Positions 1-64,000 of a DNA stretch of 64,000 nucleotides are shown here, one piece after another. The position numbers and the translations under genes are program-made. Numbering within the stretch: the first letter of the stretch is position 1; the number at the start of each line of letters is the position of its first letter. The notes below the pieces were generated by a model. That model saw nothing but the letters and a program-made list of their open reading frames with translations, did no database searches and was not told the DNA's origin. This DNA is from Gracilariopsis chorda (taxonomy: Eukaryota > Rhodophyta > Florideophyceae > Gracilariales > Gracilariaceae): positions 62,001-126,000 of the forward strand of contig NBIV01000037.1 of NCBI GenBank assembly GCA_003194525.1, given 5' to 3'.

Positions 1-3000
1 CGAGAGTCAAAATCACGCTTGTACGCGGCCTGTGCTCGTGCCATGGAGCTCCGGGCGACCGGGATTAACTTCGTAAGCCACGCTTTCCATCGTTGGCGAT
101 AATCCTTCACGGAAGGGAAGTTTGCCAGCGTAGGCTTGGGTTCCAACGCTACGGCGGGCGGATGACGCGAAAGTACCAATTCAAATGGAGTCAAACCCGT
201 TGTACGGTGTACCTGTGTGTTATACGCAAACGTCAAGGCGTCAGTGTACAGGTCCCATGTTTTGGGGTGATCAGCAACGTAAGAACGGAGAGAGGCTAAC
301 AGCGTTCGGTTAAACCGCTCTACTTGCCCATTACACTGGGGGTGGTAGGTCGTTGTGAACAGATTCTTGATATCGAGAATCCGACACACGTCCTCAAATA
401 ATCGCGATGCGAATTGCTTTCCGTTATCTGATAGAATGTTAACCGGTGGTCCGTAGACAAATACCCAATGGGTGACGAAGGCTTGCACCACCGCGAAAGC
501 AGATATCTTCCGTAAAGGTACTGTGCGAACCAAATTGGAGAAACGATCCGTGATAACGAGTAAAAACTTATGTCCACGCTTTGTGGTGAGCAGCGGTCCC
601 AAGAGGTCAATTGCGACAAACTCGAGAGGGGCCCGTGCTGGAAATAACTTCAACTTCGTTGAGTGCTTCCGGAGTTTGACCCGTTTTTTTGGCACACTCC
701 GTGCATGACCGCACAGTCGCGTAGCAGTCCACAGCCATGGCTGGCTAATAGTAACTCCGTCGCAACGTGAGGTAAAGTTTCCGTCCACCGGCGTGTCCAC
801 CAAGTTTCGCATAGTGCGACAAGTGCAACACTCTAGATTGTATAGTATGCGGTACCACTACCTGTGGGGTTGTTTGAACCGTCCTGACGAGGTATCCAAC
901 ATCATTCACCTCGAAAGGGAGTTGCGCACCGCCATTAAGTCGGGCGCGAATCTGAGTACAAAAGGGATCACCTTGTTGTTCTCTGACCATCTCCTCCGGG
1001 GGTATTGGCACGAAATTACCCAGTGGGGGTTTCTGAGCATCGTCCGAGACGAGTAGTGCGTCCAGTTCATCATCCGATTCCGGTTCTTCATCCGAGTTAT
1101 CGGGTTCACGGTCCGGGTTCTCCGGTTCTCGACCGTCGACGACGAAGCAAGGAATGTCCTCCTCCCCAGCGGGTAGAGTTTCACCATCCGTGGGTAAACG
1201 CGACAGCGCATCCGCCTGAGCGTTCTTTGTGCCCTTCTTGTAGATCACCTCGAAGTCGAATTCCGCAAGGCGGAGCCTCCAACGCATTAAGCGCCCTGAC
1301 GGTTCAGAGACTGTCATGAGCCATCGTAATGACGAGTGATCCGTGTAAACGGTGAAGTGCACACCCATAAGATAGGGGCGGAGGGTGAAGAGTGCCCACA
1401 CAACTGCAAGACACTCTTTCTCTGAGACGGAGTAGTTCCGCTCGTGAACATTCAGTGAGCGTGACCAGTACCCAATAGGGGTTCGTTCGCCTTCGGGATT
1501 TGTCTGAAAGAGAGCGCAACCTACTTGGTAGTCACTAGCATCCGTGTCTACGGTAAACGGTAGTCCGGGTTTCGGTAACGATAAGATCGGTGCTGATGTT
1601 ACAGCCTCCTTGAGGGAGTTAAACGCCTTCGTCTCGACGGACGTAAAGGGTTCCAATTTCGGTGGTTGGCCTTTCCGCAAGAGCGCATTCAAGGGTGCTG
1701 AGATATCCGCACAACTCGGGATAAACCGTCGATAGACGTTGACTAATCCTAGAAAGGAGCGTGGTTCCGTTTGAGTGGCGGGTTCCTTCGCTTGACGGAG
1801 CGACTTAACTCGAGCTTCCTCGATCATCACACGCCCAAGGCGGATTATGTGGCCCAGATACTTCACTGTATCTGTAAAGAACTCACATCTCCTCAACTTG
1901 AGAGTAGCTCCAGCCTCACGTAGCGTGGTCAGGATATCTCTCACGTGTGTGAGGTGGTCATCCAGATTATCTGAGAATACTATGATATCGTCCAGGTAGA
2001 CGAGGCATGTACGCCATTTGAAGCGAGCCAGTAGTATGTCGATAGCACGCTGGAAAGTAGCGGGAGCATTGGTCAAACCAAAAGGCATCCGTTTGAAACG
2101 GTAGAGTCCGGAGTGACAGACAAAAGCAGTCTTGTCGCGGTCCTGTTCCCTGACGGGCACCTGCCAGTATCCCCAATTCGCGTCTAGAGCCGTGAAAACG
2201 GTAGCATTTCCGATTGAATCGATGTACTCATCCATTCGTGGGATCGGGTACACATCCTTGATGGTTATGGCGTTCAGTCGACGTTATTCGATGCAAAAGC
2301 GCCAGGATCCATCCGGTTTCGGAGCCAGTACCACTGGGGATGCCCACGGCGACTGAGCCGGTTCTATTACTCCAGCTCGGAGCATCTTTTCCACTTGGAA
2401 TTCTTCCTCTTCTCGAGCTTTAGGGCCTGCCCTATAGGGGTGCTGAGCGATGGGCCTGGTATCAGGTAGCAAGTCAATCCGGTGCTCCGTTGTAGTAATC
2501 TCCCCTAGGGAGCCATCCCACATCGTGGTGAAATTCCGTAGCATCTCACGGAGACATTCACGGTGCGATTCCGGCACATGACCGAGGTCAAGTTCCTCGA
2601 GTTCTTTCACGGGATCAATCCGGTCGTAACTCGTTGGAACCGGCTTAGCATCCGAGCATTTCGGCATTTGGACGGCAGTGTCCTCCCCCTCCTTAGAGTG
2701 AACGAGACCGAGGACATCGGCGGCGGTCATTCTCGTGGGAACCATCGCGGTGGGGTGGGGCATTACCGAACCAATGACTTGGTTTTTCACCAGTGACTGG
2801 GGCGTAGAGCCTAGATTGGCGACCAGCACGTTGAACGGTTTGTCCGGCTCAATTTGAGCCACTCCATTTGCCACGGCGAGTTGATACCTATCATATAAGG
2901 ATGAAAGGGGTTGAATTACTCGTAAACCGTGTTGACGGGAAGTGACTCGTACCCAAACTTGGGATTCTGGTGGAAGTTGGACAGACGCGGCAACGCGGAG

Positions 3001-3627
3001 CTTTGTAGAGTCCCGGGAAGCCGGTGGGGGTTCCTGCGCAGCAGGTAATGGAACGTGCTTCTTCGAGGCACGTCGTAGAGGACGACGTACGATCGAAACG
3101 GAGGAGCCGTCTTCCATTTCCACACGTCTTAGACGGGCCCTGATGGCATCAACGAATCTGTCACAGAAGTCGCATCCCAAGGTCAAAGAGGCGGCAAGTT
3201 TCCGACAAACAATAAAGTTGAGTTTCATAAGAAAGGAGCCAAGGCGCACGACCAGGTCGATTGTCCCAACCGTTGATAACGGGTTATCATTCGCATCCGC
3301 GACATCCGGTATCACGCCATGGCGCATCTGAGACTGCAATGACGGTGGCAGGAGCGACTCAACGATGAAGTTCGGGCCTGCACCTGTGTCCAAAACAGTG
3401 AGAACTCGCACCATAAACTGGGTGGAAAGGCCAAGGTCAGCATATAACTTGTAGTTTCTCTTGGCCATTACCAAAACTCTGTCCGGGAACCGGTTGTTTC
3501 GAACACGTTTCCACGGTAGACGCAGAACAGTAAAGTCTTCAGAGTTCACGTCTGAGACGGCCTGTTTCCTAGTAAGGATTTTGACCGGGGAGCGAGGCAG
3601 TGACGCCTCGGGCGCCTTCAACCTCAA
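1..3627 (-). pseudogene. pol of family A element: protease, RT, RNase H, integrase (broken)
   Basis: The frame from 3627 to 2284 holds an aspartic protease (VLDTGAGPN) and the start of reverse transcriptase (SPWASPVV... RFCIE). A TAA at about 2263, where relatives have Tyr in E-Y-R-R-L-N, interrupts the RT. It resumes to 745 with the catalytic YLDD box, the RNase H (TDASDYQVGCALF; ADALSRLP) and the start of the HHCC zinc region of integrase. A stop near 750 and a frameshift near the T-run at about 684 then break the integrase. Its core (LEFVAIDLLGP; ILSDNGKQF; GQVERFNRTL) continues in another frame to the window start, so the D,D,E residues are still visible. pol lies in a different frame from gag; the gap between the gag stop and this frame is about 40 bases. 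Confidence 0.9.
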
Positions 3628-3665
3628 CTCTGAGGGCGCCTCTCCCGTAGGGGAGACTCCCGAAA

Positions 3666-5780
3666 TCAGTTTTCCTGAGCCCGTTCCGCCTGAGGCGGGG
3701 TCTCAGAATCCTGAACCACTAGCAGTGGAGCGCTAGCGGGGGTGTCTTGTCGGACAAGACGGGGGTTAGTGACCTGCTCAGCAGGGGAAAGCAACGCGTG
3801 TCGCGGGTTCGTATCCGGGATATTCCGGGGGAAGTCCGTCTTCGCTCGTAAGTACGAGGCAATCGGAACGGTCTGCTTCTCCGCTGGAGCAAGGGCTTCA
3901 TAGTTACCGATCACTCGGGTTACTTCTCTCAAAGTGAGGATGCAGTCCGGTGAAATGTGACCGTGTTCGTAACATATGTGGCATATGACTCCAGAGCGTG
4001 GGGGCGGCTGACCGGAACGAGCATCCGTGTGTCTCACCGCTGGGCGGGTATCCTTCCATCCGGGACGACTCTGCCGGAGGGCACCATTCGCATAGGGAAT
4101 GCGAGGTCCGTCAACACGGGGTCCGTCAACATACAGCAGGGAGTTCTCCTGGGCTGTGTCGTAGGACGCATCCGTCGTGGACGGCAGTTCCGTTGTCGGA
4201 ATAGACTGAGCACCGGCCTGAGCGAGGTAAACGTTATCGTAGTCCCTTGAAGGGCGTCCACTCGCTGCTAGCGATAAAGATGGTGAACTGGCTTCCATCA
4301 TCAACGCCTTGGCGGGACGAGACTTCGATGCAGGGATACGAGCTCGAAGTGCATCACCTTCCGCTTGCGCGTGTTGAATCAACTCCAGGTAGGTGGTGTT
4401 ACGACGATCCTCCCGATATCGGCCCACCAGCGTACGGATTGCCGGATCTAATCCATCGATATACATGGTGCAGTGCTCTCCAGAGGAGTAAACATTGCCA
4501 CACCTGTGGAAAGCCTTATTAAGACGTACCGAGAATTCGGTTTCCGTCTCTCCAGATTTCTGGCGCGTATCGCGTAAATCGAGAATAGCCGCCTGAATAG
4601 CGTTGTTCGTCGCGTAGGATCGCAAGAGGTACTGAACCGCTTCCGGCCAGCACGTTAGTCCTCCTTCGGAGGCTCGGGAAGAACCTCTTACATAGTTGTA
4701 TTGATCCTCGGCGAGGCCACGTAGAAAATACGGTAGGGCAGTAAACGCCTGTCCTTCGTTCATACCAAGTATGTCCGCTTCGGAAACGAACCTTCCGAGG
4801 AAGTCTAACACCAATATGGGATCCTCTCCAGAAAAGGACTGGTTACGAAGGGAAAGCTGCATACGCTTTATGCAGTCCTTCACCTTACCCGTACCACGGG
4901 CTGTACGATCCAATGAGGAGTCCTCAAGCCGATAATATCGGTACGATACCAACCTCTTGTAGAGGGGATTAGTACATTTGAGTTCCCTCAATCCTAAGTG
5001 TTTCCTTCCCTTCCTCCGGGGGCGAATCACACCTTGGGTGGAAGAAGACCGTTTAGAATGGGACGGGCGTCGGCGACGATCATCGTCTGACGAAGAATCC
5101 GACGACACCGAACCATCTGAATGGTGAGAATCCTGTGAAGACAGGGAGGAATCCGACGAGTCGTGATCGTGCTTGGGTTGCTTCTTACGAGTGCGGCGGG
5201 TAGAATCTTTCTTCTCGCGCTTCGCTTTTTGCGAGACAGCAGCGGCCTCACCCGGGACGTTGTCATCCATCAAGATAGTTTGCTCCAACGTCCTCAGACG
5301 GGCACTGACACGATCAAATCGGGTTTCCACATTCTCAACATAGTTCGCAGGGCCACCAAAACATTCCAACACAGTGTTGACATCCGCCCTTAAAAGGCGA
5401 ATGTCCTCAGCCAAATCCTTCATAGAAGAGGTATCAAACCTGACACGCAGGACTTCAAACTCCTCCACGAGGGCATTGTGTGGTTCACGCATCTCCTCAA
5501 ACTGCGCTTGGACACTAGGGGGGGCGTCGGTATCGGGGTCTCCCCTCCGGGGTGCAGCTACATCGGCAGAAGCCGGGTCGACACCAGAGATGGGAGCGTC
5601 CTTCAACGCCTTAGGCGGGGGTTTCTGGGCTCTCGACAAGTCTTGGCCCTTCGACTTGCCTCTCAAAGTGGCAAGTCGAGGGTGGCCAGCGGGGACCTTC
5701 GAGATCTCTGCCTGTTCCACGTCACTGACGGAACGACTCCGCGTGACAACGGGTTCGGCGGAGGATGGTCGCCGAGACAT
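3666..5780 (-). CDS. gag of family A element
   Basis: Structural gag protein of about 704 residues, one uninterrupted frame. I start it at the ATG at 5780 (MSRRPSSAE) rather than the upstream in-frame ATG at 5819, because the nested family A copy begins with a matching MSKKLTSAK segment at 34257. In order: a basic, Ser-rich N-terminus; an acidic predicted coiled region; a Ser/Asp/Lys-rich low-complexity stretch; the capsid-like region (about residues 270-480); and a CCHC zinc knuckle CHICYEHGHISPDC near residue 600, the RNA-binding signature of nucleocapsid. Gag would assemble the cytoplasmic virus-like particle. This is the best-preserved gene of the element. Confidence 0.88.
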   Translation of the reverse strand: MSRRPSSAEPVVTRSRSVSDVEQAEISKVPAGHPRLATLRGKSKGQDLSRAQKPPPKALKDAPISGVDPASADVAAPRRGDPDTDAPPSVQAQFEEMREPHNALVEEFEVLRVRFDTSSMKDLAEDIRLLRADVNTVLECFGGPANYVENVETRFDRVSARLRTLEQTILMDDNVPGEAAAVSQKAKREKKDSTRRTRKKQPKHDHDSSDSSLSSQDSHHSDGSVSSDSSSDDDRRRRPSHSKRSSSTQGVIRPRRKGRKHLGLRELKCTNPLYKRLVSYRYYRLEDSSLDRTARGTGKVKDCIKRMQLSLRNQSFSGEDPILVLDFLGRFVSEADILGMNEGQAFTALPYFLRGLAEDQYNYVRGSSRASEGGLTCWPEAVQYLLRSYATNNAIQAAILDLRDTRQKSGETETEFSVRLNKAFHRCGNVYSSGEHCTMYIDGLDPAIRTLVGRYREDRRNTTYLELIQHAQAEGDALRARIPASKSRPAKALMMEASSPSLSLAASGRPSRDYDNVYLAQAGAQSIPTTELPSTTDASYDTAQENSLLYVDGPRVDGPRIPYANGALRQSRPGWKDTRPAVRHTDARSGQPPPRSGVICHICYEHGHISPDCILTLREVTRVIGNYEALAPAEKQTVPIASYLRAKTDFPRNIPDTNPRHALLSPAEQVTNPRLVRQDTPASAPLLVVQDSETPPQAERAQEN

Positions 5781-5874
5781 GTGTAGACCAAAACCTCCCA
5801 CGAAATGGTAAGAAACCAAAAGTTTGGACAGTGAATCTCCGAGGAGAGGTAATACAAAACCTAACCGTTTCCGA

Positions 5875-5892
5875 TTCTAGGTCGGGACACCA
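5875..5892 (-). other. Primer-binding site of family A element (left copy)
   Basis: Three bases inside the LTR end, the minus strand reads TGGTGTCCCGACCTAGAA. It begins with the TGG expected from pairing to a tRNA CCA end. Closely related sequences occupy the same position in the other three elements of the window. Confidence 0.7.
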
Positions 5893-5895
5893 CTT

Positions 5896-6575
5896 TGTAG
5901 TGCAATACCCGCAAGCGGGACAACACACGAAGACGTTCGGAATCTTCCCGTCTGGAGGGTAACACAGCGAACGGAGCCTCTCCGGATGAGCACGACAAAG
6001 TCGGGTTGTAAAGCCGAGGCTCACCCTCACGCCAAGCGGGGAGAGTTGAAACGGTAGGATTAGGATCACCACGAATGGGAAAACAGCCCTTCCAAGGAGT
6101 ACGAGTCCACGTAAGTGGGGGAAGACGTCACGGGATACCGGCACGAGAGACACGCGTCAGCGGTGACGAGCAACCACACAAAGGGGTAGGAACCACGAGA
6201 GTGGGGTAAGGGAAATACGGGGGATGCCCGATTGGGGGCGACGGGGGTGTGGGCCAACGGGACCACGAAAAAGGTACCAAGGAAACCCTATACAGGGGCG
6301 AGAACACGGCGGTGGTGAATTAAGTGACAAGTGCCCAAGGCGGTGATACTCCTAGTGACGCAGGGTGGATAGGTCTACCATTAGTAACGCGGCTTTACCT
6401 CCGAGGAGTGTAGAAGACTCGCGAAAGCGGAAAAGACTTAGAGCCAAGAACCCTGGTTGGGGAAGTTTACTCAGTGTCAGGGCGAGGTCGCCGAGCCACT
6501 ATATAGTGTAGTAATCTCCCTACTGTAGCGTAGATAAATAATAAATAATAAATAGAAGTTAACTAAATGTCCACA
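5896..6575 (-). repeat. 5' LTR of family A element
   Basis: A 680-bp long terminal repeat with TG...CA ends (minus strand TGTGGACA... CACTACA). It is recognised by blockwise similarity to the LTRs at 10223-10878 and 33499-34141: CTTCCCCAAC near the 5' part, a CCTGTATAGGG-like block, and GAAGATTCCGAACGTCTT near the 3' end. It should hold the promoter and polyadenylation signals of the element. The partner LTR is outside the window. Confidence 0.85.
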
Positions 6576-6622
6576 CCGTGGTGCCAACCTCCTCTTGACT
6601 ATCCGTGTCACACGTGGTCCAC

Positions 6623-7370
6623 TCACGCCTTGGACGGCACACGGCGCATGCACAGGTGTGCACCTGGCGCACAGTGCGGATCCGCTGAGGGCTGGGACAC
6701 CCGCAAATAGCGGTAGTAATCATAAACACGCGAAAGCGGCAAAAACATCAAGTCCACAGGGCATCGCTGAGTAATCCTCCTTGAGGATTGCACTTCAATA
6801 TGAGAGCGGTATTTCATGGTCAGAGTTGGGGCGTACGGCACAATCTTGAGGCCATGTTGCCTTCTTCTGCGGTAGACCACGCGATTCTTGACTTCTTCAA
6901 TGTACGTCTTCGGCACAATCATGTTGCTGTCATATCCAAACTTGCACCGCCCAGCGCGATTCTGACAAAACGGGGAGTGACGGTGCCTGTGCATGGAAAA
7001 ATGAGGGCATGCAACTCGTCTTCGTCTCCTGGAAGGGGAAGGTCTGCACGAATCAGCTCTTAGATCACATCAACTTCTTCAATCACGCCTCCTTCGAGCC
7101 ACACAAGCATGTGGTGATGAGGCACATTGCGCTCCTGAAACTCGAGCTTTGATGCAAGCCTCAGGCACTTCAATCCAGAGATGTGCTCCGAGTTCTTCTC
7201 CAAGTCCTTCATGACGTCGTTGGCGTACTGGTTGTACCCCTTGCAATTAGATCCGGTTGTTCAAAGGTTTGAGGGTGGTAACTCTGTGCCGTAGATGCGC
7301 TCTGATTGCTGGTGCCCATAACAAGGCGCTGGATGTCCTCTCTTTAGATTTTCATGGTGATTGTAATGAA
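6623..7370 (-). pseudogene. Helitron Rep endonuclease domain (HUH), broken
   Basis: Rolling-circle replication initiator part of a Helitron protein. Visible in order on the minus strand: a FITITMKI-like strand at about 7345; QYANDVMKDLEKNSEH around 7220; the substrate-strand region LEFQERN then PHHHMLVW with the metal-binding histidines; a stop shortly after VEEVDVI-like residues near 7062; ADLPLPGDEDE; then the MHRHRHSPFC...C region and VYRRRRQHG...VPYAP in the frame 6994-6623. This order matches the Rep-to-helicase linker of Helitrons. Several stops and frame changes make it a pseudogene. Host-integration nicking activity is therefore not expected from this copy. Confidence 0.72.
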
Positions 7371-7393
7371 AAGAGAAGGCGGTACTCTCCGCG

Positions 7394-9553
7394 TTAGCGA
7401 CGCGTGTACATCCATGCGCTTAATCTTCCAGTATGCTGCTGTGTTGACCGAGTAATCGTGCAGAAATATGCGTCGTGCTGATCACCGTACCGGTAGAGAA
7501 GAGAGAAAATACCCTTCTCTACAAGTTTGGATGCCAGTTTTAGAAATCGGTACCGCACTTGCGCATTTTTTGCGGCATTCGCAGTCGCCCCTGCTCCAGC
7601 AGCAGCAGCAGTCGTCACTTTAGCGTGCTTTTCGGTTACGATTCCTTCTACCAAGAGCGGTACTTGAGACTCCGCTCGCTGCAGGGTAGTCGTATCAACC
7701 ACAAGCGTTCTCATTATGGTTGGCCTTCCACCAGGAACATCTTCAGGGAGAGGGCCAACACTTGCATGAGCATATCTGACTGTAGCCCTTCGGGTTCCTT
7801 CGTATCCACGTACTACTAATCCTTGCTCTGCTGGTTGCACGCTGATATACACGGCGGTCTCCGCATTTTGTTGTTGTTGTTGTTGTTGCTGTTCCGTGCT
7901 AAGCATTGATCGGTAACGTTCATGCACCCCGTCTGGCTTTGGCTGGATCACATCGTACAACTTGGGTACGATGTCTCTTACTTTGATGTCCTGAATGAGC
8001 GCACGCAAATTGGCCCGTGCATAGTGACATGGATCCAAAGAAGGCGGACCTGTACCCCACAGAAAGCCATAGCGCGTGTTGTTCTGGGTCTGCATAGGCA
8101 GAGCGAGAGTAGCGTTGCGCTCAAGTCTGAGAAAGGAGGGAACACCTCCCGTCACATAAGACATGTCCATGAACGCTTGCGTCGTTGCGGAGAGCGTATT
8201 CAAGTTGAGGAAATGGGATTGAAACGCTCCCAGGCTATAAGGACTTCCAACCAACTCGTTTCTATGCCTTTTATGGAACGTGACACCCCATCCTGACATT
8301 CTTCTCATTCCACAGCACACTCAGGTGGTCTTTTTGACAAAAAGAACGCATCTGCAGTACTTGAAGCTATGAATTCTCAATTTACAGTCCGGGTACGGGC
8401 AGGAGGAGAGCGTGCGTGCGTGCTCGCTGCATCTTCCGCATCGCCTTTGACCCGCAGTGGAAAGCATCTCAAACTCTGGAACGCTTGCACGGATGGCGGG
8501 ATCATTCCAGGCTTCATCTGCCACGGTATCCCACGCATATTACACGCGATACAGTCCCCGATCCGGACTTCCAGCATACTGCATGATCTTCGTATCAAGC
8601 TGCTGCTGTGGCGGGTGTAAGGGAGCAGGAGTGATCTCATCTTCTTCAACTTCCGTGGGAACTGGCATCTGCTCTTCTTCTTGTTCGGCCTGTAGCAGAG
8701 CAGGTTGGTGCTGCGGCTGTGAGGGGGCGGGAATGATCTCATCCTCTGCCAACTCCATCAGAATGGGCATCTGTTGTTCTTCTTCAACGTGCGGCAGAGA
8801 AGGCTGCTGCGGCGGCTGTAGGGGAGCAGCATTGATCTCACCCTCTTCCAATTCCATTGGAACGAGCATCTGTTCATCTTCTTCAAATTGCAGCAGAGGG
8901 TGGGCATCTTTCTCCACGGTTGTTTGGCCCTCATCATCGACAACAGGCGCAGGCATTGGTGGGAGAGATGGGGGCATAGGAGAGGAAGTTGGTCGTGATG
9001 TGGACCGAGAACCATTTGTCCCAGCGACGCACGTAGGTGCAGGAGTAACTTCGTCCTCTTCTATGGCTGGAACAATGGTTCCTTGCAGGTGCGCTCCGCT
9101 CTCATTTACCAGCATCTCATCTGGAGCGGGAGGAACTGGCAATCGTGAGGTTCGTCCAGCTCCTGGCCTTGCCCCACCTGAGTTCACTCTGACCTCTCCT
9201 GAATTGGCTCTGGCACCACCGGAATTGGCTTTGGCCCGGTTTGAATTGGCTCTGGTGCCTCCAGGGTTTGCTCTAGCACCTCCAGCATTCTGTTTGGCGC
9301 CTCTAGAATTGCCTCTGGCACCTCCAGAATTCTCTCTGGCACCTCCAGAATTCTCCCTGGCACCTCCGGCATTGGCTCGAGCCCCCCGGCATTGGCTTTG
9401 GCACCTCCACAATCCTCTCTGGCGCCCCCGGTATTGGCTGTTGCACCTCCAGAATTGGCTGTTGCACCTCCAGAATTGGCTCGTGCACCTCCAGAATGGA
9501 CTCTGGCACCTCCAGAAATGGCTGAAGTACCTCCAGGATTGGTGTGGCCCCAA
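7394..9553 (-). pseudogene. Helitron-associated N-terminal reading frame with repeats (two in-frame stops)
   Basis: One continuous minus-strand frame of about 720 codons, broken only by TAA at 8540-8542 and TGA at 8321-8323. The first part (9553-9190) encodes heptad repeats of the type GGARENS. It is followed by three imperfect Glu/Pro/Gln-rich repeats of about 35-40 residues (each with QM-P--E-EE-EI--AP, about 8900-8600). After the TAA comes a Cys-rich segment CGRC...C...C...H...CRC (about 8430-8345) that could be a zinc finger, as found at the start of many Helitron proteins. After the TGA are 308 residues with a poly-Gln run (about 7868-7897) but no motif I recognise. Its position directly upstream of the Rep region on the same strand is the basis for assigning it to the Helitron; it could instead be an unrelated decayed gene. 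Confidence 0.5.
9184..9545. repeat. 21-bp tandem repeat (about 17 units)
   Basis: Direct repeats based on TCTGGCACCTCCAGAATT plus three bases. Units diverge toward both ends and are nearly identical around 9305-9365. The 21-bp period keeps the minus-strand frame open and yields heptapeptides of the type GGARENS. Confidence 0.85.
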
Positions 9554-10222
9554 TAGAGTTCGAATGTGGACCTCCTTGAGTCAATTTAATCAAAAAAGAG
9601 AAACAATCAATTCTGTTTTTTAAACAGCGAAAAAAACTGCCAAAGTTCCAGAATAATCTCTAATAGAACACAAAGTTGAAGGTGAAAAAATGGTTGCAGT
9701 TGGTTGCTTTGTACCCACCGGGCATAGTCGCATCAGCAAATAAAAAACATTGGTGCAAGACTTATATTTATCCGAGGCAGTCGGGCGCAGCACAAGGACT
9801 CTCGACACACTCCTATTGGATTATGACGGGCAGAGTGTGCCCAGCCGGTTTTCAAGCCATTTGATGTTCAATCTGCGTCCGGTTGTAAGGATTAGTCTGC
9901 CTTTACTCAGACACCGAAGTCTGCTTTCAGGTCCCAGTAGGAACGACACGGCGGCCGCCCTGGGCCCTGCACAGCAAGCTGATATTAGGTCTGGGAAACC
10001 CTCAGACTTCCTGAATCGCCGTCAAACGACCAGTGTACCACAGAGGAGCAACGTGTAGTGCAACGCCCTCAGGGAGGGATTCTTGGTAATTGAAAGCTTT
10101 CCCGATATTATCGGTTGTGTAGTGTGTATATGAACTACGCCCCACAATGGTGGATATGGACACGTGGGACACGGTTTTGGGTCAATTGGAGGTTGACCAC
10201 AGTAGTGGATGTTGCCACGAAA
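9554..10222. other. Intergenic stretch, no gene seen
   Basis: About 670 bases between the Helitron-associated frame and an isolated LTR. Only short unconvincing ORFs are present and no motif was recognised. Confidence 0.5.
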
Positions 10223-10878
10223 TGTGGAGTATTTTAGTTGATATTATTTGTTATTTTCACACCCATTTCTGGGAAGCTAGTACTTAGTGCGACGGCGCAC
10301 TGCCGTCGCAGCAGTGAAACTTCCCCAACAAGGGACCCCAACCTGGGGAATTAGCTCTAGTTGTTACCGCTTGCGCGCGTGCTCTACTCCTCCTTGGAGG
10401 GAAACGCCGTGAACCACGGGACATCTAACCCCCTTGCACATCTAAAGGGACCCATCAATGGGAGTCATATTATTCCAATTGCATTGGTGTTTCGCCCTGT
10501 ATAGGGATATTGTTACCGGCATCGCCGTTCGCCCCCGTCGCTCCCGCGACTCACTCCGTCCTCTCTTCCTCCTCTTCGCCCTTCCTTCTTCCCCTTTTTA
10601 GGGTAGCACCTCCCGCTATCCGCGGCCCTCGTGTGCGCATCCGCTCACACACCCCTACTTACGTGGAAACATACCTCTACTGAGGATCACACCGTGCTCA
10701 CGCGGATACCGATTCTTCGCCTTCACCTCCCTGCGCAAGTCGCAACAGGTGTCCCTGGTCTTACAAACTGGCTTCGCCGTGACACCTCTGGGAGGGCTCT
10801 ACCCAACTGGGTTCACCTCGTGAGAGGAAGATCCCGAACGTCTTTCGGTGTTTTTCCCCTTTGGGGCATTGCACCACA
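10223..10878 (+). repeat. Isolated family A LTR
   Basis: A 656-bp copy of the family A LTR, starting TGTGGAGT and ending GCACCACA. It shares blocks with 33499-34141: CTTCCCCAACAAGGGA near 10320, ACCTCCCTGCGCAAGTCGC near 10727, GGGAGGGCTCTACCCAACTGGG near 10790, and GAAGATCCCGAACG near 10827. No gag follows, and the 5-bp flanks (CGAAA, AGCGG) do not match. It is therefore either a solo LTR with decayed flanks or a truncated element. The sequence after it (GGTTTTGAAACTGGTATTAGAG) may be a diverged primer-binding site. Confidence 0.8.
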
Positions 10879-10970
10879 AGCGGTTTTGAAACTGGTATTA
10901 GAGATTTTACGCAAGCAGAACTTCGTGGAGACGTGAGTAAAATTTCGTGACACGTTTCCTAGCGTCAGTC

Positions 10971-12029
10971 ATGGGACCAAGTTTAGTGAAGTCTTGTGTC
11001 TCCGACGTAGTGAACAGTGGGTGTATAGTGAAGCAACGTGAGCTTCAGGAAGCGCTCACTTCAAATTGCCCTCCTAGTGGAGCAACACCATCGTCGACGT
11101 GCTTCAAAGTCAACGCCGGTAAAATTCTGCCAACAACTCCGAACGCAACTGAAACCGAGCATGAAGAAGTGGTAGGCAGCTCCAGCACTTCACCGCATAA
11201 CCAACCATCAGTCTCAAATGCTCCGGTTTTCCCTCTAGCCACAAAACCGACTAAAAACCTGTGTCGCTTCAGCAACGATGAGGATCATATCATTGTAAGA
11301 AAGGTAGCCGCTGTAAAAGCTCACGTCGCACCACATGGCGAAAGACGCGAGCGTTTTGAAATAGCAAATGCTAAGGTGAATGGCATAAAACGTCTGAAAC
11401 ACGCAGTAACATGGAAATCCATGCAAGATCGTAACAAACGTTTGCAAGATAGATACGACCAGCGTGATGCGATTGATGCAAAACTGAGTGGCGTTGGTGG
11501 TGACATATGTGAGGTTGACAAGCTCTTGAGTATGATCAAAGAAGCGCAGGACGATTTCCTGCAAGCCCAAGAAGAAAAAAGTCGGATGCAAGAAGAACTG
11601 AAGGAAAATAAAAAACGTCTTGAAGCGTTTATTAAGCAAAGAGCTACGAGAAGACGTGACTCTAAGAATGGTAGTGATGGAAGCGATGAAGGAAAGGGTG
11701 AAAGGCCTTCGAAGAAATCCAAGGCAAGTCGCTCCGTATCATCGCCATCTGTTGACAATGAAACTGCCTTTTCCATAGCCGCTATAGAGAGCGGTGACGC
11801 CTATCGTTTAAAGCTAGAAGAGGACAGAATGAAGTTGGAACGTGAACAGTTCAAGGCAGTAGAAAAAGAAAAAGTTCTCGAGCGAGAAGAGCGCAAGCGT
11901 GAGCGCGAAGAATCTCAGAAGCTAGATATACAGAATTTTGAGATGATAATGGATGTAATAAGAGTTATACCAGCTGCAACGGCTACTAGAGAAACGACGA
12001 CCGATGCGAATCATGACGACGCTGGTTAG
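10971..12029 (+). CDS. Myb/SANT-like DNA-binding protein of a Harbinger-type transposon (unit 1)
   Basis: About 352 residues from the ATG at 10971; the frame also opens further upstream at a GTG. The segment from about residue 95 (CRFSNDEDHIIVRKV... then TWKSMQDRNKRLQDRY) has the spaced tryptophan and basic-helix pattern of a Myb/SANT-like (trihelix-type) DNA-binding domain. It is followed by a long charged coiled coil (EEKSRMQEELKENKKRLE), a basic stretch that could be a nuclear signal (RPSKKSKASR) and a second Glu/Arg-rich coil near the C-terminus. PIF/Harbinger elements typically carry such a Myb-like gene beside the transposase, and here a Harbinger DDE frame lies convergently 124 bases downstream. 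A homologous gene is at 13.6-14.3 kb. It could help bind transposon ends or import transposase. Confidence 0.68.
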   Translation: MGPSLVKSCVSDVVNSGCIVKQRELQEALTSNCPPSGATPSSTCFKVNAGKILPTTPNATETEHEEVVGSSSTSPHNQPSVSNAPVFPLATKPTKNLCRFSNDEDHIIVRKVAAVKAHVAPHGERRERFEIANAKVNGIKRLKHAVTWKSMQDRNKRLQDRYDQRDAIDAKLSGVGGDICEVDKLLSMIKEAQDDFLQAQEEKSRMQEELKENKKRLEAFIKQRATRRRDSKNGSDGSDEGKGERPSKKSKASRSVSSPSVDNETAFSIAAIESGDAYRLKLEEDRMKLEREQFKAVEKEKVLEREERKREREESQKLDIQNFEMIMDVIRVIPAATATRETTTDANHDDAG

Positions 12030-12153
12030 TAGGAAAGATCCGGCGCATAGCTCTACGCTCGCTCTGGCTTGCTCGTCATTCTGCTCCTCGCGCGGGCTGC
12101 ACTCACCGCGGATTATGCGCTGGCCGCTGCACTGCACCAAAAAAAAATCCATG

Positions 12154-13143
12154 CTATCCAAGAGAGGTTAAATAGTTTTCAAGAGAAGGTGGGCGGCAGT
12201 GAAAGTAGCGTGATATGTAGTTGCCATAGAAGCATGATCGTATGTTATGTGGAAGTAGAGAGGAAAGATAAAGAGACCCAACTGGTGCTTGTAGGACACG
12301 AAGTTTGCGTCTGAAATCAGTTGTGCTCCGGTATATCTTCACTTCCTTGAAAGCCCCTTCAACAGTTATGCGTCCCGATGACATAGCAGTATTGAGAGCG
12401 CTTTGATCAGCATTTAGTTGAGGTCCTTGAAATGGAACTTGTAGGTAGTTTCTCTCGTTGTATTCGCTATCTTCATATATACGAAGCTGCACATCATCCT
12501 AATGCAGCGCTTTTTCTAATTGCTCGTCCATTTCAGACATAGCGTATAACGTCCAGTCCTGCCTTCTACCTTCCAAAGGTCCATACGCATGAAGAATGAT
12601 ACCATCGGGTGTAGTACAAGCTTGAAACGTTAGAACATGTGTTCGTTTTTTTCCATTGTACACCACATTTTGAAGCCCTTCTTCATCAAGACGAGCAATT
12701 GTCCTCACAGTTCCATCAATAAATCCAATGCATTTGTGTAATGCGTAGCGTTTATTCCATACTGCTGCAGACCACCTGTTGGCATGTTGCTGTATATGCT
12801 GTGCATGCAATGGACCTGTAATTAGGTTTTCGTGTTCATCTAAAAACGAATGAATGCCTTCCCGAAAGATCTCACTTAGTTGTGATGCATGTTCGCGAAA
12901 CATAACCTCGCGATCTATCCATCTTTAGGGCATAGCAAGTCTACTCAGTATGATGCAAGTGGTAAGAAGAGAGTTTGTTTTGCAGCAGTTACGTGCTGTT
13001 TTGTATAAAGGCGGTGAGCATATGACACTCGTCAGTTTCTCCATGTCTGCTTTAAGAAACCTAGAATGCAGTAGACATGTTTGATCACTCATAGAAAAAA
13101 AAATGTTCTTAAAGGTTTTCTGTGATATAAGATTGGTTTTCAA
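12154..13143 (-). pseudogene. PIF/Harbinger DDE transposase, broken (unit 1)
   Basis: Three consecutive minus-strand pieces read as one DDE_Tnp_4-type protein. The frame 13143-12925 ends with TCIILSRLAMP, then a stop, then RWIDREVMF; this matches the N-terminal helical region of Harbinger transposases. The frame 12903-12499 has CIGFIDGT with the first catalytic Asp. After a frame change, 12492-12154 has IYEDSEYN with the second Asp and SSGRITVEGAFKEVK with the catalytic Glu. All three acidic residues are thus visible, but a stop near 12925 and a frameshift near 12495 prevent a single product. Convergent with the Myb-like gene. Confidence 0.75.
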
Positions 13144-13618
13144 TACGGCTTGCGAGTATTTTTTGTAGTACCGACGAAATTAGTGACCGTACGCCTGAGG
13201 AAATGAGTTTCCCAACTGCAACATTTCGGCAAAAGAATTTACACTGCAAGCCCTTTTACGGAACTCTGCTTTGGATTCGTGACAAACCAGGCTAAAATAT
13301 GCCCGGTTAGTCAAGAGTCTGTGAGAAAGCCAGGGAAGCGTGAGTAATTGATTTTGGCAGGAGGTAGGAGAAAGCAAACACAGGTAACCTTCGCGCTCTT
13401 CCTTATATCATGCATCCCCAGAGAACACACACCACCCCTAACTCATACAGCTGCGCTATGGCTAGTGTGAGCCTAGCTACGCATTATGATCCCCTCTCAC
13501 ACCACAAGTTCCTCCAATTCACCCGGCTACCCTAACTCCCCATGTTCTCCTACCAGACGAAGCTGTTGTTGCAGTTGTTGCTGCCCAGTCCTCCTCTTCT
13601 GAGGCTGCTGGCACCCCC

Positions 13619-14341
13619 TTGGGCACGGGTGAACGCCGTAAAAATAGCGGTCGTCGTTCTAAGTACGCCGCTACTGAAGACTTAATTGTTTTTCGTGAAG
13701 TTGCAGCAGCGAAGGCACACATCGCACATTACGGCCAAACAACAGCCCTGTACGAGATTGTTGCTGATCGCTGCAACGACAACCCCGGAATGACGTGTAA
13801 GCTGAAGTGGAAGCAGTACCAGGACCGCTATGATCGTTCACAGGAATCTTTTGATAGAGAGAATGGTTTAACTCATTTAAGGTCAGGCATAGGGGGCGGG
13901 GGGTTTAGTGGGCTCAACGAGCTAGTATCACAGATTCGTGAAGCCAAGGATGGCTTGAAGAAGGAGAAACACGCGAAGAAGGAGAAAGTACCAAAAGAGG
14001 AGGAAGAGAAGGAGAGAATCGGAAAAGCTCTTGTTGCAGCGTCGGTACCTAGAAAGAACAAGCTTTCCGCTGGTTACAGGAGCAATGAAGAAGGCTCCGG
14101 GAGTGACTCAGGTGGTAGGCCGAAGGATCGCAAAAAGAAAAGAAAGGTGCGAGTTGAAGGAATAGGTGGGGAGTTAGCAGCCGTTGGTGAGTCTCTCAAA
14201 GAGTCCGATATGGCACGGGTTGACCTGGCGCGTGAGCAGTTGAAATTCGAGCGGCATAAGTTCGATCTGGAGAATGAGGAGCGCTGCAAGTTCCCGGAGG
14301 AACGTCGTTTGGGAGAGGAGAGAACATTGAACTGGAGCTGA
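13619..14341 (+). CDS. Myb/SANT-like protein of a Harbinger-type transposon (unit 2)
   Basis: About 240 residues, homologous to the Myb-like protein of unit 1: SKYAATEDLIVFREVAAAKAH aligns with the corresponding CRFSNDEDHIIVRKVAAVKAH segment of unit 1, and LKWKQYQDRYDRSQE with TWKSMQDRNKRLQDR. It then has a Lys/Glu-rich coil, a strongly basic stretch (PKDRKKKRKVR) likely to be a nuclear signal, and a final coil. No ATG is visible at the start; the frame opens upstream and the first usable codon is a TTG, so the N-terminus, perhaps a first exon, is uncertain. The transposase frame starts 60 bases beyond on the other strand. Confidence 0.62.
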   Translation: MGTGERRKNSGRRSKYAATEDLIVFREVAAAKAHIAHYGQTTALYEIVADRCNDNPGMTCKLKWKQYQDRYDRSQESFDRENGLTHLRSGIGGGGFSGLNELVSQIREAKDGLKKEKHAKKEKVPKEEEEKERIGKALVAASVPRKNKLSAGYRSNEEGSGSDSGGRPKDRKKKRKVRVEGIGGELAAVGESLKESDMARVDLAREQLKFERHKFDLENEERCKFPEERRLGEERTLNWS

Positions 14342-14401
14342 AAAAGCTGCAGGCGTTATTGGGCGCTGTCCAAGCGCAATAGAAGTGATAAAAGTCGTGT
14401 T

Positions 14402-15340
14402 TCAAGGCTTACTTTGAGCTTGGAGGGTATCCAAGTTTCTTGCCAACCCGTGGAACGTCTCCTCACCGCCATAGCGCTCTCTATCCTGTTTGCATGCTAA
14501 GATACGACTCAAGTGATGGCGGAGGCAATTAAAGTACTGAAATATCTGGTTCGGATAAACACAGTTGCGGCAGGTGCTGAGAAACATGCAGCACAAAAAC
14601 AACCACCCGATATGACCCTCCAGTAGGTTCATCTTTTGCTTGAAATCTACAATGGTAAAGTGCATTTTCACCTTCTTAAACATCCACTCCACCGTTATCC
14701 TTGTCGAAGACATGGCCTTATTGAAGGCCCTCTGCGCTTGCATCAGCGATGAACATTGAAATGGCATCTCGACGTACCAACGTCTATTGTACCCCGAGTT
14801 ACCGTACACAAAATACCTCGAACCACCAATCTGCAGCACTGAAGGCAGTACGTTGTCAAGCTCACCGCGCACGTAAAGTGTCCAGTCGTGACGCCTGCAC
14901 TCAATAGGGCCACATACGTGTAGTATCAAACCGTCAGGCGTGTTTAAAGCTTGATATTTCAAGGCGTGCTTTTGCTTGTGGACTTTGAACATCACACGTT
15001 GGCGCTTGTTCCCCTTCGGTCTTGGTATTGCAATTAGGGTACCATCAATAAATCCAACACAGTTAGCTTTTTCCTCTGACGTCTCGTGAATAGCAGATGC
15101 GTAATGGGTGGCGTTGGTCCCAATAAACGACGGCAGAATACTAGACCTGAAAGAGTGATGTGTACTCCTCATAACTTTTAGCGCCTTCCAATAGATTTAT
15201 GAGAAGTTAGGGCGCTGTTTTCTAAACTGAAATTCCAGATCCGCCCATCGCGCATGAAAATACATTCGACGCAAGATGAGGCAGGTCGCAAGGATTAAGG
15301 TGACGGGGCAGTGGTTGAGGGTTCTATGTGCCCAGTGCGA
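14402..15340 (-). pseudogene. PIF/Harbinger DDE transposase, broken (unit 2)
   Basis: The open part, 15172-14402 (256 residues), has CVGFIDGTLIAIPRP with the first catalytic Asp, the CGPIECRRHDWTLY segment, YGNSGYN where the family has GDSGY, and SSTRITVEWMFKKVK with the catalytic Glu. The second catalytic Asp is therefore replaced by Asn. Upstream, the same frame continues through a stop near 15187 into LILRRMYFHARWADLEFQF, the usual Harbinger N-terminal helices, up to about 15340. The copy should be catalytically dead. Best read as a Harbinger transposase; domesticated HARBI1-like use is conceivable but the stop argues against it. Confidence 0.75.
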
Positions 15341-16941
15341 TGGCCACACCACTGCAGCGATCACCCGTTCCACGTCACGCCGATTAAAACGAATGTTTTA
15401 AAAGCAATTTCGATCACCATAACCGTTGAAGTTGAATGAAAAACTACTGCGCGATATGCGGTTGCTACGCTGCAGTATGCGACCGTGATCGCGTAAATCT
15501 CGTTCAACGCCCGACGCGAAAAAAGCAAGACTCCTGAGCTTGAGAACGCGGATTGTGGCGCTGGATGGCGGCGTTTTCACAGTGCTCTAACCACCACTCT
15601 AAGTAAGTTCGCTCGACCGCGACAAGCAGTCCTCGTGAAGTGGGACTGTGCTTCCATCATGAGATAGGGCTTACAGTCGTACTGGTAGCCCCTCGGAGAG
15701 TAATACTCCAGAGCTCACAGAATAGGAAGAGGCGTACACCTCCCAACGCTTTTAATTTTTGAAATATGGCGTGAAATAAATGCTGACTCATTTGTGAAGA
15801 TTCATGCCCATTTTCGCTCATATGTTGCAGGCGTACGGTGTCAATTGAAGTACTGCTTTGATCAGCAGGTTGGATGAATCGGTAGTTGTAAACCTGCGAC
15901 GCTGCAGTAGTTTCTTTGTTATCAAGGCCCATTGGTCCTTTCGATGCAAAGCAAGTCGTTTTGTATGACTTTGGGGTGACTCTGATGACATCATTTAATC
16001 CGGTTGCCATATATAGTACTGAAGAAGTCTGTGTTGCGTAAGATCCTGTGAGCACCCTTAATGAAGTTCTGGTTCTGTATATGTAGTGAAGAAATACTGA
16101 ATTCATAACGAATCTCGTTTTGCGTAAATTCGCTAATAAGAATATCACTCTAGTTCTTTTCTACCTTTAGTACCTCTGAGCGACTCCATGAGGAGAATTT
16201 AGCCTTCGAATGGATGATTAGCCTTCTACTTCTAGAAGGTTAATACTGTTGCCTCGGAATTAGCGGGATGTACATACACACACACACATGCACACACACA
16301 CACACATGCACACACACACACACTCTGGGCGACATTTACTTGGCACGACCAGATAGTCTTGGTCAAGCAGCGACCACCGTGTTCGTGGCTATCACACGAA
16401 CAGATAGTTCGTTCTTCTTCGAAAATTATCTTTGCAGCGTTTGACAAGAGAACGCTTCCTTGTAGGGTTAGAATCTGCAGCGCTTTCGGAATTAATAGCG
16501 TAAGTTTATGAACAACAACAAAATCATCATCATTTACTTGACCTGGGTACGTGAGGGTAGTAGTGCTCAATCAAGACTACTAAACTATGAAATGGAGCAG
16601 AGGGAGTGGGGAAGGATGTGGTGCGAGCAGGGCTCTTGTGTGAGCGAATCGCATTACGGTTTCATCATCGTGCTCATTACATCATATCCATCCGTCGTGC
16701 GCTAACACAACTGCCTTGCAGGCACAATACGCTTTCCCATTCCTTCTGCCCCAATAAACAGCAAGGAAGTAAGATTCATCACTGCGCCCACATCACCAGA
16801 TAAACTGTTGTCCGCAGGATTATTCCAACGAAAAATAGTCAAAGAATTGGGTTTTGAACAGAACTTGACAAGGAGCGGAAATTGTCCAAGAACGAAACCT
16901 TCCTGATCACATCTTGCACCAAAGACGGCTGCTAGTACGGA
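15341..16941. other. Intergenic stretch with a CA microsatellite
   Basis: About 1.6 kb. The longest frame (16148-15657, minus, 163 codons) has no recognisable motif. A (CA)n tract with ATG interruptions lies at 16274-16325. No RNA gene was seen. Confidence 0.5.
16274..16325. repeat. (CA)n microsatellite
   Basis: Alternating CA dinucleotides with two regularly spaced CATG interruptions. Confidence 0.9.
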
Positions 16942-17556
16942 TCACGTGAGTCCCTTACTTCGAAGTTTCTCATAAAGAGCAGGCTTCTTTTCAGACAAGT
17001 AGCGCATGAGCTTCCCCCCACTTTCATCAACTTGTTCCAAACCGAGTTCGCGCCTTGCATGTTCAATTGCCTTCGAAGCGCCTGCAACCTCGTCCTTGTC
17101 CTGAACCAGTACCTCAATTTCACCAATGTTGTACTGAAAACCATCTTCAGAGTGGCATTCATCAGCCGTGACTTGCATGGCATAGCTTCCCCAAGGTACT
17201 GGAATGTTCATGTCCCATATGGTTCGTACAGTTGTAATGCAAGCGTACACATCCATGCCTTTGGTCTCAAATCCGCACTTAGAAACGTGCTCTAACGCTG
17301 CTGCACCGACCAATTCCTCGTACACGACGGAACCCTTTCGCGATGAGGAGTCGACTTTTACGGGAACCTTGATCTGCCAGGCATGGTCTCTCATGCGGAG
17401 CCATTTATCAGAGAGCGCAAGTTGCTCACAGAAGTAACGATCTGTGAATTGAATCTGCTTGCAAGGTCCAGCATGAAGAAGTATTGTCTTCTGCGCTTCG
17501 GGGGTCACTCGGAATCTCGATTCAACCTCGATGGGATTGGACGCTGAAGCCTGCAT
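16942..17556 (-). CDS. THTPA: Thiamine-triphosphatase-like CYTH-domain phosphatase
   Basis: A 204-residue protein from the ATG at 17556 (MQASASNPIEVESRF). The frame continues upstream to an ATG at 17694, which would add 46 residues rich in Arg, Ser, Phe and His with almost no acid, as in an organelle transit peptide. CYTH features in order: IEVESRF at the N-terminus, WLRMRDHAWQIKVPV, YEELVG, the paired-strand segment ACITTVRTIW, and IGEIEVLVQDKDEV with a final GGKLMRYLSEKKPALYEKL. The last two match the thiamine-triphosphatase branch (animal enzyme about 230 residues) rather than class IV adenylate cyclases. The enzyme would hydrolyse thiamine triphosphate or another triphosphate in the positively charged tunnel. 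The usual ExExK signature reads EVESR here, a Lys-to-Arg change. The frame is intact and has no close neighbours. Confidence 0.82.
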   Translation of the reverse strand: MQASASNPIEVESRFRVTPEAQKTILLHAGPCKQIQFTDRYFCEQLALSDKWLRMRDHAWQIKVPVKVDSSSRKGSVVYEELVGAAALEHVSKCGFETKGMDVYACITTVRTIWDMNIPVPWGSYAMQVTADECHSEDGFQYNIGEIEVLVQDKDEVAGASKAIEHARRELGLEQVDESGGKLMRYLSEKKPALYEKLRSKGLT

Positions 17557-17699
17557 GACATGCTGCCGAGGGTGGTTCAGAAAGAGCTTTCTGTGACAAT
17601 GGAAAACAGAAAAATTGAGTTGGTGGCGTGGGAAGAAGGATCTGGAAAGAGCAATGAATGAAGTCATGAAGATGTGCGGCGGCGTATGACACAAGGAGG

Positions 17700-19235
17700 G
17701 AATGACACCACAAAAGCGGCGTTGAGAAGGGAGGGCTTTGGTATGTTATCCCCAAAGGGGCAGCGATGGTAGAGAACGGAGAAGCGGGAGAGAGTTCCGC
17801 TTTCCCGCCATAGCCATGGTTCAGACAATAGCTTCGGGGGTGGCGCGGGCGGGGAGACCGCTGGCACAGAGTTAGGGTTTGTCCAAGGACGGCGAATTCG
17901 TCTTATTGTGCCGTGGTCCGCACGTTGAACACGTACTGTTTCACTGCCATGTTCGCTGCTGAATAGCGGCATTTCGATGACATATTGTCATCCACGTTTC
18001 TCCATCATCTTGTGTTTTTGCAATGCTGCGTGTGGGAGCTCACTACAAGCTGATTCGTTCATTCAAACTCGGTTTCGCCTACGCTCGTGGAAGCTCACTA
18101 CAAGTATCGCTGGACAGGCTCGCATCAGTGTCTGGCCGGACACTTTTGTGGCCCAGTCGTCTTGCACTGCGCGCGAGAAGATTTGTAGATGACAGCGTAG
18201 CTTTGGAGGTTAAAACCCTTCTTACCAGCTTTCGACTATATCGGTCTGCTAACCCTTTCCTGCTGCACCGTCGGTACCAAGCCTTGGAAACCAAGGGTAA
18301 AGGGTTAGATTGCTAGCGTTTACACAAAAGGGTCAAAGGGTTAGCAGTTGCCTACGGCACAGTTGTACGAGAATGCAACAAGCGTCGAGGTAATTGACTA
18401 GGTAAAAGGTACAGAGATGAGAGAAGCAGAGCTGATGATATTGATATTGATGTTGTTGTAGCGATGACACGAAAGTTGAGAATGGTATCTAACTTACTGC
18501 GGAGCTGAGACGGTTATAGACCGCCTCGGCTCGGTATTATTGTGTTTTGCACTGCTCGAAATGGAGGCTACTCCTCTCTCAGCTACTTGATAACTACGCA
18601 GAAACATACGCAGCACGCAATGCCTACTGCTAGTTGCGTGGGTGGCCCTGTTTCGGCTGATGCCAAACAGAGGCGAATACAGTATCAAAGTGCGTACGTA
18701 ACACACCAAGCGAGCTACGCGATAGCACTAGCTAGCTAGGATAGATTGCTAGTGTCTTTCAACAACGACAGAAACTAGAGCAGCTATCTACGCGGACACA
18801 CACGCACACACGATACGCTGCTAAGATCGAAGCAACTGCAAAGGAAGTGAGGCTGTAGCGATGTGGCGGTGTGATTGCCGCCACCCAAACAAAACAAGAA
18901 CACAGACGCTGTCTCCTTTTTGCGTCGTGTCCCTTGCACATCAACATATACCGCACAGGGTTGCAAAGGCGTCCGCACTTTGCATTCTACCCCTTGGGTA
19001 CCGTTGGTACCTTTCACAAAAGGCTTGAATTGTACACTTTTCAAATGTTCTCAAGATATCTCAGAAACTATTTCATTTTGGCCTTTGAAATGTTGTGCAA
19101 TCGCTCCGGCGTACTCCGTTCCTTAGACTGACCACTTCACGACCATCCACCCCTTTCTTGACCCCCTCTAGCCTCTGAACACCGCCCCCGATTGCCGCAT
19201 CAACTTTACACCGGTTTCAAGGTTAAATATGGAAT
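17700..19235. other. Intergenic stretch without a gene
   Basis: About 1.5 kb with only short, unrecognised ORFs. It contains the inverted-repeat element at 18246-18347 and short CA-rich tracts near 18790. Confidence 0.5.
18246..18347. repeat. Small element with 13-bp perfect terminal inverted repeats
   Basis: CTGCTAACCCTTT at 18246-18258 is exactly complementary to AAAGGGTTAGCAG at 18335-18347. A further AAAGGGTTAG lies inside at about 18299-18308, and a second internal palindrome (ACCAAGCCTTGG) is present. The size of 102 bp suits a foldback or tiny MITE, but no clear target duplication is visible. Confidence 0.6.
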
Positions 19236-21253
19236 CTACTCAACACCCATAGCACCGCATACCAAGTCCGCCACAACTTCCGCAGCCGTCTGCATAGCGT
19301 CCAACAAGCTCGCTTTCTCACCCGGCAACTTTCGAGCCCAAACCGATCGCCGCATCCGTCTAACGCTTCGCACTCCACTCTTAACAATACGTTCACGAAC
19401 TTTTAAAGAGTGCATAAGGGCTCTCTTTTCGGCACGTTCTGCTTGTCTTGCAACCTTTTGTGCTTGACTTTGCACTTTTTGAGCGTCCTTCTTTTCGCGT
19501 TCAATCGCCCTGCGCTGCACTTCAAGCTGAGTTTTCTTTTCCTTTTCAAGTTTATCAGCCTCTTTCTTTCGACGTTCTTCAAGCATCTGGGCTACCGTTT
19601 TGTGTTCCGCCGGCGCTCCACAGTCTAACATGGCTAACTTTGGTTGTAAATGAATGTCTCCCAATACCTCTTTCTCGGTCTTAATCGGGGTTATTGTATT
19701 CATTATGATGCTACTAGCTGTTTCTGCGCTTCGAAGAAGTTGGAAAAGTTTGTGGCATACCATCACATCGCTCGTTTCCGTTGCTAGAATGTGACGAGCT
19801 TTGCTGCAAACTTCTGCATCTGTTCGTCTTTTTTGGACATGGCGAGTTCTGTCCGCAACGTTTTCAACCGAAGCGATCTTCACACTAACCTCTTCCGGAT
19901 CCTCTCGTTTGTACCTTTTCGCAAAATTTGAGTTGAACGGAAACAGGCCTGTGTCTTCAAAAGAGGACTTGATGATTGGAGGGGAGATTGTCTGATGTGC
20001 ATAAACTGCACACGCAAGGTTGAATCGAGGTGTACGAGTCTCAGGAACTACTGAGCGTGCGAACTGATCTCTTAGGTATCGAAGCGACTCTTTGAATGTT
20101 TTGTTGATACGACGGTCGCACGGTTGGAGTATATGTGAGGTGTTTGCCGGCTTGATAACTGGGATACATCGGTTTTTTCTCACATTCCATAACCCAGCGA
20201 ATGCCCTTTCGCGACGAGTGGCCATCCATCGTTAGAAGGTAAGAACTCGACTCTGGAACATGCCTTCGAACAAAGTTGTTAACGTGTTTCATGAAACCTT
20301 CTAGAATCTGACTATCCATCGAACCATTTTCTGTACACTTCACCACAGCATCCGCAGGCATCCAGTTCGGCCGCTGGAACTCGTTACAAACTGCAGCGCT
20401 CTTCTTGTAAATACCGGGAAGGGGTTCCATCCAGTGCTGCATTACTTTTTTTTCCGGCAACGATATAGAATGGAGGGGCTTTCTTTCCGGATGCAGAGCA
20501 CACAAGAACGGCGGTAATGTGTTTGTCTACACCTTGCATCTTTTGGGCGACCTTGCATCCGCCCTGTTTTGAAGACTTCGAGCCATAGGCTTTGGTTGCC
20601 TTGCCCCACGTTGCATCCACAGCCGTTTCATCCATGTTCCATATCCGAGATGGATCATCAAGGAGACCACGATTTTCTTCACCAATCTTACCAACCACAT
20701 CGAAGAAAGTCTGAATGTGTTCGTATGTCTCTCCTTTCAGCTTTGCATTATCCTTCGGATAATGGGTTTTGAACGTTAAATCTCTATGCCTGGCGCGAAA
20801 AGATCGAACAGCATCGTCTGATGGGACATTATTTTTCCATCCTGTTCTGCGGTCAGCCGCTACGCGAGCCATAACATACTTCAATGTGTCATTATCAACT
20901 GCGAATCCGCGATCTGCTGCCTCTTTCAACCTGTGAACAATCAAACTCTCTTCTTCGTGAGTTAAAACCGTTTGGGCTCCTTTGCGTGAATATGAATTGT
21001 CAGTAAGCTGTTGGTTTAATCGGTCGTACGCTTTGCTCTCGATAAGGTGTTTGAGGTTATAAACTGTGCTTTTGCTGAGATGGGTGGCTGTGACGATATC
21101 GCGGATTTTGTGTTTAGTGTTTTTGTCTTGGAGCATTACTACGGCGTTTTGTTTCATTCTGCGTTGATGCTCCGCTCTGACTCGACTTTTTTGAAGTCGG
21201 TTGGCTTGTTTGCGCATGGACAGAGCCATCGCAAAGATTTGTGGAGGGAACAA
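19236..21253 (-). pseudogene. pogo/Tigger-type DDE_1 transposase, two frameshifts
   Basis: Three overlapping minus-strand frames form one transposase. The first (21253-20384) has an N-terminal helix-turn-helix (KIRDIVTATHLSKSTVYNL), the CENP-B/pogo-like middle and the first catalytic Asp in IWNMDETAV. At an A8 run (about 20448-20455) the frame changes; the second frame (to about 20210) contains MDGHSSRKG with the second Asp. After another change the third frame has NTSHILQPCDRRINKTF with the third Asp. It then continues into a long Lys/Glu/Arg coiled coil (about residues 215-275 of the third frame), typical of the tail of pogo and jerky relatives. I did not find convincing terminal repeats. 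Confidence 0.85.
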
Positions 21254-21969
21254 GGTCTCGAGAGTGTGGAACAGTGACCTACGGGGAATGGAAAGAAGCT
21301 CATGTGCAATAAAGATGACGCCGTCCAGTACGTTTTTATTGGTATCGCGCGTCTACTGTTTGAAGGTTCCGCCTTTTTCATATCAAACTCTTTGTCTCAT
21401 TGAGACAAATGTGATGAGATGATTAGATTTGAAATCGGAGCCAGTATGGCCAAGGTATGAGGTCTGGAAGGACAGTTTCCAACTTCGACCTTTTTCCAGA
21501 ATTAGCCTTTTGTGAACGGTACACCGTGATGAGGGATACGCTTATCCACAACAGATTAACGATAGCCTTCAGCAAAGGCCATCAGCCCCAATCCTGTAAT
21601 TTACACTCTATCAAAGTAGACCTGAATACCTGTTGGCTTTTGCGTACAATGTATGAAGCCAGCATCCAACCTCCTGTGTATGCTGAAGAGTTATAGCACG
21701 TGCAGTCACTTGCCGTAGGACAATGTGGTGTATATGTGCGTTGTCATAGGGGTCTCTGCCATGGTTCACACGGACTTGTGGCCTAGGTTTTTTTATCATC
21801 ACAGACAAGGGGTCACAGAGGGATCCGCAATGGGTTGATGTTAGATCTCCGAACTTCGCCGCCAGTATCTCGCCTTGATCAAGAATCTACAATTATAACT
21901 ATCGCTCAATATTCCACCCTTGCCTTTCCTGACCACGATTAGGTTTCGACTGATTGCGTTTGGACTACG
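21254..21969. other. Intergenic, includes the upstream region of the beta-propeller gene
   Basis: About 700 bases with only short ORFs. The last few hundred bases should contain the promoter of the plus-strand gene starting at 21970; no unambiguous element was recognised. Confidence 0.45.
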
Positions 21970-23535
21970 ATGTGCATTGCAAGCCACTTCAGAGTTCTAC
22001 TGCTCTGTCTCATTTGCTTCCATTGCGTGAGCATCACAACTGCATCCTTCGTGGACACCTTTCTGCTTCTCAAAAACGGCTCCCAGTATTCCCTTCCGGG
22101 TGTGACTACAATTGAATTTATCAGAGATGACCCGTCTCTTCTTCTCTTTGGGACGATCGGCGGATCTGTGGCTTTGATCCGCATCAACCAGAATCAACCA
22201 ACTCATTATACGTTCGTGAAAACGCTGCAGGAGATATCTGTTGGTGCTGGTCGTTCCGTACTCGGAATTTCGTCAGACCCTTTTCTCCCACACATATACT
22301 ACATTTCCACAAGCTCTTTTCGGTGGAGACAACAGGGTTTCCCAGAATCCGGATGGCAGAACGGCAAAGTGGAGAGGCTTCTGTATTTTAGCCGTACTAA
22401 AGCGATATCAGTAGTAGGTTCGATCGCAGAAGGACTTCCAGTGTCACTGGGTAATGGAGCAGTGTATGGAACGGCTGTAGATTCTTTCACGTCGAATTTG
22501 TACGTCTCGGTTGGAACGTTCAACAATGGAGGTGTTCCAAGTGAGTTCGAGGGAAACCTATCGGACTGTATATACAGCGGAACAATCTTGGAAGTAGACA
22601 TGAAAAGCGCCAATGTGTCGAGACGTTTGGAATGGACTTCTGATGATCCAGCCGCAGCTCGTCTGAAGCAGACTCCAGAGCAATCAGGGATATCAGTTTA
22701 CGCAGAAGGGATAAGAAGCGCTTTCACACTGACCGTGTCGACAACTGGGGAGCTTCTCCTATTTGGCGGTGGAGCGAATGCAGGTCGAGGGCCACAGAGC
22801 ATCTCATGTACAGAATCGGCTCCGATCTCCGTCCCAGAACCTGACAAAATTATCCGTGTAGAAAGAGGTAGATTCTACGGTCATCCGAATCGAGCGAACG
22901 ATCGGTGTGTGTTCGTATCGTCGTTAATTTCGCAAGAGGAGGCAAGAGCATTGGTACCAGATATTACATTTCCCCTCTTCACTACTCAAGAAGCAATCGA
23001 GAAAAAGATCGTGATTGGAAGTCCAACGGGGTCTCTAGAATATACCCCTGCGTGGTTTCCATCTCTAAGAGGGCTTTTGATGGGAATAGAAGAACCGCCT
23101 ATCAGTGGAAGGGAAGGTGTTCCGGGCACAGCCGCGTATAACTTGCAGACCGGTGAGATCACTCGAGTTGCAGATCTGACAGGGGTGAATGCAAGGATTG
23201 ACGCATACGGTAGCATGTTTGCGGCAGACTTTGAAGGGATGCGAATCAAGATTGCGGTGCCAAAAGTAACGAAGAGAATGAAGCGGAAGAGTGCTGTTCG
23301 AGCAGTGTGGCCCTCTCGAGGTTTGCGTGGCAGCAAGGTGTATATCGCGGTGACGGGAATATATTCTCGGAGAGTTAGGTTTGGGAGAAAGAGGGGCTAC
23401 TGTGAAAGACAGGTGCGGCGCATTGGGGGGGTAAGGCTTCTGACGTGTTATGTACCATTTTCGAGTTTCCCCAAGAAGCTTGTATCGGTACAGGTTGGAT
23501 GGCAAAGGCTGAGGAAGGCGTTCATGGTGTTGTGA
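21970..23535 (+). CDS. Secreted glucose/sorbosone-dehydrogenase-like beta-propeller with C-terminal IPT/TIG-like segment
   Basis: 521 residues, single exon. Residues 1-26 (hydrophobic LLLCLICFHCVSITTA) form a signal peptide with cleavage near TTA-SF. Residues about 40-430 have the repeated strand pattern of a six-bladed propeller with family-like elements: SVLGISSDPFLPHIYYIST, LPVSLGNGAVYGTAVD, IYSGTILEVDM, VYAEGIRSAFTLTV. This resembles the PQQ-type glucose/sorbosone dehydrogenase fold, although I cannot confirm catalytic or PQQ-binding residues. From about residue 445, AVWPSRGLRGSKVYIAVTG...RVRFG...C...LTCYVPF...VSVQVGW follows the pattern of an IPT/TIG immunoglobulin-like domain. Likely secreted or cell-wall located. 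Function unproven: sugar oxidation or carbohydrate binding are both possible. Confidence 0.72.
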   Translation: MCIASHFRVLLLCLICFHCVSITTASFVDTFLLLKNGSQYSLPGVTTIEFIRDDPSLLLFGTIGGSVALIRINQNQPTHYTFVKTLQEISVGAGRSVLGISSDPFLPHIYYISTSSFRWRQQGFPESGWQNGKVERLLYFSRTKAISVVGSIAEGLPVSLGNGAVYGTAVDSFTSNLYVSVGTFNNGGVPSEFEGNLSDCIYSGTILEVDMKSANVSRRLEWTSDDPAAARLKQTPEQSGISVYAEGIRSAFTLTVSTTGELLLFGGGANAGRGPQSISCTESAPISVPEPDKIIRVERGRFYGHPNRANDRCVFVSSLISQEEARALVPDITFPLFTTQEAIEKKIVIGSPTGSLEYTPAWFPSLRGLLMGIEEPPISGREGVPGTAAYNLQTGEITRVADLTGVNARIDAYGSMFAADFEGMRIKIAVPKVTKRMKRKSAVRAVWPSRGLRGSKVYIAVTGIYSRRVRFGRKRGYCERQVRRIGGVRLLTCYVPFSSFPKKLVSVQVGWQRLRKAFMVL

Positions 23536-25630
23536 GCCCTTTTGTGATTGAGAAAGCATCATGCTTTCTCATCACAGCACATTACGTGCGGCGATGGAGT
23601 TTAGGAAGGAGATTTCTGTATCGCTGCTTGTGCCAATTTTCAAGATGACGATGAGTGTTTAACAAAAGTTGGAACCTCCCTCTAGCCGATATCTTAAGTT
23701 GACTCACCATGTCTTGAATCGGGAGCGCGGCGATTTGGACACTGCTACAAAGTTCTTGAGTTAAGACCATCATAGCTCCTCTCTCTGGAGTACCTACGTA
23801 AAGTTCCATGTGCTGTACCGGTAGTAAGGGTTACTGTTTAGAGGTCATGCGGGAAAAGCCAATGGCCCCGCCGTGGCCACAATGTATACGTTCCCCCAAC
23901 CATGTAGTGCGGAAATTCGGTGCTGAAGCGAATCAGAACATGGCAAACTAAATCAGTAGCAGGATTTGCCTCGACAGACAAAGAAGGGAAGACTAGCTGA
24001 TTGGGTTAATTCGTCTATGTCGAAATGAGGCTTCATTCGCTCGAGTGGTAAACAAGCAAGCATGCAAGAAAACGTGGAAGCAGCAGGCTTGGGAAACATA
24101 TTACACGTCATGTGCGTCTATCGTCGGCAATATTGCACACCTTGGAGATTGTAATGAGGTGCTGCGAGACTTGATGTGAGCGAAAACCCCCCGACAGATC
24201 GCGCCACAGACGAGGAGGGAAGTCGAATGCGAAGTCGGGGGGTTTTTAATCGCTATTTGGAGCGTGCAAAGAGTACCGCATACGCAAGAAGGCAGTGCAT
24301 TGGGAAACGAAACAAGCGCTTTGGTTAGCAAGAAGGTGCAAGTGACAACTGCGGCATGGAAACGCTCGCTCAAGCGATGACACAATTTTACTACAAGAGG
24401 TGGAGCAGATGAAGTGCTTTGTGTGTGTGTGTGTTTATATGAGCTCGTGTCTCTAATTCTAAGACTACGGTCGGGGTTACATTGAGAAGAACCCCTCTCT
24501 CTCTAGATAAACCAACAGCTTTTCTGGCCATGTCCTTACTATTGATTCGGCGTCAGAAGTGTAAGGTGCCAAATACCTAGGAGAAAACGATTGAGGAGGG
24601 TGGGGATGCGCGCGCAAAGATGAAATGCGGAGTAGAGGTCAATGAAGATCCCGAAATGTGTTCGTCATGATTGAGTACAAGCGAATGATGCAGTGCGTGG
24701 GAAGGTGATTATGCAACAAGATTATCGAAAAACATAAGTCTTCACCCCACACGTAGACTATCAAAGCTCCATCCGGTGGTAACGTATCTGGGGAAGAAAT
24801 GTAATTGGCTGCCCGAAGAGAGGAAAGAATGATGTAGTCGAACGCATAACAATGACTACTAATCGTTGTTGGATTGTTGTGGTAGTGGGACAGTGTAGAC
24901 TGCCTAGAAACGAGGGTTTTGACGCCCTAGCGAAGAGTGAGCCTTGGTATACCCATCAAGCAGCAGGTGGAGAGAAGGATCGATTTCCTGGTCGTTGGGC
25001 AAAGACTTTCTTCTTACAATTGCTGAGGCGATAACTGAAGCGCCCGAGCCGTCGTTGGGCAATATGTTTCTCTGGAGAGCTCACACAACTAGTGCACAAA
25101 CGTTCACTGGCCATGTTTCGACCTTGCATCCGATATCCATGTGTCTTCACAACAAGAAATATCTCTACCCGTTCGAATGCAGACTAAACATAGAAAGTAG
25201 TGTTGATCACTTAGTTCTACAATATAGCTATAGAGTGGCATCGCAACGGAGAGAGCTGTCGTCCTTTCGGTAAATGCAGGGCCTTGACGTCCAATCAATA
25301 GTTAGAACATGACCAGACAAAAGTCGCCGGTATAGCTCCTGGAGAGAGGGCTTTTTCCTAGATGAAGTGCAGCTGTCTCGGAATTCGGGACTCGGCTCAT
25401 ATGACATACACTCCCATATATATGTATGATAATCGAATCGAAGTTGGACGTGATGTGAGGGACGAGAAAAGCTATAAAGGATGGTGGGGATGTGGGAGCA
25501 ATGATGGATCGAGGTGACTGGAACAGGTGCCGCGTATATGAAAGTTACCAAATGGCGATCAGTGCAGTTCAATTCCCTTTCACAATGGCGAATACAAAGA
25601 GCAAAGAAATTCTATAACGAGGCACGCACA
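23536..25630. other. Intergenic stretch without a recognised gene
   Basis: About 2.1 kb. ORFs up to about 110 codons show no motif. It contains the strong inverted repeat at 24183-24246 and a short GT tract near 24420. An unrecognised RNA gene is possible but not supported. Confidence 0.5.
24183..24246. repeat. Perfect 13-bp inverted repeat, stem-loop
   Basis: AAAACCCCCCGAC at 24183-24195 is exactly complementary to GTCGGGGGGTTTT at 24234-24246, with 38 bases between. The stem is G/C-rich and one strand ends in a T run. Confidence 0.75.
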
Positions 25631-25951
25631 CTACCCTGCGGACATGTCTTCTTCTTGCACCTGATCATGTTGAACAGCATGTTCGGCTAAAGAACGCCGT
25701 CCAGCCGCCCATGTGACGCGTATAACAGTATCACTAAACTGGGCCTTATCCAAGTTAATCCGCGCATGATCCGCATCATCAATTTCTTCAAAGCTTACAA
25801 AAGCGTATCCCCTATTCTCGCGGCCCGAAACCCTGAGCGGGATGTGTAGGTCCGAGATTTCTCCATACGGGATGAAAAGATTTCTGAGAGCTTCTTCCGT
25901 GGTTTGCGGGGGTAAATGGTGCACGTATAGATGTCTAGAACGTGTTGACAT
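25631..25951 (-). CDS. Single-RRM RNA-binding protein
   Basis: 106 residues from the ATG at 25951. An ATG at 26215 would add 88 mostly basic residues, but the RRM begins immediately after the later ATG. RNP2 is LYVHHLP and RNP1 is RGYAFVSF, with the aromatic positions that stack on RNA. The segment LFIPYGEISDLHIPL is strikingly like the RRM of cyclophilin PPIE (a spliceosome-associated cyclophilin), yet no cyclophilin domain follows; the frame stops about 20 residues after the RRM. It could be a stand-alone nuclear RNA-binding protein, or the cyclophilin part could be on another exon or gene. The start is 451 bases from the divergent QCR6 gene, a possible shared promoter region. Confidence 0.8.
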   Translation of the reverse strand: MSTRSRHLYVHHLPPQTTEEALRNLFIPYGEISDLHIPLRVSGRENRGYAFVSFEEIDDADHARINLDKAQFSDTVIRVTWAAGRRSLAEHAVQHDQVQEEDMSAG

Positions 25952-26402
25952 CTCTAACGGCTGGGATACGACGTGTCTGGCTTTTGGGGACCTTAGGGAG
26001 AGGTAGGTGGCACCGACTGCGGCGTGTGCCAGAGCGCGGCTCCGTTGAAGACGGCGCCTAACAAAAAGACCGATTGACGGCGCGCCTGGAGTGACGACAA
26101 GCCTAGAACCCCACGTTGCACGTAGGCCTCTGTCGACCCGGAGCGAGATAGAGGGAACGGCCCTCAGCGGAGCATAGCGATACAGGGTATGGGAATGCTT
26201 GGCTTCTATGGTCAAGGACGTGGACAGGTATCACACCAACATGTTTTCCAAAACCGGACTTCCTGTGGTTTCCGTCAGTCCCCTGTGATCAGCAATCAGG
26301 ACCGTTGCGCCATCTCTCATTCACGAAGCTGTTCACCGCACGCCGCAGAGAAAGAAAGAAAAGAGGAAGCGATTCGTTCGGTGCGCTTTGGCTGAAACAG
26401 AA

Positions 26403-26786
26403 ATGGATGACGATCCGGTTGACCCTAAGCCCCAGATCGAGGAGAACTGCCGTCCGAAATGCACAAAGGTACGTGAAATGAGCCGCCCACCGAAACATAT
26501 CGGTCCGCTTACATCCATCGCTTAAAGGCTAACTTGGTTGCGGCGTTTATAGCAATGGTCGGAGTATGAGGCGTGCATCGGTAGAGTGGAGAACGATACC
26601 ACTGGAGAAGCGCACTGCACAGGGCAGTTCCTCGATTTTTGGAAGTGCATTGACAAATGTGTAAGTTGGCATCGTCCATCGTTTCTTCGTTCTTCGTTCT
26701 TAGCGGAGGTGGCCTTCTGACCTTTTGGTAAAAATTGCGAGACGTGAATGCAGGCGACGCCCAAGTTATTCGCAACGCTCAAGTAA
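26403..26786 (+). CDS. QCR6: Ubiquinol-cytochrome c reductase hinge subunit (complex III), three exons
   Basis: Exons 26403-26468, 26553-26660 and 26754-26786 join to a 68-residue protein. Introns (84 and 93 bases) begin GTACGTG and GTAAGT, end in TAG and CAG, and fall between codons. The product has the hinge-protein pattern: an acidic start (MDDDPVDPKP), ENCRPKC, then EYEACIGRV, EAHCTGQFLDFWKCIDKC, and an ATPKLFATLK end that matches the ..KLFN.LK tail of animal and fungal homologues. The paired cysteines form the two disulfide-linked helices in the intermembrane space, where the subunit sits beside cytochrome c1. Animal mature forms are about 78 residues, so the size fits. Too short for simple ORF finding. 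The gene diverges from the RRM gene and converges with DCN1. Confidence 0.92.
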
Positions 26787-27255
26787 TGCGTGACGTGGTC
26801 GCAGCCACTTACGGAGACGGATAATAGAAAAAGGGAGAGAGAGATAAGCACATACAAACTAGGCGACTTTCTATTTGATCATGTCTAGTAACTGATATAC
26901 AATCCACCCTCTACCTCGCTCATCCAATATTTGTCTCCGTAAAAGTTGTGCCATCCCACAAATGCGCATCATCACAAGCCAGCTATCCCAAGTCCCCTTT
27001 CTCAACGATGTACTCGTCTCCACATTCGCACACACACATACAAACGCTTTTTGCCAGCCAAACACACCACGATCGCGCTTGGTTCGTACACGCAAAACAA
27101 AAAAAAACGTTAACTGTACAGCTACACACTTTTTGTTGTTGTAAAGCTCACTCGCCCACATCCATCACAGCAAGACGGGGCAGAAGGAAATGAAGAGGAA
27201 CAAGTATCCTTGTACCACTACCAGCGCAATCAGCACAAAAACAAATAAGCGTGCA

Positions 27256-27681
27256 CTACTGCGCGGTCTTTTTCAGCTTAGGTCTGGCGAAATCTACAAA
27301 CTCATCCAATAGAACTGGCCAAGCGCCGTTCTGTTCGTCATAATTACTCATGTCTTCGTTAATGGTGTTGGCAAAGTCGAGCAACAAGGTGTACGTGTCC
27401 TTTGAAATAGGGAGTCGACGGGTGGATAAGAAGCTCATCCACAGGTCGAGATGAATGAATCGACCTTCGAAAATGAGCGGAAACAGTTGGTGGGCCGTTT
27501 CAATGGGCAGACTGCGCTGCTCTGGCGGCTTGCTGTACTCGAACGCGTACATGTAGAAGCTGCGAAAGTCGTTAGGATCGGAAATTGCTGACTTGAGCGC
27601 GGCTATCGTCTCGTTTCTTGGTTAGTGTTTTGCTTTGTGTGTGTGTGTGTGTGTGCGTGCGTGTGTGTGTGTGTGTGTGTA

Positions 27682-27754
<73 letters not shown>

Positions 27755-28287
27755 ATGTGTGGATAGGTGTCGGTGGGTGGATGCTACTTACGAATGATTT
27801 TCTTGAGCTTGTCCCACGAGTCGGCACGCAGATTGACGCAACCGTCGACAAACTCCTTTTTGGAGAATTCAAACGGCACCTTTGCGCGCAGCTTCCATGC
27901 GAAAATAAGCGTAGCAATATCGAGAGTATCTATTTCCAAGCGATCAAACAAAGCTTGAATTCCCTCCGGACCAATCTTTTCCACTGCCCCAAAAGGAAAG
28001 TGAAAAGCAAAGAAAGGAGTCAGCGCCTATTGAGTGCGGAACGAGCCCGTACACAGAGTGGGGAGGGGGAAGGGGGAACATGTGGTGTGAAACTAACCGT
28101 GGGCATCACGAATGACGTTGAACATGTCGTGAATAGCGGCATAGTCGATTGAATCGCGACGATGCGCGGGCTGAAAGCGGGACAGCCGAGTAAGTCCCCT
28201 TCTCATTGAACGCGCGGGTGTGTGTGATGGAGCAGACTTTGAGGATCGTTGTTTCTTTGCGACGCGACCTCGCGACGCGCCGCCCAT
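27256..28287 (-). CDS. DCN1: DCN1-like cullin neddylation co-E3 (potentiating neddylation domain), three exons
   Basis: Exons 28287-28098, 27983-27792 and 27602-27256 (minus strand) give 242 residues. Intron 2 runs from GTAAGT (27791) to ATAG (27603). Choosing that acceptor gives [18 protein letters not shown], which has the same length as the human DCUN1D1 segment. Conserved blocks: [70 protein letters not shown] and [25 protein letters not shown]. These bind cullin WHB and the acetylated N-terminus of the NEDD8 E2, speeding NEDD8 transfer to cullins in the nucleus and cytosol. The N-terminus is short and basic with no UBA domain, as in DCUN1D4/5. The precise start in exon 1 is provisional. 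Confidence 0.92.
27636..27760. repeat. (GT)n microsatellite inside DCN1 intron 2
   Basis: About 125 bases of nearly pure GT with a few GC and AT interruptions. It occupies most of the 189-base intron; on the gene's sense strand it is (CA)n. Confidence 0.93.
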
Positions 28288-29713
<1,426 letters not shown>

Positions 29714-29838
29714 GCGGCCACAACAGCTTATCTTTGATGTTGTCGTTCGTTGGAAAGAGGCGCGCGTATGGTTGGCTGCGAGCGCGCCGCGGGAGGGATG
29801 GTGCGCTTGGAATGGAATGACGGTGGGCGAATGACAGT

Positions 29839-30933
29839 TTATCTGGGAATGACGCTGAGAACACCATCCTCGTAACGCGTGAAGGAGATTCCTTTCGAAC
29901 GAAAATGCTTTTCTAGAGCGGGGCGTAACACCGCCTGTTCTCTATGGCTATGGATTCCCTTGCCGGTAATAACGCGGAAGCGACGGCGTGCGCTATCGAC
30001 GAGTTTCCACTCCACCAACTGAATGGCTTCCTCCTTGGTGAGGCCGTGAAGGTCGATAACGCCGTTGCGATATTCGTCCGAACGGCGAATGAGGTCGAGC
30101 AGTGTTTCGGATAGTCGTTTGACGTTGTGGTCAATCTGTTTGGCGCGTTCACGATGCTCGGTTTTGCGCGTGTGGCTTGCGAGGATGGTGGTATTGGAAA
30201 GTAATGCACGTTGCTCCCAGAGTTTATGGCGCAGGCGAAGCAGTTCAGATGTGGAACTGGGTGTAGCGCCTGTAAGCGAATTACTATTGAGTTCGGCGGC
30301 ATCCTTTTGGCGTAGCGATTCTGCAACGGCCTGCCTGCGGGTTGGGGGCGCGGCTGCGGGCGCGGAGGAGGGGTTGGTATTTGTAGTGGATGTAGGGTTT
30401 GGTTGTTGGCCGGCGCCAAACGCTTGAGGCTGGTCGATGGGGAACATGGCCAAAATGTGCTCTTCGACGAGCTCGAGACAACCGTGGTAGGTGTTGAGTA
30501 AACGTTGGATTTGAGCACGCGGCATCCATTGGTACTTTCCGTGAAGATGGTCTGTTTGATAGCGTCTGGCTATGGTGTTGTTGGTTGCCCACACGCCCTG
30601 CGGGGCGCGCGGTTGCGGTAGGGCTGTTGGGTTTGACGGGGCGGAAGTGGTGTGAGTGGGTTTCGGGGGTGTTGCGAAGGTTATTGCATTGGAGGGCGGA
30701 GGGTGCGGGGTTTGTTTCGGCTGGTGACGCGCTTGGTGGGGGGGGTTGGGTGGGGAGTCGGGCGGGATGAGCATTTCGCATATGGTTTCGTAGGCGCGTT
30801 TGTGGTCGTTGTCGCAAGCTTGCAAAACGTCGTGGACGACTTGCAGGGTTATGTCGGGGTAGTTTGCGACGAGGTCGTTGAGGGCTGTGACGTGGTGGTG
30901 GGGATGGGGATGGGGATGGGGATTGTCGGCCAT
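29839..30933 (-). CDS. CUE-Smr protein, Cue2-like candidate no-go-decay endonuclease
   Basis: 364 residues, single exon. After a His/Pro-rich start, residues about 15-58 (ALNDLVANYPDITLQVVHDVLQ...AYETICEML) form a CUE-type ubiquitin-binding helix bundle. A second weaker CUE-like segment (QWMPRAQIQRLLNTYHGCLELVEEHIL) lies near 140-170. Between them are Pro/Ser/Asn-rich linkers. The C-terminal 80 residues form an Smr domain: GVIDLHGLTKEEAIQLVEWKL with the DxH motif, RFRVITGKGIHSHRE, and a final ISFTRYEDGVLSVIPR strand. CUE domains followed by Smr is the layout of yeast Cue2, which cleaves mRNA at collided ribosomes; animal N4BP2 has a similar end. A role in no-go mRNA decay is therefore likely but inferred. 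Confidence 0.85.
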   Translation of the reverse strand: MADNPHPHPHPHHHVTALNDLVANYPDITLQVVHDVLQACDNDHKRAYETICEMLIPPDSPPNPPHQARHQPKQTPHPPPSNAITFATPPKPTHTTSAPSNPTALPQPRAPQGVWATNNTIARRYQTDHLHGKYQWMPRAQIQRLLNTYHGCLELVEEHILAMFPIDQPQAFGAGQQPNPTSTTNTNPSSAPAAAPPTRRQAVAESLRQKDAAELNSNSLTGATPSSTSELLRLRHKLWEQRALLSNTTILASHTRKTEHRERAKQIDHNVKRLSETLLDLIRRSDEYRNGVIDLHGLTKEEAIQLVEWKLVDSARRRFRVITGKGIHSHREQAVLRPALEKHFRSKGISFTRYEDGVLSVIPR

Positions 30934-31400
30934 AATGGCGGGTTGGGCGGATGCGGCGGGTGGGGGAGCTTTGGGTGTGGACGATGTGCTATTTCATGGA
31001 TGGTTTGGCGGGGAGGAGTTGTTTGGGGCGCGTGCAACATGTAGTGGAGGCTGTGTTTGGGGGGAGGGGTGTTTACGGAGATTGAGGGCGCGAGTTGCGG
31101 TGGAGGTGGGGGGCGGCGGCTGTGCGGGGGATAACGGAGTTGATGCGGGGTGCGGGTAAGGGGTTAAGCCACGACGGTATGTACTACGTAGTAGAGAGTG
31201 TGAAGGAGTTGGTGGTTTATTGGTGTTGCGGTTGGCATACGTGTGAGATGGCGTTACGTCTTTAGGGGGGGGGGGGGTGACATGTGCGAGTGGAAGTTGT
31301 TGAAATATGCATTTCCAGGCGCGATATCTCGCGCGCGGCGAGACAACGGGGATTAGAGAAGATAGTAATGGTACAGGTACAAGGGCGGCGGGAGGGCGCG

Positions 31401-31994
31401 TCATGACTCGCGGGTGAAGCGTTCGATATCGTCGTCGGAAAGAAGTGTGGTGGAGCGCAGGTCTCCGCGGCGGTACAGCTCGGGCGGCGGGGAGTGGGAG
31501 GGTGAGAGGGCGACGGGGTCATCGGCGGTCCACAAGCGGCGGTTTCCGAGCACCCAGGTCTCGTAGATGAGGCCGACGCCGCCGAGGGCGACGAACAGGC
31601 GCCAGTACACGCGCTCCCACACGGAGAGGGGGGCGGAGGGGGAGTCCATCTGGGCGCGCTCCCAGGGCATCATCCAGCTGGTGACCCAGCGCGCGTGGTC
31701 GAGCGCGGCCTGCGCGCGGCGGCGCCGCTCGGCCGCGGACAGCACGTCCGGCAGCTCCCTCACGTCCGGCTTGCGGCGCTTGGAGGGCGGCTTGGGGGGC
31801 GGCGGCGTGCACAGGCGGCGACGCGGGGGGGCGCGGCGACGGCGCGCGCGGCACGGACGGCGCGCGCGGTGGTGGCGCGGCTCACGCGCTGCATTGCGCG
31901 GCTGACGTGGTGGCTGAACAAGAACGACAGCGGCGGCGCGCGTTTTTTCTTTTGCTAAATGTACATATTCGATGCAGTGACTGACAGCTTGCAC
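31401..31994 (-). CDS. GC-rich hypothetical protein with one membrane segment, possibly mitochondrial
   Basis: The open frame gives 197 residues, but its first 75 are low-complexity Arg/Pro and may not be genuine. The second half looks real: LPDVLSAAERRRRAQAALDH, WVTSWMMPWERAQM, then WERVYWRLFVALGGVGLIYETW, a probable single transmembrane helix, and a polar tail ending DDDIERFTRES. In an alternative frame an ATG at 31894 begins MQRVSRATTARAVRAARAVA, a classic mitochondrial presequence. One extra C in the C7 run at about 31825-31831 would fuse it to the frame above, so the sequence may carry an indel, or a small intron may be present. An inner-membrane respiratory subunit is a guess only; no family recognised. 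Confidence 0.5.
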   Translation of the reverse strand: MQAVSHCIEYVHLAKEKTRAAAVVLVQPPRQPRNAAREPRHHRARRPCRARRRRAPPRRRLCTPPPPKPPSKRRKPDVRELPDVLSAAERRRRAQAALDHARWVTSWMMPWERAQMDSPSAPLSVWERVYWRLFVALGGVGLIYETWVLGNRRLWTADDPVALSPSHSPPPELYRRGDLRSTTLLSDDDIERFTRES

Positions 31995-32607
31995 ATTTCA
32001 TCGACTGCGTTCTTCTTTATTACGGTGTTGGGGATGAGCTGTCGCGACATGTCGCGGCGGCACGGTGTCACAAATGAGCTGTCGCGCCATGAGCAGTACA
32101 AGTTCAGCTCTTAATTCGACAACTTCCGAAATTTTGATGAAGCACCTCCACCAAAACGTTAATCTCTCAAGAACCAATAGAAGTACTTCGGTTCTCATAC
32201 GTGCGTCAGATTCGCGGCACAATCAACATGCAACCACTCACCCCACAAGAAACACGAACGTTTACTTTTCGTCATATCAACAAGCTAACGTAGTGGCTCT
32301 AAGAGCCCAGAAATAAAGAGTTTCAAATAGCGGCAATATGTATGTACCCGTTTAAGCAGCTGACCGTCCACAACATACCGAAATCCGACTCTTCATCACT
32401 GTCTGGAGCAACTACTCTCGCGACAGGAACCAACAACGCTGTGCTCGCTTCAGCGCCTTGAGCTTTTGCTTGTGCTACGCATCTCCAATCTGTGTTTGCG
32501 AGACTGCAAACCTGTGGGGCCAGTTGTATAAGATGCTCAATATCTTTTTTTGTTTCCTTGTAAGCAGCTGCGGATCTTTTTGCCTTCTTTGCTTGCTTTC
32601 TACGTTT
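31995..32607. other. Intergenic stretch
   Basis: About 600 bases without a convincing gene. An imperfect direct repeat of GAGCTGTCGCG occurs at about 32036 and 32080, near the start of the upstream minus-strand gene, and may be regulatory. Confidence 0.4.
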
Positions 32608-33450
32608 TTAGTGCTCAATACGTTTCAAAAGTGCTTGAATCACAGCAAGTAAATTGACATGTGAACTGGCGGTTTTATCAATTTGAACATGGCCACTCGT
32701 TTCCATGACGGCGTCAGATAGTAGGGTACGATGCTGCTTTTCAAATTCCAATACAAGCCCTTTCATGCTAACGTTCTCTTTCTCACTCCTTTTTGCATTT
32801 TTCAAATTATTTTCAAGTAATTGAATGTTGGAACCAAGGCTTTCGATGCCCCATATTCCTGAATTGTGAATTCCGGATCGAATGTTATTGAACGTATGGG
32901 AGCTGCAATAGGTATTTTGAATGCATTGACCGACATCAAATGCATTCAAACGTGTCTTCTGGCGGGCTGCTTTGTTCAACTCATATTGCAAAAATGATTT
33001 GTAAGAGCTAAAAACCGAGACATCCCACGGCTGAGTCGCATGTGACGTGAACAAAGGCAGCGCTCTTACGACGATGTTGTTATCCTTGAAGAACTTTAAC
33101 GTCTTCTACTGAATGTGGGACCCATATCCATCTAGAAGTAACAGTAACTTCTGGTTATTGACACGGAGATGTTTCATTTCCTCCACAAAAAACGAAGCCC
33201 ATTGAAAGAAAACATGAGTATCAACTCCCGGGGGTTTTCATTGAAACAGATAACACGGCCGTAGGAACGAGTGCAGCGTTTGGGTTTTGCCACTGACGGT
33301 TCTATATTGCGCCAGTTTTCCGGGGAACACAATCACAGGCTTCTAAGCTTTAGCACATGCACTGACCATGTAGTGCACGCCCTCTGGGGGTGGATCTTGA
33401 GCACTTATTAATTTTCCGATTGTTCGGCTCATCTACAATACTGTGGCATG
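32608..33450 (-). pseudogene. Second pogo/Tigger-like DDE_1 transposase remnant
   Basis: The frame 33054-32608 begins TSHATQPWDVSVFSSYK, the third-Asp block of DDE_1 transposases. It is followed by the alpha-helical C-terminal region. Upstream in the same orientation, interrupted by stops, are KLLLLLDGYGSH (second Asp, near 33130) and VIVFPGKLAQYRTVSG and VDTHVFFQWASFFVEEMKHL, also typical. The N-terminal half and first Asp are absent; the sequence stops where the family A LTR begins at 33499. It differs clearly from the pogo copy at 19-21 kb. Confidence 0.72.
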
Positions 33451-33498
33451 GCATGGCCTGATGCACCGTGGCAACGGACTTTGCACGTTTTACACGGA

Positions 33499-34141
33499 TG
33501 TGACACTGTAGATAAGATTTTGCTATCTATTTATTTATTTAGTTAGTGTTTACAGTGGGATAGTTATTGTACTTAGTGTGCCGGCGAGTTGCCGTGGCAC
33601 CAGTAAACCTTCCCCAACAAGGGAACACAACCTGGGAAATGGGCTCTAGAACTCACCGCCTTCACGTGCTCTCTACCCCTCTTTGGAGGGAAGCACCGTC
33701 GCATAAGGGAAGTCTAAACCCCTTGCCTATCTAAAGGACCCGAGTATTCAGATTTTTATTCCAACTGTCTTGGTATTCGCATTGTATAAGTTTTATTTAC
33801 CGGCACTGCCGTTAGTCTTTGTTACGACACTCGTGACTCAGCTCCCCTTTTCTTTTCCCTTTACAGGGTGGCTTTCCCGCTACACACTGCTCGTGTTCGC
33901 GCTTGCCACTAACTTGGAAACCTCACCTCTCTAGAGGAAGACCTCTCCCATTCACCACTCCTGTGGATACCTGATTCTTGCCTCAACCTCCCTGCGCAAG
34001 TCGCGACGGGTGGCATCGGGTTTTGCAACCCAACATAGTCGTGCCGCTCTTCGGAGGGCTCTACCCAACTGGGCTCACCTCTAACAAGAAAAGATCCCGA
34101 ACGCCTTTCGGTGCACTCCCGCTTCTAGGCATTGCCCTACA
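33499..34141 (+). repeat. 5' LTR of nested family A element
   Basis: 643 bp with ends TGTGACAC and CCCTACA. It is similar in blocks to the LTRs at 5896-6575 and 10223-10878. Confidence 0.88.
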
Positions 34142-34144
34142 AAG

Positions 34145-34162
34145 TAGTCTCGCGATCTAGAA
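34145..34162 (+). other. Primer-binding site of nested family A element
   Basis: TAGTCTCGCGATCTAGAA, three bases after the LTR, with 13 of 18 positions equal to the left family A copy. The first G of the expected TGG is A here. Confidence 0.6.
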
Positions 34163-34256
34163 TCGGTTTTGTATTTGGTTCCCTCTTTCGAGGTTTTGTT
34201 TATTTTGTTCGTGTTCCGGAATTTCGGTTGTTTTCCCGTCGTAACTGTTGGTCTTC

Positions 34257-34512
34257 ATGTCGAAGAAGCTTACCTCTGCGAAGCCTGGGACTAAGCGCAG
34301 CCGCTCCCACAATGGTGGAGATCACCCCAAAGTTCAGTTCGTTTCTCGGATCCCCACTCGGGCTAAATCCATCCATGCAGGGGGTGCCTCGTCTAGGACT
34401 TCAAATCAACCCCGGGAACCCTGGAAATCCACGTCGACCCCGTTGTCGAATGCCATGGGTGGTGCTCACCCGGCTCCGGCCGTGGCCGCTGCCGCACCTT
34501 AACCCCGTCTAA
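34257..34512 (+). pseudogene. gag of nested family A element, N-terminal part
   Basis: Starts at ATG 34257 with a basic, Ser-rich N-terminus matching the left family A gag start. A TAA at 34500-34502 interrupts it 11 bases before the element C insertion point. The reading frame resumes at 55831 on the far side of element C. Confidence 0.8.
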
Positions 34513-34517
34513 CGGGC

Positions 34518-35042
34518 TGTAGTAGAATACTACGTCCTTTGGCCAACTGGGGTAGTACTCTACCAGGGGATAGTAGCGGCAGAGTGCCAGCCACTGGGGT
34601 GACAATCCACTCGGTATACCAGTGATGCAGGTACCACCTGGTAGCGAGGCGCCATGGGCGGGCGCTATCTCAATTCCCTACAGGTCGGGAGAATGGTAGC
34701 GATGGCTGGGAGGCCTTCGGCGTCTTACTGGATGCATATGGTGGCAAGAAGATGGGGATGGTGCTTGCCTTTACTCTTCAGAGGTCGGTGGCACTCGAGC
34801 CAACTTAACTAGCTGGCGAGCTGCTCTGACCTCCGGAACTGTCCTAAAACATTAAATAGAACTAGCTAAATGGTAAAATTTATGGCCACAATGCCCTGGC
34901 ACCTGTACTGTCCCCTGATATCCCCCGCACCGGCACCCAGCTTGGCCACGTGGATTATTTGGGCCAGCAATGGTCTGACCTCTGCATTCCCATCCACGTG
35001 GTTACCTCACCACTCCGCCTACCCAGTGGTCATTCTCCTACA
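34518..35042 (-). repeat. 3' LTR of element C
   Basis: 525 bp, plus-strand ends TGTAGTAG and CTCCTACA. Direct repeat of 55305-55825. Confidence 0.94.
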
Positions 35043-35055
35043 GACCTCCCTCCTT
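35043..35055 (-). other. Polypurine tract of element C
   Basis: The minus strand reads AAGGAGGGAGGTC immediately before the LTR's TG, the expected position for plus-strand DNA priming. Element B has a near-identical tract. Confidence 0.75.
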
Positions 35056-35510
35056 AAGATCCGACATCCCGTCGGTTCCTTCCATGTTTGGGGTCACACG
35101 TTTCCCTACAGCCGGCGTCTTCTCCCTCCAATGGGAGATATCGTCCTCAGGTCCCCTTACTAGTGTAGATCATCCGTGTTTTGGCTGAAATGGTCCACCA
35201 GCTCTCTCGCGCTCCGTACGGTGGAGGTACCATCGTGCTTCCATTTGGGCGCTTTTTCGGCGAGTGGCACCTGGATGCTACCATGCCATTGGTCGCCTGC
35301 GACGGCGTCTCCTCCCGTAATGAGCATCCAGTTCAGGGCACGCCCCGTGCTTTTGCTTTCCCCCGACCCCTTTGGTGGTCACCGACACCTCCCTTCGGAT
35401 TCCCTCGTCCTTTTGGCCTCGCCTTTCCCTGCCTTCCTCCTTGATGCATTCATCACCCCCGACCGTTTGGTAGACCTAGTGGTTCCCTTGGCCTTTCAGG
35501 TTCCGGACCT

Positions 35511-37224
35511 TTGGCTTCCCTGGGCGCCGTGTCCACTGGGCTGGCTCGTCGATCGCGGGACGCCATGTCCTCGGGGGCGTATAAAGACTCTCATGGTTAC
35601 CTGCTGGACTATGATGGCTTCGAACGAATCCCACGCGTGGCCATCACGGTAGATTCGACCAACATGGCTCTTGTAGGTAGCACTGCTTATGCCCATCCCG
35701 GGGAAAAAGAGGACCACAACTTGCGTCATAGTTCCATGGCCGTGAGGAGTACCCATCTGCCCAGCTCAGTTGCAGAGTTTGTGCGATATGCTGACCAATA
35801 CTTGGACGCCCGTCGGTTCGCTGCCATCCCAAACTATGCTCGTGAGAAGAAAAAGTCCCAAGACGACTCCTGGTACAACCGCTGGTTCCATCTTCCTGCC
35901 GATGGCCGTTCCGTCGCGCGATGCCACACTCTGGTCCCCCCCGACATGCCGTTTGTCCGCTGCGGCGAGAAGGTCGACTACCAATGGAGATTAAACAAGC
36001 TCCTAGAGTACTTATATTCGGTGCATGGCGACCCTAAGGCCCCCTTCCCCCCTCCGGGTCATAACCTCCTCGAGCTGGTATGCTTCAAGCCCCCATACGA
36101 CTGCTTGTACTGGTTTCCAACCGGAACTATTGGAATGATATGATCGAACCAGATGGCCGCTTCCGGACTAACTTGAAGTACTTCTTCTGTTGGCACCAGG
36201 TGGAGTTTCACGATATGCCTCCTTCCCGCAGGTCTCCTTTATACCTTCCCTTACCTTCGCTTAGCGCCGGCCCTTAGGCCGCAATTTGGAACGTTTCGAA
36301 TCTTCTTATGGTTCCCACCCCACTAATTGTGGCTTATCACACCCACTAGCTCCAGGGAGACCTCACCAAGCGTCTCTCGTGGTTGACCTGGCAGGTGCTC
36401 TTCGCCGAATGGGCCGTCTTCTGTCTCATGGCCTTTCTGGATACTGCCCGCTATGGGCTCCAGGCTAACGTCCAAGAGGCCGACTACCGTGTCTGGTATG
36501 AGCAAGGACTCCCTGGTCCTGAATGCCGACTCGTGCCTCTCCAACGGCCCTTAATCCGGCTCTTTTGTGAGGTTGGGGTGCAAAACATCGTCCGGGATAC
36601 GGATTACGGAGTGGAAGAGGCCGAGGCCTTATTGGATTATGTCCTTTAGGTTGACAGGGCGCAGAAACCCGGTTTCCTTTGGTACGATTACGACACTGAC
36701 ATATTTCCTCCGATTCCGTGACGCCCTCTCGGCCATGATGATGGGAATGTATACCAGCCCAAACCATTGTTGGCTGTACCCGGGAACGAACCACGCCAGT
36801 CCACACCACATTACTACCCCCCCAGCCATCGGATTCCACGCGGATTGTCTTCCTCCTCCTGTCCAGGAGCAGGTAGCAGTCCCAGTACCGGCCCCGTCAG
36901 TTGCGCTGCCACTCGTGCTGGCTTGCAATAACGACGCGATAGAGCCCTCAGAGGTATCCACTGGTCCACTTGTTCCGCAACCCTCCGTGTCCTTGACGTT
37001 GTCCGCTTCCTTGGTCACTCCTGCTCCTCCTGCGCCCGTTATACCTCAGGCCATTACTATCACCTTTGACGACTTGAGGAAGTTCTGCGCGTCCGTGGGT
37101 GTTCTTGAACCCGCTGGCACTGTTGAGGCTCTCCGTGCCACCCAATAATGAGCTCGACGGGTCTCGCGGTACCACTGCTTGGTGCAACGCAACAAAGAGG
37201 TTAAAGACGCGTTGGCGACCATTG
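35511..37224 (+). pseudogene. Antisense accessory ORF of element C (5' part), decayed
   Basis: Plus-strand coding sequence, opposite to gag-pol of the element, homologous block by block to the 431-codon ORF of element B at 38691. Open from 35511 to 36143 (210 codons), with SRDAMSSGAYKDSHGYL near the start, then DMPFVRCGEKVDYQ and LLELVCFKPPYDCLYW. It continues after a frame change with FFCWHQVEFHD (about 36187), AEWAVF (about 36408), VGVQNIVR (about 36575) and GFLWYDYDTD (about 36678), with stops between. A later segment includes a helical stretch (NKEVKDALATI) that ends at the element B insertion; the frame resumes at 48102. No known family recognised. It was presumably functional once, since the residues conserved with B form compact motifs. 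Confidence 0.78.
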
Positions 37225-37875
37225 TGGGGAAGTGAAATGCTTTAGCACAAGATGATGACCAGTCGGACGTGCCTCAGCGGTCAGTAGAAGGATTTCCTAG
37301 AAAGACCGGGCGGAAGATGGGCTCGGTGATCCGAACGGTAGAAGTCAGGAGATGCCGGTCGAGGGCTGCGGAACCGGACGGGCAACTGCGTCAGGCGTGA
37401 TCAGGGAGCACGCGTAGCGCGTTGGCGGTGGTGTAATGCTCGTGTTATACCGTGCGGTGTAGTAGTACAAGCTAGTGGGCAGTCTGTATTGCCAACTAGA
37501 ACAAGAAACTAGTCTGATGGGTGGGATGACGTCTGCCTTTACTGGTTCATGGGGGTCGGGGGGTACTGTCATCTTAAGTAGACCCGCTGGCCCCGAGGTG
37601 CACCTCGGCGACGAAGCACCTCAGGAGATATGGGCCAATGGCAGGCCTGCGTACGCACTACCTAAAAATTAATCAAAAATTATTTAGGGTCTTGCAGGCA
37701 CGCCTGCCCTTCCTTCCAGTCGGACACGTGTATCCCGTCCCAACAGTCCCAAGGTGCACCGTGCCGGTCAGGTGCACTCTTGCCATCTGTCCACCGTCCG
37801 GTCTCCCACTTCATTGCGCATCGGTGTTCGCTGTCGCCCGTCATGATCTGACGCCCGTATGGTCGCTCTACCACA
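37225..37875 (-). repeat. 3' LTR of element B
   Basis: 651 bp. The minus strand starts TGTGGTAG and ends CTTCCCCA. The end was set by comparison with the other LTR and by the primer-binding site offset. Confidence 0.92.
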
Positions 37876-37888
37876 TGCCTCTCTCCTT
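37876..37888 (-). other. Polypurine tract of element B
   Basis: The minus strand reads AAGGAGAGAGGCA directly before the 3' LTR, close to the AAGGAGGGAGGTC of element C. Confidence 0.75.
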
Positions 37889-38690
37889 AAAGTGCGCCAC
37901 GTCCGCGTGGTGCTTTCCCGAGCGGTCGGTTGTAGTGTTGCAGCTAGCTAGAGTGTGGGCGGGACCCATTGCCGGGCGTGCGGGACGTGCCCCAGCACTG
38001 ATGTCGCGGCGGATAACCAGCCGACCGGTCGTGGTCATGTCCGTCCGCCCACGTTTTCTTTTTGGTCCGTACGGTGACAGGATGAGGGGATTGGGGGGTG
38101 CTTCCGATTGCAATGAGTTCATAGAGTCCGTTCGGTTAGAAGTGACGGCATTCTTGCTGGCGGTTTTCTTTTCCCTTTTGTTTTGTCTTTTTCGTAAAGG
38201 GGTGGGAGACCAGGTCCCGAGCCGCGGCGTACGTCAATAAATTGACTCCCCGTTGGCCAGTTGAAGTTCAGCCGTCACGGCCTCAGTGCCTCAGTCGCTT
38301 CTCTTCGCCGACTGATCCTCAGCGCACTCCTCTTCCCCTTTCAGTTGGTCTCCGGACGGGCGCATATCATTGCACTGAGGACTCTTCAGCTTCTCTCCTC
38401 TGCGTCGGGCTCTATCTCGTCCGTTCGATCGGTACTTATACTGCAGCCATGGGGCACCCTCCCTCAATTTCACCTCCCTTCGTCTTACCGTTCGGTGCTT
38501 CCTCCCCAGCACTTCCATCCTCTCCGGCGAGTCTCATCGTCATGCCACCTCTGGTCGATCCTTATGCCCGTCCACGCGGCCTAACGTCGGGTCCACCAGC
38601 GGTCTGGCGCACCTTTCCGCTGCCGGGCCAATAACTTGACCACCGCCATCAGCGCATATTCACCCCGCCCGTCAGGAACGAGATCCTTCG

Positions 38691-39986
38691 ATGTCGGTCT
38701 TGGAATATCAGCGGATGTCCGCCAAATATCTTGATTCCGCGCGGTTTTCGCGTATCCCGTCCGTGCGGACGCCCGCCGAACTGAACGTGCGGAACCCCAA
38801 GCGGACTGATGAAGACTCCTGGAGGGCTCTTTGGACGCATTCTCCGTTCCCGCGCGGTTATGCACCCATCCGGACCTTTGGTTGTTGCGATATGCCGTAC
38901 GTGCGGTGCCCCGAGGAGGTCGAGTACCAGTCCCGCTTGCAACGCCTGTTGTGTCGGATGCAGGAAGACCCTTACTATCTCCCGGCCGTTCGGTATAATA
39001 TGATCGAACTAGTCGTGTTCGAGCCTCCCTTCAACCGGCTCTATTGGCCCAACCGAGCCCAGTGGGGCAATGATGCCGTGACTGAAGCCCGAATTCGTTC
39101 GTCCCTCGGGTATTATTACTGTTGGCATAACGTGGAGTTCCACGATTTAGCCGCCAGCGACCGCGCGGGATTTTACTTGCCGATCGGTCAAGGATGGAAG
39201 GGTTACGACGTGACCTGCAATCTTGCGGTTCCGACTCCGCCCGTTCTGGCATATCATACGTCTGAAGTTCTCAATCAGGGGTCTTTTTCCGATCGGGTTT
39301 TCCAGATAGTTTACGCGGAGTGGGCCTTGTTAGCCTTCGTGGCATTCATCCAGGCTGCCATGGACGGGGTGACCTTCTTTACCCGTGATCCGGACGTTCG
39401 GTTCTACACATCTGACGACTACCCAGAATATGTTCGTTTATTCCCGTTGCCGGTGGAGTTGGTGGATATTATCCGTCAGATGGGGGTTCAAAACATCCTT
39501 CGTGGGTCCAAATTCCGGCCAGAAGATGCCGATGCCCTTCTTCGTTATTCCTTGGAGACTGACTGGTCCTGTTCGCCTGGGTTCCTGTGGTACGATTTCG
39601 ATACCGATTCGTTTCCTACGATGCCCGCTCGTGTTAACAGCGTTCCAGTTACTCGTCGGTTGTTGCCGACTGATCGCCGTCCGGTCTGGAAAGAGATGAA
39701 CGTTCCGGATTATTTTCCGGGCGGGTATCTGAGTACCGACTTTGCCGATGCTCCATCGACAGTGGCCCGTAGTTTTCCTCCGGGCGGTCAAGCGGTTGCC
39801 ACTTCCTCGATGCCACCTCCGGTTGTGCCGTTAGCTCCGACTGGGTTCCTTTCTGTTCCTGTCGTCGCGTCCGTTTCTACCGCTTCACCCGTTCGTCAGC
39901 GTATCGAGGCGGGTTCGCAGACTGACCCGCTCGGTATGGAGCCCGAAATCGAGGATGCGTTTTGCTGCCCTCCGCACGGTGTGTGA
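38691..39986 (+). CDS. Antisense accessory ORF of element B (431 aa, unknown family)
   Basis: An intact ORF on the strand opposite to gag-pol, between the integrase and the 3' LTR. The protein is rich in Tyr, Trp, Phe and Pro. Blocks shared with the decayed homologue in element C: DMPYVRCPEEVEYQ, IELVVFEPPFNRLYW, YYYCWHNVEFHD, AEWALL, GVQNILR and PGFLWYDFDTD. The last 120 residues are Pro/Ser/Val-rich and probably unstructured. No signal peptide or clear membrane helix and no nuclease, zinc-finger or protease signature is visible. Upstream, about 810 bases separate it from the LTR, which could supply an antisense promoter. Extra ORFs at this position and orientation are known from plant Tat-lineage retrotransposons, but I recognise no sequence similarity. 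The frame probably continued downstream (next entry). Confidence 0.75.
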   Translation: MSVLEYQRMSAKYLDSARFSRIPSVRTPAELNVRNPKRTDEDSWRALWTHSPFPRGYAPIRTFGCCDMPYVRCPEEVEYQSRLQRLLCRMQEDPYYLPAVRYNMIELVVFEPPFNRLYWPNRAQWGNDAVTEARIRSSLGYYYCWHNVEFHDLAASDRAGFYLPIGQGWKGYDVTCNLAVPTPPVLAYHTSEVLNQGSFSDRVFQIVYAEWALLAFVAFIQAAMDGVTFFTRDPDVRFYTSDDYPEYVRLFPLPVELVDIIRQMGVQNILRGSKFRPEDADALLRYSLETDWSCSPGFLWYDFDTDSFPTMPARVNSVPVTRRLLPTDRRPVWKEMNVPDYFPGGYLSTDFADAPSTVARSFPPGGQAVATSSMPPPVVPLAPTGFLSVPVVASVSTASPVRQRIEAGSQTDPLGMEPEIEDAFCCPPHGV

Positions 39987-40629
39987 GACGTTTGGCAAGC
40001 CTGCTCCGGATTCGCTTCGTGACGCTCTTCTCTCCGCCCGTACGTGGACTCGTCGCGTACACCATAGCGGGCAGATTCTTCGTCCTACGGCAGAGTCCTA
40101 GATGAAACTGATGGAGAGTATCCGTACTCATACCGTTTGGAGTTTGGAGATCTACAGCCATTGCCTCATGGAGGCCGAGGCATTCGATCCAGAGACCGCA
40201 GCGGATGCCTGGGATACATTTGCTGTAGCTATTGCACAGCATCAGCCACCCGGTACACAGGGGGCTCCCCCAGGGGACCCAACAACCATTGATGAGTTGA
40301 CCGTACGGGCTGAGAGTGAGCGTCTCGTTCAGGAGGCCCTTACGGATCTTTTCAATGCTTCTGGTGCCCGTGCGGCCGGGGTTTCCTCCGGTAATCCTAC
40401 TTCGGGAGCTGGGCCGAGCGGTGTCCTTAGTGCTGCTGCTGTTGCGAGTCCGAGCGGTTCCTCTGGTTCACCTGCTGTTCCGGCTGCTGCAGCCGATTGG
40501 GATGAGCTGATGCCGCAGGTTCCTGTGCCCCGTGCGTCCAACGTAGTCGTCGTCCCGGAGCCCGAGACGGTCAATTCGGGATCTAGACTGGATGGTAGCC
40601 TTCCCCTGATCCCACGTCGGTCTCTTTGA
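39950..40629 (+). pseudogene. Probable C-terminal continuation of the element B antisense ORF
   Basis: Just before the stop of the 431-codon ORF, another frame carries on with FGKPAPDSLRDALLSARTW, a TAG at 40099-40101, and then MKLMESIRTHTVW and 175 open codons to 40629, including an acidic helix and Ala/Ser/Gly-rich spacers. A frameshift near 39960 plus the TAG would explain the split of a once longer protein of about 640 residues. Equivalent C-terminal sequence in element C lies on both sides of the B insertion. An independent second ORF starting at 40102 is the alternative. Confidence 0.5.
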
Positions 40630-41059
40630 AGTATTCAAACCCCTAATCGTGGTAGAGTGCGTGGTGGGCGTTCTCGGGGTCTGGTTCGCTAAGTTTGGGT
40701 ACGGTTCTCTCTGCCCGGTGTATGTTGAGTGCACCATTCTCGTTCTTGAGTAAACTTCTGCTTGTTCCGCATCACCTTCTTTATGCCTTCCCGTACGGTC
40801 TGGCTCGGCTGGCCCAGCGAGTGGGTCTTTTAATCTCTCCATCGATAGCGTGTCTCCGACCACGGGGCGTATGACATATGGTGTCGTACAGTGCGTCGAA
40901 GCGACGTACTGAAACAACCAATCGCGGGCGCACCTTGAAGCGACGTGCCGGAACAGCCAATCGCGGGCGCACGGTGGCCACGGTCCGCTTCCCATATCGT
41001 GTTGCGTTCCGCCTCCTGTTCCACCCCCTGTTCCGCATCCTCACCCTCCCCGATGCTCA

Positions 41060-44000
41060 GAGGTTCGCACGTCTTTGTTGCTTCTGGCGACGCCAGTAGC
41101 GGGCGATGAAATGATGGGGAATGTGAGAGGGGGGTTCGAAAGTATCGTAGTCCGGTTGGTATCCGAACCAATGAACTCAATATTGCGTTCTGTTCGACGT
41201 TCCACGATAGCTGACGATTCGGTCGACCGCATGGGGTTGCGGTGTAGATGTTGTCGGGTCCGTTGCGGGCTGTGTAGGTTCGTCGGCGAAAGGACCATCC
41301 GGATCAACATCGGGTTCGGTGGCCAGCCGTGGCATAGCCGTTCTAGTGGTTGGGTCGGTGGTCAGTGCCGTTCGGACTGCTCGGCGTGGCGCCCGGGTTA
41401 CTTCGTCAATGCTTACCAGGTTTTCCAGTCCATCTTCTTTTATGAGGACGGTATCTTCCGTGGCGGTTACGACGGGAAATGGCCCGTATGTTCTCGGGAG
41501 AAGTTTCCGATACTTGCGGTTATATTCGTCAACTTGCTCTTCCAGGGCTGTTGACATCCATTCCAGTCGGTCGACATACACCTCATCCCCGGGAATAAAC
41601 TTAGGGAAGGTCCGTACGGTTTTATCGAAGTCCCTTTTGTACTGGAGTTGGGCCCGAGTGGTTTTCGTCTGGGCGGACGAAAGAGCATCCCGAAGACGGG
41701 CTAAGATGTACCGTTTAACCTGCGCCGTGTGGCGTTTTCAGGTTGATGCTCTGGGATAGTGTTAGGGTTCTTTTCAACCGGCAGACCTGGCGGGTGCTGT
41801 GAGAGTACCAAATCGAAAGACTTTGTGCCCGTTGTCCTGTGCACTTGCATATTGTATGCATAGGTCAACGGTTGCACGTATTTGTGCTATTCGGTTTGGT
41901 GTTCTGCCACATAATGACGGAGGCGTTCGAAGAGCGTTTTGGTAAGCCGTTAGGCCTGTCCATTTGTATGCGGGTGATAGGCCGTGGTGGTCAGGGGCTA
42001 GATAACTAAAATGCTGCACACCGCCTCGAAGAACTTGGAGACAAATTGGCTCCCGTTGTCGGTCACCAAGTATAATGGTATCCCGTACGGACAGACCCAG
42101 TTGTCCAAGAAAGCAGAGGCAACGGCTGTGGCCGTAGTGGATTTCAAAGGCACCGCTCGGCAGAACTTTGTAAACCGGTCGGTAATGACTAGAATGTATT
42201 GGTGCCCCTTTGCAGACTTTTTGAATGGACCAAGGATGTCCATTGCGACAAATCCCAACGGGCCTGCTGCGGGAAATAGCTTCAAGAGCTTATGGTGCCG
42301 CTGGCGACTTTCGCGAGTGGAGGCGCAGGTACGACAATCCCGTACGGTCTGAAATACGTCATTAACCATCCCCGGCCAGTAGTAGTCCCGTCGCAGCGTG
42401 GAATACATCTTTTTTGTGCCGGTGTGTCCAGCAAACCGCGGGTAATGGGACAGATATAATAACCTGGCTTACAGTATCTCCGGCATGTACCATTGGAGAA
42501 CTCCATCTAACGGAGCTTTCCTTATCAATATCCCGTTTCGGTTTACATCGAATAGGCATTTGGCGTCTCCGACTTTCGCCCATGCGGACTTACAGAGGGC
42601 ATCATTGTTCTGTTCCTGGAGGAACTCTTCCACCGTTATCGGGGCGACTTCCTGCAACTCGTCATTAACGTCGAGTACTGCTGGGAGTCCTATCCCGTTC
42701 GGATTGTTTTGTGGCCTGTCCGTTATGACGGTCTCCTCTCCACCGTCCCAGCACACCGTAGCTACGGTATATTCTTCGCCCGTTTCGGTCACGTCGTTCG
42801 TCATCATGCACGGTACCTCTTCTTTGAGCGGGTCTGTGTCTTCTTCATACGTACAGACTCTGGAAAGCGCGTCAGCCACTTGGCGCTTAACGCCCGGTCG
42901 GTGGATTACGTCAAATTTGTACTCCCTGAGGCGGAGCCTCCATCTCGCTAACCATCCAGACGCATCCGCTAGGTTCAGGATCCAGCATAGTGCGTGATGG
43001 TCCGTACGGAGTGTGAACCGTGTGCCCTCCAAGTACGGACGGAGATGAAGGATGGTCCAAACGACGGCCAAACATTCCCGTTCGGTAGTGGAGTAGGCCC
43101 GTTCAGGCTTTGTTAGTGAGCGGCTACAGTAGCCAATCGGACGAAGGTCGCCCTCGGGCTGCTCCTGGAGGAGACAGCATCCGACTTGGGTATTGCAAGC
43201 GTCCGTGTCCATAACGTATCTGTGACCGTTTCGGGGGAGTGTCAGTATAGGTGGTCGTATGAGACGTTGACCTAGTTCGTCGAACGCCTCATACTCCGTA
43301 TCGGTGAGATGTTTGAACGCAAATGGTGGTCTTTTTCCAGTTTCGGATTAAGTGGGCTGGCAATGCGCGCAAATGCCTCAACAAACCGGAGTAACACGTT
43401 GCAAAGGCCGAGGAACGACCGTAGCTCCGTCTGGTTTGTGGGCGGTTTCGCTTGTCGCAGAGCGTCACAAGCTTTTCCAGATACCTGCAGTTTGCCTGGA
43501 CGGATTATATGACCAAGATAGCCGACCGCCTGGTGGAAGAAATAACATTTTTCCAACCGCAGCGTAATTCCGGCAGAATGGAGCAGTTCCAGTGCAGTCT
43601 GTACGTGTTGGAAGTGCTCTTGAACCGATCGGGAATATATAATGACGCCGTCTAGGGAAACTAGAGCGAATTGCCATTTAACTCGCGAAAGGATGATGTC
43701 AAGCGCCCTCTGGATGGTAGCTGGAGCATTCTTGAGACCGGACGGAATTCTAATGTAGCGGAACAAACCCATGTGGGACGTAAAGGTCGTTTGGTCCCGG
43801 TTGGTCTCGTCGACTTTGCATTGGCAATAACCTCTATTGGCGTCTAAAGTAGTGAATACCACTGCATCCCCTAAGGAGTCGATGCACTCATCCATTCTCG
43901 ATATTGGGTAAGTATCCCGTACGGTCATCGCGTTGAGGCGGCGGTATTCAACGCAAAAGCGCAGAGTACCGTCCTTCTTGGGTGCAAATACGACAGGACT

Positions 44001-45139
44001 TGCCCATTCTGCGGACGACGGCTCTATTACGCCCGCGCGGAGTTGCTTTGTTACCTCTTCCCTTTCCAGTTCCCTTCGTTTCTGTCCCGCTCGGTAAGGT
44101 ATCTGGAAGATGGGTTTGGAACCCTCTTCTAAATTTATGCAGTGTTTGGCAATGGAGATGGACCCCAAGTGTCCATCCCACATATCCCAAAACCGTTCCA
44201 GGAAGTCGGTTATTATTTCCTGTACGGTCTCGTACTCTTCTCCTATACGGACTTTCTTTACCCGATCATCAGCTTTGACCTCGTCAGACTCTTCATCCTG
44301 GTCGGTTTCGGTGGGATTAGCCTCCCCCCCTTAGCTTCGTCGTCCCCGTTGAATGGGGACGGGCAAATTAGGCCAACTGGGACGGGCATGGGTTGCTCGA
44401 CGATGGTGTTCCTTGCCAAATGGATGGGAGCTTGTCCAAAGTTGGAGACGAGGACTCAGAATGACCTGTTCGGTATAAGATCCATGACGCCATTGGCCAT
44501 GAGCATAAGGCATTTCTTGACCCTTTTCGGGTTGAGTTGGAGGAATGAAAGTCCTCCAACGTTTGCGGTTACTTGAACTTCCGCTTCGGTCATGGGCGGC
44601 ATACCGACCGCTCAGGCTACTCGAATATTGTTAGAGATGGAGTTGTCCGTTTTCGGAAAAGAATCGTGAACATTATTAGTTTGAAACCGTGCGGTTGCCG
44701 AAAGCAGGGCCACCGGTCGGGAATGGTGGAAAGCAACTTGTTTTCGTTGGGGTTATATGGCCGTCACGTGCTTGTCGATGAACTTTGCTCCCAACAAGCA
44801 CGATGTGGTTAGATTTGTGGAGACTAGGAAATGGTCCCAGACTTCCAGACTACCGATTCGGATAAAGAGGCGGATGACTCCCAAAGTCCGCATACGGTTA
44901 CGAGATGCATCTGTAGTATTTGGATGCGGTCTCGTGAGCAGCTTTGATTGCCATCCGGGCGGGAGAGTGTTCGCTTGGACCAGGTTTGGTCCCGCACCCG
45001 TGTCAAGAACAGCAGTGATAGGGAGTTGCACCTGAGAGTCGAGGCCAATTGAGAAACGTACTTTGTAATGCGCTCTGCTGAACAGTATTACCGGATCGGT
45101 CTCAGATTGTTGTTTTACGCCATTGGTTTCGTCCTCCAA
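41060..45139 (-). pseudogene. pol of element B: protease, RT, RNase H, integrase, chromodomain (broken)
   Basis: Protease 45139-44753 with VLDTGAGPN. RT 44183-43272 with RAGVIEPSSAEWASPVVF and PSGLKNAPATIQRALD, but the catalytic YxDD box reads SLDG, so polymerase activity is lost. RNase H 43212-42469 (MDTDACNTQVGCCL; VADALSRV). Integrase 42408-41998 with FVAMDILGP and LVTDNGSQF; the region of the third catalytic Glu is frameshifted near 41.98 kb. The C-terminal part 41581-41177 has the GPY/F-type motif TYGPFPVV. Then comes a chromodomain, DRIVSYR...RTQY, a TGA at 41177-41179, and VHWFGYQPDYDTFEP. Several other frame breaks occur between domains. Confidence 0.9.
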
Positions 45140-45225
45140 TGGAGCCGGCGGTCCCGAATCGGATTCGTTATGGGGCCGCTCGGTCTCCTTATTGAGGCTT
45201 TCAGGCCTCGGGGGGTGGGTCGCCT

Positions 45226-47405
45226 CTACGCACCCTCCGGGTAGTTTTCTGGAGTGGGTGGTGTGTCGGTGTCCACCAATTGGACTGCATAGCCTTGTGT
45301 TCCCAAGCGGGCTTGGGTCTGCGGTTGACTCTGGCGTATACCGATACTAGCCCGTGTGGGTCCGGTATTACTAGTACTTCCAGAAGGACTTCTTGGGAAG
45401 TTGTAATACCCCTCCTCACGGCGTAGGGTATAGTTAGCCTCTCTTGCAGCTAACAGGGCAGCATGTACTTCCGGTGTTAGCATTTTGCAATTTTCAGGCT
45501 CTCGGGAAAGACATATCTGGCACGATTTGTCCAATAACCGTGCGGATATGGGGACTACACCTCTACTTGGTGCAGCGAATTGGACCGTCCGGAAAGAATG
45601 AGACATGGTGGAGATCGGTGTGGTGGGAGGAGACGGTAGACTACTGCCGCCTCCCATCACAAACACTTTACCACCCGGTGCCTCCGAATCATCCTCATCC
45701 GAGTCAGTCCCCAGGCTCATCATTCGTGAGCGTGAGCCACGACGATGAGTTGGCAGAGAGTCCGTGTGGATTGTTTGCCATTTGGTCGCACGGTGCGTGT
45801 CGCCGTAGGATTCCGCGTATCGGGCTAATGTTTTCAGTACGATGTGCGGAGAAGTTGTCGGATTGTTTCTGACTTTCGACCGTATGGTGGGCACCAGGTT
45901 CTCCACGAAGATGGACTTCAAACGTCGATCTGAGAACACGTTCCCACAGAGAAGTGCTTTATCTCAGAGTTTCTTGGCGAATTCCGTTTCGGACATACCT
46001 GAGGACTGTCGATAAGTCATCACCTCGGCGTATGCGTCCGCGATTACCTCGTCGGTCGCATAAATGGTTAATAAGACGTTTACCACCTCTGAGTACGTGC
46101 GTAACGTTTCCCGATTACGGACGTCAACCGCACTGGTTTCTACCGTGATACGGGATCGCACCAGCGCGTGTGCCGGCCAGGTCAAGTAAAACTGGAAGCA
46201 CCAGAGGGCTGCGCCCTCTGTCATTTCTTTGTGATCGCATGTGGTCTTAAATCGCTGTAAAAAGCCCAGTACGGCAATTGGGTCCGATCCGGAGAACGGG
46301 CGCCCCTTTAGCTGGACATCCAGCTTCTTGTGGTAGCGGCCAACTATCGTGGCCACCCGGGAATCATACCGTGCAGGCTTCTTGAGAAGGCGATATGACC
46401 TGTAGTCTACGGTCTTCCGAAACAAGTCATTAAGTGGCTTCAGCAGCTTAAGCGACCTTATGCCCGAACGGTGATGCCAACCTCGCGAGTCGTCGCTCGC
46501 TACTTTGTCCGAGTCAGAAAGATCTTGTTCGGACTCTGAAGTCTCCGTTCCGTCTGTATCTGAGTCTAGATGGTTAGGTCTGCGTTGGCGAAGGGAAGTT
46601 CTCTTCCTGCCGCGGCTTTTACGATCCGAACCGGACGTTTTATACCGACGGCCGCGTCTGTCACGGTCTCAGCTCCCTCCATCGGAGCTACTATCTTCAG
46701 GATCACCGCTTGGATCTGGCTGACTGGGGATTGCCGGTAGATAGATCGTTCGGGAATTTCCTCTTTGATTCCCGTCTAGAATACCTATACCGGACTCTAG
46801 GGCTGGTCCCGTGCCCGTACGGTTTGTGTCAAACTTTGCGAGGGTCTGAGTGACATGTTGTCCCGCAGATAACGGCTGATTTTTCCGATTTGGCTGGACG
46901 TCCGTGTGGTCGACGCTTGGATGGAGGCGTGACATCACTTCCTCAGTAACCGTGCAGATTTTCTCAGGGGCCTGTCGCTCCAATATTTGGGGCATCCGAT
47001 CGGCAAGATGCTCTTCGACCGCTACTGGGACCCATATTTCGAGTTCCGTGCGGACGAATACCGACAAGTGAGTCCGAATACGGTCCCACAAGTCGTCCAA
47101 GCCAATGTTCCCTATCGGTGTATCGTGTGAAGACGCAGCTGCCCAAGTAGTTGCGGTTGGCAGCCTAGATGCCGGCGGGCCGTGCAGTGTAGAGGAGGAC
47201 GCTGCCGCACTTTCTGTGCGAAGCAATGACTTCGGGTATCCAGTACGGACGGGTTGAGTGCTGGGGCACTCCTGGTGCTTCTGTTTGAGGCCAAAGCGAT
47301 GTCAGAGACCGCCGCCGAAGCTGTCGGAGACTCCGTAACGGGCTGGGCTGTTTTTCTGCCCTGCGAACCTTTCTGAATCCTTGGTTTCGGAATTTTCGAT
47401 TCCAT
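45226..47405 (-). pseudogene. gag of element B (broken)
   Basis: Begins at ATG 47405 (MESKIPKPRIQK), about 20 bases after the primer-binding site. Frames 47405-47112, 47226-46669, 46425-45964 and 45939-45226 together cover the gag. The capsid-like part (FRKTVDYRSYRLLKKPARYD... AVLGFLQRF...) is homologous to that of element C (VLDVKMYRMIDQSTRYTSS). The nucleocapsid-like end has CQICLSREPENC instead of a classical CCHC knuckle. Frame changes occur near 47.2, 46.5 and 45.95 kb. Confidence 0.82.
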
Positions 47406-47424
47406 TTTTGTTCCATGATTCGTC

Positions 47425-47442
47425 TTCTAGGTCGGAAGACCA
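47425..47442 (-). other. Primer-binding site of element B
   Basis: The minus strand reads TGGTCTTCCGACCTAGAA, three bases inside the LTR. It is nearly the same as in the family A elements. Confidence 0.72.
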
Positions 47443-47445
47443 GTT

Positions 47446-48096
47446 TGGGGGAGCGCATTGCTTTAGCACAAGATGCTGACCGGTCGGACGTGCCTCAGCG
47501 GTCAGTAGAAGGATTTTCTAGAAACGCCGGGCGGAAGATGGGCTCGGTGAGCTAAACGGTAGAAGTCAGGAGACGCCGGTCGAGGGCTGCGGAACCGGAC
47601 GGGCAACTGCGTCAGGCGTGGTCAGGGAGCACGCGTAGAGCGTTGGCGGTGGTTTACCGCTCGTGGTATACCGTGCGAAGTAGTAGTACAAGCTAGTGGG
47701 CGGTCTTTACTGCCAACTAGAACAAGAAACTAGTCAGTTTGGTGGGATGACGTCTGCCTTTACTGGTTCATGGGGGTCGGGGGGTACTGTCATCCTAAGT
47801 AGACCCGCAGGCCCCGAGGTGCACCTCGGCGACGAAGCACCTCAGGAGATATGGGCCAATGGCAGGCCTGCGTACGCACTACCTAAAAATTAATCAAAAA
47901 TTATTTAGGGTCTTGCAGGCACGCCTGCCCTTCCTTCCAGTCGGACACGTGTATCCCGTCCCAACAGTCCCAAGGTGCACCGTGCTGGTCAGGTGCACTC
48001 TTGCCATCTGTCCACCGTCCGTTCTCCCACGTCATCGCGCATCGGTGTTCGCTGTGGCCCATCATGACCTGCCGCCCGTAAGGTCGCTCTACTACA
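47446..48096 (-). repeat. 5' LTR of element B
   Basis: 651 bp, direct repeat of 37225-37875. The minus strand starts TGTAGTAG and ends GCTCCCCCA. Confidence 0.92.
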
Positions 48097-48279
48097 ATCA
48101 TCCTGGAGGACAATGCGAAGGTGTTGTCAGAGCGCGCCACGACGCACCTGGGCAACCGTCTCTGCTTAAAACTTTCGGACACGGAGTCCTCTGGTGGAGC
48201 CTTGTCCCAATCAGCCCAGAGTCCAGCTCGTAAGCGCACCCACACGGGGTCCCCTTCTCAGCTGGCTGCAAATTCCTAG
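48097..48279 (+). pseudogene. Antisense accessory ORF of element C, 3' end
   Basis: Immediately after element B the plus strand is open for 60 codons (ILEDNAKVLSERATTHLGN ... SPARKRTHTGSPSQ) and stops at TAG 48277-48279. When one 5-bp flank of element B is dropped, the left part (ending DALATI) continues in frame into LEDNAK. This is the C-terminus of the element C antisense protein, with a basic segment. It ends about 500 bases before the convergent pol end. Confidence 0.72.
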
Positions 48280-48785
48280 TGGTCTCCCTTGCCGATAATA
48301 ATCTCTCAGTGAACACTGTGGTTCACCTTCGGCCTCTCTGGCGTCTGTGTGTGCCTCATATCCACCGTGTTCTAAGGGTCTTCGTATTGTAACTGGGTAC
48401 CTGTAGATTAGTTTCTGCACCAGTCCCTGGGATTTCAAGGCACGTTTCCCATAGGGTAGCTGCCAGCGCGTCCTTCTCGAGGTTTTCAGCCTCACTGGCT
48501 TAGGGAATTCAGAGTTATGGGAAGTACTATTCGGTCATCGTTGCGACAAACCTCGGGAGGAACCAGAGAGCGGGGGTTAGGTGGGAAGCGAATCTTTCAG
48601 CGCCGTGGCGAGTGGCGGGCTGCTGGAGGCGATTCCATGAGCACCGTGACCGGTGGCGGGGTTCCGATTCTACTGAGGCCGGCTAGGCACGTGATGGCAG
48701 AAACTTGTGCCCAGGGATAGCCTCCTCTTTGAGGTCACGCTCCCTGTCGCCTGTTTTCGCAGGCCACAGAACTATCTGAAATTTT

Positions 48786-51700
48786 TTACCTTAGGAGCCA
48801 AGTATCATCCTTGGGTTCAAAACCATACCAGCGGACTTTGTAGCGCACTTCACCATCGTCAGTCAGGCCAGCGGAGACGATTTGTTCAATTACATACTCC
48901 CGTTGGTTGTACCAGTCCGTAACCTCTGGCACCTTTTTTTGGTTCAGGGGACCGTATCCGTGAGCGTCTGAAGGAACCACGTCATGAGCCTGTGCAGCGA
49001 CGTCCATCGGGTTGGGTACTTCTTTAAGAATTACCATTTCGTGCAGGGGGCTGTAGCTATCTGAGGAAGGACTTCCCGGATGGGCGGGGACCTGTGGTTT
49101 TCTAGACCCTGGAGGGGCATCAAGCAGTGCTTCTGTATGAGTGGAAGGTGGGGGTTGGGACAAAGGCCAAGCACGTAAATCCGATGGATCACTTGAGGGG
49201 CGGCGTGGCGCCAGAAAGACACGGTCAATTGTGACTGTGTCCTGAAGGCCATCTAGGTCGATAGTGACAGTATGCCCAAGGGTCTTGAGTACCTTGAAGG
49301 TTCCGGTGGACTTCAACAACAGATTTTTGGTGATGTCCTCGGCCTCGTGCTTTTCTTGTGGTGGTCTGTCCAAATGTAGGTAATCTCCGACTGCCACTTA
49401 CAGTTTTAACCAAACGGCGCGATCAAAATCGGCCTTATAGCGCGCCTGCGCTTTATCCAACGTGGTCTGCGCGGCCTTCAGGATAGAATCAATTCGCTTC
49501 CGCGAATACCGTTTGGCCTAGGCGGGAGTCATTTGCCCTGTTGTGTCCTGAGGCACTCCCAAGTCCTGTGGGTCAACCATGTATGGCGCAGGTGTGCGTA
49601 CGAGGTTGAGGTCAAAGGGAGTTGTACCGGTGGGCTTATGCATTTGATTATTATATGCATAGACCAGTGGTTGGGCATAGTCATCCCAGTCCACTTGGTG
49701 CTCGGAAACGTATTGAATCAACCTGGTAGTCAGGGTTCTGTTCAACTTTGCGGCTTGTCCGTTGGTCTGAGGGTGGTACGCTGTAGTGAGGAGATGTTTT
49801 GGACCTAAGGCCAAGCACACATGCTCAAAGAATTTGGAGATAAACTGAGAGCCATTGTCCATAAAAAGATAGAGCTGTAATCCATAGGAATAAATCCAAT
49901 GGACTAGGAAAGCCATGGAGACTTCCGTAAAAGTCGCTGATTTAAGCGGAATTGCTCGGGTCAGCTTAGTAAACCGATGGGTAGCCACCAATATAAATCG
50001 GTTACCATGGGTCGACTTTGGAAATGTACCTAGGATATCCAAAGCAATGAACTCCAACGGCACAGCCGCTGGGAATGACTTCAGTTTCCCTTGGTGTAGC
50101 GCTCTTCTCTCTCGGATTTTCACGCATACTGCACAAGTCCTTCTGGTTTCCATTCCGTCATTGGCCATCAGAGGCCAGTAAAAGTATCTCCTCAGGGTCT
50201 GATACATGTTAGTGCCTCTGGGATGGCCAGCCAACCTCGGGTAGTGCGCGAAGTAAAGAAAGCGTGCGCGTAAAGCCTTAGGAACCACCCACTGTATCGC
50301 CCCGTCTAACGTTTACCTGCGAAATAATATGCCGCGATGGTCATAATCGAAAAGCAACCCAGGAGTCCCTAATTTTTCTTCTACCTAGACGCAATATTCG
50401 TCCTTTTTCTGGGCCTCAAGGAATTTCTCGAGGGGTATTGGTGTAAGATTCGCGCTTTCCGACTGGGCCATATGCACATCCCGTGGTGGACCTTCCCAAT
50501 CCACGGCGCATAAGATCGCTGCGCCGTGTCCGTCCGTTATTTCGGCCATTCTCACCTCAGCCCTCCTTAGTTCCCCTCCGTTCTCGTCAGTGTCCTGCAG
50601 CCCATCGCAGATGGTTGGAATCTCATCGTCCAATGGAGTGTGGTCTGTACCATCCGTCAGAATGCAGGACAGGGCATCCGTGGCTTGATTTTTCAGCCCT
50701 GGGCTATAGGTTACTTCATAGTCGAATTCGGCCATACGAAATCTCCATCGAGCCAGACGGGAGGATGCGTCCGCCATGTTTCGTAACCACCGGAGGGAGT
50801 GGTGATCTGTACTAATAGTAAAGCGAGTTCCTTCCAAATAAGGCCGAAGATGGAGCACTGACCACACAATAGCCAGGCACTCCTTTCTTGTTGTGCTATA
50901 ATTCCTTTCGGCGTTGGTCATGGACCTACTCCAGTAGCCTATTGGGCGATAATCCTTACGGGATTCCTGCTCTTGTATAAGAACACAGCCTAATTGGGTC
51001 GCGGATTTATCCGTATCCAAGATATACCGCTTATTGGCCTTGGATTGCGCCAGGATCGGTGGGTTAACCGAATGGTCTCTGAGGTTCTGATAGGCCTCAT
51101 ATTGCTGGTCCGTGAGGTGGTCAAATTCCGAAGGGATCCCGTTCTTCAGCATTTCATTGAAAGGTGCTGCAATGTTCGTGAACCCTGGGACAAACCTACG
51201 GTACAAAGTTCATAGGCCAAGAAAAGAACGCAGCTTCGTATGGGTCCTAGGGGGTCGCGCTTCCCGTATGGCCTTAGTTGTAGCTTTGGCTACTTTTAGT
51301 TTTCCAGGAAAAACCACATGGCCAAGGTAGTCCACCGAGGGCTGAAAGAAGAAACACTTCTTCAGCTCGAATGCTACTCCCACATCTTGGAGAAACCTAA
51401 GGACTGCCTTCAAATGTGCTAAATGTTCCCCAATGGACCTGGAGAAGATGATCTCATCATCTAAGTAGACCAAGGAATACTTCCATTTGAATCTGGACAG
51501 AATGATGTCCATGGCCCGCTGGAAAGTGGCTGGCGCATTTATGCGACCAAAGGGCATCCTTGTAAATCGGAATAATTCCTCGTGGGTCGTGAATGTAGTT
51601 AGCGACTTCGGCTTGTCGTCGATGGGTACTTGCCAATAACCACAATTGTCATGCTGCGTGGTGAATATTTACGCGTCCCCAAGGGAATCTAGACATTCGT

Positions 51701-52885
51701 TCATTCGGGGGATAGGATACGTATCCCTCTTGGTCACTCCATTTAGTTTGCGGTAATCAATACAAAAACGTACGGTCGGGTCCTTCTTGGCCACCAAGAC
51801 AAAAGGGCTAGCCCATTTGGCCTCCGAAGATGGTGCACGCTCAGTGACCCCTGCAGACTTCATTTTCTCAATCTCCTTGGCCAACATCTCCTGTACTTTT
51901 ATTCCAGTTCGATATGGGTGTTGATATTTGGGCGTGCCCCGTCCTAACGGTCACTTCGATGCTTTATAGCATCGATTTCGTCCAGCTTACCACTCCACAT
52001 GCCAGCGAAGCCCTTGAGGAGGTCAATGACTTGTTCCCTATATGGTTCAAAGTCCTTGCGCAGGTTAATGTCATCTCTCCAATTGGCCAGGGAATAAACC
52101 TCAGCAAGCAACTCCTTCTTGTCAATCTCCATAATGGCCACGGACGCAGGCAAAGATATTGCCACTACTGCACCCTTAGGCAACCTCGCAGGCTTGTCAC
52201 GGACGTTGCTCATGGTACCCGCAAAGGGCCGGTTGGGTACCACATTCATTACTCCATTGGCCATGAGAGATAGGAGTTTCATTACCAACTTTGGATGGTT
52301 TTGCAACAAAACTAGACCTGAAGACTCGCCTATCGCTGCCACAGCCACCTGAGTTATAGACAGTATGACTATTGCCCTTGCCAATCTGACCTTGTTGGAC
52401 ACAGTCCTGGTGGTAAACTTGACCTTAGCTTGGGTAGCCTCGGTTCCCAGGCGCAAGCCGACAATCGCCAATGATAATCCTCGATGGGAGGCAACCCTCT
52501 TTTGGCCAGGGTAGATCGCTTTTACATATTTATCAATAAAGCTTCTCCCTAGGATTCCTTCTGCCCCCAGGTTTCGACAGACAAGAAACCGAATCGTAAC
52601 CTTCAGGCGAAAAAACTGGACATAAAGCGGCAGTATTCTGCGAATATCCATCGGCAAACGTGAGGCGTCCGTTACATTCGGCGACTTTTTCTGTTGTATC
52701 ATTCTTTCCCAGCCCGACGTTAAGACCTTCGGATGTACCAGAGTGGGGCCTGCTCCAGTATCCAACACGGCCGTAAAAGTCCTTGTGGTGTTGGCCTGCA
52801 GTCCCAAAGTTACATGTAACTTGTAACTATCCTTCCTCAGGACAAAAACGGCGTCCGCCCAGGTCCTTTCATTGGTCCGCATCAT
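48786..52885 (-). pseudogene. pol of element C: protease, RT, RNase H, integrase, chromodomain (broken)
   Basis: Protease 52885-51944 (VLDTGAGPT). RT N-terminal part 51887-51669 (FVLVAKKDPTVRFCIDYRKL), a stop near 51669, then 51557-51210 with the intact YLDD box and RNase H 51206-50385 (DTDKSATQLGCVLIQEQ; ATDALSCI). Integrase 50288-49518 with FIALDILGT and LFMDNGSQF; the third catalytic position reads GQAAKLNRTL where the family has GQVERFNRTL, so the Glu is lost. The C-terminal piece 49397-48786 ends with a chromodomain (EYVIEQIVSAG, RYKVRWYGFEPKDDTW) that is cut by a stop right after the Trp. Confidence 0.9.
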
Positions 52886-52999
52886 ACACCCGACTCGAAA
52901 CCACTGTTATTTCGTCCTCTGCTTTCTTTCATTTCTCGGCTCCTGTGGTCCGTGGATCTGATGGTTTGAGACGCCAGTTCAGAGAGAGACGACACGCCT

Positions 53000-55215
53000 C
53001 TATGTGTCCCTCCGGTCATTTTCCTGCGGCGTGGGCACTGCGGTATCGCCTTTTATGTCCAGGTATTCGACGCTATCCCCCAGGTCTTCAAACATGTTGA
53101 CCTGAGGTTGTTTCACAGGTTTGGTGAGGAAAGTGTCGTACTTGGAGCTTCCTGGCGTCCCAGTGGTTCTTGGAGAAAAGGTTCCCCAGAAGTAGCCCTC
53201 GGCTCGGCGCACCTGGTAGTTCTCCTCCCTTCGCGCCATAATCCCCTTGCAGATGTCCTCAGGCATGTATTTTATGCAGTCACACGCTAGGTCCGTAAAA
53301 AGGCAAATATAACAGGCCTGATTGGATTTCGTAATGAATTCCCTCCTGGGGGCAATCGAAGAATAACGGAGGGTCTCTGGGGTTGATGGGGTGGTCGTTC
53401 CTGACGAAAAGGCCGATAGTGCTCCTGACGGAGCTGAGGAGAAGCTCACCGCAAGAGTATCCGCGGTGTCGGAATTTCCGAAGGCCGAGTCTGACTCCGA
53501 TGTGGAATCTACCAAATGGGCCTTCAATTCCCTGGATAAGAGTCTTGCACGACCCCTGGTGTCTGCGTCTTCCGTTCGACAGGAATTCCCATAGGTCTGG
53601 CTGCATCCTTCGGCAGAGGTCACCAGTTGACGCAGAGTCATGTCCGGTTGGGCAGTGTGGTGGTTTCGGACATGAGTCAGTGTCGCAGGGAGCAAGCCCG
53701 CGGTAAAATGTCGCTTCAGCGAATTGTTAGAGAACATATACCAGCATCTGTGGGCTTTAGTCCCAATTTGGGCGGCGTAGTCCGTTTCGGACTAGTCTGA
53801 GCTCTGGTGGTAGCCAATTACGTCGTGGTAGGCAGCAACTATGTGGTCGTCAGTCGCATACGTTTCCAATAGGTAATGAACAACCTCGGGATAGGACCTC
53901 AAGAGCTCCCGATCTCGGGCATCAATGGGGTTGGCTGAGCCAAATATCTTGGTAGCTAATTGGTCCTTCGCTTTTCCACTTAGGAAAAACTGGAAGCAAT
54001 GGAGCGCAGACTCCCTCATGGACTCAATTCCGGTCACAGGCCACCTGGAAAGAGCCAAAGAACTTAAGGACTGCAATGGGATCCTTCCCAGAAAACTTGT
54101 CTGGAACGATCAGCTGCATTCTCTTCGCCCACCTGGCAACCTTTTTGGCGACCGAAGAGGTGTACCGCGTGGATTGATCAATCATACGGTACATTTTTAC
54201 GTCTAAGACCTTCTGGAAAAGCTCATTTGTCGTGACCAATGGTTTGAGGTACCAATCATCTGCCTCATCCGTATCGGTGTCGGAAGAGTTTGACGAGTCC
54301 GAATGATCATCGCTCGAGTCCGAGTGGTGCCTCTTCCGATGGTTCGTCCTTTACGCCTTCGGCTGCGTCTTTTCTTCCTATTGGTCTCGGTATCTACGAG
54401 GTCCTTTTGGGCGGGCTCTTCATCGTCCTTGAGGTACTCGCCGGCGTACCGAACGCCGTGCTGTCCATTGGCTTTATCTCCCAGCTGACCTCTTTGCCTC
54501 TGTAGTTTCTCTTCTCAAGGCGGTATATAACCGAATGGGCCTTCCGGTACTGTACCCAGGCGAGGGGCTACTTCTATAGCTGCTCCCTGAAGGGTGTACG
54601 ATGGCAGATGGATATCCAATGGTAAACTTTGAGAAACAGCCCGAAGGCTGTGAAATGTGCCTGCCTGGTGGAGGATCTTCCCTTGGATGGTCGTGGCAAT
54701 GGAATCCACGAGAACGTCTGATTGGACATCCTGAGGAACCACTTGGTCTGCCAAAGAGGAGAGGTGCTCCTGTAATACTCTATCCAGGAAGTCCCTGAGG
54801 AATTGCTCCACCTGGTTTTCGCACCACGAGCGGAGTTGCAGCCATAGGATAGCGGCAACATCATCCACCATACGGGGGGTGGGTGCAGTGGCTGCTAAGT
54901 CTTGGGGCTGGTCTGCATCATTCCTCGGTCCTTGCGGAAGGTTAAGCTGGTCCATCCTCTCGCGGATGCGATCGACCAATTTCTAGTCTCTGGTTAACCT
55001 TTCGGGATTGTCCACAGGGTCTATGACACGTCCACCTGAGTGGCTACTGTTACTCTTACGGTGACTATTATTGTCCGCTTGGGCGGCCAATAGGGTAACG
55101 GCGACTGCGAGAGGTGCGACTGCACCGGGAGTTTCTTGGTGGTTCTCGTTCCTTGGGTTGGGTTGTTCGTTATTCAGACGGGCGGTGTTCCTTTCGAGCC
55201 AGTTGAGTCGACTAA
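53000..55215 (-). pseudogene. gag of element C (broken)
   Basis: Frames on the minus strand: about 55215-54981, then a TAG and 54979-54515, 54239-54024, 54076-53792 and 53737-53000. The middle part (FSGKDPIAVLKFFGSFQ; RDRELLRSYPEVVHYLLETYATDD) is the capsid-like region shared with element B. The end has CYICLFTDLACDC in place of a classical zinc knuckle. Stops and frame changes near 54.98, 54.4, 54.05 and 53.77 kb inactivate it. Confidence 0.82.
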
Positions 55216-55284
55216 TAGTCCAATGGTAGAAGTCCTATGTGTGAAATTCTTTCCTTAGAGTCAAATAAGGCTGTTCCTGTAGGC

Positions 55285-55302
55285 TTGTAGGACGGGAGAC
55301 TA
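55285..55302 (-). other. Primer-binding site of element C
   Basis: The minus strand reads TAGTCTCCCGTCCTACAA, two bases inside the LTR. It is related to the sites of elements A and B. Confidence 0.62.
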
Positions 55303-55304
55303 GT

Positions 55305-55825
55305 TGTAGTAGAATAATACGTCCTTTGGCTAACTGGGATAGTATTCTACCAGAGGGTAGTAGCGGCATAGGGCCACTGGGGTGACAATCCACTGGGTCT
55401 ACTAGTGACGCGGGCAACGACTGGCCGCGAGGCGCAATGCGCGGGCGCTATCTCAAGTCCCTACAGGTCGGGAGAAAAATAGCGATGGCTTGGAGGCCTT
55501 TGGCGTCTTACTGGCTGCATATGGTGGCAAGAAGACGTCGATGGTATTTGCCTTTAATCTTCAGAGGTCGGCAGCACTGGAGCCAAATTTTCTAGCTGGC
55601 GAGGCACTCTGACGTCCGGAACTATCCTAAAACATTAAATGGAATTAGCTACATAGTAAAACCTATGTGGACAACGCTCTGGCGCTTGCACTGTCCCCTG
55701 ATATCCCCCGCACTGGCACCCAGCTTGGCCACGTGGAACATTTGGGCCAGCAGTGGTCTGAAATCTGCCTGCCCATCCACTTGGTTATCTCACCACTCCG
55801 CATAACCGGTGTTCATTCTCTTACA
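55305..55825 (-). repeat. 5' LTR of element C
   Basis: 521 bp, direct repeat of 34518-35042, followed by the target duplication CGGGC at 55826-55830. Confidence 0.94.
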
Positions 55826-55830
55826 CGGGC

Positions 55831-57696
55831 AATAACACTCCCCAGGGGAATTCCCTCGAATCTCAGTTTCACGCTTTGAAGACCGCCCACGACACCCTTG
55901 TGGGGGAATTACAAACCCTCCGGGAGGTGGTGATGGACACCTCCACAAAGGTGATCGCAGAGGATCTCCGTATCTTACAGTCTGATGTCAACTCTATGTT
56001 ACATTTGGGGCAACCCGGCACTTTCATAGAAGGAGTTGACTCTCGAATCGATCGCGTTCGTGCCCTTCTGGAGACGTTAGAGCAGTTTATGCTCATGGAT
56101 GAACCGTCCCGGGATGACCCGGCAACAGTTGTGTCACACCAAGACCAGCATGCTGGAAGAAAGAAGCGCCGCTATAACCGGAAACACAAACGAGATCACT
56201 CGGATTCTGATTCTATGACATCATCGGATTCATCCCGATACGGGTCAGATGGTTCTAGTTCTTTGGAATCCGATTCGGAGGACGAGAAACAAGGCCGTTC
56301 TTCCCACTCTAAGCGGTCGTCCGCCACCCAAAGTGGGCATCGGACCAGCAGCAAGGGGCGAAGACACCCTGGCCTCAGGGAATTAAAACCGACGAACCCG
56401 TTGTATCGCAAACTACTTTCATACGGTTATTACCGGCTCGACGATTCCTCTTTAGGACGTACAACTTGTGGCACGGGGAAGGTGACAGAGTGCATAAAAC
56501 ATATGCAACACTCACTGCGTAACCAGGTTTTTACTGAAGAGTACCCAATTATGCTGTTGGACTTTCTTTCCCGCTTTGTAGCGCAAGCCGATATCCTCGG
56601 AATGAATAAGGGAAAAGCCTATTTGGCATTACCATATTTCTTACACCTCTGTCAGAGGATCATCTCATGCCTCAGAGGGAGGAGTAACCTGCTGGCGGGA
56701 GGCTGTGCAATATTTATTGCGCTCCAATGCCACCAATCCCGCGTTTCAGGGGGCAATCCTCGCCTTCCAAAGTACTCGTCAGCGCTCAGGCGAGACTGAA
56801 ACCGACTAATCGGTGCACCTTAAAAAGGCTGTCCTCCGTTTTTGGAATGTATACCCCGCAAGGGAACGTTGTACCATGTTCATCGATGGCCTTGACCCGG
56901 CAATCTGGAGTCTTGTCACTGGTTACCGTGAGCACAAGCGGAGAATCACCTACCTCGAGCTTGTTCAGCACGCTCGAGCGGAAGGGGAAGCACTTCGTGC
57001 AAGGACTCCGAATCCTCGGTCTAAGTCCGCCAAGACGTTGGTGCTGGAGAGTGACTCCTCATCGCCCTCGCTTTCGGCAGATAGAACCCCCCAACCGGGA
57101 TACGACACCGTGCATTTGGCACAGGGAGATGGTGTGTCTATACCAACCACGGACTTACCGTCAACGACGGAGGACACGTTCCATACGGCGCAAGACACCC
57201 TATATTGTACGTGGGGAAAAATTGCGTTCACCCACCACGAGTCTCGTTTATGAACGGTCAATACATTTATCAACGGCCTGGATGGAACGACACCCTCACT
57301 GCGGTACGCTTCTCCAATGCTCGAGATATTAACAGGCGCATCGCTGCGATGGCTCTGATTTGTCACCTTTGCTACACCCATGGCCATACATCCCCTCAGT
57401 TTCTCTCCTCACTGAAGGATATGGCCAAGGTGGTCGCAAATTACAGGGCCCTCACTCCAGAGGAGGAACATTCCGTTCCGGCGGCTTCCTACCTCCGTGC
57501 TAGAACGGACTTCTTGCATGCCCTGCCACATGCACCGCGTGCCCGGCTAGCTTCAATTAACCTGAATCGGGAAGTGGCAAAAACGTCCGACGCAAACACT
57601 GCTTATGCGGATAAAAACCCCAGCCCCCGGAACGACGCTCTCGTGGTCGAAGATCCTGGACTAACACCTACGGCGGGAACCTCCCTGGAAAACTAA
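55831..57696 (+). pseudogene. gag of nested family A element, main part
   Basis: Continues the gag begun at 34257. Homologous to the left family A gag in order: coiled N-terminal region (ALKTAHDTLVGELQ), Ser/Asp/Lys-rich stretch, and capsid region (FTEEYPIMLLDFLSRFVAQADILGMN). After frame changes near 56.66-56.8 kb and 57.2 kb it reads the rest of capsid and a zinc-knuckle relic CHLCYTHGHTSPQF, in which the last Cys is Phe. It stops at 57694-57696, with pol starting 38 bases later in another frame. Confidence 0.86.
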
Positions 57697-57734
57697 CTGG
57701 GGGAGTCCCCCCTTTGGGAGAGGCGTCCGCAAAG

Positions 57735-60700
57735 ATGAGGCTGTTGACACCCGAGGTGTCACCACCTCGCTCCCCCGTGAAAATCCTTTCAAGAAAGAAC
57801 ACCGGAGACGTGGACTGCGCACACTTTTCTCTGCTGCGTCGCCCGTGGATACGGATTAAAACCCCCCGGATCCCCGATAGATTCTTGGTCATGGCCAAGT
57901 GCAACTACAAGGTTTATGCCAACCTTTGCCTTGACACCCATTTTACGGTGAGATTTCATAAAGTCCTGGACAGAGGTGCAGGCCACAACTTCATCGTGGA
58001 ATCATTGGTACCCCCCCAGGTGCGGTCTCGTATCCGGTCCAAAACGGTTCCTGACGTCGCAGATGCTAACAACAATCCGTTAAAAACGGTGGGCACCGTC
58101 GACTTAGTCGTGCGGTTCGGCCCCTCCGTGGTGAAGCTCGACTTTATTGTTTGTCGGTCATTGGCCGCTCCAGTCATACTGGGATGTGATTACTGCGACA
58201 TATTTGTCGAAGCAATCAGGCCCCCACTTAGGCGTGTGAAACTCGACGACGGATCGTCAGTCCCGATCATCTGTCGCCCGCTGAAGCGTGCTTAGCAGAA
58301 GCAAGTCCCACTACCTGCTGCTCAGGAACCACCGCCCGCGTCTCGCCAGCCCATCAAACGTCAAGTCGCAGCCTTGGTTTCTATACTGCCTGATTCCTAA
58401 GTCTGGGTGCATGTCAATTGCCGTCAACACGGTCTTTGGTTTATTCAATCTCAGTCCTCGTTATACGAAAAATACCAGCTTGCGCCGGCGAACGGAATTG
58501 TTCACGCTACCCCGGATGCGCCTATCCGGATACTCGTTGCCAATCTTGGCCAACGCCCCCAGTATCTATTAAAGAACCAAGTAATCGGAAGCGTCACTCC
58601 ACACCCCCTTGGGATGCTCCCGACGAAGGTGACAACCGCCGATATTCTCGGAATTACCGCCTTTTCTGAGGAAGCCACCCCCACCACCGACGAACTATGG
58701 TCAAAAGAGGGGGAGGAAACCGTTATTTTAACGTCGGACACCCGGAATAACTCGGAACCAACGGGCACACCTGTATCACAGGACAATATAACAGCGCGTC
58801 CTGACCGAGTGGACCCCATAAAGGCTCTCAAAGATATAGACCTGGGCCATGTACCAGAGTCACAGCGCGACAAACTCGGTGCAATGCTACGGGAATTTAC
58901 TACGACGTGGGATGGCTCGCTCGGCGAGATTATTGCTACGGAACACCGGATAGATTTGTTATGGGGTGCACGTCCGATGGCACAATCCTCTTACAGGGCA
59001 GGATCGAAAGCTCGGGAAGAGGAGCAATCCCAAGCGGACAAAATGCTTCGCGCAAGTGTAATAGAGCCCGCTCAATCACCCTGACAATCCCTAGTTGTAC
59101 TGTGTTTAAAGGCTGACAGGACCTGGAGGTTCTGTGCCTAATATCACTGGCTAAATGCCGTGACTGTTAGGGACACATATCCCATCCCTCGAATGGACGA
59201 GGGCATTGCCTCCCTTGGAGACACTACCGTTTTCACGGCTTTGGACGCCAAAGGGGGTTATTGGCAGGTCCCTGTTAGAGAGGAGGATCACGATAAGACC
59301 GCGTTCACCTGCCACGTAGGATCGTACCGCTTCAAGCGGATGCCGTTTGGTTTGAACAACGCTCCCGCTACCTTTCAGCGTGCAACAGATATTCTATTCA
59401 ACCGCTTCAAGTGGCGGAGCTGCGTGGTCTACCTGGATGATACTATCATCTTCTCCAATAATTTGGACGACCATCCCACCCATGTCAGGGTCGTTCTGAC
59501 CATGCTTCACGATGCGGGAATTTTCCTCAAGTTGAGGAAGTGCGAGTTTTTCACCGATAAAGTCAAGTATCTGGGACATATCATCCGTTTGGGACGGTTA
59601 ATGATTGAGAAGGCTCGAGTCAAGTCCCTCGTTGAGGCTAAGAAACCCCCCACTAAAACGGAATTCCGCTCCCTCGTAGGGCTGGTCAACGTCTACCCCA
59701 CGGTTTATTCCGAACTCTTCGGATATCGCGGCACCTTTCAACTCGTTGTTACGCAAAGGAAATCCCCCACAATCGGGGCCATTCACGCCCGAGCCATTGG
59801 AAGCGTTTAAATCCTTAAAGGAGGCTGTCGCGTCAGCAACTATCTTATATTTACCCAAACTGGGCACGGACGGGAGTGGCAAACAAGTTGGTTGTGCTAT
59901 TTTTCAAGCAACCCCAGAGGGGGACCGAAGCCCAATTGCTTATTTGTCACGCTCGCTCAATGTCCACGAGCGGAACACTCTGTGTCAGAGAAAGAGTGTC
60001 TCGCCATTGTGTGGGCGCTTTCCACACTATGCCCCTATCTCATGGAAGTTCATTTTACCGTATACACGGATCATTCCTCGCTGAGGTGGTTAATGAACAT
60101 ATCCGATCCCTCGGGCCGCCTCATGCATTGGAGACTCCACCTTGCAAAATATGACTTCCAAGTCATATACTAAAAGCGGGCGCTCAGCACCCAGGCCGAC
60201 GTTTTGTCGCGTTTACCCACAAATTGAGAAGCACTCCCAACTGAGGATGACGACATTCCATGCTTCATGGTTGAAGAACAGGATGACCCGGAGTAGAAGT
60301 TCGCGGAATTGCCAGAAGACTGGGATGAAGAAGCTGACTTTGACAAATTACTCACATCCCGGGAGACCCTTGAGGACCCCTTACTGGGGCGTTTTGTACC
60401 GGTTACACCGGAGGAATTGATTTTAGAACAATTCGGTGACCCCTTCTGTATGAGGATTCGTGCCCGTTTAAACGGTGGTGAAGACCTCCCTTTCGAGGGG
60501 AAGGATAGAGGCTACCTCGTTCGGTTGGTCGAAGCTCGCCCACAGATTGTGGTACCTGATTTCCTGCCGTCGTGGGTGTTACATCTCTCGCACTACGCGA
60601 AGCTTGGTGGCCACGTAGGTGGGAGAAAGCTCTACTTCACCCTAGGAAGGGCTTCTCACTGGCCCGAAATGCCGGTTGATTGCTACGCAACTGTGCAGTT

Positions 60701-61802
60701 TTGTACCGAATGCTCGAAGAAGCTGGTAAAACTCCGCAGGAACGCGAAGAAAATGAAGTTATTTCCTGCTAGGGCGCTACTCGAGTTTGTCGCAGTCGAT
60801 ATTCTCGGACCTCTCCTCAGTACAAAGAGAGGTAACAAGTACTTACTTGTTATCATCGATCGCTTTTCAAAGCTTGTTCGGACTGTCTCTCTTCGGAGGA
60901 TAAACGCTTTAACGGTGGCCAACGCTCTGGTAACGCACTGGATTTTTGTCTACGGTCCTGCTGTGGAGGTGGTCTCCGATAATGGACGGCAGTTCGCGTC
61001 CAGTTTCTTCCAAGATGTTTGTCGCATCCTGGACGTGAAGAACTTGTTCACGACTACCTACTGTCCCCAGTGTACTGGGCAAGTCGAATGGTTCAACCGG
61101 ACTTTATTGGCCTCTCTCCGTTCCTACGTTGCTGATCACCCTAAAACTTGGGACTTGTATGCAGATGCTTCAAAATTTGCATACAATACGCAAGTTCACC
61201 GGACTACCGGAGTGTCACCGTTCGAGTTGGTTCTACCTCGTTCACCCCCGCCTGTTGTATTAGAATTCCAAGCCACCTTGTAAAATTTCCCATCTGTGGG
61301 TCCCTACCACCAGGAATGGAAGCAATGGCTTACTAAACAGGTTCCCGCAGCACGGAATTCTATGGAACCCGCACAAGCTGCGTACAAGCCGGATTTCGAC
61401 TCTCGTTTACGAGATAATGCTTCCCGCATATGGCCTAATACCTACGTCTTGATACGTAAGAAATATTATGACCCGGAACGCGAGAAGCGTCACAAGCTTT
61501 CGCGTGTGGCGGACGGACCATTTAAAGTGGTATCCGTTAACTCCGACACTGTCATAGTGGAAATGGGCAAGGCAAACGAGCGGATTTCCCGCAATCGTGT
61601 TGTACCTGCCCCTCCTCCCTCGTCTGAGGTCGTTCTGGAAACAGGGAAACACGTCTGTACGGACTCAGCAACGCCAGAAAGCCCCGCACTAATCGACTAC
61701 TCTACAATACCCTACCCGGGGCATCTCAGATTTACCGACTTTGTCGGAACCCCCGACCCGGCCGGATTGTTCAGGTCGAAACGGATCTTTCTCTACTCCT
61801 AA
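57735..61802 (+). pseudogene. pol of nested family A element (broken)
   Basis: Starts at ATG 57735 (MRLLTPEVSPPRSPVKIL). The protease active site reads VLDRGAGHN instead of DTGAGPN, so it is mutated. A TAG at 58293-58295, frame changes near 58.4 and 59.1 kb and a TGA at 59082-59084 (a Trp in relatives) precede the RT palm at 59160-59810 with YLDD. RNase H spans 59.75-60.23 kb in two frames. Integrase 60309-61283 is open, with the HHCC region (HLSHYAKLGGH...CTEC) and catalytic blocks VAVDILGP, VVSDNGRQF and GQVEWFNRTL all present. The GPY/F-like segment VADGPFKVV is in 61296-61802. Confidence 0.9.
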
Positions 61803-62666
61803 CACTACCGCCTCTTTTCTGTGCATTTACACCCGCCATGCGGGAAATCCTACTGCTACACCCCTTGCTCCGTCCAAGGAGGGGGAGGGTTCTTACCGCC
61901 ACGCTGGAAATTTATTAACGTCGCAACGGGATTGAAGCTGTGGAGCACGGAAGGTCAATGAAGCCTCGCAATTCCCCACACAGGGTTCCAGAACGACGCA
62001 GTTACACCTTATGATGCGGGAGAGTGGAACGACATCGCAGTCTGTACGCCGGAACCAGGGCAATTCCCTGAATCAGGATAGAGATATCGTTTCGCAGACT
62101 CCTCACCGTGGTGTAGTCGCAGAACCGTCGTTGACGGAATTTCCCGCCAAAACGGATTTCTCAGCACCATCCACGCCCCTGTTAGCGTGCAACGCACGCG
62201 TTCAAAAACCAGCAACGCTGGAAAGTGAAGAGAGCCTCTTGAGGGAGGAAAGCAGGAATGCACCTTTTGCAACTCAAGTCCCTGGCTCTACAGCCCTGGA
62301 CTTGAGAACTATTCATAACCGGAATGTTGTCCGAACTTTGGAGATAGCAGTGCCGAAGTCTGCGTGCAATCGCGGTAATGTACCAAGCGTCTCGGAAAAT
62401 CCGGCGTCGTCGCCAGGGTTAAACTGGTCGTCGGGGATGATGCACCTCCTGAGGATGACATCACACTTCAGTTAGAGGCAAAGTCCCCGAGCAGGGTGCC
62501 CACGGCGCCAGCTGTCCACACCCCATCAGGAAGTTTGAGGCAACACAACAGAGCACCATAAGTAACTGCCGGATACCGGGTACCAACACAACAGTGCACA
62601 TCTCAGCATGGCAGTGTAAGGCCCAAGCCAAGGGGGGCGAGACACAAGGAGGCGGTTCAGACTCAC
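61803..62666 (+). other. Spacer of family A integrase between GPY/F and chromodomain
   Basis: About 0.9 kb, with one open frame (62011-62475) of low-complexity, Ser/Pro/Arg-rich coding character and no domain recognised. By position it is an unusually long linker, or the remains of a separate small ORF. Confidence 0.45.
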
Positions 62667-63254
62667 ATGCCGTGGGAGTCACTTGAACGCACGGAGATTG
62701 TGCGCCCTGCACCAATCACCGCGCGACGCGGAAAGCCCCACAAGGGAATTACCTCCACAACTCCGCAAAAGCGGCAAGATCCCCGCAAGCTCGCGGTTCG
62801 ACCGGACTACCGTCAACCTGGGATGGAGGACCCCCGCAATCTAGCGGTACAACCAAAATACCGCGGTACGCGGCAACTGTTCCACGAAGACACCCTCTTG
62901 AGGGATATTATTCCGCACTCTGCGCCACATACTCCGAGCGAAGCCAGCACGTTGCATCCTGACGCACCCCTGAGGGAAAATATCCCGTGCCACGGGCAAC
63001 CCCTGACAAGCGAGGTCACCATAACACGGCAAGACCGTCAAGTATACAAAAAAGAGTTTGTAATTGACCGAATCGTCGGGCACCCCTGGAATCAGGAAGG
63101 TATTCTAAGATACCGCGTCCATTGGTGGGGATATGACCCAAGCTGGGACACCACGGAACTCATCGAACACCTCCCACGTTTGAAGGTGGTCCAATACCAC
63201 CGCTGCGTGGGAACCGCTACGCCAGCGACGCTGTGTGACGCCCAAGTGGGATAA
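62667..63254 (+). CDS. Chromodomain-bearing C-terminus of family A integrase
   Basis: 195 open codons. The first 110 are Pro/Arg/His-rich with two short repeats (DPRKLAVRPDYR, DPRNLAVQPKYR). Then a chromodomain follows: KKEFVIDRIVGH, ILRYRVHWWGYDPSWDTTE, LIEHLPRLKVVQ. The aromatic positions expected to read methylated histone tails (Phe/Tyr at the start, Trp-Trp and the Trp of SWDT) are present. In chromoviruses this domain targets integration to particular chromatin. It may be the end of pol or a separate frame. Confidence 0.82.
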   Translation: MPWESLERTEIVRPAPITARRGKPHKGITSTTPQKRQDPRKLAVRPDYRQPGMEDPRNLAVQPKYRGTRQLFHEDTLLRDIIPHSAPHTPSEASTLHPDAPLRENIPCHGQPLTSEVTITRQDRQVYKKEFVIDRIVGHPWNQEGILRYRVHWWGYDPSWDTTELIEHLPRLKVVQYHRCVGTATPATLCDAQVG

Positions 63255-64000
63255 GCCGTAGTGATGAATGAGAGAAATCAGGATTGTGATTGCCCTCACT
63301 TGGTAACACCCCGCACATTGCGGCTACACCGACGCAGTCGGCTGCCCCTGGAGCTATCACTTTTCGGAACCTAATTGCCGATAATGTTTCATCCAGCAAG
63401 CTGGTTTGCCACCCGGGCACCTCGTTCGCACGGTTTTCCCCACCTTTTTCAAGGATTGGGTTATTCTATCTACTCTACGGATCATCTGTGATGGATATAG
63501 ATCTGGAATTGACCGATTTGCTACCCCTGCTGCCACGCACACAACCTCTACAGTACCTTCGGAGCGTGGCTCTTCCTGTTTCGCTACGGTCGCACTTCCC
63601 CAACATCGGGAATCTTACCTCTACAGTACCATATCAACAGCTTCTTCCGAAAATCGGCTAACTTGGTCCTCCGATGTCCGCTTTCTAAACAATTCTTGGT
63701 ACAAGGTTTTTGTAGGCCTATCCGAGAAGCTCAATAAAGACAGATTCCGATTAGCTTGTCTCTTTCCAAAGGTATGGCACTTTTCCAGTTCGACTGGTTT
63801 TCACCAAGCCCTACCGAACGGGTCTTGCTTTCCCCATTTTTGGGCATTCAATCTGCACTATTAGGTGCTTCAGTAATAGATCTGCGTCTCAGAATCACGC
63901 CCAAGAGTCAGATAAATCTTAGCTATGCTGGTTCAGAAGGTATCCGCGTTACGGCTTGTGGACCACTTTGACCCTGGTACTCTTCCGGGGGATTGGTAGA
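63255..64000. other. Region beyond the family A chromodomain; no LTR found
   Basis: About 750 bases with two unrecognised plus-strand ORFs (63406-63864 and 63756-63971). No match to the family A LTR was seen by eye, so the 3' LTR should lie beyond the window, or has been lost. Confidence 0.45.

Follow-up and report, generated by a model that had tools for sequence, protein, structure and literature searches.

An antisense gene in a retrotransposon poses the question of whether the element keeps it for a purpose. The question is raised here by two Ty3/gypsy elements in a 64,000-nucleotide stretch of the Gracilariopsis chorda genome (the window; contig NBIV01000037.1, positions 62,001 to 126,000), both of which carry, between integrase and 3' LTR and on the strand opposite to pol, a gene for a protein with shared sequence blocks. 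We asked whether this gene is an inherited and selected part of the elements, how widely it is shared, and what its product may do.

Two nested elements in the window

The window contains two chromodomain-type Ty3/gypsy elements, B and C, each with a related antisense protein gene, and both of these genes are broken. Element B occupies positions 37217-48096 and is bounded by a 659-bp direct repeat, the copies of which are 93.8% identical and represent the 3' LTR (37217-37875) and the 5' LTR (47438-48096), both on the minus strand; target-site duplications of element B could not be shown. Its broken pol (reverse transcriptase, RNase H and integrase) lies on the minus strand at 41069-44072, as located by tblastn with the L009 pol and by the Pfam domains RVT_1 and RT_RNaseH. 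The antisense gene lies on the plus strand at 38449-40647, where tblastn with relatives revealed similarity spread across three frames: L017 matched 38449-38667, L009 and L017 matched 38661-39962, and L009 matched 39901-40647. Within it are the two plus-strand open reading frames (ORFs) that had drawn attention to the locus when it was read from its sequence only, 38691-39986 (431 aa) and 40102-40629 (175 aa), and both are present in the ORF list as claimed. The chance of a random 431-codon open frame at the GC content of the window is ~6e-8.

Element C extends from 34518 to 55825 and is interrupted by B. Its LTRs form a 525-bp repeat with 85.3% identity on the minus strand (3' LTR, 34518-35042; 5' LTR, 55305-55825), and its broken pol, comprising integrase and a chromodomain-like end, was found by tblastn on the minus strand at 48801-51878, with the Pfam domain Integrase_H2C2 above the cut-off and rve and Chromo below it. 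The antisense gene of C, also found by tblastn, is broken and belongs to the L019 family; its N-terminal part and core lie on the plus strand at 35565-37216, with 75-76% identity to the L019 protein over 35565-36820 and 54% beyond. The C-terminal remainder lies past the inserted B, on the plus strand at 48100-48276, and matches residues 553-610 of L019 (64%) and residues 440-498 of L026 (61%). Because the gene continues at 48100-48276, B must have landed inside the antisense gene of C. Since pol is on the minus strand in both elements and the LTR pairs delimit both, the plus-strand ORFs run antisense and occupy the interval from integrase to 3' LTR, where the sequence-only reading had placed them. 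The blocks that it had described as shared are likewise in place, namely DMPYVRC (38889), YCWHNVEF (39117) and GFLWYD (39579) in B, and DMPFVRC (35943), FCWHQVEF (36185) and GFLWYD (36671) in C. The B protein matched the DNA of C with a tblastn E value of ~6e-54, indicating that the likeness is not due to chance.

The gene family and its inheritance with pol

Relatives of the gene are abundant in the Gracilariopsis chorda genome. Each antisense-gene query gave 82-100 matches among the matches listed, many of them in open frames of 609-847 codons, and the window ORF matched this genome at least 100 times (97 of 1006 candidates were scored, and several rows may be pieces of a single copy). The 738-aa type had at least 97 matches, including ten full-length ones at 99-100% identity, nine of which were without stops. 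Open frames of 738, 774 and 847 codons occur in three families of one clade (clade 1) and of 609 codons in a distant clade 2, the proteins of which are 20-31% identical to clade 1 over the aligned part (E 2e-12 to 8e-4 against 21 clade-1 proteins); at this GC content, the chance of an open frame is ~4e-11 for 774 codons and ~3e-9 for 609 codons. Two clade-2 queries had at least 94 and at least 82 genome matches. The 609-aa type made up 58 of the matches listed, with 55 of the 58 stop-free, a proportion biased to intact copies because only the best candidates were scored. The predicted protein BWQ96_03215 of Gracilariopsis chorda, a florideophyte, is matched over residues 1-491 with 100% identity by the stretch C30:292265-293737. 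The collection of related elements from the same genome, which had been proposed as a check on the locus, thus places the gene in many copies and several families, and not in B and C alone. The genome also yielded one phycobilisome-family match that passed the curated cut-off (E 1e-4), which fits a red alga.

An antisense-gene match was located within 6 kb downstream of 48 of 89 integrase loci, and in all 48 cases (clade-1 matches) it was on the opposite strand. A known deletion junction was present at 16 of the 89 loci, and 25 had neither gene nor junction, a figure that is an upper bound for absence because the antisense gene was scored only among the matches listed. One antisense-gene match lay upstream of, and on the same strand as, the integrase (C145). 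The strand count is based on 124 antisense-match rows (100 window-ORF matches and 24 of the 97 for the 738-aa type) and on 89 of 127 integrase rows, the other 38 being short C-terminal pieces. Clade 2 stands outside this count, and there the gene is likewise antisense to pol (L036, L037). Pol terminates in a Pfam Chromo domain (PF00385) that passes the curated cut-off in L009 (E 5e-9), L014 (E 1e-9), L012 (E 2e-9) and the clade-2 element L036 (E 4.5e-9), and falls barely under it in L021 (24.6 vs 25.1); by Pfam domain match, these elements have the chromodomain C-terminal to integrase by which chromoviruses are recognized. In two deep clades, elements therefore carry the gene between a chromodomain pol and the 3' LTR.

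To quantify selection on the protein, we compared synonymous and nonsynonymous changes over the conserved core of ~340 codons. The best pair, L014 and L018, had dS 0.525 and dN 0.051, giving an omega of 0.10 (bootstrap 0.06-0.15). Window element B and L009 gave a ratio of 0.27 (0.22-0.31; pN 0.20, with pS saturated at 0.77), and the clade-2 pair L036 and L037 an omega of 0.26 (pS 0.64, pN 0.29). For comparison, omega for pol was 0.16 in L014/L018, and 0.06 (RT) and 0.14 (RNase H part) in L009/B; L009 and L010 had values of 0.45 in pol and 0.26 in the antisense core. Near-identical copies of the 847 family had omega values of 0.58-3.83 and L020/L021 a value of 1.08, all at dS below 0.025 and with few changes, while middle-aged pairs were intermediate (B/L017, 0.47; the L019-L022-L016-L026 group, 0.33-0.63 at dS 0.1-0.2). 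We read the high values in young and middle-aged pairs as drift after insertion. Between families, where protein motifs persist at 20-40% identity, there is clear purifying selection over a long time. This supports the earlier contention that conservation of the protein implies past selection, and a dN/dS near 1 across copies, which would have spoken against it, was for the most part not observed, omega being far below 1 between families (0.10-0.26).

The antisense gene has been inherited largely together with pol. Among 21 elements, distances in the gene and pol trees were correlated with a Mantel r of 0.92, a value reached in none of 5000 permutations, and 11 of 18 splits were common to the integrase-part tree and the antisense-protein tree (L016 was dropped because of a weak pol match, and some broken integrases were entered as merged pieces). 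Disagreement between the trees was confined neither to young tips nor to one deep node, as the 847 family, L015 and the long clade-2 branch also attach differently (supports in the pol tree of 57, 75 and 99). The sequence-only reading had regarded B and C as two independent elements with the same gene; the gene is indeed in both, but the agreement of gene and pol distances indicates that they share an inherited gene and did not capture it independently.

Many copies have lost most of the gene, as is seen in the 738 family. Here one and the same deletion, with ends that match over 9 bp, is present in L031 and L034, and a different one, also with a 9-bp match at its ends, in L030. The first junction occurred 18 times in the genome, 17 of them identical, and the second occurred once. 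Among the 28 integrase rows of this family, 16 were followed by the first deletion, one by the second, seven by a full-length match (one with a stop), two by a frameshifted gene (C67 and C124) and two by neither; in all 28, the matched part of the integrase was free of stops. A mosaic origin of the gene in C67 and C124 was considered and rejected, as these are frameshifts in copies 98.6-98.8% identical to L014 at the DNA level. Since 16 of 28 copies have the shared deletion and an open pol, recent spread did not require the gene in cis. The recent multiplication of copies without the gene suggests that the product can be shared between copies; the amplified deletion copies may fit supply in trans, or a gene that is dispensable for now. 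Absence of the ORF from other copies, named earlier as a result that would count against a function, is thus real for many copies of the young 738 family, but the gene is present in several families. Two of the 25 loci with neither gene nor junction, L039 and L040, which are 95% identical to each other, had no antisense gene in the ~3 kb after the chromodomain.

Palindromes across the elements

The gypsy elements are peppered with family-specific palindromes of the form CC-N(3-8)-GG, and any link between these and the antisense protein is conjectural. The motif CCGNNCGG occurred 77 times in L012 (~10 expected), 56 times, dispersed, in element B (~8), 41 times in L009 (~6) and 33 times in L017 (~6). 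Other motifs were over-represented elsewhere: CCANTGG and CCTNNAGG in L014 and L018, CCTNNAGG in L015, CCGNNNNCGG in L020/L021, ACCNNNNGGT in L039/L040, and CCC/CCG with spacers of 4-7 in L036, L037 and element D. The best pattern exceeded the maximum of 60 third-order Markov simulations in every element stretch but L019 (15 of 16, which are not independent because several come from one family); element C was left out of this test. A 20 kb control without gypsy pol (window 11000-31000) showed no excess against simulations.

When synonymous codons were shuffled with protein and codon usage kept (300 shuffles each), the observed counts in coding DNA were beyond the shuffles in six of seven elements: 46 CCGNNCGG against 10.6 in L012 and 32 against 6.9 in L009, 17 CCANTGG against 4.4 in L014, 25 CCC-N5-GGG against 5.4 in L036, and 15 against 3.6 and 17 against 3.5 palindromes in L021 and L037. 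L015 did not pass (z 4.4 vs a null maximum of 4.7). The spacing of the palindromes follows the element clades, with the peak of CC-N(g)-GG at g = 3-4 in L014, L018, L019 and both parts of C, at g = 4-5 in L009, B, L012, L015, L039 and L040, at g = 6 in L020/L021, and at g = 8 in L036, L037, L038 and D; element A had no sharp peak and the control was nearly flat. The motif class may follow either the antisense or the pol tree, which differ at the 847 family, L015 and the clade-2 branch. Confinement of the motifs to non-coding DNA was rejected, as they also occur in pol and the antisense ORF; in L012 and L009, CCGNNCGG occurs in each of the three frames and is spread over pol, the antisense ORF and LTR-side DNA, with none in the short pol-to-ORF spacer of L009. 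Conserved motif positions were dropped as evidence, as a control motif, CCG-N3-CGG, was also conserved (5/7 shared between L009 and B pol). L039 and L040, in which no antisense gene was found, are nevertheless enriched in ACCNNNNGGT (z 6.8 and 8.6), and the reader of the palindromes, if there is one, may therefore be another protein of the element or the host.

The protein and its possible roles

In the protein, a conserved core of ~340 aa is flanked by Pro-rich parts and, in several families, followed by a basic tail resembling a nuclear localization signal or by an RG-rich tail. Judged by eye, the tails read RKRQR in L014 and KRAR in L019, the ends of L009 and L012 are RG-rich, and L015 has no tail of either kind. 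Simple scans of seven members gave a Pro content of 7-12%, a net charge of 0 to -17 and no transmembrane-like stretch, the highest hydropathy over 19 residues being 0.96-1.71. As in the sequence-only reading, the protein matched no recognized family in the libraries searched: there was no Pfam match above threshold in the members scanned (L036 had a sub-threshold match to DUF6220, E 0.098), and none in NCBIfam or PHROGs for four members. PDB sequences gave no match for L009 or for the A5 alignment profile; matches of the deep-alignment A2 profile to PAK2 and RBBP9 (E 0.48-0.76) were taken as chance, and neither viral_contigs nor genome_contigs yielded a relative by A2 pattern search. Two AlphaFold models provided no usable fold (mean pLDDT 35 and 31), and thus no fold supports nucleic-acid binding. 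In a word-based search of 5.8 billion proteins, the relatives among the matches listed were solely red-algal and metagenomic. For clade 1 these were P0001 (98% to L009), P0002 and P0003, which share a single metagenomic source type; for clade 2 they were P0004 from Gracilariopsis chorda, P0005 from that same source type, and P0006 from Gracilaria domingensis (48% over 73%).

What might such a protein do? We infer, with a probability of roughly 0.45, an antisense transcript, a nuclear site, a regulatory action and a supply in trans, which together would make the product a trans-acting nuclear regulator. The transcript would start within the 3' LTR or a short way inward of it, separate from the gag-pol transcript. 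The antisense ATG of L014 is 332 bp from the 3' LTR, and the 738-family LTR has a TATATAA-type box that is readable on both strands; TATA-like boxes were present in two of five stretches scanned, with none in the 774, B and 609 stretches, and are weak evidence. The product would serve every copy of its family in trans; its probable place of action is the nucleus, where it could regulate the transcription or silencing state of the element, and deletion derivatives would free-ride on product supplied by full copies. A nuclear role is suggested because of the basic tails of L014 and L019 and the RG-rich tails of L009 and L012. Less in keeping with this reading are the net charge of 0 to -17 in seven members, the lack of such a tail in L015, the L039 and L040 copies in which no gene was found nearby, and the high omega values of young pairs. 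Such a protein might work like maize Grande gene23, HTLV HBZ or Arabidopsis VANC, with no descent claimed. HBZ is encoded by an antisense gene near the 3' LTR of HTLV and is a nuclear regulator, and the VANDALs, on the Arabidopsis side of the comparison, are DNA transposons.

Basic or RG-rich tails on several antisense proteins would also suit a protein that belongs to the particle and has an additional structural or packaging role (a nucleocapsid helper, or an aid to nuclear import of the pre-integration complex), as would the inheritance of the gene largely with pol and a gag piece of the 738 family (L035) that is without a CCHC knuckle by pattern scan. Particle proteins normally come from the genomic strand, however, and most of the gene is missing from 16 of 28 738-family copies, a loss that could be tolerated if the product were supplied in trans; we consider a particle factor unlikely, if still a serious candidate. 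An env gene would usually be found where this one lies, between pol and 3' LTR, but the orientation is antisense and not sense, and the hydropathy and Pfam results given above speak against an env-like or cell-to-cell transport protein, which makes this very improbable and disfavors, in its env-like form, the transport role once suggested for the locus. Retrotransposon antisense RNAs may regulate by themselves, as described in PMC7264820, and selection could in principle have acted on the antisense transcript or promoter with the protein incidental. We give this only a slim chance, as the antisense frame has changed mostly at synonymous positions (omega between families, 0.10-0.26) and protein motifs are kept at 20-40% identity.

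The palindromes raise the prospect of a self-recognizing DNA-binding factor that reads CC-N(3-8)-GG motifs, a red-algal counterpart of VANC. The excess in 15 of 16 element stretches but not in the 20 kb control, the counts beyond codon shuffles in six of seven elements, and the clade-specific spacing are in its favor. Against it, L039 and L040 have ACCNNNNGGT and show no gene, the motifs occupy coding as well as non-coding DNA whereas VANC21 motifs are described as mainly non-coding (PMC5735166), and no DNA-binding domain was recognized, so that we find this reading doubtful. Equally speculative is the broader proposal that families mark their own coding and non-coding DNA by palindromes tuned through synonymous codons, with the antisense protein as a dimeric reader in trans and with protein and spacing co-diversified. 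Retroelements are known to capture genes, and a host gene could have been captured and carried along neutrally, but there is no Pfam homologue, relatives among the matches listed are red-algal or metagenomic alone, and long co-inheritance with pol under purifying selection is at odds with neutral carriage; this, too, we regard as highly improbable. An old capture of a host gene, followed by selection, is conceivable.

If the product is a trans-acting nuclear regulator, the reading that we prefer, the red-algal gene would be analogous to the antisense aORFs of plants, without detected homology. As described in PMC7264820, the plant aORF-3R genes (maize Grande gene23, rice RIRE2, Silene Retand, PvRetro13) lie antisense between pol and 3' LTR, are conserved across copies, have no clear homologues, and in some cases encode nuclear products; the Grande antisense product is nuclear and its gene is transcribed from its own promoter. 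Compared by description, the red-algal gene has the same place and orientation and a protein conserved across copies and families, but its elements carry an integrase chromodomain and belong to a red alga. The antisense genes of Retand mostly encode TRP28/Transposase_28 (PF04195); they are reported in almost every recent element of that lineage, again on the strand opposite to pol and before the 3' LTR, and defective, recently active copies occur there too (PMC11963269). Position, orientation and defective recent copies are thus alike, whereas Retand is a non-chromovirus lineage (PMC11963269) and the red-algal pol ends in a Chromo domain. Membership in the TRP28 family was rejected, as PF04195 had no match in the genome at E <= 1 and none in 13 members.

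The sequence-only reading knew of no such protein in chromodomain-bearing elements. In this general form the claim does not hold, as the sunflower Tekay chromovirus has a conserved 5' aORF, absent from some Tekay groups, with a product that is predicted to be nuclear and is mostly disordered and Pro-rich with a C-terminal helix (PMC11728184). Tekay likewise adds a conserved ORF to a chromodomain element but, compared by description, has it 5' of gag-pol (PMC11728184). Of a 3' antisense gene in chromodomain elements, our searches of the open-licence PMC literature found no report, nor of such palindromes. VANC, the anti-silencing protein of VANDAL transposons, is an element-encoded factor with action on its own family and with short family-specific motifs (PMC5735166, PMC10398659), and its targets are described as non-coding regions forming tandem repeats, with VANC21 motifs at high density (PMC5735166). 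The proposed self-family action and the short family-specific motifs resemble this system (PMC5735166, PMC10398659), but the red-algal motifs are dispersed over pol, the antisense ORF and LTR-side DNA, and not in non-coding tandem repeats (PMC5735166). HTLV, which has an antisense promoter in its 3' LTR (PMC7264820), is a different type of element in a different host, and HBZ is comparable by analogy alone, as antisense and near the 3' LTR.

The same layout with an unrelated-looking protein in a distant lineage suggests convergence on one layout. Young open copies, near-identical copies without the gene in one genome, and deep protein diversity make the question of function testable, and family-specific palindromes would represent a second testable signature of self-recognition by transposable elements. 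DNA-methyltransferase accessory proteins have been described in algal transposons in a paper on transposable elements of Ectocarpus (PMC12477816).

Gypsy elements and other genes of the window

The window also contains gypsy pol sequence of two further elements, A on the minus strand (6-2406) and D on the plus strand (59022-63203), for both of which any downstream antisense gene would fall largely or wholly beyond the window. Between the elements lies a single-frame gene for a 334-aa WDR5-type WD40 protein (28709-29713, plus strand), which is likely a host gene. A weak, below-cut-off match to a DDE_1 endonuclease (19236-20225, minus strand) is possibly a DNA transposon remnant. A C-x2-C-x6-C-x-C motif was found in two gag pieces, one near position 5060 of L035, an element locus elsewhere in the genome, and one on the gag side of element C (CYLCLSTARPCDC; CYICLFTDLACDC); a pattern scan of the L035 piece revealed no CCHC knuckle.

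Palindromes across the gypsy elements

CC-N(3-8)-GG palindromes were in excess throughout the gypsy elements, in a family-specific pattern, among them element B (37217-48096), element D (55305-64000) and loci outside the window (L009, L012, L014, L036 and others). The excess persisted after synonymous-codon shuffles in six of the seven elements tested, and was not found in a control stretch without gypsy pol (window 11000-31000).

Copies without the antisense gene

Two copies of one gypsy family with chromodomain pol, L039 and L040, had no detectable antisense gene in the approximately 3 kb examined downstream of pol. Loci L030, L031 and L034 are deletion derivatives of the young 738 family, in which pol is open and the antisense gene is mostly gone. 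One deletion, that of L031 and L034, has been amplified: its ends match over 9 bp, and its junction occurs in 18 copies genome-wide.
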